In this document: positions 1 through 64,000 of the stretch, in pieces
Position numbering within the stretch: position 1 is the stretch's first letter
Layout of the letters: every line of letters starts with the position of its first letter
Assembly (NCBI GenBank): GCA_947561395.2
Contig: OX387187.1
Coordinates: 39,227,829 to 39,291,828, forward strand
Source: Buxus sempervirens
Lineage: Eukaryota > Streptophyta > Magnoliopsida > Buxales > Buxaceae
DNA length: 64,000 nucleotides
Reading direction: 5' to 3'
Notes under the pieces: generated by a model
What the model was told of the DNA's origin: nothing
The model's input: the letters and a program-made list of their open reading frames with translations, nothing else
Databases searched by the model: none
Made by a program: the position numbers and the translations under genes

Positions 1-98
1 GGATACTCATACCGGATACATGTGAGCCTTAGTGTATCCGGTACCATGTACCGGATACCTTAAGGCCCTTTGTTATCCGGTCTGACATACCGGATACC
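1..98. promoter_or_regulatory. E0 U3 array of CCGGATA/TATCCGG half-sites
   Basis: Six or more copies of CCGGATAC or its reverse complement (G)TATCCGG lie in about 100 bp, alternating in orientation, some 150 bp upstream of the TATA box. By position this corresponds to the AACCG/CGGTT array in E1 LTRs and the CCCGTA/TACGGG array in E3/E4 LTRs. Binding of a protein is inferred only. Confidence 0.6.
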
Positions 99-253
99 TT
101 AAGTTTGCTCAAAATTAGGGTTTTCCGAGAGCTTTTCACTTTTACCATCATGTCCCTCATTAAATGAGGGGAAATCGCGGAAATGACCTTAGGGTTAAGG
201 TTGGAGGGGTTCTAGACATTAAGTTGTGTCTACCAATGACCTTAGCCCTTGCC

Positions 254-261
254 TATAAATA
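254..261 (+). promoter_or_regulatory. E0 LTR TATA box
   Basis: TATAAATA, followed by a purine/pyrimidine-mixed leader and a consensus splice donor (CAG then GTAAGC) near 368. The same TATA-to-donor arrangement is seen in the E4 LTR. Confidence 0.6.
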
Positions 262-2150
262 GGAGCCTCCTCCTTGAGCAAATGGCACACAACTCTTGTT
301 TTGAATTCTCGCAAAGAAGAACTCCAAGAGAAGAAGAAAACCGCTGTGGAATCGCCTCCAGAACTCAGGTAAGCCTCAACTTTTCTTTTTATTTTCTGTC
401 TTTACATTCCTAGATCTAGATCTCTTCTTCTACCTTTCTGTAGTGTAAAGCCTTGTTTGTATGTGTGGAAATCCTTCCCCGGCTCAAAGTATCTCAAGAC
501 TCCCCTAGCCGTAAAACGTGAAGGCGGATCTAGGAGAAACGAGACTGGGGATTGACCCTAGTGCTAGAACCCATGTAGCATAAGGCCTTTTTGAATGTTT
601 GAAAACCGTTCCATAATCAAAGTACCCTTGATTATTTCGAAGATCCGTGTTTATCGGGGAGAGAGAACAGAGGGAAACGATAATGGAACGGAACCCTAGG
701 CTATGCTAGAACCTATTTTGTTGAATCTATATGCATGTTGTATTGATCTTGCTTGGTTTTTCACTCTTGCACATACATATCACTATTTTGGCCGGATAGG
801 CTCATATTTGGGGTTTATTGCATTTATTGTGATAAATCTCAAATAAATGGCCTCAATCAATTCTGGAGTGTTTTTAAATGTTTTTCAAAGGTTTTGGATT
901 CATCTCACACGAATCTCACACTTTTTGTCAATTTTCGGATTTGGATTTCTTCAAAAGTGGCTTAGCTTGACAGCACCTGTACCCTTACTTCGGACGCCCA
1001 TAACTTCATCATCCGGATGAATTTTGGGGCGATTCCAGAACCATGGGAAAGGTGAGGCTGTCTAGTTTATGTCCACCAAATTTCATGAATTTCCATCAAA
1101 CGGATTTTTGACACCTCTCTGTCGAAGTTAAGTGGACAGTTCAGGTTCAAGTACAGAACTCGTCACTTCGACGGACCGCCATGTGTTCGTTTTAAGTCCG
1201 ATTCGAGCGATTTTTGTTTCTGAGTACTCCTTTATGAGTCTATTTTCAAATCCAGTTAGTTTCATAATTTTTGAATTCCATTTGAATTATTGGTAGCCGA
1301 TTTACTCAGAACTGCTCATTTGCACTTTTCTGGGTAAATCTGTGATCTTCGGGGCCTGTTCGGGAGACCACCCAAGGCACATCCGAAGGGAGTTTTGTAT
1401 GAGGATAGTTTCTCTGGAAAGATGGCCATACAGACTTCAATCACACCAAATTTCGTGGACTTTTATGTAGTGGATTTCTCTAGACAATTTTCCAAAGTTG
1501 CCCACTTACCACTTTTTAAAATCCCCAGCAGCAACTTCAAAGGAGCATAACTCATAGGTTTTTTATCCGAATGAAGTGAAATTTTGCATGAGACTCTTAT
1601 TTACCCTAATCTTTCAAATGGATTTGTTTTGGTTCAATTTAGAATTGGATTTGAATGATTTCAAGGCAAATGGTATACTTTTTACCGAATTTTCCGGATT
1701 TGATTTAACTTGGTTTTATGCAACCTCTACTTTGATTTCCATCTTTTGAAATACTCCAGAAATGATATTGACATAAGAGAGGATCTAAAATCCATTTAGA
1801 TCTTCATACACTTGTTCCTTTTTCAAGGCTTTTTCGTGATCTTTAGCAAGCTTCTTATTTTCTTTTTAGCATGAACATACACTTGGCAACCACTTCGTGT
1901 GGATGAATGGGGGTGCCTAACACCTTCCCCCGTTCATATTCTAATCCCCTTACCCATCTCTGGATTTGATTTTCATGTAGGATTATTTTTATCCTAGAAT
2001 TTCTCTTTTGGCTATTTTTGCTACTTTTGAACTCTTTGGTGTCCATTCTCACCCCAAAATCATGAATGGTGGCGACTCTCCCACATTTACGTTGAGCCCG
2101 TGTGTTGACGGAGGGATGATCATTCCGGTGATTTTTTCCCATGTCTCACA

Positions 2151-3639
2151 CCAGGTCCGCCCGGGCCCACTTGGACAGGTTTTACCGGTCTGAGGTAATC
2201 TTCTTTAATTTCTCTACTTTCTTCTTTTCTTTTCTTCCTGAATCTCATATCTGATGTCATGTTCTGTTTTTCAGCTATTTGTCCCCAGGATGGAGGACAT
2301 TCATGAGGTGCTGGCCCTGCAGGCAGCCAGAGATGATGCATTTGTCCCTGACTAGAGACGACAGAGATACCAGTTCTTTATTGGTCAGCTGGGCAGCATT
2401 TGGTACTGCGGCGAGCGCTTCTTCTTTCAGCATGTGGGAGAGCCACGGATTCCTGCCATCCCGCTAGATACTACTCCTTCCTACCCTCCTATGCCTGTTG
2501 ATCCTGCCCAGTTCCTAGATTGGACTGAGGCAGAGACTTTATTAGAGGAGGGTGACTATGATGCTTGGTTCAGGCGAGCTTCTGTTGGGTGCCTCATGCC
2601 ACCTATGCCTGTCCGTGGTGGAGTCACTGAGATTGGAGGGGTAATGATTAGGGCCGATGACACCACGGTATGTCTTCTTCCTTTTCACCTTTCTATTTTC
2701 ATTTCATCTGAACTTAGCATTTTTCTGACTTTTTTCTTTTCTATTTCAGGAGGCCCAGTTGGCAGAGATCCGGTCTTGATATGCTGATCTAGAGCGCCAG
2801 CGAGATGCTGCGATCGCCGAGCGGGATGCCCTCTATATCACCATTTCAGACCTCTGGGGGCAGCTAGCCAGAGCACAGGGCCAGGAAGGTCCATTTGATG
2901 CATAGGACCAGGCGGGTCCATCTTACACTCAAGTTAATTTCTTCTTTTATTTCCATTCCTGCTCTTGCATTCGTTTGTCTTGTTCTGACTGAAATTCCTT
3001 TTCTTAGTTTCAGGAGGATACAGCCGCCCCTTCTTCACCTGCTTCACCCGTGCCCATGCATTTTCGGGATGAGGTATTTTCTGTAGCACGGGTGGAGTTC
3101 GTGCGTCTCCCAGTCCAGTAGAGGTTCCTGCAGCAGAGCCCGAGGTCGAGGCTGATATTGTACCTGCTGCTGAGGATGTGCCAGAGTCTGCCCCAGTAGC
3201 TGAGACTGCTCCTGCTGCATCTGTAGATATGGATTCGGCTATGGATGCTGCTGTGGTTGAGCCTACCGTGGAGGCTGTGGTGATGGAGGAGGCTACAGCT
3301 GATCCTGTAGAGCCCGGTCCTGATGCTGATGTACCTGGGACCTCTGCTCCTACTAGTCCTGTTATGGAGGATGCCGAGGAGACGCATGCTGCTGTTGATA
3401 CGTCAGCGGATTCTTCCCGTACTGATTCTGATGTAGATACTTCAGGGTACGTCCCTCCTGATCATCCCACTGCTGGCCTTGTGCCTTTATATATGTGGCA
3501 TGATATTCAGTCTGTTTTGAGCAGGATGATGCATAGCACAGCCCGCAATGTTGTGCGGCATGTCTTTGAGCGCAGGCAATCTTCAGGCCGTGGTCGAGGC
3601 AGAGGACGAGGCCGTGGCCGTAGGGGTGGACCTGCGTAG
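2151..3639 (+). pseudogene. E2 antisense gene P, truncated and decayed (plant-mobile-domain-like)
   Basis: This is the 3' half of the gene that is complete in E3 at 50775-53707. Pieces are the end of exon 3 (2151-2194), exon 4 (2275-2667, 393 nt as in E1 and E3), exon 5 (2750-2932, 183 nt) and exon 6 (3014-3639), joined by introns of 80-82 bp with GT...AG ends. The 5' half is cut off by the E0 LTR. Damage includes TAG at 2353-2355, TGA at 2777-2779, TAG at 2903-2905 and a 1-bp loss near 3102 relative to E3. The last exon still encodes an acidic Ala/Glu/Val-rich stretch and an RG-rich tail. The gene lies on the strand opposite to E2 gag-pol. It is a dead copy. Confidence 0.85.
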
Positions 3640-4107
3640 ACAATAGATTAGGATTCTCTTATGTATATTTGTATTTGACAAACTGATGTACTCATTCATA
3701 TATATATAAAAGAAGTTTGATTTGTGTTCATTTGTGTACTTTTCTTCTTTCTTTTCAGTTTTTATTACATGATGAATGTTAAAGCAGGAACAGGTGAGGC
3801 TTAGGAAAACAAAGAAATTAAAATTGCCCCATTTTTTGCATTTTTCGGAAGGAACCGTATTTAACCTACGAGCAAGCCGTGCCCGTAATATGAACACGGG
3901 CGCACTGTGCCCGTAAAGTTTTCACGGTCACAGCCTGACCGTAGTTTTTATACGGGTGCGATATGCCCGTATTCTATTTACGGATTTTTCCGCCTTAACG
4001 ATTTTTCCTATATAAACTCATGGGGAGCATCATTATGACACTTTTAAAAGTTTGAAAACTCCTTGAGCACGTTGTTTCTCGCTCTCCTTGGCTTCTTTGG
4101 CGCTTCC
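3640..4107 (+). promoter_or_regulatory. E2 intergenic region P-D: D promoter with half-site array and TATA
   Basis: After the P stop comes about 200 bp of AT-rich DNA, presumably the P 3' UTR. At 3853-3985 there is an array of CCGTA/TACGG and CCCGTA/ACGGGC half-sites in alternating orientation, about 20 bp apart. A TATATAAA box follows at 4009-4016, about 90 bp before the D ATG. The E3 counterpart (53708-54162) has the same order. The array matches that in the LTR U3 of E3/E4. Confidence 0.65.
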
Positions 4108-5921
4108 ATGGCTTCCCCTACGCCGCTTTCTCCTGCCGTTGAATCTTCTCCTGCAAGACAACCTGTTAGATCAAAACCTCCTAATCTCACCAGGTATAAC
4201 ATTGTGGACTCCTTCTATGATAGATGGGTTAACTCCATGACCCTTGATGAGGAGATTCGCTATGGTTCAATCCACTTAGGGCATATCCTACACCTCCCTA
4301 AAATTCCCTTTAAGTGGGAAATTATTGAAGCTTTGATTGGACACTGGGTTCCTAAACTAAATCTTTTTCGGTTTGATGATAAAGAGATGACTCCTACCAT
4401 AGAAGAAATTGAAACCATCCTTGGCCTAAGATTTTCTAAAAAAGTTGTGAACCCACCGCTAAAGCTTAGTTATAAAAAAGAGGCTTCCACTTTCTTGGGT
4501 ATAGGGAAGAAGGACCTAGGAAATTCTGATGCACTATTGACCTTGTCCAAGACCTTTTTGACTGGAAAACTTCTGAGGAGTGAAGACAAGGACGTTAGGT
4601 TTAATGCATTGACCCTGGTAGTGGTCAATCAACTGCTTTTTCCACGGGGTGATGACCAGGTTGATTTGGCTCTCATCTCAGTCATCTGCTAGGTCAGGGA
4701 ACGTGAGAGATTGGCCCCTATGATCTTAGCAGAGATATATCAGGCCCTTACTGACTGCTATTTCAGGAAGAAGAAGCGCTTCCTTGCCTATGCCCCTATC
4801 CTACAGGTAAAAAGAAATAATTATTATTATTATTTTTCTTCTTTTTTTTTCCTTTTCTTTAGCCTTTCTTTCTTCTTCTTCTCTTTTTCTTTTTCTTCTT
4901 TTTTCCTTTTCCCTTTTTCTTTCTCTCTTTTTTCTTCTTTTTCTTTCTCTTTTTTTTCTTTTTTTTCTTTTTCCTTTTTTTTCTTTTTTTCTTTTTGGAA
5001 ATAAATTGAAATACCCCTTTTCTGCAGCTTTGGTTGCTTGACCACCTTAGCCAGATTGAAGAAATAACTCGCCGCTTCTTTCCAAGATTGAAAGTTCCTG
5101 TTTTGATGAGCAATAGGGGATGTCCTAACATCCAAGGTGGCAAGCAAGGCTGGTTCACTTTCTTGGGTACTCTCCGGGATGATCAAGTGAGATGGCCTGT
5201 CACTTATCAGCCCACTCCAGAGACAGTGATCAGCTTTAGAGATAAAAATTTTCTGGTCCTAGCAGGCTTGAAATCTGCTGTTCTCTATCTTCCTTTGAGG
5301 GTTCTTCGGCAGTTTAGAGCAATCCAGTGGATTATGATCCCTACTGGATATGAGAAGCTTTTAGGGCCACTTACACCAGCCTCCATGGGGCTAACTGCTC
5401 AATTAATGAAAGAGTGGTCCTACGTTCGTTTTCTGCGGGGTCCTGTCTTTTCAGAGTCCCATGTGAAGGATTATCAATTCTGGATCAAAGAGCAGGTGCA
5501 GAGTCATGGCCCAGTACCAGAAGATCCTCCTGTGGTTCTTCCTCCTACTTATGAGGACATTCTGGAGTCAGAAAGGGCAACCCATAAGCGGCTTCAACAA
5601 ATATGGGTACGGGAGGCTCAAGAACTTAGGATAAAAGTCCTTGTTCTGGAGAGAAAGCTTGAAGAGCAGAAGTCTGGCCGCATTGCCATGGAGAAGAAAC
5701 TTGAAGAACAAAGGCAGGCTCGTCGCTTTGAAGTCCGAGTGATGCAGAAGAAGTATCAGGATTCCTTGGCCGACCTTAGGGCGTTGAAGATCAAGCTTTC
5801 TTTTTCAGATGAGGTCATCTCCTTTTTGAGTGATCCTGATGCAGAGGGTGCTTCTGGAGTCATTGCAACTCAGGCAGCTAAGATTAGGGAGCTTGAGGAG
5901 CAGTTAGGGAGTAGGGATTAG
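4108..5921 (+). pseudogene. E2 antisense gene D (DUF7745/plant-mobile-domain-like), one nonsense codon
   Basis: Two exons: 4108-4806 and 5028-5921. The 221-bp intron is a polypyrimidine run with GT...AG ends. I chose the ATG at 4108 because the E3 ATG is equivalent and both lie about 90 bp after a TATA box. Exon sizes (699 and 894 nt) equal those of E3. A single in-frame TAG at 4690-4692 replaces the Gln codon CAG of E3. The first exon has the domain with the WEIIEALIGHW and MTPTIEEIETILGL segments; the second ends in a long charged coiled coil. Close similarity to E3 D despite the age of E2 is notable. The gene is convergent with E2 pol. Confidence 0.85.
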
Positions 5922-6859
5922 ATTCTTTTATCTCTTTTTTTCATTCATTTTTTTTCATACTTTTATACAAAAGCAAACTCCATTAGTGGAAAGATAATAG
6001 ATTTAATTCAAAAATAGGTTTTATATTATTGGCCTCAGAATTCTCAGATGCTTATAAAAACAGAAGTTTTATGAAAAAGTATTTGATTTCTCATCACTGG
6101 CCAAAGTATAGTTTTTTTTTTTTGAAAGCTGATCCAAAACACTTAATCACATATAATTAAAGGAATTAAAATCATGTTGAATAATGAAAATGGTAGTCCA
6201 AGCAATAGGGAGAGACCAAATCTGTCTACCCCGTGACCTTTAGAATCATCCCCTAATGGTTTTACCTTCATGATGGACCCTGCTAATCTGCTCAGTTTCC
6301 AGTGCTCATGCTGATTAAATTTAGACCACGTGATCAACTCAACCTTTGATTTTTTTTTCTTCTTTTTTTTTTCTATTCTCTTCTTTTTTTTTTCTTTTTG
6401 CCCTTGTTGTCCCTAGTGCCAATTACGGTTTTCACTAGGGTTGGCCTCTGCATTCCGTCATCACCAATCTTACTCTGAAAGTTGAATGAATATACTAAAA
6501 TCACTGACGTCTCAATAATAGGACGAAACAAAGGCTAGGCTCGGTTTATGAAAGAAAGGTATTAAAGGCTCAAAATTTTCTAAGTGTGAAAAATGGGTCA
6601 ACCGGACTTACAGTCATGGTAAATTCAATCCCATTCCCCTTCTTTTGTATTTGGTTTTCATTTGCCCTTATTTTTTCTTTTCTCTCTTTTTTCCTCATTT
6701 TTTTTCTTTTTGCCCCTATTGGCTTTGCCCCAGTATAAGACTGTAAGTCCAGTTTAGGTTTAACAAAAAAGACGAACAGGCTCAATTTGGCTTGACTAGG
6801 GATGCAAATTTTGGGATATAAGGAACAATGGCCTCAGATCATTTCCTAGTAATATTCAT
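5922..6859. other. E2 convergent 3' region between gene D and pol, with two inverted repeats
   Basis: No coding potential. It holds polypyrimidine runs (6340-6400, 6660-6715) and two inverted repeats conserved in E3 and E1. The first is CCCTAGTG at 6411-6418 against CACTAGGG at 6433-6440. The second is GGACTTACAGTC at 6604-6615 against GACTGTAAGTCC at 6739-6750. Both convergent transcripts (D on plus, gag-pol on minus) must end in or near this interval. Confidence 0.6.
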
Positions 6860-7329
6860 TCATGGAAAATATCTCTTTATTGTATCAGAGTTAATTGGCT
6901 CAGGAAAATCCTTCCCATCCATTTCTGTTAAGATGAGAGCACCCCCTGATAGGATCTTCTTGACCACATAAGGTCCTTCCCAATTTGGTTTAAACTTTCC
7001 ACGAGGATCTTCCAAAAAGGGTAAAATTTTCTTCAATACAAAATTTCCTTCTTGGAAAGTTCTGGGCTTTACCTTCTTATTGTAAGCCTTGGCCATTCTC
7101 TTCTGATACAATTGGCCATGACAAAGCGCTTTTAATCGCTTTTCCTCTATTAGATTGAGTTGATCATGTCTTGATTGTATCCATTCAGCTTCTTCTAATT
7201 CTGCTTCCATTAGCACTCTTAATGAAGGTATTTCCACTTCCACTGGTAAAACTGCTTCCATTCCATATACTAAGGAGTACTGGGTTGCCCCTGTAGAAGT
7301 TTGAATTGAGATTCTGTAAGCATGCAGAG
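6860..7329 (-). pseudogene. E2 pol, C-terminal fragment (integrase end)
   Basis: Encodes the last part of the integrase, including the GPY module (KFKPNWEGPYVV) and the ending SDTIKRYFP that matches E3 pol's end. The reading frame stops at 6860 as in E3. It is separated from the rest of E2 pol (33748 onward) by the E1 insertion. The CAGAG at 7325-7329 is one copy of the target duplication. Confidence 0.9.
7325..7329. repeat. E1 target-site duplication, left copy (CAGAG)
   Basis: CAGAG directly abuts the TGTGAGACATGG terminus. The second copy is at 33748-33752. Removing E1 and one copy gives uninterrupted pol sequence as in E3 near 57410. Confidence 0.95.
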
Positions 7330-9158
7330 TGTGAGACATGGATTCGTCATCTCGGATGACCTTCGATATCGTCACGCGGGGATCGATAAATGTTAGAGTC
7401 GCCACCATCCATTTTAGGGTGTGAATGGACACCAAATGGTTCATGAAAGCCAAATAGAGCCCAAGTAGCTCTAATATAAGGAAAAATCCAGAGATCAGGT
7501 AAGGGGAATTATTTATGAGTGGGGGAAGGTGTTAGGCACCCTCACTCATCCGTCTAAGACGGTTGCCACATGCTTGCTCATGTCAAGGATTGTTTGCTAA
7601 TCAAAATAGACAAAGGATGCTTAAAAGTAAGCAAAATGTAAGTGATTATTCCACATGAGTAGTCCAATAAATATGAACCCTCTCCATGGATATATCACCT
7701 CTTAGAACTTCATGAGTGAATAAAAATCAAGGTAAAAATTGAAGCAAAACCAATTCAAGGCAAATCTGGAAAAATCAGATTATGAGAACTTGAAAGCTTC
7801 GATTAACCATAACTCACTCAATTTAGATCCAAATCCAATGAAACCAAAGCCATTTGAAAACTGGTATATAGTATAGTATACAGTAAAAAATTCAACTCAA
7901 TCCGATTTAAAACGAGAGAGAAATCCACATTTGAAATCTGCTGTTATAACTCGAAAAAAGTGGTGAGTAGGCATTTTCAAAATCCTATTCGTGGAATTTG
8001 GCTCAATAAAAATCCATGAAAATTGGTATGGAGGAAGTATGTGGTGCCATCTTTCCAAAGAGATAAGCCTCACCCCAAACTCTATCCGGATGTGGCTTGT
8101 GTGCTCTCTTGAACAGGCCTAAAAGACCACAGATGAGCTCTGGACTATGCCAGCGAGCCCTTCTGAGTCAACTGAGTACCCAAGACACAAAACAGATTGA
8201 AATCTACCAAAACTAGTTGGAAATGAAAATAGACTTCTCAAAGAAAACTCAGAAACTGGAATCACAGGAAACGGATTAAAACTGAGCAAATAGTGCACCA
8301 TCAAAGCGGCAAGTTCAGCAATCTGGGCTGAACTGTCTTACAAACTTTGAAGAGATGGTGTCAAAAGTTGGCTACATGGAAATGGACGAAAATTTCTAGA
8401 TATTAAGTAGGCTCTCCAATCTATCACATGTCTTTGGAATCACTCAAAAATTCATCCGGAGGATGAAGTTATGAGTCTTCCAAGACAGGCCACAGATCTG
8501 TCCTGTTTTGAGGTTTTTGAAGAGGAAACATGGAAACCAGTGCAAGTGTGCATGTGGATTCGACCAAAACCTCAAAATCAACAAGAAATCCTCTCATGAA
8601 GTGCTAAAACTCATTCTAAGGCTTAGGACCTCAGATTTTCCATATTGAACATGGAAAGCCCAAGATCTAGCCTATTTGATGAAAATAGTGAAAAGTGAGT
8701 GTGAAGGTGTGGAAAATCTCATTTCTATGAGAAGGTTGGAATCCATGGCTATTGAGAGCATGGATTCACATCTTCTCCAAATATAAAATAAAATCAGAGA
8801 AGCATTCAAGGGTTCAAAATAACCATATAGCATGCTTTTCATCATTTGAGGGTTCTAAACCTAGAGGATCCATTCCACCTTCCTTTTCCCCAGGCTCTCT
8901 CTTCACGTTTTACGGCTAGAGAGGATTCCCTAGGTACTTTAGAAGGGGTTTGGGGTTGCAAAAATGCACAAAGGCCTTACACTACAGAAAGGTAGAAGAT
9001 GAGAGATTTGCTAGAATGTAAAAGGGAAGACTGGAAATGAAAGAGAGCTTTACCTTGGTAGCTTGAGCCTTCAGTAGACAATCCAGCGGAGCTTCTCCTT
9101 CTTCTTGCAGAGCTTCTAAGCTTCAAATTGTCAGCCATTTGCAAGAGGAGGACCCCTC

Positions 9159-9166
9159 TATTTATA
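9159..9166 (-). promoter_or_regulatory. E1 3' LTR TATA box
   Basis: TATAAATA on the minus strand, about 590 bp inside the LTR 5' end and 200 bp downstream of the half-site array. The equivalent in the 5' LTR is 33159-33166. Confidence 0.6.
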
Positions 9167-9367
9167 GGCCAAGTCAAGGGTAGAAGAGTCCCAAGGGTAG
9201 GCCAAAAAGGCCTTCTAGATTATTCCAATTCTCCTCCAAGGCTTGAATTGGAGTAATTCAGCAAGTTTCGGAGGGTGAAATAGGGAGTTCAAGTCCCTAA
9301 GAGAGAGGTAATATGCGTAAATAAGGCTCAGAGATCGAGCCATTTCTCAAATCCCCGAAATAGCCAA

Positions 9368-9635
9368 AACCGTATACACAGTGCGGTTTCTACACAACCG
9401 CCACTCAAAGTGCGGTTTATGTACAAATTTGACCAAACCGCATATACAGGGCGGTTCAATTCAGTTATGCTTTAATTGATTGCTGTCCACGCGGCTTAAC
9501 GGCCGAAGCTTCGCGAAGCCACGTGGCCGCCAGCGCAACAAGCCTTGATGTGAACCGTGCTGTGTGTGCGGTTGCAACCGCACATACAGAGCGGTTGAGA
9601 CCAAGATTATAAAAACCGCATACTCAGTACGGTTG
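9368..9635. promoter_or_regulatory. E1 3' LTR U3 array of AACCG/CGGTT inverted half-sites
   Basis: Six units, each with AACCG, about 11-13 variable bases often resembling TACTCAG or ATACAGNG, then CGGTT. Three lie at 9368-9460 and three at 9553-9635. The units are imperfect palindromes about 21-24 bp long. The same unit recurs at 10111-10210, 17619-17738, 19909-20035 and 29658-29744 inside E1. Confidence 0.7.
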
Positions 9636-9747
9636 GCACCAATTTTGATTGTTTTTGAAAGTTTGACATGTGTCAAGGCTCAAATAAGACATTTAAAGCC
9701 CATCTTAGTTAATCTCTTATATTGGGGTGCAATTTGGGGTGTCTACA

Positions 9748-9766
9748 ACTGCCCCCTCTTCGCTGG
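9748..9766 (-). other. E1 polypurine tract
   Basis: On the minus strand, a purine-rich run (GCGAAGAGGGGGCAG) ends just before the 3' LTR start TGTAGACA. This is the expected primer site for plus-strand DNA synthesis. E3 has the equivalent CAAAGAGGGGGCAG at 48975-48990. Confidence 0.75.
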
Positions 9767-11471
9767 AATTGGAATCAATTGACGGCGGAGAGCAAAAGAC
9801 CCGCAAATTGCACCTCTCAGGATCATGTCCATTCGATTATGAGCTGCAAGAACTCCAATATGGTTTTTGAAAAAGAATTTGTTTAAAGGATTTGATGAAA
9901 AGTCCCTAACCTTAAGGGTCAAATCCTCTCCTCGCCTCTCACAGAGCACTCGTGGCTATGAAGTGAGATTTGAGCAAATTTTAAAAGCAAAAGTTGATAG
10001 GATGGTGTTTCTTGCAATTCACAACTGCCTTGGACATAGATCCTTTGAGAGAGATTGGAAATCCTTTGAGAGAGATTGGAAAAAGTTTTAAAAATTCATT
10101 TTCGGGTGCCAACCGTACTGAACATGCGGTTTTTAACAATTTTGATTTCAACCGTGCTGTATGTGCAGTTTTCAACAATATTAATACCAACCGTTCTGTA
10201 TGTGCGGTTTTCTAGGTTGCATATAAACGCGATCGCGACCGTGACTGGCGTCACTTTGCTCGCAAAACCCTTGACTCCACGAACCCTTGCGTTTTCTCTG
10301 GCGACCGTGCGTTCCCTCCGGTCTTCATCCTTCCTTCTCCGGCGAAATCATTCTTCCTCCGGCGGCTTCATCTTTTCCGGCGAACTCTATTCCCTCCGGC
10401 GACGTCCGTTTTGACAAGGGATCGACAACTTCCTGTGGTTGGTGATTCCGTCAAGCTCTTACCAACTTAGCACCCGCTTCCTCATTGATTGAGGATTTTC
10501 GGAGTCGCCCAATCGTCCAGCCAGTTTCTTCTGGAGTTCCGGTGAGGTCAAGACTTCATTTCCTTTGCAGGCTTATTTTTCGGCTGATACAGGTAGGTAG
10601 CCGAATCCTTGTCCGAATAACTTGCTTAAAAGTTTTGTGCTCTGATTCCATGATTGAATGCCTTTATGCATGAAATTTGCCATTGATTTAATGCCTTAGT
10701 CACCTTGTGGTCAATGGGATAAGAAAATCCCCAATCTTGTATGTGCCCACTGCCGGTGTCGATTTGCACTTGGCCATGGCTTGCATTGCTCCAATTTTTA
10801 CCCAAGTTCTTCTTTGGAATCAATCCTGACTTTTGTTTATCCAATTTCGAACCTTTACCTGCTCGCTCCACATTGGCATGAGGATTTCTTTTCTGCGGTA
10901 GTATAATACTTGGCATTATTGATTCTTGCTCTCTAGAATGACATGGCACGCTGTAAATCTGATCTTTTCTTGTGACCTGCTGATTTGCTAGACTTGCTTG
11001 GGCTTGACTTGATAGTTTTAGCTAGGCTTGAACAATTGCATAGCCTTGTATGAGCTGAATAAACTCGGCTTTGCCGGGCATTTTCCTTGTTAACTTGAAC
11101 GTGATTTGGATTCCCTGAAAACAAAATTAGATGGTTAGGCCTCCTTTTTTCTTCATTTTATCGTATGAGAAGAGTATAGAGGAACTTTCACATTCTTGTA
11201 TGTAATTCTTATATACAACTAAATGAATAATAATAAAATAAAAATGACAATAAAACTTCTAAAAGAACAAAAATTTTTAAGAGTAGAATAGCCAGATCAT
11301 GGTTTGGTTGAGAATTTTCGCGGTGTTTTCCGCGATCTCCATTTTTCTGCAAACCAAACAAATTCGGTTAATCTAAAGAAAAGAAAAATTAGAGAAAACA
11401 TGAAAGAAAATATCATGGTTTTATTTAAACGAAGAAGCATAATGAATTTCTCCCTGTAATTGGTCCTGTAG
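9767..11471 (+). promoter_or_regulatory. E1 gene P upstream region: half-site array, 5' UTR and probable 5' UTR intron
   Basis: This lies between the polypurine tract and the P ATG. A block near 9895-9975 (AGTCCCTAACCTTAAGGG onward) is conserved with E3 at 49130-49215. The half-site array at 10111-10210 has three AACCG...CGGTT-type units. A GC-rich, CCGGCG-containing stretch follows (10230-10420). A donor-like CAG then GTAGGT at 10593 and an acceptor TGTAG ending at 11471, immediately before the ATG, suggest a 5' UTR intron of about 880 bp. E3 has the matching arrangement (49757-50774). No TATA box is obvious. Confidence 0.55.
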
Positions 11472-14400
11472 ATGGCTCGCACACGTCGCGCTTCCCGGGG
11501 TCCCGTAGATGAGCCTTCATCTTCGAGGGTTCGGAGGGACCCGGCCGATGTGGCCTCTTCTTCTAGGGCCGAGCCGGACCCTGAGCCTTCTTCTCCCAGT
11601 GGTCTGGAGCTTTCAGATTCAGATTCTGGAGCGTCTGGGGATTCGCTGGAGTCGATCCCAGAGGTATTCCCTTTCCCTTTTTAAAATCCGGCCTTTCTTT
11701 TATCACATTCAACTTAAACCCTTTTTATTCGCCTTTCTAGCCTGCTGGTGAGGTCCGTGAGCGTAGGGGAGCCCGTCGTAGAGGTAGGGCAGAGGCCCGG
11801 GCGACTCGTGTCGCCATTCCTGCAGAGATAGCAGATCAGATCCGGGACACCCCTCTCCTTCATAGTTTGACGACGCATCCTTCGGCAGGCGTCAGGGCAG
11901 ACATCCCTCTTAGATATCCTTCTTCTCATTTCCGAGGGAGCTGGGCCCTTTTTGCTGATGTTGTAGGGGCCTGCTCGACTTCTCTGCGCCGAGAGATGGG
12001 CCGTTTTGGATTTGGCCCCTTCATTACCATCACCGGCGTTCGTCAGGATCGGCCCTTGATCTTGGCTTTGTTGGAGCGCTTTTTCCCGGAGACCCTGAGC
12101 TTCCATCTGCCGGATGTGGAGATAGGCATTCGACCCTCCGACTTCGCTCTCATTACCGGGATCAGGATGACTGGAGATGTCATCACTGAGATGGATCGGC
12201 CGGCGGACTTGGAGATTGCCGAGCTGTTGGGATATGACGAGATGCCCGTGGAGGCGTGGGATCGGAGCAGGATCACTCGTATTTCCCGGACATGGTTGAG
12301 GGAGGCATTTGTGGAGAGGGGATTCAGCACCCTAGCAGCGGAGCATCCCAGTTTTCCGATAGCTTTCAGATTTCTTTTTCTTCTGATGATGGGCTCCTGC
12401 TTCTGTTTGGAGGATACTACTTCAGTTAGCCCTCATTTCTTGAGTCTTCTCCGGGATCTGCACCGAGCGAGGGACTATGCCTGGGGCCAGCTGGTTTATG
12501 GCACCTTGCTAGCCGGGCTACGGCGGGTAGTTTCTGGCCTATCCTCTCCCAGGGGGGCCGGAGTGGGTTGCAGATTTTTCTGGCCCTTTCTGCAGGTATA
12601 AATTCTTTTCTTTTTTCTTCCCTTTCTTTTCTTTTTTCTATATATATTTTTTTCTTTGTCTTTTCTTTGCTTAACCTCTTCTTTTTTCTTTTCTTTTTCT
12701 TCCTCTTTTTTTTTTCTTCTTCTCTCTTTTTCTTTTCAGTTCTTTGCTCGGGTCTATGTGGCCCACTTTCGCCCTACCTCCACCTTGCCTGAGGGGATGT
12801 TTCCCTTGGCCCGTCGGTGGAATCAGATTAGGCGTGACTCAGAGAAGAGTCGCCCTAGGTCGGCCAGGGCTCACCTGGACAGGACCTTCAGGAGAGAGGT
12901 AAGCACTTTCTCCATCTCTCTTTTCCTCATTTCCTTTTCTCCTTTCTATCAGATTCTGATATTCTTTTTTGCTTATCCTCAGCTATCTGTTCCCCGCCTT
13001 GACGGCCTGCATGACGAGTTGGCTTTTCTGCCTTTTGTGGACGACGCTTTCGCCCTGGATCAGCGACGCCGGAGGTTCCCCTTCTTTATTGGGCTGTTGG
13101 GCAGTATATGGTACCTCGGGGAGCGCTTCTTCTTCCAGCATACTGGTGAGCCCCGGATCCCAGCGGCTCCTCCAGCTACAGCCCCTTTCATCCTTCCTGG
13201 TCCATTCGACCCTGCCCACTTCGGCGAGTGGGAGGCAGGAGATGGCCTTTTAGTCGATGGTGACTATGATGCTTGGTTCGGGCAGGTCTCAGTGGGTTGT
13301 CTGATGCAGCCCATGCCCGTTCGAGGTGGAGTTACTGAGATAGGAGGGGTAGTGATCCGCCTCTATGATACCACGGTATGAACCTCCTTTTCTTGTAAAT
13401 TCTTCTAGTCTTCCTTTCTTATTTACTGATATCTTTTCTCTCCTTATCTTATTTCAGGAGGCACAGCTAGAGGAGGTCCGAGCTAGATATGCGGATCTGG
13501 AGCGCCAGCTGGCTGAGAGGGATGCCGCTATTGCTGAGAGCGACGTCATCATCACTGGGCAGGCCGCTCTCATTGCCGACTTGCGGGCCCAGTTGGCCAG
13601 TGCCCAGGGCCAGGCGGGGCCTTCAGGAGCTCAGGTCTGTCTTTTTCAGTTTCTTGTATTTTTTTTCTTATCTTTTCTTCTTCTGATCAGTCTGTCTTTG
13701 CCTTTCAGGAGGATGTGGCGGCTTCTCCGTCCAGCTCTCGCACTCTATCCTTTTCCTTAGGAGATATAGAGATCCCGGAGAGAGAGAGTGAGGTGGCGGT
13801 CGAGGCTACCTTTTCTGGTGCAGTTCCTGAGTCGGTCGAGATGCTGGAGGTCGTGCCTGTATCTGAGCCGGAGATAGTGTAAAATCCTGAATTTTAATAA
13901 CATTAAAATTTAGGATTTTATGCTTTTAAAACTTATTTAATTAATGAAGAACTTTAGAAACAGAGAAAAGGAAATTAATTAGAGTTAATTTCAAAAATCT
14001 AAATAGGATGAATTATTTAAAATGGGAAAATTTTATTTATTTGGGGAAGATGTTGGTGTAGGTTATCGGTGGAGTGGCAGTTACCTGATCGCACACTCAG
14101 ATGAGTTGAATAGGTAGGAATCTTGGTGGGCAAGCATTTCACCAAATCAAGTGTATATAAGGTAAGTATAAATACCTAGCGAGTTAATTAGGGTTTTCTT
14201 TTCATTTGCGGATAGTTTGAGTTGAAAGGTTGCGGCTGCAGTTTCGTTTTAGGGCTCTTCGAGAGAAGGAGCAGGAGAAGTGCTGTGGGAGAGTCGAGGT
14301 GGAGAATATTTACGGTCAGTGAGTTTCGCGGATCAAAAGTCGGAGGAGTCTTTCCCTCGCGAGCGAACCTCTGTTCGACTAGAGCAAGCCGACGGCCGAT

Positions 14401-17386
14401 TGGGTTCGGGGTTTTCTGGGTTTCTCGTTTCCAGGACTTGGGAGCATCGAAAGGTGAGTGGCATTGTTTTACAACCGAGATTTCGGATTATTCATGTATT
14501 GGTTGATTGATTGCATTGTGTTGATTTCATTGTTTGAGGTTTTCTCGGTGTTCTGGGCAATAACAGTTACGGAGGGTTTTGTACAGTGAAATTGGGGATA
14601 ACTGGGAAATCATGTAGATTAAATCCAAATTAGGTTTGGATGTATCCTGGGAGTATTAGGAGGCTATATAAGTGGTTACAAACTGAGAAATTCCAGCCAG
14701 AGTTGGATTTCTGGGATTAACAGAGACCTGGGAATCGAAGTGGGTTACCGCCCACCTGGCGCCTACCTGGCGCCCACCTAGGAGGTGAGCGCCAAGAAAA
14801 GAAGACCCGGCGCCGAGCTAGCGCCCACCCCGCGCCTAGCTCGCGCCTACCTCAAATCCGAGCGCCTTTCTCCCGCTCTTCTCGCGCCCGTCTGGCGCCT
14901 AGCTCGCGCCCGTCCGACCACGAGTGAGCGCCAGCCTCATTTTAATGAAAGGAGCCACCGCCCACTTGGCGCCTACCTAAGGAAGTGAGCGCCTAGTCCA
15001 ATACACTTACCAAATTATAGAATTTGTTGAAAATAGCCCCTTAATTACATGAAAGACATTTAAGTAAATGTCCTGTGTATTTATTGCTCCATTTACTTAA
15101 GTCTTTACATGTAAATAAGGTTTTACCCCCCATTTGGAACCAATAAAAATACTTCCAAGGTCTAATTCCCAGCCAATAAAAAGTCAACTTTCCAGTTCAT
15201 GCCTAAATCCCGGTTTTAATCAAAAAGCCCGATTTGGGTTTAATACCCAGATGAGTGATTCAGGAGCCCAGAAAATTCTAGGAGATGTGTTTACCCATCA
15301 ATAGACTACAACCAAAATTTGAGCCTGAAACTCATTGTGGATTTGTCTAGAAAAATTATATACCAAAAGTCAACGTTTTTAACCAGACTTAGAATATTTT
15401 GAGGTCCGAAACTTTTTATCTCAGAATTGATTGCTTTTTGGTATGGTGACCTTATATGGGATCCTAAGACTATTCCACTCATCTAAAATGTGTTTTGAGG
15501 TTTTTATAACATTTGTTTTGATTGATTGGATTATGAAAGCGAAATTGAGAATATAGATGTTCTGCTGATTTATGTTTAATCGAAGATTGGATGCTGTAGT
15601 AGAATCTGTATAATGTGTTACTTCTGAAAAGTCAGTTTTGAAACCATAATTGTTTTACTGAAATTTCATCTACACTATTATGCTAGTTCACCTTTGAATG
15701 CACGGTGCACTTAAGGAAGTTATTGCATGAAAATGTTGTTGTGAGATGGGGAACCTTCGAATTATATGAATTGCTGTTCTGGTTGGAACACTGGTGTGAG
15801 TTGATGTTCTGGTTGGAACACTTGGGAAGAATTACTGTTCTGGTTGGAACACTTGTGTGAGTTGATGTTCTGGTTGGAACAACGGGTGATGTGTACTAAA
15901 TGCGGAGTTTTAATTGGTTATTTATCGGTTTTGGTTTAGCTTGTCCTGGATCCAGAGTCTAAGCTTAGTAATGTAATGTATTTTGTTTTATTGGTGTAAT
16001 GGCATGGCCATGGAGTGTTGCCACGACTGGTGTAGAGCAGCCAGAAACCCTGAGTAGGCCTGGTTGTCGATGCCGATACCCGGAGTAGGCCGGCATTGGA
16101 TGACGATACCCTGAGTAGGCCGTCATTTCAGAGTGTCCGATACCCTGAGTAGGCCGGAACTGTGTACATGGAGGTGTGGATGTCGCTCTGGCATGTTGAT
16201 TAACCAATCCAAGCAACTACATGACATTGACCAATGTTGGTATTTGATTTTTGTTTGACGTGATATGTTTTATTCGCTGGTTTGTTGGTATCTATGGCTC
16301 ATAGAATATTGTTTACCGATTTTTGGGTATTGTACCTCCTGCCAGTGTAGAGCAGCATCATGACCCTGAGTGGTATGGTGTTGTCAATGCCGATACCTGG
16401 AGTAGGCCGGCATTGGATGACGCTGTCATTTCAATATCCGAAACCCTGAGTAGGCCGGATATACATTGGGAGGCGTGGGTATCGATTATGATGTGACTTT
16501 ATTGTTGATACGGGTTGGGACCCGAGTTATATCTTTTGAGTTGTTGAACTATGTTTTCTTCGATATGTTGCTACCTGGTTATACGTGACTTTACGGCTAT
16601 ATGCATGATTGATATCGTCTTTACCGCTTGGTTTATGCGATGGTTTTCCTCACGGAAGTAAATTAGATCGTTGAAGTTTTGTTGGGTTATACGTGTTATC
16701 ATCTTTGTATATGGTTTGTAATCGTGGCATGTTTTAGAACTGAACAAAATGTATTTGTGCATGCATGTGCTGCTCACTGGGATATTCGTATCTCATCCCG
16801 TTGCTTTCGTTTTTGTTTTCAGATACTCTTGGAGAGCTCGTTACTTGCGGGTAGTTACTTGGACATGTGAGTTTTATTTTAATTTGGGAATATTTTAGCG
16901 CACTCTGTTATATAGTTATTGTTGTATTCATGTTTTTCCTTCACTCTGATATTGCGATCCTGTGTTTTAAATTAACCTCCGGGGATGAGTTACGGTGTTA
17001 TTTCGTGACTCGGATCCGGGGCATTACAGATAGCTCCTGAGACAACGGAGGGTGGAACGGAGATTCCTGTGGTTCATGAGGCGGCCGAGCCTACGAGAGA
17101 GGAGGATGTTCCAGGCGTAGCAGATCCATCTCCTCCTGTCGAGGACTCTCGGGTTCTGGAGCTGGTTCCTTTGGCTGCGGACACTTCAGTCTCCTGCTTC
17201 ATGGACCTGACCCGGGATGATCCAGCTCCAGCTTCAGCCTCTTCTACCGATCCTGCGCCTCCTGCAGACCCGGTGCCTCTTGTTGGTCCATCCTTGCTTG
17301 GTGAGCCTTCTTCTCCCGCTAGCCAGCGCTTTTCCGACCACTTTTTCATTCGGCAGCGTCGGCGGGGTAGAGGCGATAGGGATTGA
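11472..17386 (+). CDS. E1 antisense gene P: plant-mobile-domain-like protein (six coding exons, last exon split by solo LTR)
   Basis: Exons: 11472-11663, 11741-12595, 12740-12898, 12983-13375, 13458-13634, then 13709-13877 continued at 17034-17386. Introns are 74-144 bp, GT...AG, pyrimidine-rich and all phase 0. Exons 3 (159 nt) and 4 (393 nt) have exactly the E3 lengths. Without the solo LTR the protein would be 765 residues. With it, translation stops two codons into the insert (GTG, TAA), so the acidic C-terminal tail is lost. Exon 2 carries a region like the plant mobile domain (RFFPETLSFHLPDVEIGIRP, FALITGIRM, DYAWGQLVYGTLLAGLRR). Exon 5 is a coiled coil. Plant-mobile-domain proteins such as Arabidopsis MAIN/MAIL1 act in transposon silencing and gene expression; the function of this copy is unknown. 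It is antisense to gag-pol. Confidence 0.85.
13873..13877. repeat. Solo LTR target-site duplication, left copy (GATAG)
   Basis: Matches 17029-17033. Deleting the insert plus one copy restores the P reading frame. Confidence 0.93.
14748..14995. repeat. GGCGCC-rich degenerate repeat in the solo LTR
   Basis: Repeated CGCCCACCT, GGCGCCTACCT and GAGCGCC words, many containing the palindrome GGCGCC, make a GC-rich island in otherwise AT-rich DNA. The open frame across it (67 codons) is a by-product of the repeats. Confidence 0.6.
15774..15884. repeat. Tandem repeat TTCTGGTTGGAACA in the solo LTR
   Basis: Four units of about 30 bp, each with TGTTCTGGTTGGAACA; TGTTC and GAACA form a small inverted repeat. 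Confidence 0.75.
16035..16465. repeat. Dispersed CCCTGAGTAGGCC repeats in the solo LTR
   Basis: Units of the form GATACCCTGAGTAGGCCGG occur at least five times at 16035-16160 and about three more times, more degenerate, at 16365-16465. They are separated by GCATTGGATGACG-like spacers. Confidence 0.7.
17029..17033. repeat. Solo LTR target-site duplication, right copy (GATAG)
   Basis: Partner of 13873-13877. Confidence 0.93.
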
Positions 17387-17868
17387 CCTGTAGGAGATAG
17401 GTCTAGATTTAGGATTTATTTGACAGTTGTATATAAACATGCTGTATCCACTTTCAGTTATATATAAAAAGAGAAGATTATTTGGTTTTGTTTCTTTTTT
17501 GTAGATTTTTTTTGTTTATTTGTGTATGTCTGTCATGCTGTAACTGTTATACAGGTAACAGGTTTTCTGGGAACATGAATTATTACAAGAAAGAAGAAAA
17601 AAAACCTTTTTTGTGCAAAAACCGTACATTCAGGACGGTTTTGCCAGAACCGTACTTATACCGCGGTTTTTAAACTTTGCGGGAATGCAACCGCACATTG
17701 AGGGTGGTTCAGGCAGAACCGTTCTGTGTATACGGTTTTTGCCCTTAGGTTATTTTAAAACCGCGAATTGCGGGCAGGACGTCATTTTGACGTATTGCTT
17801 AGGTCAGAAACCCCCTGTTTCGGTGATTTTCTTTCTCCTAGCTGCCTTTAATCCACTTTTGCCCATTA
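17387..17868 (+). promoter_or_regulatory. E1 intergenic region P-D: gene D promoter with AACCG/CGGTT array
   Basis: The P 3' UTR is followed by four half-site units at 17619-17738 (AACCG...CGGTT spacing about 20 bp). GACGTCATTTTGACGT at 17778-17793 is an inverted pair of TGACG cores, about 75 bp before the D ATG. E3 and E2 have a related CGTCATTNTGACA at the same place. No clear TATA box in this copy. Confidence 0.6.
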
Positions 17869-19521
17869 ATGGCTTCTGGTTCAGCTTCTGTGCCTTCTTC
17901 ATCTTCTGTACCTGAAATATCAGCACCTAGACCAAAAATTAGGTCCAAACCTCCTAATTTGACTAGGTATGCCATTGTAGATACCTTTTATGAGAGGTGG
18001 GTCTCCTCAATGACCCCTCAAGATGAGATGGATTGGGCTTCTGCCAATCTAGGCCACCTCCTCTCAATCCCAAAGGTTCCTCTAAAATGGGAAATCATAG
18101 AGGCATTAATTGGGCATTGGGAGCCTCAATTGAACCTCTTCAGGTTTGGGGAAAAAGAGATGAGCCCTACAGTCGAGGAGGTTGAAACCATCCTCAATCT
18201 TAGCTTCTCCAAGAAAGTAGTCAACCCACCTCTCAAACCGAGCTTCAAAAAGGAAGCCTCCACTTTTTTAGGGATTAACAAAAAAGAGTTAGGGGAAGCC
18301 GACGCCTTATTGACCCTATCCAAGTCCTTTTTGACTGAAAAGCTGTTGAATAGCCCAAACCAGTCGGCCCGGTTCAATGCCTTGACCTTGATAGTGGTCA
18401 ATCAACTTTTATTTCCCCGAGGTGATAGCGAGGTTGATTTATCCCTCATTTCAGTCATTTGCCAAGTTAGGGAGCGCGAAAGGCTTGCCCCTATGATCCT
18501 GGCTGAAATATACCAGGCCTTGACTGATTGCTATCACCGGAAACAGAAAAGTTTTCTTGCCTGTGCCCCTATACTTCAGGTAAAATCTGAACCTCTTTCT
18601 TGAATTATAACTTTTATTGCAAAATTGAGATTTTCTAAGATAGAAATGTTTCCCTTTTATTTGCAGCTCTGGCTACTTGACCACCTGAGTCAAGTTGAAG
18701 AGATCACCCGCCGCTTCTTCCCTCGGCTAAATATTCCTGTTTTGATGAGCAACAGGGGGTGTCCCAATATCCATGGTGGCAAACAGGGATGGTTTGCTTT
18801 CTTGGGGACGCTTCAGGACGACCAGGTGAGATGGCCTGGTGCTTATCAGCCCTCCGTCGAGACAGTGATCAGCTTCTCTGACCAGAATTTCGCTGTGCTC
18901 ATGGGCTTGAGATCTGCCTTGCTTTACTTGCCTTTGAGGGTCATCCGGCAGTTTGGAGAGGAGGTACAGGGGATTCTGGTACCTCAGGGATATGAAGAGC
19001 TTATAGGTCCGCTCACACCGGCTACCATGGGCCTCTGCTTCCGCCTATTGAAGGACTGGTTGCAGGCGTGCTTCTTGAGAGGTCCCGTCTTCTCCAAATT
19101 ACATGAGAAGGACTACCTCTTTTGGATTAGAGAGCAGGTGCAGAGCTGCGCTTCTGTACCGGTGGATCCTCCTGCTATACCGTGTCCTACCTATGAGGAC
19201 CTCTTAGAGACCGAGCGGGCTTCTCATAGGCGGCTTCAGCTCATATGGGTGGAGGAGGCCCGAACCTTGAGATTGGAGAAGGAAGATCTGGAGTGGCGAT
19301 TATCTGAGCAGATACAGGCCCGTCGCTTCGAGGTGAGAGCTGCATGGCGTAGGCATGATGAAACCATGGCCAGGCTCCGAGATATGAGGACTAGGCAGAC
19401 CCTCTCAGATGACGTCATCTCATTCCTAAGTGACCCAGATGCAGAGGGGGCTGAAAGGCTTGTGGCGGTTCAGGCGGCTCGGATCAGAGAGCTTGAGGAG
19501 AGGCTAGGGGATAGAGATTAG
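17869..19521 (+). CDS. E1 antisense gene D: DUF7745/plant-mobile-domain-like protein
   Basis: Two exons, 17869-18579 and 18667-19521, with an 87-bp phase-0 intron (GTAAAA...TTGCAG). The product is 521 residues. The start is the first ATG, giving MASGSASVPSSS; E2 and E3 proteins also begin MAS. Residues about 70-115 hold the WEIIEALIGHWEP...MSPTVEEVETILNL core, which resembles the plant-mobile-domain/DUF7745 group of plant proteins, many of them transposon-linked. The C-terminal third (from about residue 395) is a charged coiled coil (LEWRLSEQIQARRFEV, IRELEERLGDRD), so self-association is likely. The frame is fully open although E1 gag and pol are broken. It is antisense to and convergent with pol. 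Biochemical function is unknown. Confidence 0.88.
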
Positions 19522-20560
19522 CCCCTTTCATTGTATTTTTTTTCCTTTTTTACACTTCTGTACAAAGAGACACTCCACTAGTGGAAAGATAGAGAATACA
19601 AAATAGGTTTTTAAAACTGACGGTTTTAATGAAAAGTCACTGATTTCTCATCATCGGCCAAAATATAATTTTCTTTTTTGTGTGTTTTTATTGTAAATTG
19701 GTCCATAATGCTTTAATCCCATATAGTTGGATGAATTGAAGTAAGTTGGGCAAAAAGGGTATTTCAGTTAATGAGGAGAAAGCCAATCCGTCCCCCTTGG
19801 AACCCTTAGACTCATCCCCAAGTTTCCTTCCCACTTCCAGGGGGCCTGCCCCAGTCTACTGGTTCAGTCCTGTGCAGAAAATCTGCTCAATTCAATTTTG
19901 TGGCCCAAAACCGTGCATTCAGAACGGTTTAGCCAAAACCGTTTTCAACAAGCGGTTGCATAGCCTTTCTGTTAAAACCGTTCTCAAAGGGCGGTTGCAT
20001 AGCCCGTCTGCTGAAACCGTTTTTAACATGCGGTTGGTGCCCTTCTTTCCTGTTTCTTTCTTTTCTTTTATTTTTTCCTTTCGCCTTTTCTTTGCCAATA
20101 TTGCCCCTAGCGCCTGTTACGGTTTTCACTAGGACCGGCTTGTTTATTCCGTCATTGCCCTTTCAACATCTCGAGCTTGAAGGAATACACCCAGATCACC
20201 GAGGACTTGATCGATAGGACGAAATGAAGGCTGGGTTGAGTTTATGAAGGAAGGTTATTATAGGCTCAAAAGTTCAACCTCTTGAAGATGGGACAACCGG
20301 GCTTACAGTCATAATGGATGCGATCCCCCATTCCCAATATTGGCCTTTTTTCCTTTTCTTTGTATTTGGCCTTTCTTTGCTATTTTCCTTTTTGTGCGTT
20401 TTTTTTCTTTTTTATTATTAACCTCGCCCCAGTCGCGACTGTAAGCTCCAGTTTAGGTTATTTAAAACACGAACAGGCTCAACTTGGTTTAATCTAGGGA
20501 TATTAAAATTTGTGAGGGATGAAGAAAAATGGCCTCGGATCATTTCTTTGTGATACTCCT
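19522..20560. other. E1 convergent 3' region between D and pol, with half-site array and inverted repeats
   Basis: Non-coding. AACCG...CGGTT-type units (four) lie at 19909-20035, an array not seen at this place in E2/E3. A CCTAG/CTAGG inverted repeat around the conserved TTACGGTTTTCACTAGG lies near 20105-20132. GCTTACAGTC (20301-20310) pairs with GACTGTAAGC (20437-20446) across a pyrimidine-rich stretch. Both inverted repeats have counterparts in E2 and E3 with altered but still pairing bases. The open frame at 19746-20132 has no counterpart in E2/E3 and is not called. Confidence 0.6.
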
Positions 20561-23500
20561 TCAAGGGAAATATTGTTTGACCGCATCGGAGTTGATTGGC
20601 TCAGGAAAATCTGTCCCATCCATTTCTGTCAAGATAAGAGCGCCTCCTGACAAGACTTTCTTCACTACATAGGGTCCCTCCCAATTTGGCTTAAACTTTC
20701 CACTAGGGTCTTCCAGAAATGGTAATATCTTCTTTAAGACTAAATTACCCACTTGGAAAGCTCTGGGCTTCACTTTCTTATTGTAGGCTCTGGCCATTCT
20801 CCTCTGATACAGTTGACCATGACAAAGCGCATTCAACCGCTTTTCTTCTATCAGATTAAGTTGCTCATATCTAGACTGAACCCATTCAGCCTCTTCAAGC
20901 TCTGTTTCCATAAGCACTCTTAATGAAGGGATTTCTACCTCAACAGGTAAGACTGCCTCTGTTCCATAAACCAAGGAATACGGCGTTGCCCCAGTAGAAG
21001 TTCGGATCGAGGTTCTGTAAGCATGGAGAGCAAATGGTAACATCTCGTGCCAATCTCTATAGCTTACCACCATCTTCTGGATTATTTTCTTTATATTCTT
21101 ATTTGCCGCTTCTACTGCTCCATTCATCTTTGGCCTGTAAGGGGCTGACTTGTGATGAGTTATCTGGAACTGCTCACACATCTTCTTCATATCCTTGTTC
21201 TTAATATTTGAAGCATTGTCTGAAACTATGGCTTTTGGCAACCCATAGCGACAAATTATGTTGTGCTTTAGAAACTTAAGAACATGGTTTCCTGTGATAT
21301 TTGCATACGAAGCAGCTTCAACCCACTTTGTGAAATAATCAATTGCCACTAGAATGAACCGGTGTCCATTTGACGCTTTAGGAGAAATCATCCCGATGAC
21401 ATCAATACCCCACATAGAGAAAGGCCATGGAGAGGTCATGCTGTGCAGCTCACTAGGTGGTGCATGTTTATTGTCAACGTATACTTGGCACAAATGGCAT
21501 CTCTTAACATATAGGCAACAATCGTGCTCCATTGTAGACCAATAATATCCCAATCGCAGTATTTTCCTTGCGAGCATGTGTCCATTCATGTGCGGCCCAC
21601 AGACTCCTCCATGCACTGTTTCGATCAACCTCTCTGCTTCAACCTTGGTGACGCATTTGAGTAGAACATTATTGTAAGATCTTTTGTATAGTTCTTTTTT
21701 CAGTAGGACTGGCACCTTCTGGGAAACCTCGATTATTCAAGAAATTCTTGATGTCTTGAAACCATGGTATTTCCGTTTCTGGCGCTCCTTCTAAAACAAG
21801 ACAGTAAGCTGGCTCATCTCTGACTTCAATTTCAAGTGGTTGTATGTCTACCCCTTCTGGGATACTAACCATTGAGGCCAATGTCGCCAAGGCATCCGCA
21901 AACTGATTCTTAGCCCATGGCATATAACTAAAAGAAATTCGAGTAAATTTGGTACTTATTTCTTCCAAATATTGGTGATATGGGATCAATTTATGATCCT
22001 TGGTTTTCCATTCACCAGTTGTTTGGAAGATGATAAGACTCGAATCCCCATATACGTCAAGTTCTTGAACATCATGATCTAGAGCAGCCTGCAATCCAAT
22101 TATGCATGCTTCATACTCTGCTATGTTGTTCGTGCACTTAAACCTTAATTTTACTGCGATTGGGATATGTGAACCATCTGGCTTTACTAATACTGCGCCG
22201 ATCCCATTTCCATTCATATTTGCAGCCCCATCAAAGAACATCTGCCAGGAGTCTTCACTTTCTTCCTCTTCAGTAAATAAGATAGCCTCATCAGGGAAAT
22301 TCGTCTTAAGAGGTTGATAATCTGGTAATGGATGCTCAGCTAGGTGGTCAGCAATTGCCTGACCTTTGATTGCTTTCTGAGTGACATATGTCAGGTCGAA
22401 TTCTGAAAGCAAAAGCTGCCACTTCGCTGTTCTACCAGTTAACGCCGGCTTTTCGAACAGATATTTTAACGGATCCATTCTTGAAATCAGCAAAGTCGAA
22501 TAGCTTAAGAAATAGTGCCTAAGCCTTTGAGTTGCCCAGACCAAAGCGCAACAAGTCTTTTCCAAAGGCGAATATCTTGTCTCATAATCTGTGAACTTCT
22601 TGCTCAAATAGTAGATAGCCTTTTCTTATCTGCTTGTTTCATCATGCTGCCCCAATACACATCCCATTGATGTTTCTAAAACTGATAGATACAGAATCAA
22701 TGGCTTTCCTGGAGTTGGCGGTACTAGAACAGGAGGATTTGACAGATAGTCCTTTATTTTGTCGAATGCTTGTTGGCAATCCTCATTCCATATAGTTGGG
22801 TTATTCTTCCTTAGAAGTTTAAAGATCGGCTCGCAAATAGCAGTGAGTTGTGCTATGAACCGGCTGATATACTGAATTCTTCCCAGAAAGCCCCTAACTT
22901 CTTTTTCAGTCTTAGGAGATGGCATCTCAATGATTGCCTTGGCTTTAGACGGGTCTATCTCAATCCCTCTTCTGCTTACAATGAAGCCTAATAATTTCCC
23001 TGATGTGGCTCCAAAGACACACTTTGCTGGATTAAGCCTTAAGCTGTACTTCCTTAGACGGTCAAATACCCTCTTTAGATTGATCAAGTGGTCTTCCTCT
23101 TCACATGATTTGGCGATCATATCATCCACATAGACTTCCATTTCTTTGTGGATCATATCATGGAAAAGGGCCGTCATGGCTCGCTGATATGTTGCCCCGG
23201 CATTCTTCAATCCGAAAGGCATGACTGTGTAGTGAAAAGTTCCCCAAGGAGTGATAAAAGCGGTTTTCTCTTGATCCTCCTTTGCCATTTTGATTTGGTT
23301 GTATCCGGAAAAGCCATCCATAAAAGAGAACAAGCTGTGCACTGCTGTATTATCAACCAAGATGTCGATGTGTGGCAATGGAAAATCATCCTTCGGGCTC
23401 GCCTTGTTCAAGTCCCTGTAATCCACACACATCCTGACTTTTCCATCCTTCTTTGGAACTGGGACTATATTGGCTAGCCAATCAGGGTATGTGGACACCG

Positions 23501-24143
23501 CCAAAAACCCGGCTTGAAACTGCTTTACTACTTCATCTTTGACTTTCAAAGTCCATTCTGGTTTCAACCTTCTCAATTTCTGCTTAATAGGCTTTACTCC
23601 TGGCAGGATTGGCAGCCTGTGCACAACCATGTCTGTATCCAACCCTGGCATATCCCGATAAGACCATGCGAACACGTCCTTGTAATCGGCCAAGAATTGG
23701 GACATTTCCTTCTGCTGTATTTCAGATAAGCATGTACCAATCTTTACAAATTTTTGGTCCTCTTCAGTTCCCAGGTTTATGGAAATGGTTTCTTCAATAT
23801 TAGGTTGAATACCCTTTTCGTGACGTTCCAATTGGTATGATATTTCTCTTGGAAGGTCATCGTCTTCGGCCTCGGTCTCCTCTTCGATCCCCATTAGGTC
23901 GAAGTCGAGCTCGAGGTCGAAGTCGTATTCAACTTGCTCTAATTCAGTCTGTGTATATGGTTCATAAGCAGTCTGGACCATTTTGAAAGCTTTAGATTTT
24001 CTAGAAAAAATTGAAAAATCTTTTTGGGTTTTTTGAGAACCTTCTAAAAAGGTTTTTCCTGAAGATGAAGGTTCATTAAAACCTTCAGGAAAAGGGCAAT
24101 CCACTAATGGAGGTTTTTTTTGGAGGCCGCAGCTGATTGCCAA
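20561..24143 (-). pseudogene. E1 pol (RT, two RNase H modules, integrase), two disabling lesions
   Basis: Colinear with the intact 1208-residue E3 pol. The reverse transcriptase has YVDDMIAKS, the second RNase H has MFFDGAANMNGNGIGAVL, and the integrase has the H/C zinc region, D,D35E residues and GPY module. A TAA at 22626-22628 replaces a Lys codon in the first RNase H. A deletion of about 44 bp near 21690, between short ACAAA(A/G)G repeats, shifts the frame at the region before the integrase zinc finger. It begins by -1 frameshift from the gag frame at the A8 run (24114-24121). Not functional as it stands. Confidence 0.93.
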
Positions 24144-27100
24144 CCATATGCAGCCTCAAACGTCAAAGGGGTCTCTTCCCAATTTTTCAGTACAAAGCCC
24201 TCTGGAACAGGTGGTATAGTGCAAACCTGTTCTTCCTCAAACTCTTGATCCGATACCATCATTACCGAATTTGAAAAACTGCCCTTTTCTGCTTCGGGGC
24301 TGAGTTCAGAGGTGACTTCATCAGGAATCTTGATTGAGGCCCAATCAATAAAAGGAGTCTCTTTTCCTGCTTTTTCTCTTCTTTCATCCTCTGCCATTGC
24401 GAAGAATGCCCCTATCTCTTCAGTGAAATCCTGTTGTTCTTGTGGCAGTGGCTCAGGCTCACCTGTGGCTTTGGGCGCCAAAGTGGGTGAGAGTGGGATA
24501 AAAGGTTGAAGGGTTGAGGCAAAAGGTTTTCTAAAAGGGTTGTCATTGAAATACGGAGGCTTGGAGGAATCTGTAGGAGGAACCAATTGAATGGTATGAG
24601 AGGGCTTCGGGAAAGTTTCCCTTAAATGAGGGAACTTTCCTTGATTCTTTTCCCTCTCATTTTCTTTCTGTGGTCCCCTCTTCCATCTTCTCATTTTCAT
24701 CCCTAGTCCTACTCGTGGCACCAACCTCTATGCCTCTATGGGCGTCACCCTTCCTTGCAGGTTAATTCCTAACCCCTTCCCTGGGTGGAAATTACAATCC
24801 TTTAAGACCTTCTCCACCATCTTATTGGCGCAGGTCAACTTCTCATTCTTTTTTAGACACCCCCCAGGTATGAAGTTGACTGTTTCGAACTGAAAAGAGT
24901 GAAAAGCAATCTTGTCTGCGGTTAATTCCACATTAATAAAAGGTACATCCGGTGATATGACGGGAGGGACTAGGTTCTCGGCTAGGATCGTTATCACCCT
25001 TTGGCCTCTTATAAATTTTACTCTTTGATGAAGAGTGGAGGGTATAGCCCTAGCTGAGTGGATCCACGGCCTTCCCAGAAGTAGATTGAAGGCAGCAGGA
25101 ATATCTATCACTTCGAATGTGATATTAAAGATATTCGGTCCGATGGTAATCGGTAGTTCAATCTCTCCCAGGGAGTGTGTTTTGGAGCTATCAAAAGCTC
25201 TCACAATCCTCCCATTCTGCTTTATTGTGGATTGGTCCAGGCCAAGCCTCACAAATGTTACCAGGGGATAGACGTTTAAGGCTGACCCATTGTCAATAAG
25301 GACCCTGGCTATCATGCTGCCTTTACAGAGCACAGTGATGTGCAAAGGGTCCATGTGATAACATCCGCCAGGGCTTATCTCGCTTTCTGAAAAACTCATT
25401 ACATTGTGAGATAAAATCTGGCCGATCATCGTGCCGAGCTGGTCTGGCTCAATTGTTTTGGGCACATGGGCGCTTTGGAGTACTTTCATTAATGAGTCCC
25501 TATGCTTTTCTGAATTAAGCAATAATCCCAGTATTGATATCTGGGCAGGGACCTTGGTTAGTTGGTCAACAATATTGAATTCATTCTTTTTCAGTATCTT
25601 TAGGAGGTCTTCTACCTCCTTACTATCGACCTGGGGGGTGTCCTCCCCTATTTTGGCCTTCCCCTTCTGGACTTGTTCTGCCTCTTTCTTTTCTTGTTCT
25701 TTTCCTTCCACACACCTCCCTGATCTTGTCATGAGGTTTACCTCCTCCTGACCCTGATTCCTGGCCACTGGGATAGTGGTTGTATAACCCTCGCTGTAAT
25801 TCCAAGGTACAGCAGTTTCTGAATAGGAGGGTTTAGGAACGTTAAATACCAAGGGTTGGAGATGAGACCTTGGTGCAGGAGCTGATGTGGGATTAAGGTT
25901 AAAAGAAGGCACCTCAATAACCAGAGGCGAAGATTGCCTGGGTTCCTTGGGTTGAGAGGATTTTAAGGTCTGAGAAGAAACAGACGTAATTGAAGCGGTG
26001 GTGGGGTCATAATTAATGACCAAAGATGGTTTGGATGATCGAGTAGGTGGGGAAGTAACAGCCTGGTTGCAATTAATAATGAGAGGGGGTTTGGCTACAT
26101 TAAGCTGGGCCATAAGAGAAGCGGCCCGGTTTAAAGAGGCATTAATGTCCTCTGCAGTCTTGCCATTTCCATTATTTCCAGAAATGACATTGATTTGTTC
26201 CCCTATCTCTTCCTGGTCAAAATAGACCCTAACGGACGTCCCTATTGGCGCAATTAATTGCGAGGGATCAAACGTCCTAGGTCTAGAAGAGATGGTCCCT
26301 ACAAAATTGGAAGGACCAGCCCCATTATGCTGGGGCAGGGGATTCTGACCAATGTCAGTCCTAGCGGGAGAGGGTGCAGCCGTGTTAAACAACAGGGTTC
26401 CCTGATCGATCAAATCCTGAATGGCATGTTTTAATGGCCAACACCTGTCTGTAGGGTGTCCTGGTGCACCCATATGGTATTCACAGGTGGTGGAGGGATC
26501 GAAATTCTTTCCCTTTGAAGCATTCGGATTTGGTTCTTCCAGGGTGACATACCCCTCGTTTAACAAAGATGGCAATAGCTGGGATGGGGTCACAGGAAGA
26601 GGGGAAAGGACCCTGCTCCTTCTGGACGCCATCCAAGCGTCTCTCTCCTCTTTTGAGAATACCTTTTTTTGGTTGGGCATTGCTGCCTGAGGAACATTAA
26701 TGTTGAAAGGGTTTTGATAGGTCGATTGTGGCTGCACTGGACTGGGTGGAGGTGCAGCAATATTGATTTGGATGGGTTTTTGTGGTGGTTGGGGTTGTAC
26801 CATGTTTACTTCCCCTTCTTTCTTTCCTCCATTCCTTCTTGCCCCATTTTTCTGCTTCTGGGCAGAAGGATCAAAAGTTGGCTCCTGTTGACGAGCCGTG
26901 GCAGAATGGTCGTGGATTCGCCCGGATCTGATTCCATCCTCAATCCTGTCCGCGACTAGTACTAGGGCAGCAAAACTGGTGGTAACCTGACCCACCAAGT
27001 GATTGTAAAATGGATGCCCCAGTGTGCCAATGAAGGTGGTAACCATCTCTGGCTCCATCATGGGAGGCCTGACTTGAGAGGCGGCTTCTCTCCACCTTTT

Positions 27101-27879
27101 GGCATACTGCCTGACTGTCTCATCTCTTCCCTTACTCATTTTCATCATATCGTACCTATCTGGCACGATGTCAGCATTGAAACGGTACTGAGCAAGGAAA
27201 GCATCAGCTAGGTCCTTCCACCTTCTGATTCTGCCGTGGTCCACAGTTGCGAACCATCTCAAGGCTGCCCCAGTTAGGCTTCTCTGGAATAGCTGGATCA
27301 GGATGCCATCATCCCGGCCAAATTGGCACAACGCCCCACAGTAGAGCTTCAGATGGCTCATTGGGCATCCGGTGCCGTCATATTTCTCAAAGTCCGGGCA
27401 CTTAAATTTTGCCGGTAAGCATGCGTCGGGGTACAGGCAGAGATCTTGAAAGTTGGTACCACCCAACGTGTTGATCCCTCTCACTTCTTTCAATTCCTCT
27501 TGAATGGACTCCAGCTTGTCCAAGAATTTCTCTCCACTTCTACCCTCAGTCTCTCCTTCTCTTTCTCCTTTTCCCTCTCACATTCAGATTCCTCCTCCCG
27601 GATCAGGATAGGCTCGGGATTTGGATGAGAGAGTTCAGGTTGAGGTGGGATAGGTTGGATTGGTGGTGGAAGTTCAGTCTGGGGTGGAGCCTGTGGTGGT
27701 GCATTGTGGGATGATGAAGCCTGGTGAACCTGAGCCTGCGCCTGTTGCGCCTGCACATGAGCCTGAGCGGCTTGGTTGGCCAGCAAATTTTCCAATAGTT
27801 TGGTCATCCCTGCCACTTGCTCTTGCAGTTGAGCAAAGGCCTCAGCCGAAACAGTAGATTGTTCTTCAGTAGGGTTCAT
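24104..27879 (-). pseudogene. E1 gag-protease, one frameshift and one nonsense
   Basis: Starts at MNPTEEQ (27879), matching MNPIE in E2 and E4. Order: Pro/Gln-rich N-terminus, retrotransposon gag domain (FKCPDFEKYDGTGCPMSHLK, FLAQYRFN, PDRYDMMKMSKGRDETVRQY), zinc-knuckle-like CEYHMGAPGHPTDRC, aspartic protease with LIDNGSALNV, and a G-patch-like FHPGKGLGINLQG. A 1-bp loss near 27528 separates the first 129 residues from the rest, and TAG at 24728-24730 follows the G-patch-like motif. The frame ends at 24104, overlapping the pol frame by 40 nt. Confidence 0.93.
24114..24121 (-). promoter_or_regulatory. E1 -1 ribosomal frameshift site
   Basis: Minus strand reads eight A then C, in gag frame TCC AAA AAA AAC CTC CAT TAG, so the heptamer A AAA AAC fits the X XXY YYZ rule. 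Pol is in the -1 frame and open through this point. E2 and E3 have nine A at the same place. Confidence 0.7.
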
Positions 27880-28147
27880 GGTGGTAGCTTTTAATCTCTG
27901 AGACCGTCGGGGAGCAATGGTTGCCGTAAGAACTTAGTACCTTGGTAAAAGAAAAAAAACAAAAGAGAAAAATGTTAGTACCCCCTAAATCAATTTTAGA
28001 CACCTATGCATGCATGCATGTAGGCTTGGTGAACATGAGTTTGGGGTTTTCTTTGTATCCATATTTTTTTGATTTTTGTATTTATGGTTAAAACAACCTT
28101 GTTAAGACGAGGTGATTGATACGAAAAAGATCAAACCTCAGAAATTT

Positions 28148-28460
28148 TGTTGGAGTATTCTAGGGCCTCCAACATGTCCCACAGAAATGATATGGCCATG
28201 GTAAAAGCCCATAGTCAAATCAAGCATTGGAATTACACAAGCTTCCAAGGGCTTATGACTTGGTTGGTGCGAAAAAGACCTACCAATATTGGAAAATTCC
28301 AGGGCTTCCAACACATCCCACAAAAACGAGATGTCCAAAGTAAAAAAAACCTTAGACAAACTCGAGACTTGGAATTACGCAAGCTTCCAAGGGCTTATGC
28401 TTTGGAATTAAGGCTTCCACAACCTCCTGAAATTACGCAGGCTTTCAGGGGCCTATGATT
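28148..28460 (-). repeat. E1 leader hairpins, irregular part
   Basis: A series of short inverted repeats: TGTTGGAG/CTCCAACA (28148-28174), TTGGAA/TTCCAA (near 28224 and 28285), CTTGGAA/TTCCAAG (near 28368) and CTGAAA/TTTCAG (near 28430). Arms differ between units but pair within each unit. Loops are about 8-11 nt. Confidence 0.7.
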
Positions 28461-28928
28461 TTCTAAATTCAGGCTTTAGAAGGCCTATGAAGATTTTGAA
28501 AAATTCTGGAATTTCAGGCTTCCAGGGTCCTATGAGTTTCTAAATTCAGGCTTTAGAAGGCCTATGAAGATTTTGAAAAAGTCTGGAATTTCAGGCTTCC
28601 AGGAGTCCTATGAGTTTCTAAATTCAGGCTTTAGAAAGGCCTATGAAGATTTTGAAAAAGTCTGGAATTTTAGGCTTCCAGGAGTCCTATGAGTTTCTAA
28701 ATTCAGGCTTTAGAAGGCCTATGAAGATTTTGAAAAAGTCTGGAATTTCAGGCTTCCAGGAGTCCTATGAGTTTCTAAATTCAGGCTTTAGAAGGCCTAT
28801 GAAGATTTTGAAAAAGTCTGGAATTTCAGGCTTCCAGGAGTCCTATGAGTTTCTAAATTCAGGCTTTAGAAGGCCTATGAAGATTTTGAAAAAGTCTGGA
28901 ATTTCAGGCTTCCAGGAGTCCTATGAGT
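28461..28928 (-). repeat. E1 leader 78-bp tandem repeat, six units
   Basis: Units start at 28461, 28538, 28616, 28695, 28773 and 28851 (period 77-79). Each unit contains two perfect small inverted repeats, TTCTAAA/TTTAGAA and CTGGAA/TTCCAG, with a loop containing GCCTGAA in element sense. The period of 78 is a multiple of three, which explains the 98-codon open frame here; I do not call it a gene. Confidence 0.9.
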
Positions 28929-29657
28929 TGATTTTCTGAAATTCCAAGGCTTTTTGATGCCCAAAGTATTTTTGATTTCCAGCCTTAGGTGTTTTGAGTT
29001 AAAAAGAGACTCAATTTGTCCTTAAGGTGGTGATTTATTTGAAATTTTCTTTCATTGGATTTTTAAATGATTATTTGCTTGGAATTCAGAGGTTTCCCAG
29101 TGACCCAATGAGTTGAAATCTTAAAAGTTTGAACACTTTATGATTAAAGATTTCTTATTTTTTGGTTGGAATTTGTTCCATTTCAAAAGAGTTGAGCTTC
29201 GTTTCCTTTTATTCTTGGTTTAGATCCCATTTTAGGCCTAAAACATGCTTTGGAAACTTATTGTGATTTCCAAGTTCAATTCTTGAGGTTGAAGTATGAT
29301 TAGATTGGTTATTTGAACCAACTTTCTTTTAATCATTTACTTCACTTAAGATGGGTTAAGTGTTCAAATTAGGTAAAAAGAGCCTAATATGAGCTTAAAC
29401 CCCCAAATTTGGTGCTTGACCTATTTTTTGGTTTGAGCCAACTTTTATTTTATCATTTTCACCTTTGAGTTGAGTTAATTTGTTCAATTTAGGTGAATAT
29501 GTTCAAAATGACCTTAATCTCTTGATTTGGGTGGATTTGGGATGGTTTAAATGCCATTTATCTTATTTGGAGCCCTTGCACATTTGCTTATATGACTTAG
29601 GGATGAAAGGACCCAGAAATGTTTAATTAGCAAGGCTAGAATGGGATTTCGGCTTAA

Positions 29658-29744
29658 AACCGTACATTCAGGACGGTTTGGCTCAAACCGTATGATACAT
29701 GCGGTTGCAGCGAAAATGCAGACAACCGCATACTCAGGACGGTT
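29658..29744. promoter_or_regulatory. E1 leader AACCG/CGGTT half-site array
   Basis: Three units of the same form as in the E1 LTR U3. Confidence 0.6.
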
Positions 29745-30656
29745 GCAAGCCGAAAATGAGATTTTCGATTTGTTTCTTTTTCCAATTGGTTTCATTAGCT
29801 TAGTTAAATGCCCAAACACATTGTTCACCATTGGGTGGCTTCCAGACTGCCCCAAATTGGGCATTTGACACATCAAATGGCATTAAAGGCCCGCTTAACC
29901 CTTGAATTTCATGAGATTGCATGGGGATACAAAAAATATGTACAAACAGGTTTCTTATGATAAAAGATACTTGTTACAACACAAATTGGCCTTCAAGGGC
30001 ATGAATCAAAATAAAATTACAATTTTAGCCTCCTTGGGCTTGAGAATGAGAATTTTTAAACTAAAAAAAGGAAAGACCCTTTGCACCAGCAGCTCCTGGG
30101 TGGCCTTCACACACAAATTTCCTGCAAAACAAAGGATTAGTAATATTCGTACATAGGAGGGCCTAGGCTCCCTCCCCAAAATGGACACCCAATGCATGGA
30201 TTTTCGGACTTTTGGGTGCCTCCTATGGACATTTGGGTAGAGTGACACCTAAGAAGAGTAAAATCTCTCTCTAAGGGCTACACCAATCCTAGGATAACAA
30301 CAACTTTCTGGGAACAACAAAATCCCACCAAATGGACACCATGAGCTTGATTTGACAAAGTACAGAGGTCACCACAGGAAATAAAATGAGAATACCTTGT
30401 TGCCTCGTGTTTACCTTCAGAAAAATGGTGTCCATATCATACCTGAGATCACCTGAGCCATGCAAGACGGCCTTCCCTCATTACAAACCCTTTTCCCATC
30501 GCATTTGGTTTATTTTGGCCAAAAGGGTGTTTCTCCACCTTCGCGTAGGGGTTTTGGGTTTTGGCTTATTGGCAACTTAGAGCTCAAGCCTAGTGTATGA
30601 CCAGAATTCTAGATCCACCATGTCATCACATCATTGGCTCAAAGTCTCTAAGGTGA

Positions 30657-30850
30657 ATGTTTTCACTTTCGCTTTCCGAAGTAACGACTTCGGTGCGCCA
30701 AGCTACACACATTCTTGTTCAACTTCCTATAGGTGATAGGTAGGCTGTGTAAAAAATAAAAAAAAGTGCTCAAGTGCATTTGAAAAAGAAGGTCACATTC
30801 AACACAACGTCCCACCCTTGCCACTCTTTTTTCGTAGCCATGCAAGCGAT
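30657..30850 (-). other. E1 leader block conserved with E4
   Basis: In element sense it contains CCTATAGGAAGTTGAAC, TGTGTAGCTTGGCGC and GCGAAAGTGAAAACATTCACC, all present in order in E4 at 43309-43500 although surrounding leader sequence has diverged. In E1 it also forms a 7-bp stem, CCGAAGT/ACTTCGG around AACG. Role unknown; a packaging or dimer-linkage signal is one possibility. Confidence 0.6.
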
Positions 30851-31323
30851 ACACACCAAGGCATGATATAGAGATCATTTTTGAAGTAAATAAACATGGG
30901 AACATTCAATAATAATAAAAAAAAACTAGCATGCTTCATCTAAATATGCATTCACCCAATCATGTAAACATGGAGGCATGTTATCATATCATACAACAAA
31001 TAGCATTCAATTATGGTGAGCATGCTTGACATATTCAAAACATCTCTCAAAATTTCAGATTATATATTCATGGCATTAAGGCCTAAATCAGAACATGCTT
31101 ATCATGGAAACATGGCAATCTAGCATGGCAAGGCTATCTATGTTCCCTAACATGGTTTTGAATACAATCAAGCATACATCACATACCCTATTCTTATGGG
31201 TCTTGGATCCTCAGAAACAAAACACAAAAGTTTAGCATGCTCATTACAATCAATCAAACAATCAAACCATCAAAAAAAATCAAGCAAAATACAAGCAAGC
31301 AAAACATGGCTCAATTCCACCTC

Positions 31324-31341
31324 TCCCCCGCAGAGTCGCCA
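31324..31341 (-). other. E1 primer binding site
   Basis: TGGCGACTCTGCGGGGGA on the minus strand, two bases from the 5' LTR end. E4 has TGGCGACTCTGCTGGGGA. Ogre-type elements are reported to use tRNA-Arg; I could not check the tRNA here. Confidence 0.75.
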
Positions 31342-33158
31342 GTTGTGAGACATGGATTCATCATCTCGGATGACCTTCGATATCGTCATGCAGGGATCGA
31401 TAAATGTTAGAGTCGCCACCATCCATTTTAGGGTGTGAATGGACACCAAATGGTTCATGAAAGCCAAATAGAGCCCAAGTAGCTCTAATATAAAGAAAAA
31501 TCCAGAGATCAGGTAAGGGGAATTATTTATGAGTGGGAGAAGGTGTTAGGCACCCTCACTCATCCGTCTAAGACGGTTGCCACATGCTTGCTCATGTCAA
31601 GGATTGTTTGCTAATCAAAATAGACAAAGGATGCTTAAAAGTAAGCAAAATGTAAGTGATTATTCCACATGAGTAGTCCAATAAATATGAACCCTCTCCA
31701 TGGATATATCACCTCTTAGAACTTCATGAGTGAATAAAAATCAAGGTAAAAATTGAAGCAAAACCAATTCAAGGCAAATCTGGAAAAATCAGATTATGAG
31801 AACTTGAAAGCTTCGATTAACCATAACTCACTCAATTTAGATCCAAATCCAATGAAACCAAAGCCATTTGAAAACTGGTATATAGTATAGTATACAGTAA
31901 AAAATTCAACTCAATCTGATTTAAAACGAGAGAGAAATCCACATTTGAAATCTGCTGTTATAACTCGAAAAAAGTGGTGAGTAGGCATTTGCAAAATCCT
32001 ATTCGTGGAATTTGGCTCAATAAAAATCCATGAAAATTGGTATGGAGGAAGTATGTGGTGCCATCTTTCCAAATAGATAAGCCTCACCCCAAACTCTATC
32101 CGGATGTGGCTTGTGTGCTCTCTTGAACAGGCCTAAAAGACCACAGATGAGCTCTGGACTATGCCAGCGAGCCCTTCTGAGTCAACTGAGCACCCAAGAC
32201 ACAAAACAGATTGAAATCTGCCAAAACCAGTTGGAAATGAAAATAGACTTCTCAAAGAAAACTCAGAAACTGGAATCACGGGAAACGGATTAAAACTGAG
32301 CAAATAGTGCACCATCAAAGCGGCAAGTTCAGCAATCTGGGCTGAACTGTCTTACAAACTTTGAAGAGATGGTGTCAAAAGTTGGCTACATGGAAAAGGA
32401 CGAAAATTTCCAGATATTAAGTAGGCTCTCCAATCTATCACATGTCTTTGGAATCACTCAAACATTCATCCGGAGGATGAAGTTATGAGTCTTCCAAGAC
32501 AGGCCACAGATCTGTCCTGTTTTGAGGTTTTTGAAGAGGAAACATGGAAACCAATGCAAGTGTGCATGTGGATTCGACCAAAACCTCAAAATCAACAAGA
32601 AATCCTCTCATGAAGTTCTAAAACTCATTCTAAGGCCTAGGACCTCAGATTTTCCATATTGAACATGAAAAGCCCAAGATCTAGCCTATTTGATGAAAAT
32701 AGTGAAAAGTGAGTGTGAAGGTGTGGAAAATCTCATTTCTATGAGAAGGTTGGAATCCATGGCTATTGAGAGCATGGATTCACATCTTCTCCAAATATAA
32801 AATAAAATCAGAGAAGCATTCAAGGGTTCAAAATAACCATATAGCATGCTTTTCATCATTTGAGGGTTCTAAACCTAGAGGATCCATTCCACCTTCCTTT
32901 TCCCCAGGCTCTCTCTTCACGTTTTACGGCTAGAGAGGATTCCCTAGGTACTTTAGAAGGGGTTTGGGGTTGCAAAAATGCACAAAGGCCTTACACTACA
33001 GAAAGGTAGAAGATGAGAGATTTGCTAGAATGTAAAAGGGAAGACTGGAAATGAAAGAGAGCTTTACCCTTCAGTAGACAATCCAGTGGAGCTTCTCCTT
33101 CTTCTTGCAGAGCTTCTAAGCTTCAAATTGTCAGCCATTTGCAAGAGGAGGACCCCTC

Positions 33159-33166
33159 TATTTATA
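33159..33166 (-). promoter_or_regulatory. E1 5' LTR TATA box
   Basis: TATAAATA on the minus strand, same position relative to the LTR end as in the 3' LTR. This would drive the E1 genomic RNA. Confidence 0.6.
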
Positions 33167-33367
33167 GGCCAAGTCAAGGGTAGAAGAGTCCCAAGGGTAG
33201 GCCAAAAAGGCCTTCTAGATTATTTCAATTCTCCTCCAAGGCTTGAATTGGAGTAATTCAGCAAGTTTCGGAGGGTGAAATAGGGAGTTCAAGTCCCTAA
33301 GAGAGAGGTAATATGCGTAAATAAGGCTCAGAGATCGAGCCATTTCGCAAATCCCCGAAATAGCCAA

Positions 33368-33635
33368 AACCGTATACACAGTGCGGTTTCTACACAACCG
33401 CCACTCAAAGTGCGGTTTATGTACAAATTTGACCAAACCGCATATACAGGGCGGTTCAATTCAGTTATGCTTTAATTGATTGCTGTCCACGCGGCTTAAC
33501 GGCCGAAGCTTCGCGAAGCCACGTGGCCGCCAGCGCAACAAGCCTTGATGTGAACCGTGCTGTGTGTGCGGTTGCAACCGCACATACAGAGCGGTTGAGA
33601 CCAAGATTATAAAAACCGCATACTCAGTATGGTTG
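33368..33635. promoter_or_regulatory. E1 5' LTR U3 array of AACCG/CGGTT half-sites
   Basis: Six units as in the 3' LTR. One CGGTT has become TGGTT (near 33630) by a C-to-T change. Confidence 0.7.
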
Positions 33636-33747
33636 GCACCAATTTTGATTGTTTTTGAAAGTTTGACATGTGTCAAGGCTCAAATAAGACATTTAAAGCC
33701 CATCTTAGTTAATCTCTTATATTGGGGTGCAATTTGGGGTGTCTACA

Positions 33748-33752
33748 CAGAG
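33748..33752. repeat. E1 target-site duplication, right copy (CAGAG)
   Basis: Partner of 7325-7329, directly after the GTCTACA terminus of the E1 5' LTR. Confidence 0.95.
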
Positions 33753-36700
33753 CAAGTGGCAGCATTTCATGCCAATCTTTAAAACTCACTACCATCTTCT
33801 GAATGATCTTCTTTATATTCTTATTTGTTGCTTCTACTGCCCCATTCATCTTTGGTCTATATGGAGCTGACTTGTGGTGGGTAATTTGAAATTGTTCACA
33901 CATCTTTCTCATGTCCTTGTTCTTAAGGTTTGAAGCATTGTCTGATACTATGGCACTTGGCAAACCGTAGCGACAAATGATATTGTGCTTTAAGAATTTC
34001 AAAACGTGGCTACTTGTAGTGTTTGCATATGAAGCTACCTCTACCCACTTGGTGAAGTAATCAATTGCTACAAGTATAAACCTGTGTCCATTTGATGCCT
34101 TTGGAGAGATCATTCCAATGACATCTATACCCTACATAGAGAAAGGCCACGGAGATGTCATACTGTGTAATTCACTTGGGGGTGCATTCTTGTTATCCGT
34201 GTACACTTGGCATAAATGACACCTTTTAATGTGTATATAGCAATCATGCTCCATAGTCGACTAGTAATATCCCAATCGCAAAATCTTCTTGGCAAGCATA
34301 TGCCCATTCATATGGGGTCCACACACTCCTCCATGTATCGTTTCGACTATCCTTTCTGACTCAGTCTTTGCAACACATCTGAGTAGTATATCATTGTGTG
34401 ATCTTTTGTACAACTAACCACCACTTAGTAAGAAATGTCCTGCCAGCCTCTGTATTGTTCTTTTCTTTGTAGAGGTGACATTTTCTGGCAAACTCCGATC
34501 AGTTAGGAAGTTCTTAATGTCTTGAAACCATGGTACATCTTCTTACGGGGTTTCTTCTAGAACAAGGCAATAAGCTGGTTCATCTCTGACTTCAATTTCC
34601 AATGGTCTAATATCAACACCTTCTGGCATACTGACCATTGAAGCCAATGTTGCTAGAGCATCCGCAAACTGATTTTTGGCCCTTGGCATATAATTGAAGG
34701 AAATTCGAGTAAATTTATTGCTTATTTCTTCCAAATACTGGTGATAGGGGATCAATTTGTGATCCTTGGTTTTCCATTCACCAGTTGTTTGGAAGATGAT
34801 AAGACTCGAATCCCCATATACGTCAAGTTCCTCTACTTCATGGTCTAAGGCAGCTTGCAACCCAATTATGCATGCTTCATACTCTGCTATATTGTTCGTG
34901 CATTGGAACCTTAACTTCACTGCGATCGGGATATGTGCCCCATCTGGCTTGATCAACACAGCCCCTATTCCATTTCCATTCATATTGGCGGCCCCATCAA
35001 AAAACATTTGCCATGAGCTTTCACCTTCTTCCTCTTCAGCAAACAGGATTGCCTCATCAGGGAAGTTGGTCTTTAAGGGTTTGTATTCTGGTAAAGGGTG
35101 TGCAGCTAAGTGATCAGCTATGGCTTGACCCTTAATGGCTTTCTGTGTAATATATGTGAGATCAAATTCAGAGAGTAACAATTGCCACTTTGCTGTTTAG
35201 CCAGTTAAAGCTAGTTTCTCAAATAGATACTTCAAAGGATCCATTCGGGATATCAGTAAGGTGGAATGACTAAGGAAATAGTGCCTCAGTCTCTGAGTTG
35301 CCCACACTAATGCACAACAAGTCTTTTCCAAAGGGGAATAATTTGCTTCATATTCTGTAAACTTCTTGCTTAGGTAGTAAATCGCCCTTTCCTTTCTACC
35401 TGTATCGTCATGCTGTCCTAAGACACACCCCATTGATATCTCCAAAACTGACAGGTATAAGATCAATGGTCTCCCTGGAGTTGGTGGCACTAGCATAGGT
35501 GGGTTCAATAAATACTCCTTTATTGTGTCAAAGGCTTCTTGGCAATCATCATTCCAGACTGTCGGGTTATTCTTTCTTAGAAGTTTGAAAATTGGTTCAC
35601 AGATAGCGGTGAGCTGTGCTATGAACCGGCTTATGTACTGAATCCTTCCAAGAAAACCACGAACTTCCTTCTCCGTCTTGGGTGATGGCATTTCAATGAT
35701 TGCTCTGGCTTTGGCTGGGTCAATCTCAATTCCCTTCCTGCTTACTATAAAGCCCAACAATTTTCCTGATGTAGCCCCAAAGACACATTTCGCAGGGTTA
35801 AGCCTTAGACTATATTTCCTGAGCCGGTCAAACACCTTCTTCAAATTGATTAAGTGGTCTTCTTCTTCACATGATTTAGCTATCATATCATCCACATAAA
35901 CCTCCATCTCCTTATGGATCATATCATGGAATAAGGCTGTCATGGCCCGCTGGTAGGTTGCCCCAGCGTTCTTAAGTCCAAATGGCATGACAGTGTAGTG
36001 GAAGGTACCCCAAGGGGTGATAAAGGCTGTCTTCTCTTGGTCTTCCTTAGCCATCTTAATTTGATTGTATCCAGAAAACCCGTCCATGAATGAGAATAGA
36101 CTATGTACAGCAGTGTTGTCCACCAAGATGTCAATATGTGGAAGTGGAAAATCATCCTTTGGACTTGCCTTATTCAAGTCTCTGTAATCTACGCACATTC
36201 TGACGTTTCCATCCTTCTTTGGTACTGGCACTATATTTGCAAGCCATTCAGGGTATGTGGAGACCGCTAAGAATCCGGCTTGGAATTGTTTAACCACTTC
36301 ATCTTTGACCTTCAACGTCCATTCAGGTTTTAACCTTCTCAGTTTCTGTTTAACTGGCTTAGCATCTGATAGAATAGGTAGCCTATGCACAACCATGTCT
36401 GTGTCTAGCCCTGGCATATCCCGATACGACCATGCAAATACATCTTCATAGTCGGCTAAGAACCGTATCATTTCTTCCCGCTGTACCTCAGATAGACATA
36501 CCCCAATCTTTACTATTTTTGGTCATCTTCGATCCCTAGGCTTATTGATATGGTTTCTTCAATATTGGGTTGGACCCCCTTTTCATGACGCTCTAATTGA
36601 TATGTGATTTCTTTTGCAACGTCGTCTTCTTCGTCCTCGGTCTCTTCCTCAACCCCCATTAGATCAAAGTCGAGCTCAAGGTCGAAGTCATACTCATCCT

Positions 36701-36908
36701 GATCCAATTCCGTTTGCTTATATGGTTCATAAATGGTTTGGACCCTTTTGAAAATTTTATCTTTTCTAGAAAACATTGAAAAATCTTTTTGTGTTTTTTG
36801 AGAGCCTTCTACAAAATCTTTCCCTGAAGATGAAGGCTCATTAAAACCTTCAGGAAAAGGGCATTCCACTAATGGAGTTTTTTTTTGGAAGCCATGTCTG
36901 TTTGCCAA
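33748..36908 (-). pseudogene. E2 pol, main part (RT to integrase), heavily decayed
   Basis: Colinear with E3 pol up to the integrase catalytic region, where E1 is inserted. RT (YVDDMIAKS), both RNase H modules and the integrase zinc and core region are recognisable. Lesions seen against E3: a 1-bp loss near 36523; TAA at 35197-35199 for Arg; TAA at 34543-34545; TAG at 34424-34426 for Gln; TAG at 34261-34263 for Trp; TAG at 34132-34134 for Trp. Several are G-to-A or C-to-T changes, as expected after long methylation. Confidence 0.93.
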
Positions 36909-39900
36909 ACAAACGCGGCTTCAAAAGTAAGGGGAGTTTCCTCCCAATTGTTTAGAATAAAAGAATCTGGGGCAGGGATACAAGCCTGCTCCTCAAGCTC
37001 AGGGTCTGCATCTGAAATCACCAATACTGGGTGAGTTGCATCGCCTGCTTCTCCTGTAGGGCTGGTCCCAGATGGAACTTCTACTGCAGCCCAATCAATA
37101 AAGGGTAGCTCCTCTGCTACTTCTTCTTGTTTGCCTTCTGTCATGGCAAAAAATGCTCCAATGTCCTCTGAAAAGTCCTGCTCTTGTTCTGTATGTGGCC
37201 TAGGCCCGCCCAATGCTTGTGGAGGTGGAGGTGGAACATATGGTTGCACGGTTGAGGACTTGGGTTTCTGGAATGGGTTGACATTGTAGTATGGAGGTTT
37301 GGACTGATCCTCAGGAGGAGACAGTTGAATCATGTGAGAAAGCTTTGGAAAAGTTTCCCTGATATAAGGGAATTTCATGGTTTCTATCTGCCCCTGTCTT
37401 CTCCATTTCCTTGGCTTGGACCCCAACCCTACTCTGTGAACCATCTTCTTGACCTTTATCGGTTCTATCCTTCCTTGTAGGTTAACCCCCAGACCTTTTC
37501 CAGGTGAAAATGGTACTTTTCTAGCACATTCTTGACCATCCTCTTAGCACATGTCAACTTTCCTTCTTTTTCCTGATACCCCTCAGGTATGAAATTAACA
37601 GTTTCAAATTGGAAAGAGTGAAATGTCATCTTATCAGCAGTCATTTCCATGTTAATACAGGGTACATCAGGGGACCACATGGGGGGAACCAAATTTTCGG
37701 CTAGGACGGTAATCACCTTTTGCCCTCTAATATATTTGACTCTTTGGTGGAGGGTAGACGGTATGGCCCTAGCTGTATGAATCCACGGCCTTCCTAGGAG
37801 TAGGTTGAAAGCTGCAAGTATATCCATCACCTCAAATGTGACGTTAAAAATATACGGTCCAATTGTGACCGGCAGTTCAACCTCCCCTAGGGAGTGTGTT
37901 TTAGAGCTGTCAAATGCTCTTATGATTCTTCCATTTTGTTTTATTTTGTTTCGCTCCAAATTGAGCTTAACAAAGGTTACTAACGAGCAGACATTGAGAG
38001 CCGACCCATTATCAATCAAGACCCGGGCTATCATGCAACCCTTATTGAGTACAGCTATGTGCAATGGGTCAACATGATGGTACCCTGCTGGACTGATTTC
38101 AGTCTCAGAAAAAGTTATCACATTGTGGGATAAAATTTGACCAACCATCCGGCCTAGTTGGTCTGGTTCAATATTTTTCGGCACATGGGCCCCCTGGAGT
38201 ATCCTTAACAAGGAGTCCCTATGTTTTTCTGAATTTAACAATAGGCCCAGTATTGAGATCTGGGCGGGGACTTTGTTCAATTGCTCGACAACATTGAACT
38301 TACTCTTTTTTATGACCTTAATGAGGTCAGCAGCCTCACTGTTAGTTGCCTGAGGGGCCTCTTCCCCTACCTTGGCCTTGCCTTTATTTTTTTCTTCTTC
38401 TCTCTTTTCTTTCTCTGTCTCTTTTTGTTTTTCTTCCACCCCTACACATTTTCCTGACCTCATCATGAGGTTTACTTCTTCCTGGCTTTCAGCTGCAGGG
38501 CATGTAGTGGTAAAAGCTTCACTGTAGTTCCATGGTACAGCCGATTCAGAGTAGGAAGGTTTGGGGACATTTATCACCAAGGGAGGAAGTTTAGACTTGG
38601 ATGCGGAAGTCTGGGTAAATGGAACATTAATAACCAGAGGTGGAAGTTGTTTTGATTGAGGGGTTGTAGAAGTGACTGATGCACTAAGGGGGTCATAGTT
38701 TATGACCAATGGCGGTTTTGACTGAATGGGTGGAGTAAAAGTGGATGGATTGTAATTAATGACCAAAGGTGGCTGGGCGATGTTCATCTGGGCCATGAGG
38801 GATGAGACCCGGTCCAAAGATGAGCTAATGTTCTTTGCAGCACTATCATTCCCCTTTGAAATCATATTTACTTCTTTGTCTTCATTTCTCCTGTCAAAAT
38901 ATACTTTGACCGTTGTCCCTATGGGAGCAATTAATTGAGATGGGTCAAAGGTTATTTTGTCAAAAGAGATGACTCCTATGACATTAGATGGGCCTGCCTC
39001 GTGATGCTGGGGCAGTGGGTTTTGTCCAATATCGGTTCTTGAAGGATTGGGAGCCCCTGTATTGAAAGACAAGGTATTCTGGTCTATTAAATCCTGAATG
39101 GCGTGTTTCAAAGGCCAGCACTTGTCTGTAGGGTGCCCAGGTGCTCCCATATGGTAATCACAAGTGGTGGAAGGGTCAAAATTTCTCCCCTTGGATGCAT
39201 TCGGATTAGGTTCTCTTAAGGTGACATACCCTGCTTTCAATAAAGTGGGCAGCAACTGAGAAGGAGTCATGGGAATAGGGGTGAAAACCCTATTTCTCCT
39301 TGCTGCAAAATAGGCATCCTTTTCCTCCTTAGTAAAAACCCTTTTTTGGTCTGAAGGTGCTGCTGGAACATTAACCCTCATGGGGGCCGGGGTAGATGGA
39401 GCAGGTGGAGTAGGAAAATGAGCTGGTATGTTGATTTGTATGGGCTTATTAGGGTCAGATGGTGGCTGTACCATATTTACCTCACCCTCCTTCTTGTTCC
39501 CATTCTTCTTTATCCCGCTTCCTTTCTTCAGATTAGGGTCTTGCTGACTAACCATGGCAGAATGGTCAATTATCTTACCTGACCTGATCCCGTCTTCTAT
39601 TCGGTCAGCCACTTGAACCAAGGCAGCGAAACTAGTGGTGGTCTGACCCACCAGGTGGCTGTAGAATGGTTGACCCAAAGTGCTGATGAAAGTAGAAATC
39701 ATTTCCTGTTCTAGCATGGGTGGCCTGACCTGGGAGGCCGTCTCCCTCCACCTCTTGGCATATTGCCTTACAGTCTCATCCCTTCCTTTGCTCATTCTCA
39801 TGACGTCGTACCTATCTGGCACGATCTCTGAATTGAACCGGTATTGAGCCAGGAAGGCATCGGCTAGGTCCTTCCATCTTTTGATCTTTCCATGGTCCAG

Positions 39901-40506
39901 AGTGGCGAACCATCTTAATGCGGTTCCAGTCAGGCTCCTTTGGAAAAGTTGGATCAAGATACCTTCATCCTGCCCGAACTGGCATAGGGCACCGCAATAC
40001 AACTTTAGGTGGCTCATGGGGCAACCAGTGCCATCATACTTGTCCAAGTCTAGGCACTTAAACTTAGCCAGCAGGTTAACATTGGGGTATAGGCACAGGT
40101 CTTCAAAATTGGTGCCTCCAAAGTTGTTTACCCCTTTGACTTCCCTTAGTTCATCCTGGATCATTTCCAGCCTTTGCATGAACTTCTTTTCCATTTCTTC
40201 CCTCATTTTTTCCTTTTCCTTAGCCTTTTCTGATTCAACTGTTTCATCTTTGGTCACCATAGGTTCACAAGTGGTTTCATGGATGGGTTCAGGAATTGGT
40301 TGCACTGGGGGTGGAATATTGATTTGGGGTGGAGGTACAGGGTTGGAAGTGGATGCTTGGTTTTGGGCCTGCATTTGTTGGGCCTGCACTTGTTGGGCCT
40401 GTACTGACAGTATGTTCTCTAGCATTTGGGCTAGTCCTGCCACTTGTTCTTGGAGTAGAACAACATCTGGATGAGGAGCATCAACTTCATCTTCAATGGG
40501 ATTCAT
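36869..40506 (-). pseudogene. E2 gag-protease, frameshifted near the G-patch-like motif
   Basis: Start MNPIED at 40506; in-frame codons continue upstream to a splice-acceptor-like TCCAG-GTACCAATAC near 40553, so an upstream start after splicing is possible. The gag domain, zinc-knuckle-like CDYHMGAPGHPTDKC, protease LIDNGSALNV and FHLEKVWG (a shifted form of FHPGKGLG) follow in order. A frame change near 37495 breaks the frame, which resumes at 37444 to 36869. The A9 frameshift run is at 36878-36886. Confidence 0.92.
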
Positions 40507-41071
40507 GGCGCGAGCTCTTGATCTGGTTACAGGAGCTATGATTGCAAGTGTATTGGTACCTGGATACAAAATAAAGGAAAAAATATCAGTGCCCAATTAA
40601 TCTCATTCACATGCTTAGGAATGCCTATGTGCAAGCCGGGTGAATACGAGTTTGGATTTTTTCTTTATTTGCTTCTTTTTTCTTTTCTTTTTTTTTTTTG
40701 AATTGAATTGTTGGAATATTCTAGGGCTTCCAACAGGTCCCACAAAAGAGAGAAAGATCTGAAATTCAAAGGCTTTCAGAGGCCCGGGGTGTTTTTGAAA
40801 AAGGTCTAAAATTCAAAGGCTTTCAGAGGCCCAGGGATATTTTTTGGAAAAGGTCTGAAATTCAAAGGCTTTCAGAGGCCCAGGAATATTTTGAGAAAAG
40901 GTCTGAAATTCAAAGGCCCGAGGATTTTTGATGAAAGTCTGAAATTCAAAGGCTTTTAGAGGCCCAGGGATATTTTGAGAGAAAAAAAAGTCTGAAATTC
41001 AAAGGCTTTCAGAGGCCCAAAGATCTAAAGTTCAAAGGCTTTCAGAGGCCCAAAAGAAAAAGGTCTGAAAT
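40507..41071 (-). repeat. E2 leader fragment with hairpin repeats
   Basis: Non-coding. TGTTGGAA/TTCCAACA lies near 40710-40736, followed by about seven units of TCTGAAA/TTTCAGA hairpins (40755-41066), some decayed (for example one unit has TCTAAAA against TTTCAGA, and one lacks its second arm). It is the minus-oriented counterpart of E4 44405-45745. The E4 insertion interrupts it at 41071/41072, after GAAAT. Confidence 0.8.
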
Positions 41072-41174
41072 TGTAGACACCCCAAATTGCACTAAAAATG
41101 AGAAAATAATTGAAAATATTAATTGGGATTTGAAACAAGTCAAAAAAGTGTAAAATCTGGCCAAACTGGTCATG

Positions 41175-41276
41175 ACCGTATTTTGTTTACGGACTGGTCA
41201 TATCTGCAGTTGATATACGGTCACGGCGTGCCCGTATTAATAATACGGGCAGGGCGCGACCGTAATATATATACGG
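41175..41276. promoter_or_regulatory. E4 LTR U3 array of CCGTA/TACGG half-sites
   Basis: About eight half-sites, including GACCGTA, TTACGGA, GCCCGTA and ATACGGGC, in alternating orientation about 15-20 bp apart, 210 bp upstream of the TATA box. Confidence 0.65.
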
Positions 41277-41487
41277 ACACGGGGGTCTTTGTGCGAATTT
41301 TACCTTTTTGATTTTTGAGCCTTATCTGCACCCAAATATCTCTCTTGGATAAGCGAATTATCTTATTTATTCATCTGAATTATCCTATTTATCCTTGTTG
41401 GCCATGGATTGGCATTATCCATATTTTTTACCTAATCCTGAGGATCAGGATATATCCTTCTGGACCAGCCTTGCCCCTGTGCTTGTC

Positions 41488-41495
41488 TATAAATA
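41488..41495 (+). promoter_or_regulatory. E4 LTR TATA box
   Basis: TATAAATA, followed by AGAGGC, as in the other LTRs of the stack. Confidence 0.6.
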
Positions 41496-42888
41496 GAGGC
41501 TCTCTCCTCTAGCTAAAGGCCACGAAATTTTGAAGAATCAAAAGCTCCAAGAGAAGGAAAGGAATCCCTGCTGCTCTGCGAACTCAATCCAGGTAAGTCC
41601 CCTATCCCTTTTTATTTTCTGTCTTCAATTCTAGAAGTAATAGGATCATCTCTATTGCTGTAGAATAAGGCCATATTTATTTTGTATCCCTAAACTTGTC
41701 TCTAAGTACCTCAAGGGTCTCTCTAGCCGTAAAACGTGAAGAGAGAACTAGGGGAAAGGGGAACAGGTGGATCCCTAGAATAGAACCCCATATCTGTTTT
41801 TTTCTTTTTTCATAGAATAAAGCCTGTGATTGTGTTTGTGTAACCAAACCTATCTCCAAGTACTTCAAGAGTCTCTCTAGCCGTAAAACGTGAAGAGAGA
41901 ACTAGGGGAAAAGAGAACAGGTGGATCCGTAGGGTAGACCCCCATGTGCTCTAATTTGTGAGATGTGGCTATTTTGAATATCCTGATCATGTTTTAATGC
42001 TTTTTATGATATATCTGAATGAATAACATGAATCTATGATGTTTATAGCATGAGATCCTCTCTTTTTGATAAAATTTGGATTTTTGCCACTTTTGCACCT
42101 ACAGCACTGTTTTCGTGATTTTTGTGAGTTTAGGCTAGGATCTTGGATTTATCATGATCAATATGGTAGATCTGAATCCAAAAGCCTGAAAGTAAATTCC
42201 AGGGTTTCATGAGATGTTTTTTAAATCGTTTTTCATTATTGAGAGAAGACCCTACGGTCTCAGTTCTTCCCTTTTGGTGTTTTTCATCAACGTGGGTATT
42301 TTTGGTTTTGATTTTCAGATTTAATGTGAAATTTGGGCTTTACCTATGACCTGGATTATCCAAGTTCAATTTTGAAATATTTTATAAAAATCATATTTTT
42401 CTAGATTTCTAGAATTTTGACTTGAAGCCAGATTTTTGGATTTTTCACTTTAAATTGATTTTATTCGATTTTATCTCAAATTTGTTTTGATCATGAAACC
42501 CTAGGAATGGTATGATCATATTTGAAAGTTCTGGATCAATCAGAACATTCATATGAAAAAACCATATATTTTTACCTTTTTTGAGATTTTTGTGATTTTT
42601 ATAGCAAGCTTTTTCCTTTATTTTAAACATGAACAATGCCTGGCAACCACCTTGTGTGGATGAATAGGGGTGCCTAACACCTTCCCCTGTTCATAACTTA
42701 ATCCCCTTACCCATCTCTGGTTGTTTTTTTTAGGAGGGATATTTTGCCCTAAAATGTGCCTTTTGTGCTTATGTAATATTTTGGTGTCCATTCACACCTA
42801 AATTGAATGGTGGCGATTCTTTGTTTAATTTAATCCCGTGTGATGATAGAGGAAATCATTAGATTGATTTTTTCCCATGTCTCACAAC

Positions 42889-42906
42889 TGGCGACTCTGC
42901 TGGGGA
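42889..42906 (+). other. E4 primer binding site
   Basis: TGGCGACTCTGCTGGGGA, two bases after the LTR end. It matches the E1 site except for one base. Confidence 0.8.
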
Positions 42907-44404
42907 CTTGTGGATTTCAGCCTTTTGGTGTTTGTTCATGTTTTTGATTTTTTTGATTTGCTTGCTATTTTGTGTTCTTAAGCATGTTGAATATGTTTTA
43001 AATCTGAATTATTGCCTAAGAATTCATGGGGGTAGAAACATGCTTAATTTTGATTTATAGGATTTTTTCTACAAACATGCGTAGGGGAGGTCCGTTTTGC
43101 TGAACTATGCTTATTTTTTGCTATATTTTTATGATAGCATGTTTTAATTTTCAGCATGATCTCCATGATGATTTTGGGGTGTATAACATGATCATATGTT
43201 TGCATGATAGATGATTTTTTTTATGAGCATGTTTTGGGTGCTATAGGATTGCTTTATTTACTTGTTTATTTTAAATATGCTTTCCTATTATGCCTTGGTT
43301 TGTTTATGCATGGCTGCGAAAAGAGTGGCAAGGGTTTGGGACGTTGTGAATGCACCCTATTTTTACAATGCACTGTGCACCTTTTATTTTTACACAGCCT
43401 ACCTTTAACCTATAGGAAGTTGAACCCGAATGTGTGTAGCTTGGCGCAACGAGGTCGATACTTCGGAAAGCGAAAGTGAAAACATTCACCTTAGAACTTT
43501 GAGCTAATGATGTGATGATAATGTGGATCTGGGATTCTGGTCATCACTAGGCTTGAGTGCTAAGTTGCCATTAAGCCAAAACCCAAAACCCCTACGCTTG
43601 AAGGTGGAGTTACACGTTTTTGGCTAAAGTACACAATTACGTGGGAATACGGGTTTGTATGATTGTGGGAAGGCCGTGTGCATGGCTTACAAACCAGGGC
43701 ATAATGCGGATGCTATATTCAAGGTAAACAAGGTAACAAGGTAATCCTATTGTTTTGCATTATTTTCATGTCATAGGGGTGTCATGGTACCCATGGGTTT
43801 GGGATAAAATTGGTCCCAAAATATGCATATTTTCTAAAATTTGGTGCAGCCCATAGGAAGAGTTTCTAACTCTGTTTAGAATCAATCCTACCCTATGTAC
43901 ACACAAGAGGCAACAAAAGGGTATCAAATTCTTGAGTATGATGTCAATTTGGAGGGTACATGTGCCCTCCTAGGCATGTGTTTTAACAAAAAGGCCAAAG
44001 TACACTTTGGGACAGTTTAGAAGCTCTGCAATGGGTGAACCGTACGTTTGGATGAACAATGAAAGTGACCAAACCATGAAAAAACTGAAAAAAATATAAC
44101 AGGGTTCCGTAAAACCGCATTTAGTACACGGGCTGGGCTTGCCCGTATTGGTTATACGGGTTAGGCTCGCCCGTGGATTGCATACGGTCACAGCTTGCTC
44201 GTAATTTGAATACGGGCAGGGCTGGACCGTACTGTGTATACGGTTTTCTCGGAATATTCAACTTTAATCAGTTTTCTCACTAAAATCTTCCTTTAACCTT
44301 TAAATAATGATAAAGGGAAACAAGTTTGAATAAAATGCTTCAAAAAAAAAAAAAAGAAAAAAAAAGAAAAAAAAACAAAATAATTGAATAAAAAAATGTG
44401 AGAG
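42907..44404 (+). other. E4 leader, upstream part: conserved block and half-site array
   Basis: Non-coding, AT-rich. 43309-43500 is conserved with E1 30657-30850 (GGAAGTTGAAC, GTGTAGCTTGGCGCAACG, GCGAAAGTGAAAACATTCACC). A half-site array of CCCGTA/TACGGG type lies at 44107-44246. A poly-A-rich stretch at 44341-44395 precedes the hairpin array. Confidence 0.6.
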
Positions 44405-45745
44405 AAAGGTTCCTTGGGCTTCTGAAAGCCTTTGAATTTCAGACTTTTTCAAAACTCTTGGGCTTCTGAAAGCCTTTGAATTTCAGACTTTTTCAAAACT
44501 CCTGGGCCTCTGAAAGCCTTTGAATTTCAGACTTGATTTTTTTTCTCAAAAAACTCTTGGGCTTCTGAAAGCCTTTGAATTTCAGACTTTTTCAAAACTC
44601 CTGGGCCTCTGAAAGCCTTTGAATTTCAGACTTTATTTTTTTTCTCAAAAAACTCCTGGGCCTCTGAAAGCCTTTGAATTTCAGATTTTTCAAAAAATCC
44701 TCGGGCCTCTGAAAGCCTTTGAATTTCAGACTTTTTTTCTCAAAAAACTCCTGGGCCTTTGAAAGCCTTTGAATTTCAGATTTTTCAAAAATCCTGGGCC
44801 TCTGAAAGCCTTTGAATTTCAGAACTTTCGGTCCTCTGAAAGCCTTTGAATTTCAGACTTTTCCTCAAAACTCCTTGGGCCTCTGAAAGCCTTTGAATTT
44901 CAGACTTTTTCTCAAAAACTCTTTGGGCCCCTGAAAGCCTTTGAATTTCAGATCCTTTTTCCTTTTCGGGACCTGTTGGAAGCCCTAGAATATTCCAACA
45001 AACCTTTTTTGGGCCTTCTATAAGCCTCTGAATTATAGACACATATCCTTTTTGGGCCGTCTAAAAGCCTCTGAATTTTAGACAGACCTTTTTCTTTTGG
45101 GCCGTCTAAAAGCCTCTGAATTTTAGACAATCATTTCCTTGGGCTGTCTAAAAGCCTCTGAATTTTAGACAAATAATTTGTTTGGGCCATCTAAAAGCCT
45201 CTGAATTTTAGACAGACCTTTTTCTTTTGGGCCGTCTAAAAGCCTCTGAATTTTAGACACAACTCCTTTGGGCCGTCTAAAAGCCTCTGAATTTTAGACA
45301 AATCATATCCTTTGGGCCGTCTAAAAGCCTTTGAATTTTAGACAAATCATATCCTTTGGGCCGTCTAAAAGCCTCTGAATTTTAGACAAATCATTTCTTT
45401 GGGCCGTCTAAAAGCCTCTGAATTTTAGACACATTCCTTTGGGCCATCTAAAAGCCTCTGAATTTTAGACAAATCCTCTTTGGGCCGTCTATAAGCCTCT
45501 GAATTATAGACACATATCCTTTGGGCCTCTGAAAGCCTTTGAATTTCAGACTTTTTTCAAAATATCCTTGGGCCTCTGAAAGCCTTTGAATTTCAGACTT
45601 TTTTCAAAAATATCCCTGGGCCTCTGAAAGCCTTTGAATTTCAGACTTTTTTTAAAAAATCCCCCCCGGGCCTCTGAAAGCCTTTGAATTTCAGATCATT
45701 TTCTCTTTTTGTGGGACATGTTGGAAGCCCTAGAATATTCCAACA
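44405..45745 (+). repeat. E4 leader hairpin array, about 30 units
   Basis: Units of about 40-55 bp, each with GGGCC, a left arm, the loop GCCTTTGAA or GCCTCTGAA, and a right arm complementary to the left. Arms come in classes: TCTGAAA/TTTCAGA (44411-44950 and 45525-45695), TCTAAAA/TTTTAGA (45058-45470, often extended by a G-C pair), TCTATAA/TTATAGA (near 45017 and 45488) and TGTTGGAA/TTCCAACA (near 44974 and 45720). Class changes keep base pairing. It lies directly upstream of gag. Confidence 0.9.
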
Positions 45746-45937
45746 ATTCAATTCAAAAAAAAAAAGAAGAAGAAGCAAATAAAGAAAAAAATCCAAACTC
45801 ATGTTCACCCAGCTTGCACATAGGCATACATAGGCATGTGAATGAGATTAAATTGGCACTGATATTTTCTCTTTATTTTTCCAGGTACCAATACACTTGC
45901 AATCATAGCTCCTATAACCAGATCAAGAGCTCACACC
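45746..45937 (+). other. E4 pre-gag region with probable splice acceptor
   Basis: Poly-A and AT-rich sequence, then a pyrimidine tract ending TTTTTCCAG at about 45883, followed by GTACCAATACACTTGCAATC, which is conserved before gag in E2. Together with the donor at 41593 this could bound a leader intron of about 4.3 kb. Confidence 0.5.
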
Positions 45938-47164
45938 ATGAATCCCATTGAGACTGAAGCTGATGCTCCTCACCCAGATCTTGTCCTGCTTCAGGAGCAA
46001 GTGGCAGGACTAGCCCGAATGCTAGAGAACATACTATCGGTGCAGGCCCAACAAGTTCAAGCCCAGAACCAAGCACCTCCACCTCCAATCAATATCCCAC
46101 CTCCGGTTCAACCTATTCCTGAACCCATTTCTGAACCTACCCCTGAACCTATACTGATCAGGGAGGAGATGGTTGAGTCTGAGAAAGAGAATGAAAAAGA
46201 AAAGATGAGGGATGAAATAGAAAGAAAATTCATGCACAGGCTGGAGATGATCCAGGATGAAATGAGGGAGGTGAAAGGGATACGTAACTTTGGGGGTACC
46301 AATTTTGAAGATTTGTGCCTATACCCCGATGTATGTCTACCGGCAAAGTTTAAATGCCCAGATTTTGATAAATATGATGGCACTGGCTGCCCAATGAGCC
46401 ATTTGAAGTTATACTGCGGGGCTTTATGCCAGTTTGGCAGGGATGACGGCATACTAATTCAACTCTTCCAGAGGAGTTTAATTGGAGCTGCTTTGAAGTG
46501 GTTTGCCACTTTGGATCATGGGAAAATAAGAAGGTGGAAGGATTTAGCAGATTCCTTTTTGGCACAATACAGGTTCAACTCTGAGATTATACCAGATAGG
46601 TATGACATGATGAGGATGACAAAGAGAAATGATGAGACCATAAGGCAATATGCTAAAAGGTGGAGGGAGTTGGCTACACAAGTCAAGCCACCCGTGGGAG
46701 AACCAGAAATGATTTCAACTTTCATCATGACATTGGGGCAACCATTTTATAGTCACTTGGTGGGTCAAATTACCACCAACTTTGCTGCCCTAGTGCAAGT
46801 GGCAGACAGAATTGAAGATGGGATCAAGTCTGGGAAAATAGCTGATTACTCTGCAGTGTTGAACCAGGAAGCTTCCACCACTTTCTCTACACAGAAAAAG
46901 GAGAATGGTAATGGAAGAATAAAGAATGAAGAAAGGAGAGAATGAGAAGTGAATATGGTACAACTTACCAGGGAACCCTTTCAAATCAATGTCCATCCAC
47001 CTCCTATCAAGCCAACTCATCAATTTCCTTTGCTGCCTATTCAAATTAATGTCCCTTCTGCACAGCCTGTGAAGGAGGAAATAGAAGTAAAGAAGAGAAG
47101 GGAATTTTCTAAACTGCCTATGAGACCATCTGAACTTTTGCCTACCTTACTTCAGAAGGGTTAT
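45938..47164 (+). pseudogene. E4 gag, 5' part, one nonsense and cut by E3
   Basis: Begins MNPIETEADAPHPDLVLLQE. It has the Pro-rich N-terminus and the gag domain (FKCPDFDKYDGTGCPMSHLK, PDRYDMMRMTKRNDETIRQY). TGA at 46943-46945 replaces a Gly codon relative to E3. Translation homology continues in the same frame (46949 on) until 47164, where the E3 LTR starts after GTTAT (probable target duplication 47160-47164). The zinc-knuckle, protease and pol are not in the window. Confidence 0.9.
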
Positions 47165-48578
47165 TGTGAGACATGGGAAAAAATCAATTTACATGATTTC
47201 CTCAATCATCACACGGGATTATATAAACAAAGAGTCGCCACCATTCAATCTAGGTGTGAATGGACACCAGAATATTAAATAAGCACAAAAGGCAATTTTA
47301 GGGTAAAAATAACCCTCCTAAAAAAAACAACCAGAGATGGGAAAGGGGATTAAGTTATGAACAGGGGAAGGTGTTAGGCACCCCTATTCATCCACACAAG
47401 GTGGTTGCCAGGTATTGTTCATGTTTAAAATAAAGGAAAAAGCTTGCTATAAAAATCACACAAAATCACAAAAAAAAACAAAAATATATGGTTTTTTCAT
47501 ATGAATAGTCTGATTGATCCAGAACTTTCAAATATGATCATACCATTCCTAGGGTTTCATGATCAAAACAAAATTGAGATAAAATCAAATAAAATCAATT
47601 TAAAGTGAAAAATCCAAAAATCTGGCTTCAAGTCAAATTCTAGAAATCTAGAAAAATATGATTTTTATAAAATATTTCAAAATTGAACTTGAATAATCCA
47701 GGACATAGATAAAGCCCAAATTTCACATTAAATCAAGAAATAAAAATCAAAAATACCCACGTTGATGAAGAACACCAAAAGGGGAGAACTTAGACCGTAG
47801 GGTCTTCTCTCAATAATGAAAAACGATTTAAAAACCTCATCATGAAACCCTAGAATTTATTTTCAGGCTTCTAGATCCAGATCTATCATATTGATCATGA
47901 TAAATCCAGGATCTTAGCCTAAAATCACAAAAATCACGAAAACAGTGCTGTAGGTGCAAAAGTGGCAAAAATCCAAATTTTGGAAAATAGTGAGGATCTC
48001 ATGCTATAAACATCATAGATTCATGTTATTCATTCAAATATATCATAAAAAGCATTAAAACATGATCAAGATATTTAAAATAGCCACATCTCACAAATTA
48101 GAGCACATGGGGGTCTACCCTACGGATCCACCTGTTCTCTTTTTCCCTAGTTCTCTTTTCACGTTTTACGGCTAGAGAGACTCTTGAGGTAATTAGAGAT
48201 AGGTTTGGTTACACAAACACAATCACGGGCCTTATTCTATGAAAAAAAGAAAAAAACAGATATGGGGTTCTATTCTAGGGATCCACCTGTTCCCCTTTCC
48301 CCTAGTTCTCTCTTCACGTTTTACGGCTAGAGAGACCCTTGAGGTACTTAGAGACAAGTTTAGGGATACAAAAACAGATATGGCCTTATTCTACAGCAAT
48401 AGAGATGATCCTATTACTTCTAGAATTGAAGACAGAAAATAAAAAGGGATAGGGGACTTACCTGGATTGAGCAGGCAGAGCAGCAGGGATTCCTTTCCTT
48501 CTCTTGTAGCTTCTTAGAATTCCTTGGACTCAAAATTTTCGTGGCCCTTAGCTAGAGGAGAGAGCCTCTATTTATAGA

Positions 48579-48586
48579 CACACCCA
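48579..48586 (-). promoter_or_regulatory. E3 LTR TATA box
   Basis: TATAAATA on the minus strand, preceded by the half-site array at higher coordinates. Confidence 0.6.
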
Positions 48587-48767
48587 GGGGCATGGTTGGT
48601 CCAGAAGGATATAGCCTGATTCTCAGGATAGAGTGAAATACAGAGATAATGCCCATCCATAGTGGCTTCAGCGAATAAAATACTTAATTCGCTCGTTTAA
48701 AGATATATTGGACTTCAAATAAGGCTCAGAAATCGAGAGAAGGACCAAACTTGCACGTGTCTTTAAT

Positions 48768-48872
48768 GCCCGTAAATATACTACGGTCCAATGGGGACCG
48801 TATAGTTACTACGGACGCGCCTGCCCGTAGATATTTTGCGGGCGAGATCGACCCGTGAAGTCAATACGGGCA
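48768..48872. promoter_or_regulatory. E3 LTR U3 array of CCCGTA/TACGGG half-sites
   Basis: GCCCGTA, TACGGTCC, GACCGTA, TACGGACG, GCCCGTAG and ATACGGGC occur in alternating orientation within about 105 bp. Confidence 0.65.
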
Positions 48873-48974
48873 AAGCCTGTTCATTCTATTTTTAGGCCTT
48901 TTTGACCTGTTTTAAGCTCTAATTACATGTTTTTATTATTTTCTCATTTGGCAGTGCAATTTGGGGTGTCTACA

Positions 48975-49009
48975 GCTGCCCCCTCTTTGCTGGTAATTGG
49001 AACCAATTA
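48975..49009 (-). other. E3 polypurine tract and adjacent palindrome
   Basis: Minus strand CAAAGAGGGGGCAG ends at the LTR. Immediately next to it TAATTGG (48994-49000) and CCAATTA (49003-49009) form a perfect inverted repeat; E1 has an imperfect version. Confidence 0.7.
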
Positions 49010-50774
49010 CAAGCAGAGAGCAAAAAGACCCACCAATTGCACCTTCTGAGATTTTTGTATAATCAATTGCACTTTGCAAGGATTAAAAGGATGATTTTTG
49101 AAAAAAAGAATTGATTGTGGAAGATTTGCTAAGAAATCCCTCAGCTTAAGGGCCAAATCCTCCTCTCTCCTCTCACTGAGCACTTGTGGGCTATGAAGTG
49201 AGATTTGAGACAAAATTTTTAAACAAAAGTGGGTAAGGTGACAATCCTTGCAACTTACAATTAATACAAACATTAATCTCCTAAAAATTGTGAGAAAATG
49301 ATAAAATACGCAATTTATGGCTTCGCCCGTATTTGGCTTACGGACATACCTGACCGTAGGGGATTCACGGGCAGCCGGGCCCGTAGTGCTTTCACGGGCT
49401 TCTGATGCCCGTACTGTTTTTACGGATTTTACTCTTCTTCTTAAGCTCGCGACCGCGAAATTTCTTCTTCTGCTCGCATTCAAGCCCTAAATCCTTTGCG
49501 CCCGTGCTATTTTCTCCGGTCCTCTTCTTCTTCTTCAACAGTCCGATTCTTCCTGTTGTTCTCCAACGACTTTCTCCCTCCGGCGACGACTTGCTCATTC
49601 CGGCGACTGTTCCCATTTCTTGTTCTTCCACTGTCGTGCCAGTGGTCTTAGCTTCGGGTGTTCTTCGAATTTCCTCAACCGACCGTGAATCATCCTTTTT
49701 GAAGCTTCGGTAAAGTAAGAGCTTCCCTTTTGATTACTCTATTTCGACTGAACCCAGTAAGTGGCCGAAATCTCTTTGTTGTGTTTTTTTTTTTTCTTAT
49801 GAACAATGTATGCAACAATAAAACCCATGGACGAACTTTTTGCTCTTAATTGAATCAGCTGTTTGCTCTGTCTTCCTTAACCTGATTTGATTCGAAATTT
49901 CTATGCTCTTGAATTCTGGAATGATTAAACTCCCCAATATTGGTCTGTTCATCATTGTACCATGCTGCTTTCTTTTGTACATGACATGTCCGCAATGACA
50001 CTGACAAGTTTCTGATACTTGAATGAGAGATGATTATCTCAAGCTGCAAATTTTTGTTTTTTTTTTGAATGCTGGGTAATCAAGTTGCAGATAGATCTTT
50101 GATTTTGAGTTTGTTTACTCCTTTGATCTTCAGCTATTTGGATTCTTAGTGTGTTTGTCTGTCATGCCATCTGTCCTCACACTGCTATTCTGCTGATTTC
50201 TCTTTCCTTGTCTTATATGACTGTTTGTATGGTCTTTATGAATGAATCCTCCATTGTCATATTTGACCAAATGATTTTCTGCTCTTGGGCTAATAGTTTT
50301 AGCTTTTGAGTGAGCAAATTTCTGAGTTTCTGAGTTTGCTTCCTGTTGACTGAACTAATGTTTGCAATTTTTCTAATTGAGACTGGATTTGATGTTGAGC
50401 ATCTTGTCCAACTGTCTTGGCATGAATACTATAGACTTCTGACTTTGCCTTTCTTGTGTTAACTCAGTCTCAATACAAGTATGCCTGAACTTTTATACTG
50501 GAGCCAAACAAAAGTAGATGATTAAAATCCACTCTTAGCACATTCATATATAAGAAGCCTAAACTTCCTATATAATTTTTATATATTTTCTTGATTAGAG
50601 CAAAGACAAAATAAATATCACAATAAGCTTTCTCTAAACAGAAAATTAAACTCCTTTTCTTCCATCCTCCATTATTCTTTTCCTGCACATCACTTAATTT
50701 TGGTTAAAATGGAAATCAAGCCATTAGAAAATTTTAACAAGAATAATTAACCAACTCCCTGATTTGAACCGTAG
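49010..50774 (+). promoter_or_regulatory. E3 gene P upstream region: half-site array and probable 5' UTR intron
   Basis: A block at 49130-49215 is conserved with E1. The half-site array is at 49325-49436 (GCCCGTA, TTACGGA, GACCGTAG, CACGGGC, GCCCGTAC, TTACGGA). A CT/CCGGCG-rich stretch (49440-49690) then resembles a 5' UTR. A donor-like GTAAGT at 49757 and an acceptor ACCGTAG ending at 50774, just before the ATG, suggest a 5' UTR intron of about 1.0 kb. 49800-50760 is otherwise featureless T-rich DNA. Confidence 0.55.
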
Positions 50775-53707
50775 ATGGCCCGCCTTCGATCAGCTTCTAG
50801 GGATCCTGCGGATGAGCCTTCCTCTTCGAGAGTTAGGCGTGATCCTGCTGATGTGGCCTCGTCTTCGAGGACCGAGAGGTATTCTGATTCAGATGTTCCT
50901 GATCTTCCTTCTGGGGATTCGCGTGAGGCGACCCCAGAGGTATACTCTAACTCCTTTGAATTTAATAATCCTTTTCAAAACACATCATCTTGATTCTTTC
51001 TTCTCTTTAATTATTTTCTTTTAGCCGCCTGTTGAGGCTTCGGGCAGAGATAGGAACCGTAGTAGGCGTCGAGCTGGAGGCAGAGATGGAGGCCATGATG
51101 AGGGCCGTAGAGGAGGCCGCAGAGGGGGCCGTGGCAGAGATGAGGCCAGGACCAGGGTTGAGATCCCTGAGGAGGTAGCTGCCCAGATTAGGGACACTGA
51201 TCTTCTGCATGGTTTGAGGACTCATCCCTCAGCGTGCGTTAGGGCGGATATCCCTTTGGAGTATCCGATGTCCCATTATAGAGGGAGCTGGGCCAGCTTT
51301 ACTAGATTCTTGAGAGCTTGCAGTTCGGCCTATCGTCGGGAGCTAGGATTGTACGGTTTCAGCATGTTTATCACCATCCCGGACGTTCGCTTGGATCGAG
51401 CCCTCATTGCAGCATTATTGGAGAGGTTTTTCCCAGAGACCTTGAGCTTCCACTTCCTAGATATAGAGATTGGGATCCGGCCTTCTGATTTCACACTCAT
51501 CACCGGGATTAGGATGATCGGTGATGTTATTACTGAGATGACTATGCCAGAGGCTGATGAGATTGCAGCTTATCTTGGATATATTGTGCTGCCTCCTGAG
51601 GCATGGGATCGAGGGAGAGCTAGATTGTCTCTGACATGGCTGAGAGAGACTTTCAGGAGGAGGCAGTTTGGCCAGCTTGCTGCTGGTGACCATGTTTTTC
51701 CTTTCGCCTTCAGATTTCTTTTTCTGTATATGATGGGATCCTGCTTCTTCCCAGAGGACACGACTTCAGTTAGTCCTCACTTCTTGAGTCTTCTGGGAGA
51801 TCTGCAGCGGGCGAGGAGGTATGCCTGGGGCCCGCTCATATTTGGTACTATTCTGGCTGGCCTACGCCGATCAGTGAGTGGCCTCTCTACATCCAAAGGG
51901 GCTGGAGTTGGATGCCGATTCTTCTGGCCTTTTCTGCAGGTGAAATGTTTATTTCCTTTCTTTTTCACTCTTTCCCTTTTCCTTATCTCTCTTTTTCTAT
52001 TCTTCTGACTATTTTCTTCTTTCTTGTAGTTTTTTGCTAGGGTTTATATACCCTATTTCCGCCCTACCTCTACGATGCCTGAGGAGACATATCCTATGGC
52101 ACTTAGATGGTGTCATGTAGAGCACGACTCTGAAAAGAGTCGTCCCAGGTCCGCCCGGGCCCACTTAGACAGGTTATACCGGTCTGAGGTAATCTTCTTT
52201 TAATTCCTCTACTTTTTCTTTTCTTTTCTTCCTGGATCGCATATCTGATGTCCTGTTTTGTTTTTCAGCTATTTGTCCCCAGGATGGAGGACATTCATGA
52301 GGTGCTGGCCCTGCAGGCTGCGAGAGATGATGCATTTGTCCCTGACCAGAGACGACAGAGATACCAATTCTTTATTGGTCAGCTGGGCAGCATCTGGTAT
52401 TGTGGCGAGCGCTTCTTCTTTCAGCATGTGGGAGAGCCGCGGATTCCTGCCATCCCGCCAGATACTACTCCTTTCTATCCTCCTATGCCTGTTAATCCTG
52501 CCCAGTTCTTGGATTGGACTGAGGCAGAGACATTATTGGAGGAGGGTGACTATGATGCCTGGTTCAGGCGATCTTCTGTTGGATGCCTCATGTCACCCAT
52601 GCCTGTCCGTGGCGGAGTCACGGAGATAGGAGGGGTAGTGATTAGGGCCTATGACACTACGGTATGCTTTCTTCTTTTGTGACCTTCTATTTCTATTTCA
52701 TCTGTCCTTAGCATTTTTCTGACTTCTTTCTTCTCTATTTCAGGAGGCTCAGTTGGTAGAGATCCGGTCTCGCTATGCTGATTTAGAGCGCCAGCGTGAT
52801 GCAGCGATCGCTGAGCGGGACGCCCTCTATATCACTATTTCCGATCTCCGGGGGCAGCTAGCCAGAGCCCAGGGCCAGGAGGGTCCATCTGATGCACAGG
52901 ACCAGGCGGGTCCGTCTGATACTCAGGTTAATTTCTTTTTTTATTTCCATTCCTGCTTTTGTATTAGCCTATCTTGTTCTGACTGAATTTTTTTCTTAGT
53001 TTCAGGAGTACACCGCTGGCCCTTCTTCACCTGCTTCACCCGTGCCTATGCATTTCCGGGATGAGGTGTTTTCTGTGGCACGGGTGGAGTTCGTGACGTC
53101 TCCCAGTCCAGTGGAGGTTCCTGCAGCAGAGCCCGAGGTCGAGGCTGATATTGTACCTGCTGCTGAGGACGTGCCAGAGTCTGCCCCAGTAGCTGAGACT
53201 GCTCCTGCTGCATCTGCTGATATAGATATAGATTCGGCTATGGACGCCGCTGGGGTAGAGCCTACCGTGGAGACTGCTGTGATGGAGGAGGCTACAGCTG
53301 ATCCTGTAGAGCCCGAGGTGGAGATGACTGCTACTGAGCCTGTGGAGCCGGAGGTTGATGTACCTGGGACGTCTGCTCCTGCTGGTCCTGTTAGTCCTGA
53401 TATGGAGGATGCGGAGGTGACACATGCTGCTGTTGATCCTTCTGCAGATTCTTCCCGTACAGAGTCTGATCCCGATTCTACGGGATATGTAGATACTTCA
53501 GGGTACGTCCCTCCTGATCATCCCACTGCTGGCCTTGTGCCTTTATATATGTGGCATGATATTCAGTCTGTTTTGAGCAGGATGACGCGTAGCACGGCCC
53601 GCAATATTGTGCGGCATGTCTTTGAGCGTAGGCGATCTACAGGCCGTGGTCGAGGCAGAGGACGAGGCCGTGGCCGTAGGAGCGGACCTGCATGGCCATT
53701 AGATTAG
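50775..53707 (+). CDS. E3 antisense gene P: plant-mobile-domain-like protein, six coding exons, open
   Basis: Exons 50775-50939, 51025-51939, 52030-52188, 52269-52661, 52744-52926 and 53006-53707 encode 838 residues. All five introns are 79-90 bp, GT...AG, pyrimidine-rich and phase 0. Exon 2 begins with an RG-rich basic segment, then a plant-mobile-domain-like region (residues about 120-410: RFFPETLSFHFLDIEIGIRP, FTLITGIRM, GCRFFWPFLQ). Exon 4 has a conserved DYDAWF and GGVTEIGGVVIRAYDTT. Exon 5 is a coiled coil (ADLERQRDAAIAERDAL). Exon 6 is acidic, then conserved (GLVPLYMWHDIQSVLSRM) and ends in an RG-rich tail that could bind nucleic acid. The start was chosen for exon fit with E1. It is antisense to gag-pol, next to the 3' LTR. 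Function unknown; the family is linked to transposons and their silencing. Confidence 0.88.
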
Positions 53708-54162
53708 GATTCTTCCATGTACCTTTGTATTTTTTGGCAAAAGTGATGTAAACATTCATGTATATAAAAGAAGTTTGATTTATTTCCATTTGTGTTCTTT
53801 CTTCTTTATTTATAGTATTTATTACCTCATGAATGTTAAACAGGGACATGTGAAGCTTAGGGAAACAAAGGAAATTAAAAGTTCCCATTTTTTTGCATTT
53901 TTTCGAAGGAACCGTATTTATACTACGAGCAAGCCGTGCCCGTAAAATTACTACGGGCGTACCTTGCCCGTGAATTTTCTACGGTCAGGCGTGTCCGTAA
54001 TGTCTATACGGGCGAGCCTTGCCCGTAATATAATTACGGAATTTACTGCCTTGCGATTTTTTCTATATAAACTCCTAGGGAACGTCATTGTGACACTTTT
54101 ATTGATTGGAAAACTCCCTGAGCACGTCTTTTCTCGCTTTCCTTGGCTTCTTTGGCGCTTCC
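53708..54162 (+). promoter_or_regulatory. E3 intergenic region P-D: gene D promoter
   Basis: P 3' UTR, then a CCCGTA/TACGGG half-site array at 53910-54040 with about nine half-sites, then TATATAAA at 54064-54071, then ACGTCATTGTGACAC near 54082, then the D ATG at 54163. The in-frame ATG at 54106 is an alternative, but E2 has no ATG at that place. Confidence 0.65.
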
Positions 54163-55956
54163 ATGGCTTCCCCTACGCCGCTTTCTCCTGCCGTTGAATC
54201 TCCTCTTGCAAGACAACCTGTTAGATCAAAACCTCCTAATCTTACCAGGTACAATATTGTGGATTCCTTTTATGATAGATGGGTTAACTCCATGACCCTT
54301 GATGAGGAGATTCGTTGGGGTTCCATCCACTTAGGGCACATCCTACACCTCCCTAAAATTCCCTTTAAGTGGGAAATCATTGAAGCTTTGATAGGCCATT
54401 GGGTACCTGAGCTGAATCTCTTCCGTTTTGATGATAAAGAGATGACTCCTACCATAGAAGAGATTGAAACCATCCTTGGCCTTAGATTTTCTGAAAAAGT
54501 TGTGAACCCACCCCTAAAGCTTAGTTATAAAAAGGAGGCTTCCACTTTCTTGGGTATAGGGAAGAAGGACTTAGGAAATTCTGATGCACTATTGACCTTG
54601 TCCAAGACCTTTTTGACTGAAAAACTTCTGAGGAGTAATGACAAGGACTCTAGGTTTAATGCATTGACCCTAATAGTGGTCAATCAGCTGTTTTTTCCAC
54701 GGGGTGATGACCAGGTTGACTTGGCTCTTATCTCAGTTATCTGTCAGGTTAGGGAACGCGAGAGGTTGGCCCCTATGATCCTAGCAGAGATATATCAGGC
54801 TCTTACTAATTGTTATTTCAGGAAGAAGAAACGCTTCCTTGCCTGCGCCCCTATCCTACAGGTAAAATATGCATGTATTTTTTTTCTATTTTTTTTTTCT
54901 ATTCTTCCTTTCCTTTCTTTCTTCTCTTCTTTCTTTTTTTTTTTTTTTTTTTCTTCTTCTTCTCTTTTTTCTTTCTTCTTTTCTTTTTTTTTCTTTTCTT
55001 TTTTTTTTCTTTTTTTTTTTTTTCTTTTTGGAAATAAATTGAAATACTTCCTTTTCTTGCAGCTTTGGTTGCTTGACCATCTTAGCCAGGTTGAAGAAAT
55101 AACTCGCCGCTTCTTTCCAAGATTGAAAGTTCCTGTTCTGATGAGCAATAGGGGATGTCCTAACATCCAAGGTGGTAAGCAAGGCTGGTTCACTTTCTTG
55201 GGTACTCTCCAGGATGATCAAGTGAGATGGCCTGGCACTTACCAGCCCACTCCAGAGACAGTGATCAGCTTTAGAGATAAAAACTTTCTGGTCCTAGCAG
55301 GCTTGAAATCTGCTGTTCTCTATCTTCCTTTGAGGGTTCTTCGGCAATTTGGAGCGACCCAGGGAATCATGATTCCCACAGGTTATGAGAGCTTTATAGG
55401 GCCACTTACTTCAGCCACCATGGGGCTAAATGCTCAATTAATGAAAGAGTGGTCCTATGTTTGCTTTCTGCGGGGTCCAGTCTTTGCTGAGTCCTATGTG
55501 AAGGACTATCACTTCTGGATCAAGGAACAGGTGCAGAGTCATGCCCCAGTACCAGAGGATCCTCCTGCAGTTCTTCCTCCTACTTATGAGGACATTCTGG
55601 AGTTAGAAAGGGCAACCCATAAACGGCTTCAACAAATATGGGTACGGGAGGCTCAAGAACTTAGGATAAAAGTTCTTTTTCTGGAGAGGCAGCTTGAAGA
55701 GCAGAAGTCTGGCCGCATTGCCATAGAGAAGAAACTTGAAGAACAAAGGCTAGCTCGTCGCTTTGAAGTCCGAGTGATGCGGAAGAAGTATCAGGATTCC
55801 TTGGCTGACCTTAGGGCGTTGAAGATCAAGCTTTCCTTTTCAGATGAGGTCATCTCCTTTTTGAGTGATCCTGATGCAGAGGGTGCTTCTGGAATCATTG
55901 CAACTCAGGCAGCTAGGATTAGGGAACTTGAGGAGCAGTTAGGGAGTAGGGATTAG
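54163..55956 (+). CDS. E3 antisense gene D: DUF7745/plant-mobile-domain-like protein, open
   Basis: Exons 54163-54861 and 55063-55956 encode 530 residues. The intron (201 bp, GTAAAA...TTGCAG) is almost pure T/C. Residues 68-110 hold WEIIEALIGHWVPELNLF and MTPTIEEIETILGLRF, followed by a Leu-rich helical region (DALLTLSKTFL, APMILAEIYQALTNCY). About residues 400-520 form a charged coiled coil. The intron has no in-frame stop and a length divisible by three, so a retained form with 67 extra, Phe-rich residues could in theory be made; conservation of exons but not of intron sequence in E1 argues that it is spliced. Convergent with pol. Molecular role unknown. Confidence 0.88.
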   Translation: MASPTPLSPAVESPLARQPVRSKPPNLTRYNIVDSFYDRWVNSMTLDEEIRWGSIHLGHILHLPKIPFKWEIIEALIGHWVPELNLFRFDDKEMTPTIEEIETILGLRFSEKVVNPPLKLSYKKEASTFLGIGKKDLGNSDALLTLSKTFLTEKLLRSNDKDSRFNALTLIVVNQLFFPRGDDQVDLALISVICQVRERERLAPMILAEIYQALTNCYFRKKKRFLACAPILQVKYACIFFLFFFSILPFLSFFSSFFFFFFFSSSSLFSFFFSFFFFSFFFLFFFFLFGNKLKYFLFLQLWLLDHLSQVEEITRRFFPRLKVPVLMSNRGCPNIQGGKQGWFTFLGTLQDDQVRWPGTYQPTPETVISFRDKNFLVLAGLKSAVLYLPLRVLRQFGATQGIMIPTGYESFIGPLTSATMGLNAQLMKEWSYVCFLRGPVFAESYVKDYHFWIKEQVQSHAPVPEDPPAVLPPTYEDILELERATHKRLQQIWVREAQELRIKVLFLERQLEEQKSGRIAIEKKLEEQRLARRFEVRVMRKKYQDSLADLRALKIKLSFSDEVISFLSDPDAEGASGIIATQAARIRELEEQLGSRD

Positions 55957-56944
55957 ATTCTTTCATCATTTTTTTTTCTTTCATTTTTTTTTTCCATACT
56001 TTTTTACAAAAGCAAACTCCATTAGTGGAAAGATATTAGATTTAATTCAAAAATAGGTTTTATATTATTGGCCTCAGAATTCTCAGATGCTTATAAAAAC
56101 AGAAGTTTTATGAAAAAGTATTTGATTTCTCATCATTGGCCAAAGTATAGTTTTTTTTTTTTTTGAAAGCTGATCCAAAACACTTAATCACATATAATTA
56201 AAGGAATTAAAATCAGGTTGAATAATGAAAAGGGTAGTCCAAGCAATAGGGAGAGACCACATTTATCTACCCTGTGACCTTTAGAATCATCCCCTAATGA
56301 TTTTTCCTTCCTGATTGGTCTTGCTAATCTGCTCAGTTTCCAGTGCTCATGCTGATTTGAAACTTAGACCCCATGATCAACTCATCCCTTGATTCTTTTC
56401 TTCTTTTTTTTTTTTTCTTTTTTTTTTTCTTTTTTTCTTTTTGCCCTTCTTGCCCCTAGTGCCAATTACGGTTTTCACTAGGGTTGGCCTCTGCATTCCA
56501 TCATCACCAATCTTACTCTGAAAGTTGAATGAATATACTAAAATCACCGAGGTCTTAATAATAGGACGAAACAAAGGCTAGGTTCGGTTTATGAAAGAAA
56601 AGGTATTAAAGGCTCAAAATTTTCTAAGTGTGAAAATGGGTCAACTGGACTTACAGTCATGGTGAATTCAATCCCATTCCTCTTCTTTTGTATTTGGCAT
56701 TTATTTGCCCCTATTTTTTCCTTTTTTTTTTTTTCAAATTTTTTTTCTTTTTTTTTTTTTCTTTTTTTTTTTTCTTTTTGCCCCTATTGGCCTTGCCCTT
56801 ATTGACTTTGCCCCAGTATAAGGCTGTAAGTCCAGTTTGGGTTTAACAAAAAAAATACGAATAGGCTCAAATTGGTTTGACTAGGGATTCAAATTTTGGG
56901 ATATAAAGAACAATGGCCTCAGATCATTTCCTAGTAATATTCAT
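55957..56944. other. E3 convergent 3' region between D and pol
   Basis: Non-coding with polypyrimidine runs (56395-56445, 56715-56785). Inverted repeats: CCCTAGTG (56454-56461) with CACTAGGG (56476-56483), and AACTGGACTTACAG (about 56644-56657) with CTGTAAGTCCAGTT (about 56824-56837), 14 bp perfect. Equivalent repeats in E2 and E1 differ in sequence but still pair. Confidence 0.6.
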
Positions 56945-59900
56945 TCATGGAAAATATCTCTTTACTGCATCAGAGTTAATTGGCTCAGGAAAATCCTTTC
57001 CATCCATTTCTGTTAAGATAAGAGCACCCCCTGATAGAACTTTCTTGACCACATAAGGTCCTTCCCAATTTGGTTTAAACTTTCCACGAGGATCTTCCAA
57101 AAAGGGTAAAATCTTCTTTAATACCAAATTTCCTTCTTGGAAAGTTCTGGGCTTCACCTTTTTATTGTAAGCCCTAGCCATCCTCTTCCGATATATTTGG
57201 CCATGACTAAGTGCCTTCAAACGCTTTTCTTCAATTAAATTGAGTTGATCATGTCTAGACTGTATCCATTCAGCTTCTTCTAATTCTGCTTCCATTAGCA
57301 CTCTTAGTGAAGGTATTTCCACTTCCACTGGTAAAACTGCTTCCATTCCATAGACTAAGGAGTATGGGGTCGCTCCTGTAGAAGTCCGAATTGAGGTTTT
57401 GTAAGCATGTAGAGCAAGTGGCAGCATTTCATGCCAATCTTTAAAACTCACTACCATCTTTTGAATAATCTTCTTTATATTCTTATTGGCTGCTTCCACT
57501 GCCCCATTCATCTTTGGTCTGTAAGGCGCTGACTTGTGGTGGGTAATCTGAAATTGTTCACACATCTTCCTCATGTCTTTGTTCTTAAGGTTTGAAGCAT
57601 TGTCTGTTACTATGGCACTTGGCAAACCATAGCGGCAAATGATGTTATGCTTCAAAAACTTAAGAACATGGCTACTTGTAATGTTTGCATAAGAAGCCGC
57701 TTCTACCCACTTGGTAAAGTAATCAATTGCTACGAGTATAAATCTATGTCCATTTGATGCCTTTGGAGAGATCATTCCAATGACATCTATACCCCACATA
57801 GAAAAAGGCCACGGAGATGTCATACTGTGTAATTCACTTGGGGGTGCATGCTTGTTATCCGCGTACACTTGGCATAAATGACACCTTTTAACGTGCATAT
57901 AGCAATCATGCTCCATAGTCGACCAGTAATATCCCAATCGCAGAATCTTCTTGGCAAGCATATGCCCATTCATATGGGGTCCACACACTCCTCCATGTAC
58001 GGTTTCAACTATCCTTTCTGACTCAGTTTTTGCAACACATCTAAGTAGTATATCATTGTGTGATCTTTTGTACAACTGCCCACCACTTAGTAAGAACTGT
58101 CCTGCCAGCCTTTGTATTGTTCTTTTCTCTGTAGAGGTGACATTTTCTGGTAAGCTCCGATCATTTAGGAAGTTCTTAATGTTTTGAAACCATGGTACTT
58201 CTTCTTCTGGGGTTTCTTCTAAAACAAGGCAGTAAGCTGGTTCGTCTCTGACTTCAATTTCCAATGGTCTAATATCAACCCCTTCTGGCATATTGACCAT
58301 TGAAGCCAATGTTGCTAGAGCATCTGCAAACTGGTTTTTGGCCCTTGGCATATAATTGAAGGAAATTCGAGTAAATTTATTGCTTATTTCTTCCAAATAC
58401 TGGTGATAGGGGATCAATTTGTGATCCTTGGTTTTCCATTCACCAGTTGTTTGGAAGATGATAAGACTCGAATCTCCATATACGTCAAGTTCCTCTACTT
58501 CATGATCTAAGGCTGCTTGTAACCCAATTATGCATGCTTCATACTCTGCTATATTGTTCGTGCATTGGAACCTTAACTTCACTGCGATTGGGATATGTGC
58601 CCCATCTGGCTTGATCAGAACAGCCCCTATTCCATTTCCATTCATATTGGCGGCCCCATCAAAAAACATCTGCCATGAGCTCTCACCTTCTTCCTCTTCA
58701 GCAAACAGGATTGCCTCATCAGGGAAGTTGGTCTTTAAGGGTTGGTATTCTGGTAAAGGGTGTGCGGCTAAGTGATCTGCAATAGCTTGACCCTTAATGG
58801 CCTTCTGTGTGATATAGGTGAGGTCAAATTCAGAGAGTAACAACTGCCACTTTGCTGTTCTGCCAGTTAAAGCTGGTTTCTCAAATAGATACTTCAAAGG
58901 GTCCATGCGGGATATCAATAAGGTGGAATGACTAAGGAAATAGTGCCTTAGTCTCTGAGTTGCCCATACTAAAGCACAACAAGTCTTTTCCAAAGGTGAA
59001 TACTTTGCTTCATATTCTGTAAATTTCTTACTCAGGTAGTAAATCGCCCTCTCCTTTCTGCCTGTATCGTCATGCTGTCCTAAGACACACCCCATTGATG
59101 TCTCCAAAACAGACAAGTATAGGATTAGTGGCCTTCCTGGAGTTGGTGGTACTAGCACAGGTGGGTTTAATAAGTATTCCTTTATTGTGTCAAAGGCTTC
59201 TTGGCACTCATCATTCCAGACTGTCGGGTTATTCTTTCTTAAAAGTTTGAAAATTGGTTCACAGATAGCGGTGAGCTGTGCTATGAACCGGCTTATGTAC
59301 TGAATCCTTCCAAGAAAGCCCCGAACCTCCCTCTCGGTTCTAGGTGATGGCATTTCAATGATGGCTTTAGCTTTAGCTGGGTCAATCTCAATTCCTCTTC
59401 TGCTTACTATAAAACCGAATAATTTTCCTGATGTAGCCCCAAAGACACACTTAGCAGGGTTCAGCCTTAGACTGTATTTCCTAAGCCGATCAAATACCTT
59501 CTTCAAGTTGATCAAGTGGTCTTCTTCTTCGCATGATTTGGCTATCATATCATCCACATAAACCTCCATCTCCTTATGGATCATATCATGGAATAAGGCT
59601 GTCATGGCCCTCTGGTAGGTTGCCCCAGCATTCTTAAGTCCAAATGGCATGACAGTGTAGTGGAAGGTACCCCAAGGGGTGATAAAGGCTGTCTTCTCTT
59701 GGTCTTCCTTAGCCATCTTAATCTGATTATACCCAGAAAACCCATCCATGAATGAGAATAGACTATGTACAGCGGTGTTATCCACCAGGATGTCTATGTG
59801 TGGAAGTGGAAAATCATCCTTTGGACTTGCCTTATTCAAATCTCTATAATCTACGCACATTCTGACTTTCCCATCCTTCTTTGGCACTGGCACTATATTT

Positions 59901-60571
59901 GCAAGCCATTCGGGGTATGTGGAAATTGCTAAGAATCCGGCTTGGAATTGTTTAACCACTTCATCTTTAACCTTCAATGTCCACTCAGGTTTTAACCTTC
60001 TCAGTTTCTGCTTAACTGGCTTAGAGTCTGGTAGAATGGGTAGCCTGTGCACCACCATATCTGTGTCTAACCCCGGCATATCCCGATACGACCATGCAAA
60101 CACATCTTCATAATCAGCCAAAAATCGTATCATTTCATCCCGCTGTACCTCAGATAGACATACCCCAATCTTTACTATTTTTGGGTCCTCTTCGGTCCCT
60201 AGGTTGATTGATATGGTCTCTTCAATATTGGGTTGGACCCCCTTTTCATGACGCTCTAAATGATATGTGATTTCTTTTGGAACGTCGTCTTCTTCGTCCT
60301 CGGTCTCTTCTTCAACCCCCATTAGGTCAAAGTCGAGCTCAAGGTCGAAGTCATACTCATCCTGATCCAATTCCGTTTGCTTATATGGTTCATAAATGGT
60401 TTGGACCTTTTTGAAAAATTTATCTTTTCTAGAAAAAACTGAAAACTCTTTTTGTGTTTTTTGAGAGCCTTCTACAAAATCTTTCCCTGAAGACGAAGGC
60501 TCCTTAAAACTTTCAGGAAAAGGGCATTCCACTAATGGAGTTTTTTTTTGGAAGCCATGTCTGTTTGCCAA
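56945..60571 (-). CDS. pol: E3 pol: reverse transcriptase, two RNase H modules, integrase
   Basis: 1208 open codons, entered by -1 frameshift from gag, so the first few codons are not a true start. Reverse transcriptase: VRMCVDYRDLNKA at about 236-248, FSFMDGFSGYNQ at 272-283, YVDD at 338-341. The first RNase H (about 477-600) has VLETSMG where DAS is usual and probably is inactive. The second has D638, E677, D700 and D750 (MFFDGAAN, AEYEAC, YGDSSL, QFADAL). Integrase: zinc region H859, H866 or H870, C897, C900; catalytic D929, D990, E1026 with 35 residues between the last two; GPY module at about 1163-1190. The dual RNase H places it in the Tat branch. It copies and inserts the element in the virus-like particle and nucleus. 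Confidence 0.96.
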   Translation of the reverse strand: MANRHGFQKKTPLVECPFPESFKEPSSSGKDFVEGSQKTQKEFSVFSRKDKFFKKVQTIYEPYKQTELDQDEYDFDLELDFDLMGVEEETEDEEDDVPKEITYHLERHEKGVQPNIEETISINLGTEEDPKIVKIGVCLSEVQRDEMIRFLADYEDVFAWSYRDMPGLDTDMVVHRLPILPDSKPVKQKLRRLKPEWTLKVKDEVVKQFQAGFLAISTYPEWLANIVPVPKKDGKVRMCVDYRDLNKASPKDDFPLPHIDILVDNTAVHSLFSFMDGFSGYNQIKMAKEDQEKTAFITPWGTFHYTVMPFGLKNAGATYQRAMTALFHDMIHKEMEVYVDDMIAKSCEEEDHLINLKKVFDRLRKYSLRLNPAKCVFGATSGKLFGFIVSRRGIEIDPAKAKAIIEMPSPRTEREVRGFLGRIQYISRFIAQLTAICEPIFKLLRKNNPTVWNDECQEAFDTIKEYLLNPPVLVPPTPGRPLILYLSVLETSMGCVLGQHDDTGRKERAIYYLSKKFTEYEAKYSPLEKTCCALVWATQRLRHYFLSHSTLLISRMDPLKYLFEKPALTGRTAKWQLLLSEFDLTYITQKAIKGQAIADHLAAHPLPEYQPLKTNFPDEAILFAEEEEGESSWQMFFDGAANMNGNGIGAVLIKPDGAHIPIAVKLRFQCTNNIAEYEACIIGLQAALDHEVEELDVYGDSSLIIFQTTGEWKTKDHKLIPYHQYLEEISNKFTRISFNYMPRAKNQFADALATLASMVNMPEGVDIRPLEIEVRDEPAYCLVLEETPEEEVPWFQNIKNFLNDRSLPENVTSTEKRTIQRLAGQFLLSGGQLYKRSHNDILLRCVAKTESERIVETVHGGVCGPHMNGHMLAKKILRLGYYWSTMEHDCYMHVKRCHLCQVYADNKHAPPSELHSMTSPWPFSMWGIDVIGMISPKASNGHRFILVAIDYFTKWVEAASYANITSSHVLKFLKHNIICRYGLPSAIVTDNASNLKNKDMRKMCEQFQITHHKSAPYRPKMNGAVEAANKNIKKIIQKMVVSFKDWHEMLPLALHAYKTSIRTSTGATPYSLVYGMEAVLPVEVEIPSLRVLMEAELEEAEWIQSRHDQLNLIEEKRLKALSHGQIYRKRMARAYNKKVKPRTFQEGNLVLKKILPFLEDPRGKFKPNWEGPYVVKKVLSGGALILTEMDGKDFPEPINSDAVKRYFP

Positions 60572-63500
60572 ACAAACGCGGCTTCAAAAGTAAGGGGAGT
60601 TTCCTCCCAATTATTCAGAATAAAAGAATCTGGGGCAGGGATACAAGCCTGCTCCTCAAGCTCAGGGTCTGCATCAGAGATCACCAGTACTGGGTGCGTT
60701 GCATCGCCTGTTTCTTCGGTAGGGCTAGTTCCAGATGGAACTTCTACTGCAGCCCAGTCAATAAAAGGTAGCCCCTCTGCTACTTTTTTTTGGTTGCCTT
60801 CTGTCATGGCAAAGAATGCCCCTACTTCCTCATAAGAGTCCTGCTCCTGTTTGGCTTGTGGCCCAGGCCCACCAGATGCTTGTGGAGGTGGAACACATGG
60901 CTGTATTGTGGAGGGTTTAGGTTTCTGGAATGGGTTGACATTGTAGTATGGGGGTTTGGCCTGATCCTCAGGAGGAGACAGCTGAATCATGTGAGACAGC
61001 TTAGGAAAAGTTTCCCTGATGTGCGGGAATTTCATAGCTTCTGTCTGCCCCTGTCTTCTCCATTTCCTTGGCTTGGACCCCAATCCTGCTCTATGAACCA
61101 TCTTCTTAACCTGAACTGGTTCTATCCTTCCTTGTAGGTTAATCCCCAGACCTTTTCCAGGGTGAAAATGGTACTTTTCTAATACATTTTTGACCATTTT
61201 TTCAGCACAGGTCAATTTTCCTTCTTTTTGTTGATACCCCCCAGGTATATAATTCACAGCTTCAAACTGAAAAGAGTGAAATGCCATCTTATCTGCTGTC
61301 ATTTCCGTGTTAATACAGGGTACATCAGGGGACCACATGGGGGGAACCAAATTTTCGGCCAGGACGGTAATCACCTTTTGCCCTCTAATATACTTGACTC
61401 TTTGGTGGAGGGTAGATGGTATGGCCCTAGCTGTATGAATCCACGGCCTTCCTAGGAGTAGGTTGAAAGCCGCAGGTATATCCATCACTTCAAATGTGAT
61501 GTTGAAAATATACGGTCCAATTGTGACCGGCAGTTCAACCTCCCCTAGGGAGTGTGTCTTAGAGCTGTCAAATGCTCTTATAATTCTTCCATTTTGTTTT
61601 ATTTTGTTTCGCTCCAGATTGAGCTTAACAAAGGTTACTAAAGGGCAGACATTGAGGGCTGAACCATTATCAATCAAGACCCGGGCTATCATGCAGCCCT
61701 TACTGAGCACAGCAATGTGCAATGGATCCACATGATGGTATCCTGCTGGACTAATTTCAGTTTCAGAAAAGGTTATGACATTATGGGATAATATTTGACC
61801 AACCATCCGGCCTAGTTGGTCTGGTTCAATGTTTTTAGGTACATGGGCCCCCTGGAGTATTCTTAACAAGGAGTCCCTATGTTTTTCTGAGTTTAACAAT
61901 AGGCCCAGTATTGAGATCTGGGCAGGGACTTTGTTCAACTGTTCGATGACATTGAACTCACTCTTTTTTATTACCTTAATGAGGTCAGCAGCCTCACTGT
62001 CAACTACCTGGGGGGTATCTTCCCCTACCTTGGCCTTTCCTTTATTTTTTCCTTCTTCTTTATCCTTCTCTGTTTCTTTCTGTTTTTCTTCCACCCCTAC
62101 ACACTTTCCTGACCTCATCATAAGGTTTACTTCTTCCTTGCTTTCAACTGCAGGGCATGTAGTGGTGAATGCTTCACTGTAGTTCCATGGTACAGCCGAT
62201 TCAATGTAGGAAGGCTTAGGGACGTTTACCACCAATGGGGGAAGTTTGGAATTGGCAATGGAAGTCTGAGTAATGGGAACATTAACAACCAATGGAGGAA
62301 GTTGTTTTGGTTGTGGGTTTGCAGAAGTGACTGATGCACTAAGGGGGTCACAATTTATGACCAATGGTGGCTTAGACTGAATGGGCGGAGTAAAAGTGGA
62401 TGGATTATAATTAACGACCAAAGGTGGCTTGGTGATGTTCATCTGGGCCATGAGGGATGAGACCCGGTCCAAAGATGAGCTAATGTTCTTTGCAGCACTA
62501 TCATTCCCCTTTGAAATCATATTTATCTCTTTGCCTTCACTTCTCCTGTCAAAATATACTTTGACCGTTGTCCCTATGGGAGCAATTAATTGAGATGGGT
62601 CAAAGGTTATTTTGTCAGAAGAGATGACTCCTATGACATTAGATGGGCCTGCCCCGTGATGCTGAGGCAGTGGGTTTTGTCCAATATCTGTTCTTGGAGG
62701 ATTGGGCGCCCCTGTATTGAAAGACAGGGTATTCTGGTCTAGTAAATCCTGAATGGCATGTTTCAAAGGCCAGCACTTGTCTGTAGGGTGCCCAGGTGCA
62801 CCCATATGGTAATCACAAGTGGTGGAGGGGTCAAAATTTCTCCCCTTAGATGCATTCGGATTAGGTTCTCTTAAGGTGATATACCCTCCTTGCAATAAAG
62901 TGGGCAGCAATTGAGAGGGAGTCATTGGAATAGGGGTGAAAACCCTATTTCTCCTTGCTGCAAAATAGGCGTCCTTTTCCTCCTTGGTAAAAACCCTTTT
63001 TTGGTCTGAAGATGCTGCTGGAACATTAACCCTCATAGGGGCCTGGGTAGGTGGAGATGGAGTAGGAAAATGAGCAGGTACGTTGATTTGTATGGGCTTG
63101 TTAGGGCCGGATGGTGGCTGTACCATGTTTACCTCACCCTCCTTCTTGTTCCCATTCTTTTTTGTCCCGCTTCCTTTCTTTAGGTTGGGGTCCTGCTGGC
63201 TAACCATGGCAGAGTGGTCAATTATCTTACCTGACCTTATTCCATCCTCAATTCGGTCAGCCACCTGAACCAAAGCTGCAAAATTAGTGGTGGTCTGACC
63301 CACCAAGTGGCTGTAGAATGGTTGACCCAAAGTGCTTATGAAGGTAGAAATCATTTCCTGTTCTAGCATGGGTGGCCTGACCTGGGAGGCTGTCTCCCTC
63401 CACCTCTTGGCATATTGCCTTACAGTTTCTTCCCTTCCTTTGCTCATTCTCATGACGTCGTACCTATCTGGCATGATCTCTGAATTGAACCGGTATTGAG

Positions 63501-64000
63501 CTAGGAAGGCATCGGCTAGGTCCTTCCATCTTTTGATCTTTCCATGGTCCAGAGTGGCGAACCATCTTAATGCGGTTCCAGTCAGGCTCCTTTGGAAAAG
63601 TTGGATTAGAACACCTTCATCCTGCCCAAACTGGCATAGGGCACCACAGTATAACTTTAGATGGCTCATGGGGCAACCAGTGCCATCATACTTGTCCAAG
63701 TCTGGGCACTTAAACTTAGCCGGCAGGTTAACATTGGGGTATAGGCACAGGTCTTCAAAATTGGTGCCTCCAAAGTTGTTTACCCCTTTGACTGCCCTAA
63801 TTTCATCTTGGATCAATTCTAGCTTATGCATGAACTTTCTTTCAACCTCTTCCCTTATCCTTTCCTTTTCCTTAGCCTTGTTTGATTCAGCTGTCTCATC
63901 TCTGGTCAGTATAGGTTCAGGGGTGGGTTCATAGACGGGTTCAGGAGTTGGTTGCACTGGAGGTGGAACATTGACTTGGGGTGGAGGTGCAGGGTTGGAT
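60532..64000 (-). CDS. gag: E3 gag-protease with G-patch-like segment (5' end outside window)
   Basis: At least 1141 open codons from 63957 down, and the frame runs off the right edge; the true start (MNPIE- or similar) should be just outside. Order in element sense: Pro-rich N-terminus; gag domain (FKCPDLDKYDGTGCPMSHLK, FLAQYRFN, PDRYDVMRMSKGREETVRQY); zinc-knuckle-like CDYHMGAPGHPTDKC; a long linker with several PPLVVN repeats; aspartic protease with MIARVLIDNGSALNV (DNG in place of DTG/DSG); G-patch-like FHPGKGLGINLQG; and a Pro-rich tail ending at the frameshift run. It forms the particle and processes the polyprotein. Confidence 0.94.
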   Translation of the reverse strand, partial: SNPAPPPQVNVPPPVQPTPEPVYEPTPEPILTRDETAESNKAKEKERIREEVERKFMHKLELIQDEIRAVKGVNNFGGTNFEDLCLYPNVNLPAKFKCPDLDKYDGTGCPMSHLKLYCGALCQFGQDEGVLIQLFQRSLTGTALRWFATLDHGKIKRWKDLADAFLAQYRFNSEIMPDRYDVMRMSKGREETVRQYAKRWRETASQVRPPMLEQEMISTFISTLGQPFYSHLVGQTTTNFAALVQVADRIEDGIRSGKIIDHSAMVSQQDPNLKKGSGTKKNGNKKEGEVNMVQPPSGPNKPIQINVPAHFPTPSPPTQAPMRVNVPAASSDQKRVFTKEEKDAYFAARRNRVFTPIPMTPSQLLPTLLQGGYITLREPNPNASKGRNFDPSTTCDYHMGAPGHPTDKCWPLKHAIQDLLDQNTLSFNTGAPNPPRTDIGQNPLPQHHGAGPSNVIGVISSDKITFDPSQLIAPIGTTVKVYFDRRSEGKEINMISKGNDSAAKNISSSLDRVSSLMAQMNITKPPLVVNYNPSTFTPPIQSKPPLVINCDPLSASVTSANPQPKQLPPLVVNVPITQTSIANSKLPPLVVNVPKPSYIESAVPWNYSEAFTTTCPAVESKEEVNLMMRSGKCVGVEEKQKETEKDKEEGKNKGKAKVGEDTPQVVDSEAADLIKVIKKSEFNVIEQLNKVPAQISILGLLLNSEKHRDSLLRILQGAHVPKNIEPDQLGRMVGQILSHNVITFSETEISPAGYHHVDPLHIAVLSKGCMIARVLIDNGSALNVCPLVTFVKLNLERNKIKQNGRIIRAFDSSKTHSLGEVELPVTIGPYIFNITFEVMDIPAAFNLLLGRPWIHTARAIPSTLHQRVKYIRGQKVITVLAENLVPPMWSPDVPCINTEMTADKMAFHSFQFEAVNYIPGGYQQKEGKLTCAEKMVKNVLEKYHFHPGKGLGINLQGRIEPVQVKKMVHRAGLGSKPRKWRRQGQTEAMKFPHIRETFPKLSHMIQLSPPEDQAKPPYYNVNPFQKPKPSTIQPCVPPPQASGGPGPQAKQEQDSYEEVGAFFAMTEGNQKKVAEGLPFIDWAAVEVPSGTSPTEETGDATHPVLVISDADPELEEQACIPAPDSFILNNWEETPLTFEAAFVWQTDMASKKKLH
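60541..60549 (-). promoter_or_regulatory. E3 -1 ribosomal frameshift site
   Basis: Nine A on the minus strand followed by CTCC, in gag frame TCC AAA AAA AAA CTC CAT TAG. The pol frame is -1 relative to gag and open on both sides of the run; the frames overlap by 40 nt (60532-60571). Confidence 0.7.

Follow-up and report, generated by a model that had tools for sequence, protein, structure and literature searches.

The leader of X, a Tat/Ogre-type LTR retrotransposon of Buxus sempervirens, carries directly before gag a tandem array of 30 short hairpin units in which the two arms of the stem change together. Judged from its letters, each unit is most likely a small H-type RNA pseudoknot, in which GGGC pairs with GCCU across a stem of 7-9 bp. 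Here we describe the array in a window of 64,000 nucleotides (assembly GCA_947561395.2, contig OX387187.1, positions 39,227,829 to 39,291,828 of the forward strand; all coordinates are those of the window unless stated otherwise), together with its occurrence in the genome and the explanations that may account for it.

Host elements

The window is plant DNA made up of nested LTR retrotransposons, in which four elements (V, W, X and Z) were delimited by self-comparison and reading of their ends. Element V (7330-33747, 26.4 kb, minus strand) has LTRs at 31344-33747 and 7330-9747 that are 98.5% identical, is flanked by CAGAG on both sides, and lies in W, which is also on the minus strand. Element X is on the plus strand, with its 5' LTR at 41072-42886, a primer binding site at 42889-42905 (TGGCGACTCTGCTGGGG) that we take to be complementary to tRNA-Arg, and the start of gag (Retrotrans_gag) at 45938-46945. 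The 3' LTR of Z (about 47165-48974, minus strand) sits within this gag and breaks it downstream of its start. The gag of Z extends to the end of the window, and the stretch next to it holds a like array on the minus strand, i.e., the strand of Z. The insertion point of X (41071/41072) falls inside the hairpin array of W; according to the title of PMC6911290, palindromes are frequent targets of LTR retrotransposons.

The array-bearing hosts are Tat/Ogre-type LTR retrotransposons. In the pol of Z, an RVT_3 domain, corresponding to an extra RNase H, lies between RNase H and integrase, and ORFs with a plant mobile domain are found antisense to pol at 51214-52008 and 54106-55956. Both features fit the Tat/Ogre group as outlined in the accessible text of PMC6317226, which gives a plant mobile domain ORF for 57% of Ogre. 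Element V has ORFs resembling these by DNA identity (17869-19521). The gap (intron) between the GAG-PROT and RT ORFs of Ogre is absent in Z, where the ORFs at 60532-63957 and 56945-60571 overlap, and the narrower name Ogre is therefore not pressed. A protein-database search with Gag matched six proteins, four of them named and plant-derived (Gastrolobium, Nicotiana), and no relatives of gag and pol were confirmed in viral contigs. X (43262-43687) and V (30456-30893) share 82.7% identity in a part of the leader close to the primer site. This is more than the 74% seen in gag-pol between V and its relatives and marks that part as another candidate cis-acting region.

Structure of the array

An initial annotation of the window had reported an array of about 30 hairpins at 44405-45745, and the array proved to be real. 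It comprises 30 units (44416-45745, plus strand; 28 of class I and two of class II), each consisting of flank, stem, loop and stem, with variable spacers and a unit step of about 34-55 nt; this list allows mismatches. Requiring a stem of 7 or more and a loop of 4-14, 29 perfect inverted repeats were found in 44405-45745, whereas 20 letter shuffles contained 0.7 on average and never more than 4. One repeat (44817-44841) is an artefact spanning two neighbouring units, hence 28 of the 29 are units. All arm pairs named in the initial annotation are present.

The main form of class I is GGGC-C-TCTGAAA-GCCT-TTGAA-TTTCAGA. In the unit at 44416-44443, for example, the GGGC flank (44416-44419) and loop 1 (44420) are followed by the left arm TCTGAAA (44421-44427), the flank partner GCCT (44428-44431), loop 3 TTGAA (44432-44436) and the right arm TTTCAGA (44437-44443). 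Class II has the form GGG-ACN-TGTTGGAA-G-CCC-TAGAATA-TTCCAACA and occurs twice in X (44969-44999 and 45714-45744, plus strand); the terminal unit, with its GGG flank, stem TGTTGGAA/TTCCAACA and loop GCCC..., spans 45713-45745. A class II unit ends all three window arrays (X, W and V) and the arrays of the genomic loci that were read. Class I variants of X are arranged in blocks (12 TCTGAAA-type, 12 TCTAAAA or TCTATAA, 4 TCTGAAA), so the 30 units are not 30 independent events but a few amplified variants; the 45 class I units of the three window arrays contain 15 distinct cores.

The array of W (40710-41051, minus strand; six class I units and one class II unit listed) is cut by the insertion of X. 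That of V (28149-28962, minus strand) consists of 78-bp double units and single units, with AGGC/GCCT, AAGC/GCTT, AGG/CCT and GGG/CCC as flank/loop versions. All three arrays are of the same kind and lie on the gag strand directly before gag, in agreement with the leader position first proposed. A hairpin CTATRG/CYATAG near the end of V-type arrays (28221-28195 and V-like loci) has no matching flank and seems to covary (CTATAG/CTATAG, CTATGG/CCATAG). An Rfam search returned no family at gathering score, and a tRNA scan with the bacterial setting found no tRNA.

The borders of the conserved unit coincide with those of the pseudoknot, and the spacers drift. Identity between adjacent units (760 pairs) is 0.43-0.60 at positions -10 and further upstream of the stem, 0.77-0.81 from -9 to -6, 0.91-0.98 in the flank (-5 to -2), 0.76 in loop 1, 0.79-1.0 in stem and loop, and 0.62 just past the right arm (columns 5-17 are fixed or nearly so by the anchor; flank and outer arms are free). 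Mean identity is 0.945 for cores, which include the anchor, and 0.64 for spacers. The 742 spacers (e.g., 44444-44459) contain 13% G and 61% pyrimidines, a composition that may keep the linkers unpaired.

Covariation of the stem

The arms of the stem covary. Among 21 class I rows, selected to represent the variants, 95.2% of the stem cells are paired (82.0% when shuffled). Two-sided changes affect five of the seven stem pairs, a number attained in 10 of 500 shuffles; the covariation score is 0.447 against 0.183 (0 of 500), with slid registers scoring 0.005-0.166. For both helices together, in 13 rows restricted to units with a one-letter loop 1, six of 11 pairs are changed on both sides and the score is 0.331 against 0.193, with 0 of 500 shuffles for both values. 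'Further pair types' were not above shuffles (149/500 for the stem, 339/500 for both helices and 500/500 for the crossing helix).

The view that pairing rather than sequence is kept is thus supported in the window, and it extends to a larger sample, for which a covariation check had been proposed: in the 39 distinct rows among 100 listed genome matches, none of 20,000 shuffles reached the observed stem pairing. The initial annotation had regarded arms changing independently as evidence against its reading. At the fourth and most variable stem pair, such changes affect 38 of 796 loop-anchored units from 38 sources (the window and the genomic loci examined); the pair is G-C in 520 units, A-T in 238, A-C in 18, G-T in 16 and another combination in 4. 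The one-sided states look like decay of old copies after insertion, since G-T and A-C are nearly equal in number.

Crossing helix

The GGGC before the stem is complementary to the loop start GCCU, and a unit can therefore fold as a 28-nt H-type pseudoknot; the matching flank/loop versions are GGGC/GCCU, AGGC/GCCU, AAGC/GCUU, GGG/CCC and AGG/CCU. The initial annotation had described a fixed loop and a GGGCC before each unit. The flank was found as GGGC, but its crossing helix with the loop start had been missed. There is more to the loop than constancy, in that its initial 3-4 letters are complementary to the GGGC or GGG before the stem. Half of the fixed loop may thus be fixed through pairing with the flank. 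In class I, the crossing helix has 4 bp, loop 1 has 1-2 nt over a stem of 7-8 bp and loop 3 has 3-6 nt over 4 bp. A loop of 1-2 nt is able to span 6-7 bp, and the loop lengths of class I lie within the spanning limits of H-type pseudoknots.

Under strict criteria, the three arrays show the flank-loop helix in 28, 4 and 11 units in sense orientation and in no antisense unit; outside the arrays, 19 cases occur in the window on both strands. By a looser measure applied to 56 units (one unrelated hairpin of 57, at 28221, was dropped here and before the counts on 15 cores), it is present in 44/56 in sense and 8/56 in antisense orientation (a weaker one in 27/56), against a background of 7.3% of random flanks of the same arrays. 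Compensating changes in the crossing helix are few. Considered alone in the window, it has one pair changed on both sides, a count reached by 133 of 500 shuffles and a score reached by two of 500; on the 15 distinct cores, 191 of 20,000 shuffles reach the observed value, and for crossing pair 2 in the 39 distinct rows 86 of 20,000 do so. Between the V units at 28454-28426 and 28396-28368, AGGC/GCCT is replaced by AAGC/GCTT and CCTGAAA/TTTCAGG by CTTGGAA/TTCCAAG: six core letters differ, and they make up three pairs with compensating changes, two in the stem and one in the crossing helix.

Among 1,142 hairpins with a GCYY loop from 49 sources, typed with several offsets allowed, 699 are GGGC/GCCT, 123 AGGC/GCCT, 75 AGG/CCT, 58 GGG/CCC, 38 AAGC/GCTT and 27 others, while 122 have no flank-loop helix; about 46 of the latter, among those listed, are antisense readings between neighbouring units. 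The association of flank and loop is strong over copies (p 3e-18) and not significant when distinct types are counted once each (p 0.61), which points to few independent crossing-helix events. The two helices of the main unit alone yield -5.2 and -3.9 kcal/mol, which are single-helix values and not a pseudoknot energy. Free-energy folding of whole arrays favours pairing between units (z -2.0 for V), which counts against structural readings.

Genome-wide occurrence

The assembly of 676.5 Mb contains 13,803 + 13,961 = 27,764 exact matches to the core AAAGCCTYTGAATTTYAGA, compared with 0 in a reversed control. When crossing pair 2 and the greater part of the stem were left free, the pattern gave 756 + 733 = 1,489 matches. 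Among the 100 of these that were listed, crossing pair 2 is G-C in 47, A-T in 44, G-T in 5, A-C in 3 and G-A in 1, and the fully paired stems include CTTGGAA, CCTGAAA, TCTAGAA, TAAGGAA, CTTGAAA and TCTGAAA. The left arm CTTGGAA goes with AAGC/GCTT in 42 of these 100 and with AGGC/GCCT in three that have imperfect right arms; it was found once with GGGC/GCCT and a perfect stem. The class II pattern with its innermost pair left free had 732 + 734 matches, and this pair, among the matches listed (C1), is always A..T or G..C (11 G..C, none mixed).

The window and the loci examined contain 37 arrays of at least 5 loop-anchored units; these have 5-47 units, with a median of 20. Class II-type units (3,832 + 3,772 pattern matches) also form arrays of their own with a 76-bp step, in another family (C1:3683964-3684679 and other places); of 36 listed rows with letters, 34 are GGG/CCC, one is GGG/CCT and one AGG/CCC. 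The hairpin core was matched once each in eight stretches of viral contigs and had no match in plasmids. Single matches in 42 stretches of genome contigs, all bacterial records, were taken as chance.

Putative leader intron

The whole array of X is enclosed by a putative leader intron of 2,161 nt (43724-45884, plus strand), delimited by donor-like and acceptor-like sites. At the donor-like site (43720-43745, plus strand), CAAG precedes the putative junction and GTAAACAAGGTAACAAGGTAAT follows it; on the other side (45857-45884, plus strand), a branch-like CACTGAT, a pyrimidine tract and CAG before GTACC are found 53 nt before the gag ATG. The corresponding putative intron of V has 2,474 nt (27941-30414, minus strand). 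V, W and X have a common arrangement after the array: a branch-like site comes first, then a pyrimidine tract, then CAG (in V, AAG) next to GTAC, and the acceptor-like site lies 53-61 nt before the gag ATG. Upstream of the array, AAG followed directly by GTAAAC occurs in X and V, the donor region of W being outside the window. The donor-like site of X consists of three AAGGTAA motifs in a run, and this run is kept in most of the 19 loci that have both sites.

In a scan of 48 loci, a class II hairpin is followed by an acceptor-like site in 29, of which 19 have a donor-like site as well. The scan itself required the donor motif, the acceptor motif and a class II hairpin preceding the latter on its strand, so the free evidence lies in the distances, the pyrimidine tract and the branch-like site. 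The span from donor to acceptor is 1,463-3,000 nt, and that from primer site to donor is 828-869 nt (13 loci). The class I array is on the strand of the acceptor in all 27 loci scored for both.

From these signals, the array probably lies inside a leader intron and would then be carried by the full-length genomic RNA, whereas spliced gag mRNA would be without it. No genomic copy spliced at the main donor was found genome-wide, two matches both being unrelated on reading (1 and 4 matches in the reversed control), nor was a spliced copy found among the loci examined. This absence is what one would expect if spliced RNA were excluded from packaging, and equally if no splicing took place. An upstream extension of gag by splicing was rejected, as the frames of X and V disagree by eye.

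Proposed function and alternative explanations

Our working proposal is that the array may offer Gag or a host protein a multivalent landing pad. The protein would read the shape of the fold and the constant unpaired letters, and unspliced RNA would thereby be marked for packaging or dimerisation as the genome. Many copies of the unit would provide avidity and leave the stems free to change while paired. As a whole, this chain from pseudoknot array through leader intron to a tag on unspliced genomic RNA is tentative; it is conceivable, though short of an even chance, that leader-intron arrays of tens of pseudoknots act as a multivalent identity tag telling genomic RNA from mRNA. The same caution applies to its evolutionary part, in which arrays might grow by unit amplification under selection on base-pairing and not on sequence. 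The X and V arrays lie between primer site and gag, i.e., in the 5' leader of the genomic RNA, as packaging signals do. Within the parts of the cited papers that were available, Gag binding of Ty1 is related to a pseudoknot of Ty1 RNA (PMC8396678), BARE keeps separate RNA pools (PMC3735527), and retroviruses pick unspliced RNA as genome, although RSV and HIV-2 have the packaging signal on spliced RNA as well (PMC5035971), so that an intron position is not required of packaging signals.

Packaging need not be the direct task of the array. Lying between donor-like and acceptor-like sites, it could instead tune or slow splicing, or act in nuclear retention or export, and so set the ratio of genomic RNA to gag mRNA. 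We regard such control of splicing or export as a minority reading, nearly as likely as the packaging tag. Partial splicing is known for Ogre (PMC6317226), and the MusD MTE of mouse retrotransposons is a structured export element with a pseudoknot (PMC12786077), both as given in the excerpts at hand. Against this reading, the 5-47 copies and strict conservation of the unit suggest a binder over a spacer. Matched arms can also arise without selection by template switching during reverse transcription or replication, which rewrites one arm from the other, so that a satellite-like expansion of no function might leave the same pattern. The variants do lie in blocks, one-sided states exist, and repeats are habitual in these elements, for whose 3' repeats strand transfer has been proposed (PMC7004042, accessible text). 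Even so, this explanation is unlikely: one hairpin switch would not mend the crossing helix, conservation stops at the borders of the pseudoknot while spacers drift, and one kind of unit is common to elements whose arrays, such as those of V and X, can barely be aligned.

A translation element, with the array on unspliced RNA blocking scanning or aiding internal or shunted initiation at gag, would agree with the position directly before gag in three elements and with the lack of ATG in 1,308 nt of array. We hold it to be rather improbable, because gag mRNA would be without the array if the intron is removed and the leader of X upstream has 33 ATG in 839 nt. The scarcity of ATG itself (0 in the array against 19 expected; 17 in 13,723 nt of spacers against 131 shuffled) had suggested selection against AUG, a candidate that was rejected as unspecific, GTA (8), TAG (16) and AGT (4) being equally rare in the G-poor spacers. 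Perfect inverted repeats can extrude as cruciforms, and the initial annotation had allowed for a cruciform or protein site in DNA besides an RNA element. Single-stranded RNA accounts better for the flank-loop helix, which is commoner on the gag-sense strand, and for the outer crossing pair of the main family (699 GGGC/GCCT units), a G-U that pairs in RNA and not in DNA; the order of short and long connecting loops, moreover, fits a pseudoknot in the sense strand only, and a DNA element in the provirus is very improbable. Equally little weight is given to an exonuclease roadblock. Compact viral pseudoknots, some of them tandem, block 5'-3' decay, and the array might shield its RNA likewise, but the simple unit is without the ring closure of known resistant RNAs, and no Rfam family was matched at gathering score. 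Dicing of the hairpins is unlikely, stems of 7-9 bp being too short.

Comparison with known systems

The nearest known kinds of element differ from the array in location or design, and searches of the open-access literature brought up no retroelement leader with tandem pseudoknots. For the choice between translating and packaging an RNA in plant LTR retrotransposons, the array is a concrete, testable candidate; in the sources as far as available, BARE is noted to have distinct RNA pools, and Ogre and EVADE to be partially spliced. With tens of thousands of copies, a single genome offers a natural mutational scan of an RNA fold, and if the identity-tag reading is true, such modules are present by the tens of thousands in one plant genome. 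The array is also a warning that structured RNA may be concealed in the tandem repeats of retroelements.

The upstream pseudoknot domain of tobamoviruses has several H-type pseudoknots in a row, few in number and stacked without spacers. It belongs to the 3' UTR of an RNA virus (PMC4683447, part available), whereas the present array lies upstream of gag. The tandem repeats of Tat/Ogre/Retand elements share with the present arrays the clade and the position inside the element; as described in the accessible portions of PMC7004042 and PMC11963269, they occupy a hypervariable 3' region downstream of gag-pol and vary freely, in contrast to the three window arrays, which lie upstream of gag and keep a paired structure. 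Partial splicing of Ogre concerns the same clade, but the intron lies between PROT and RT, in the coding part (PMC6317226, available passages), while our putative intron belongs to the leader, upstream of gag. The 5' packaging region of Ty1 likewise places a pseudoknot, linked to Gag binding, in the 5' part of an LTR-element RNA; the available text of PMC8396678 describes a single pseudoknot in a yeast Ty1/copia element and no intron, whereas the Buxus elements carry an array.
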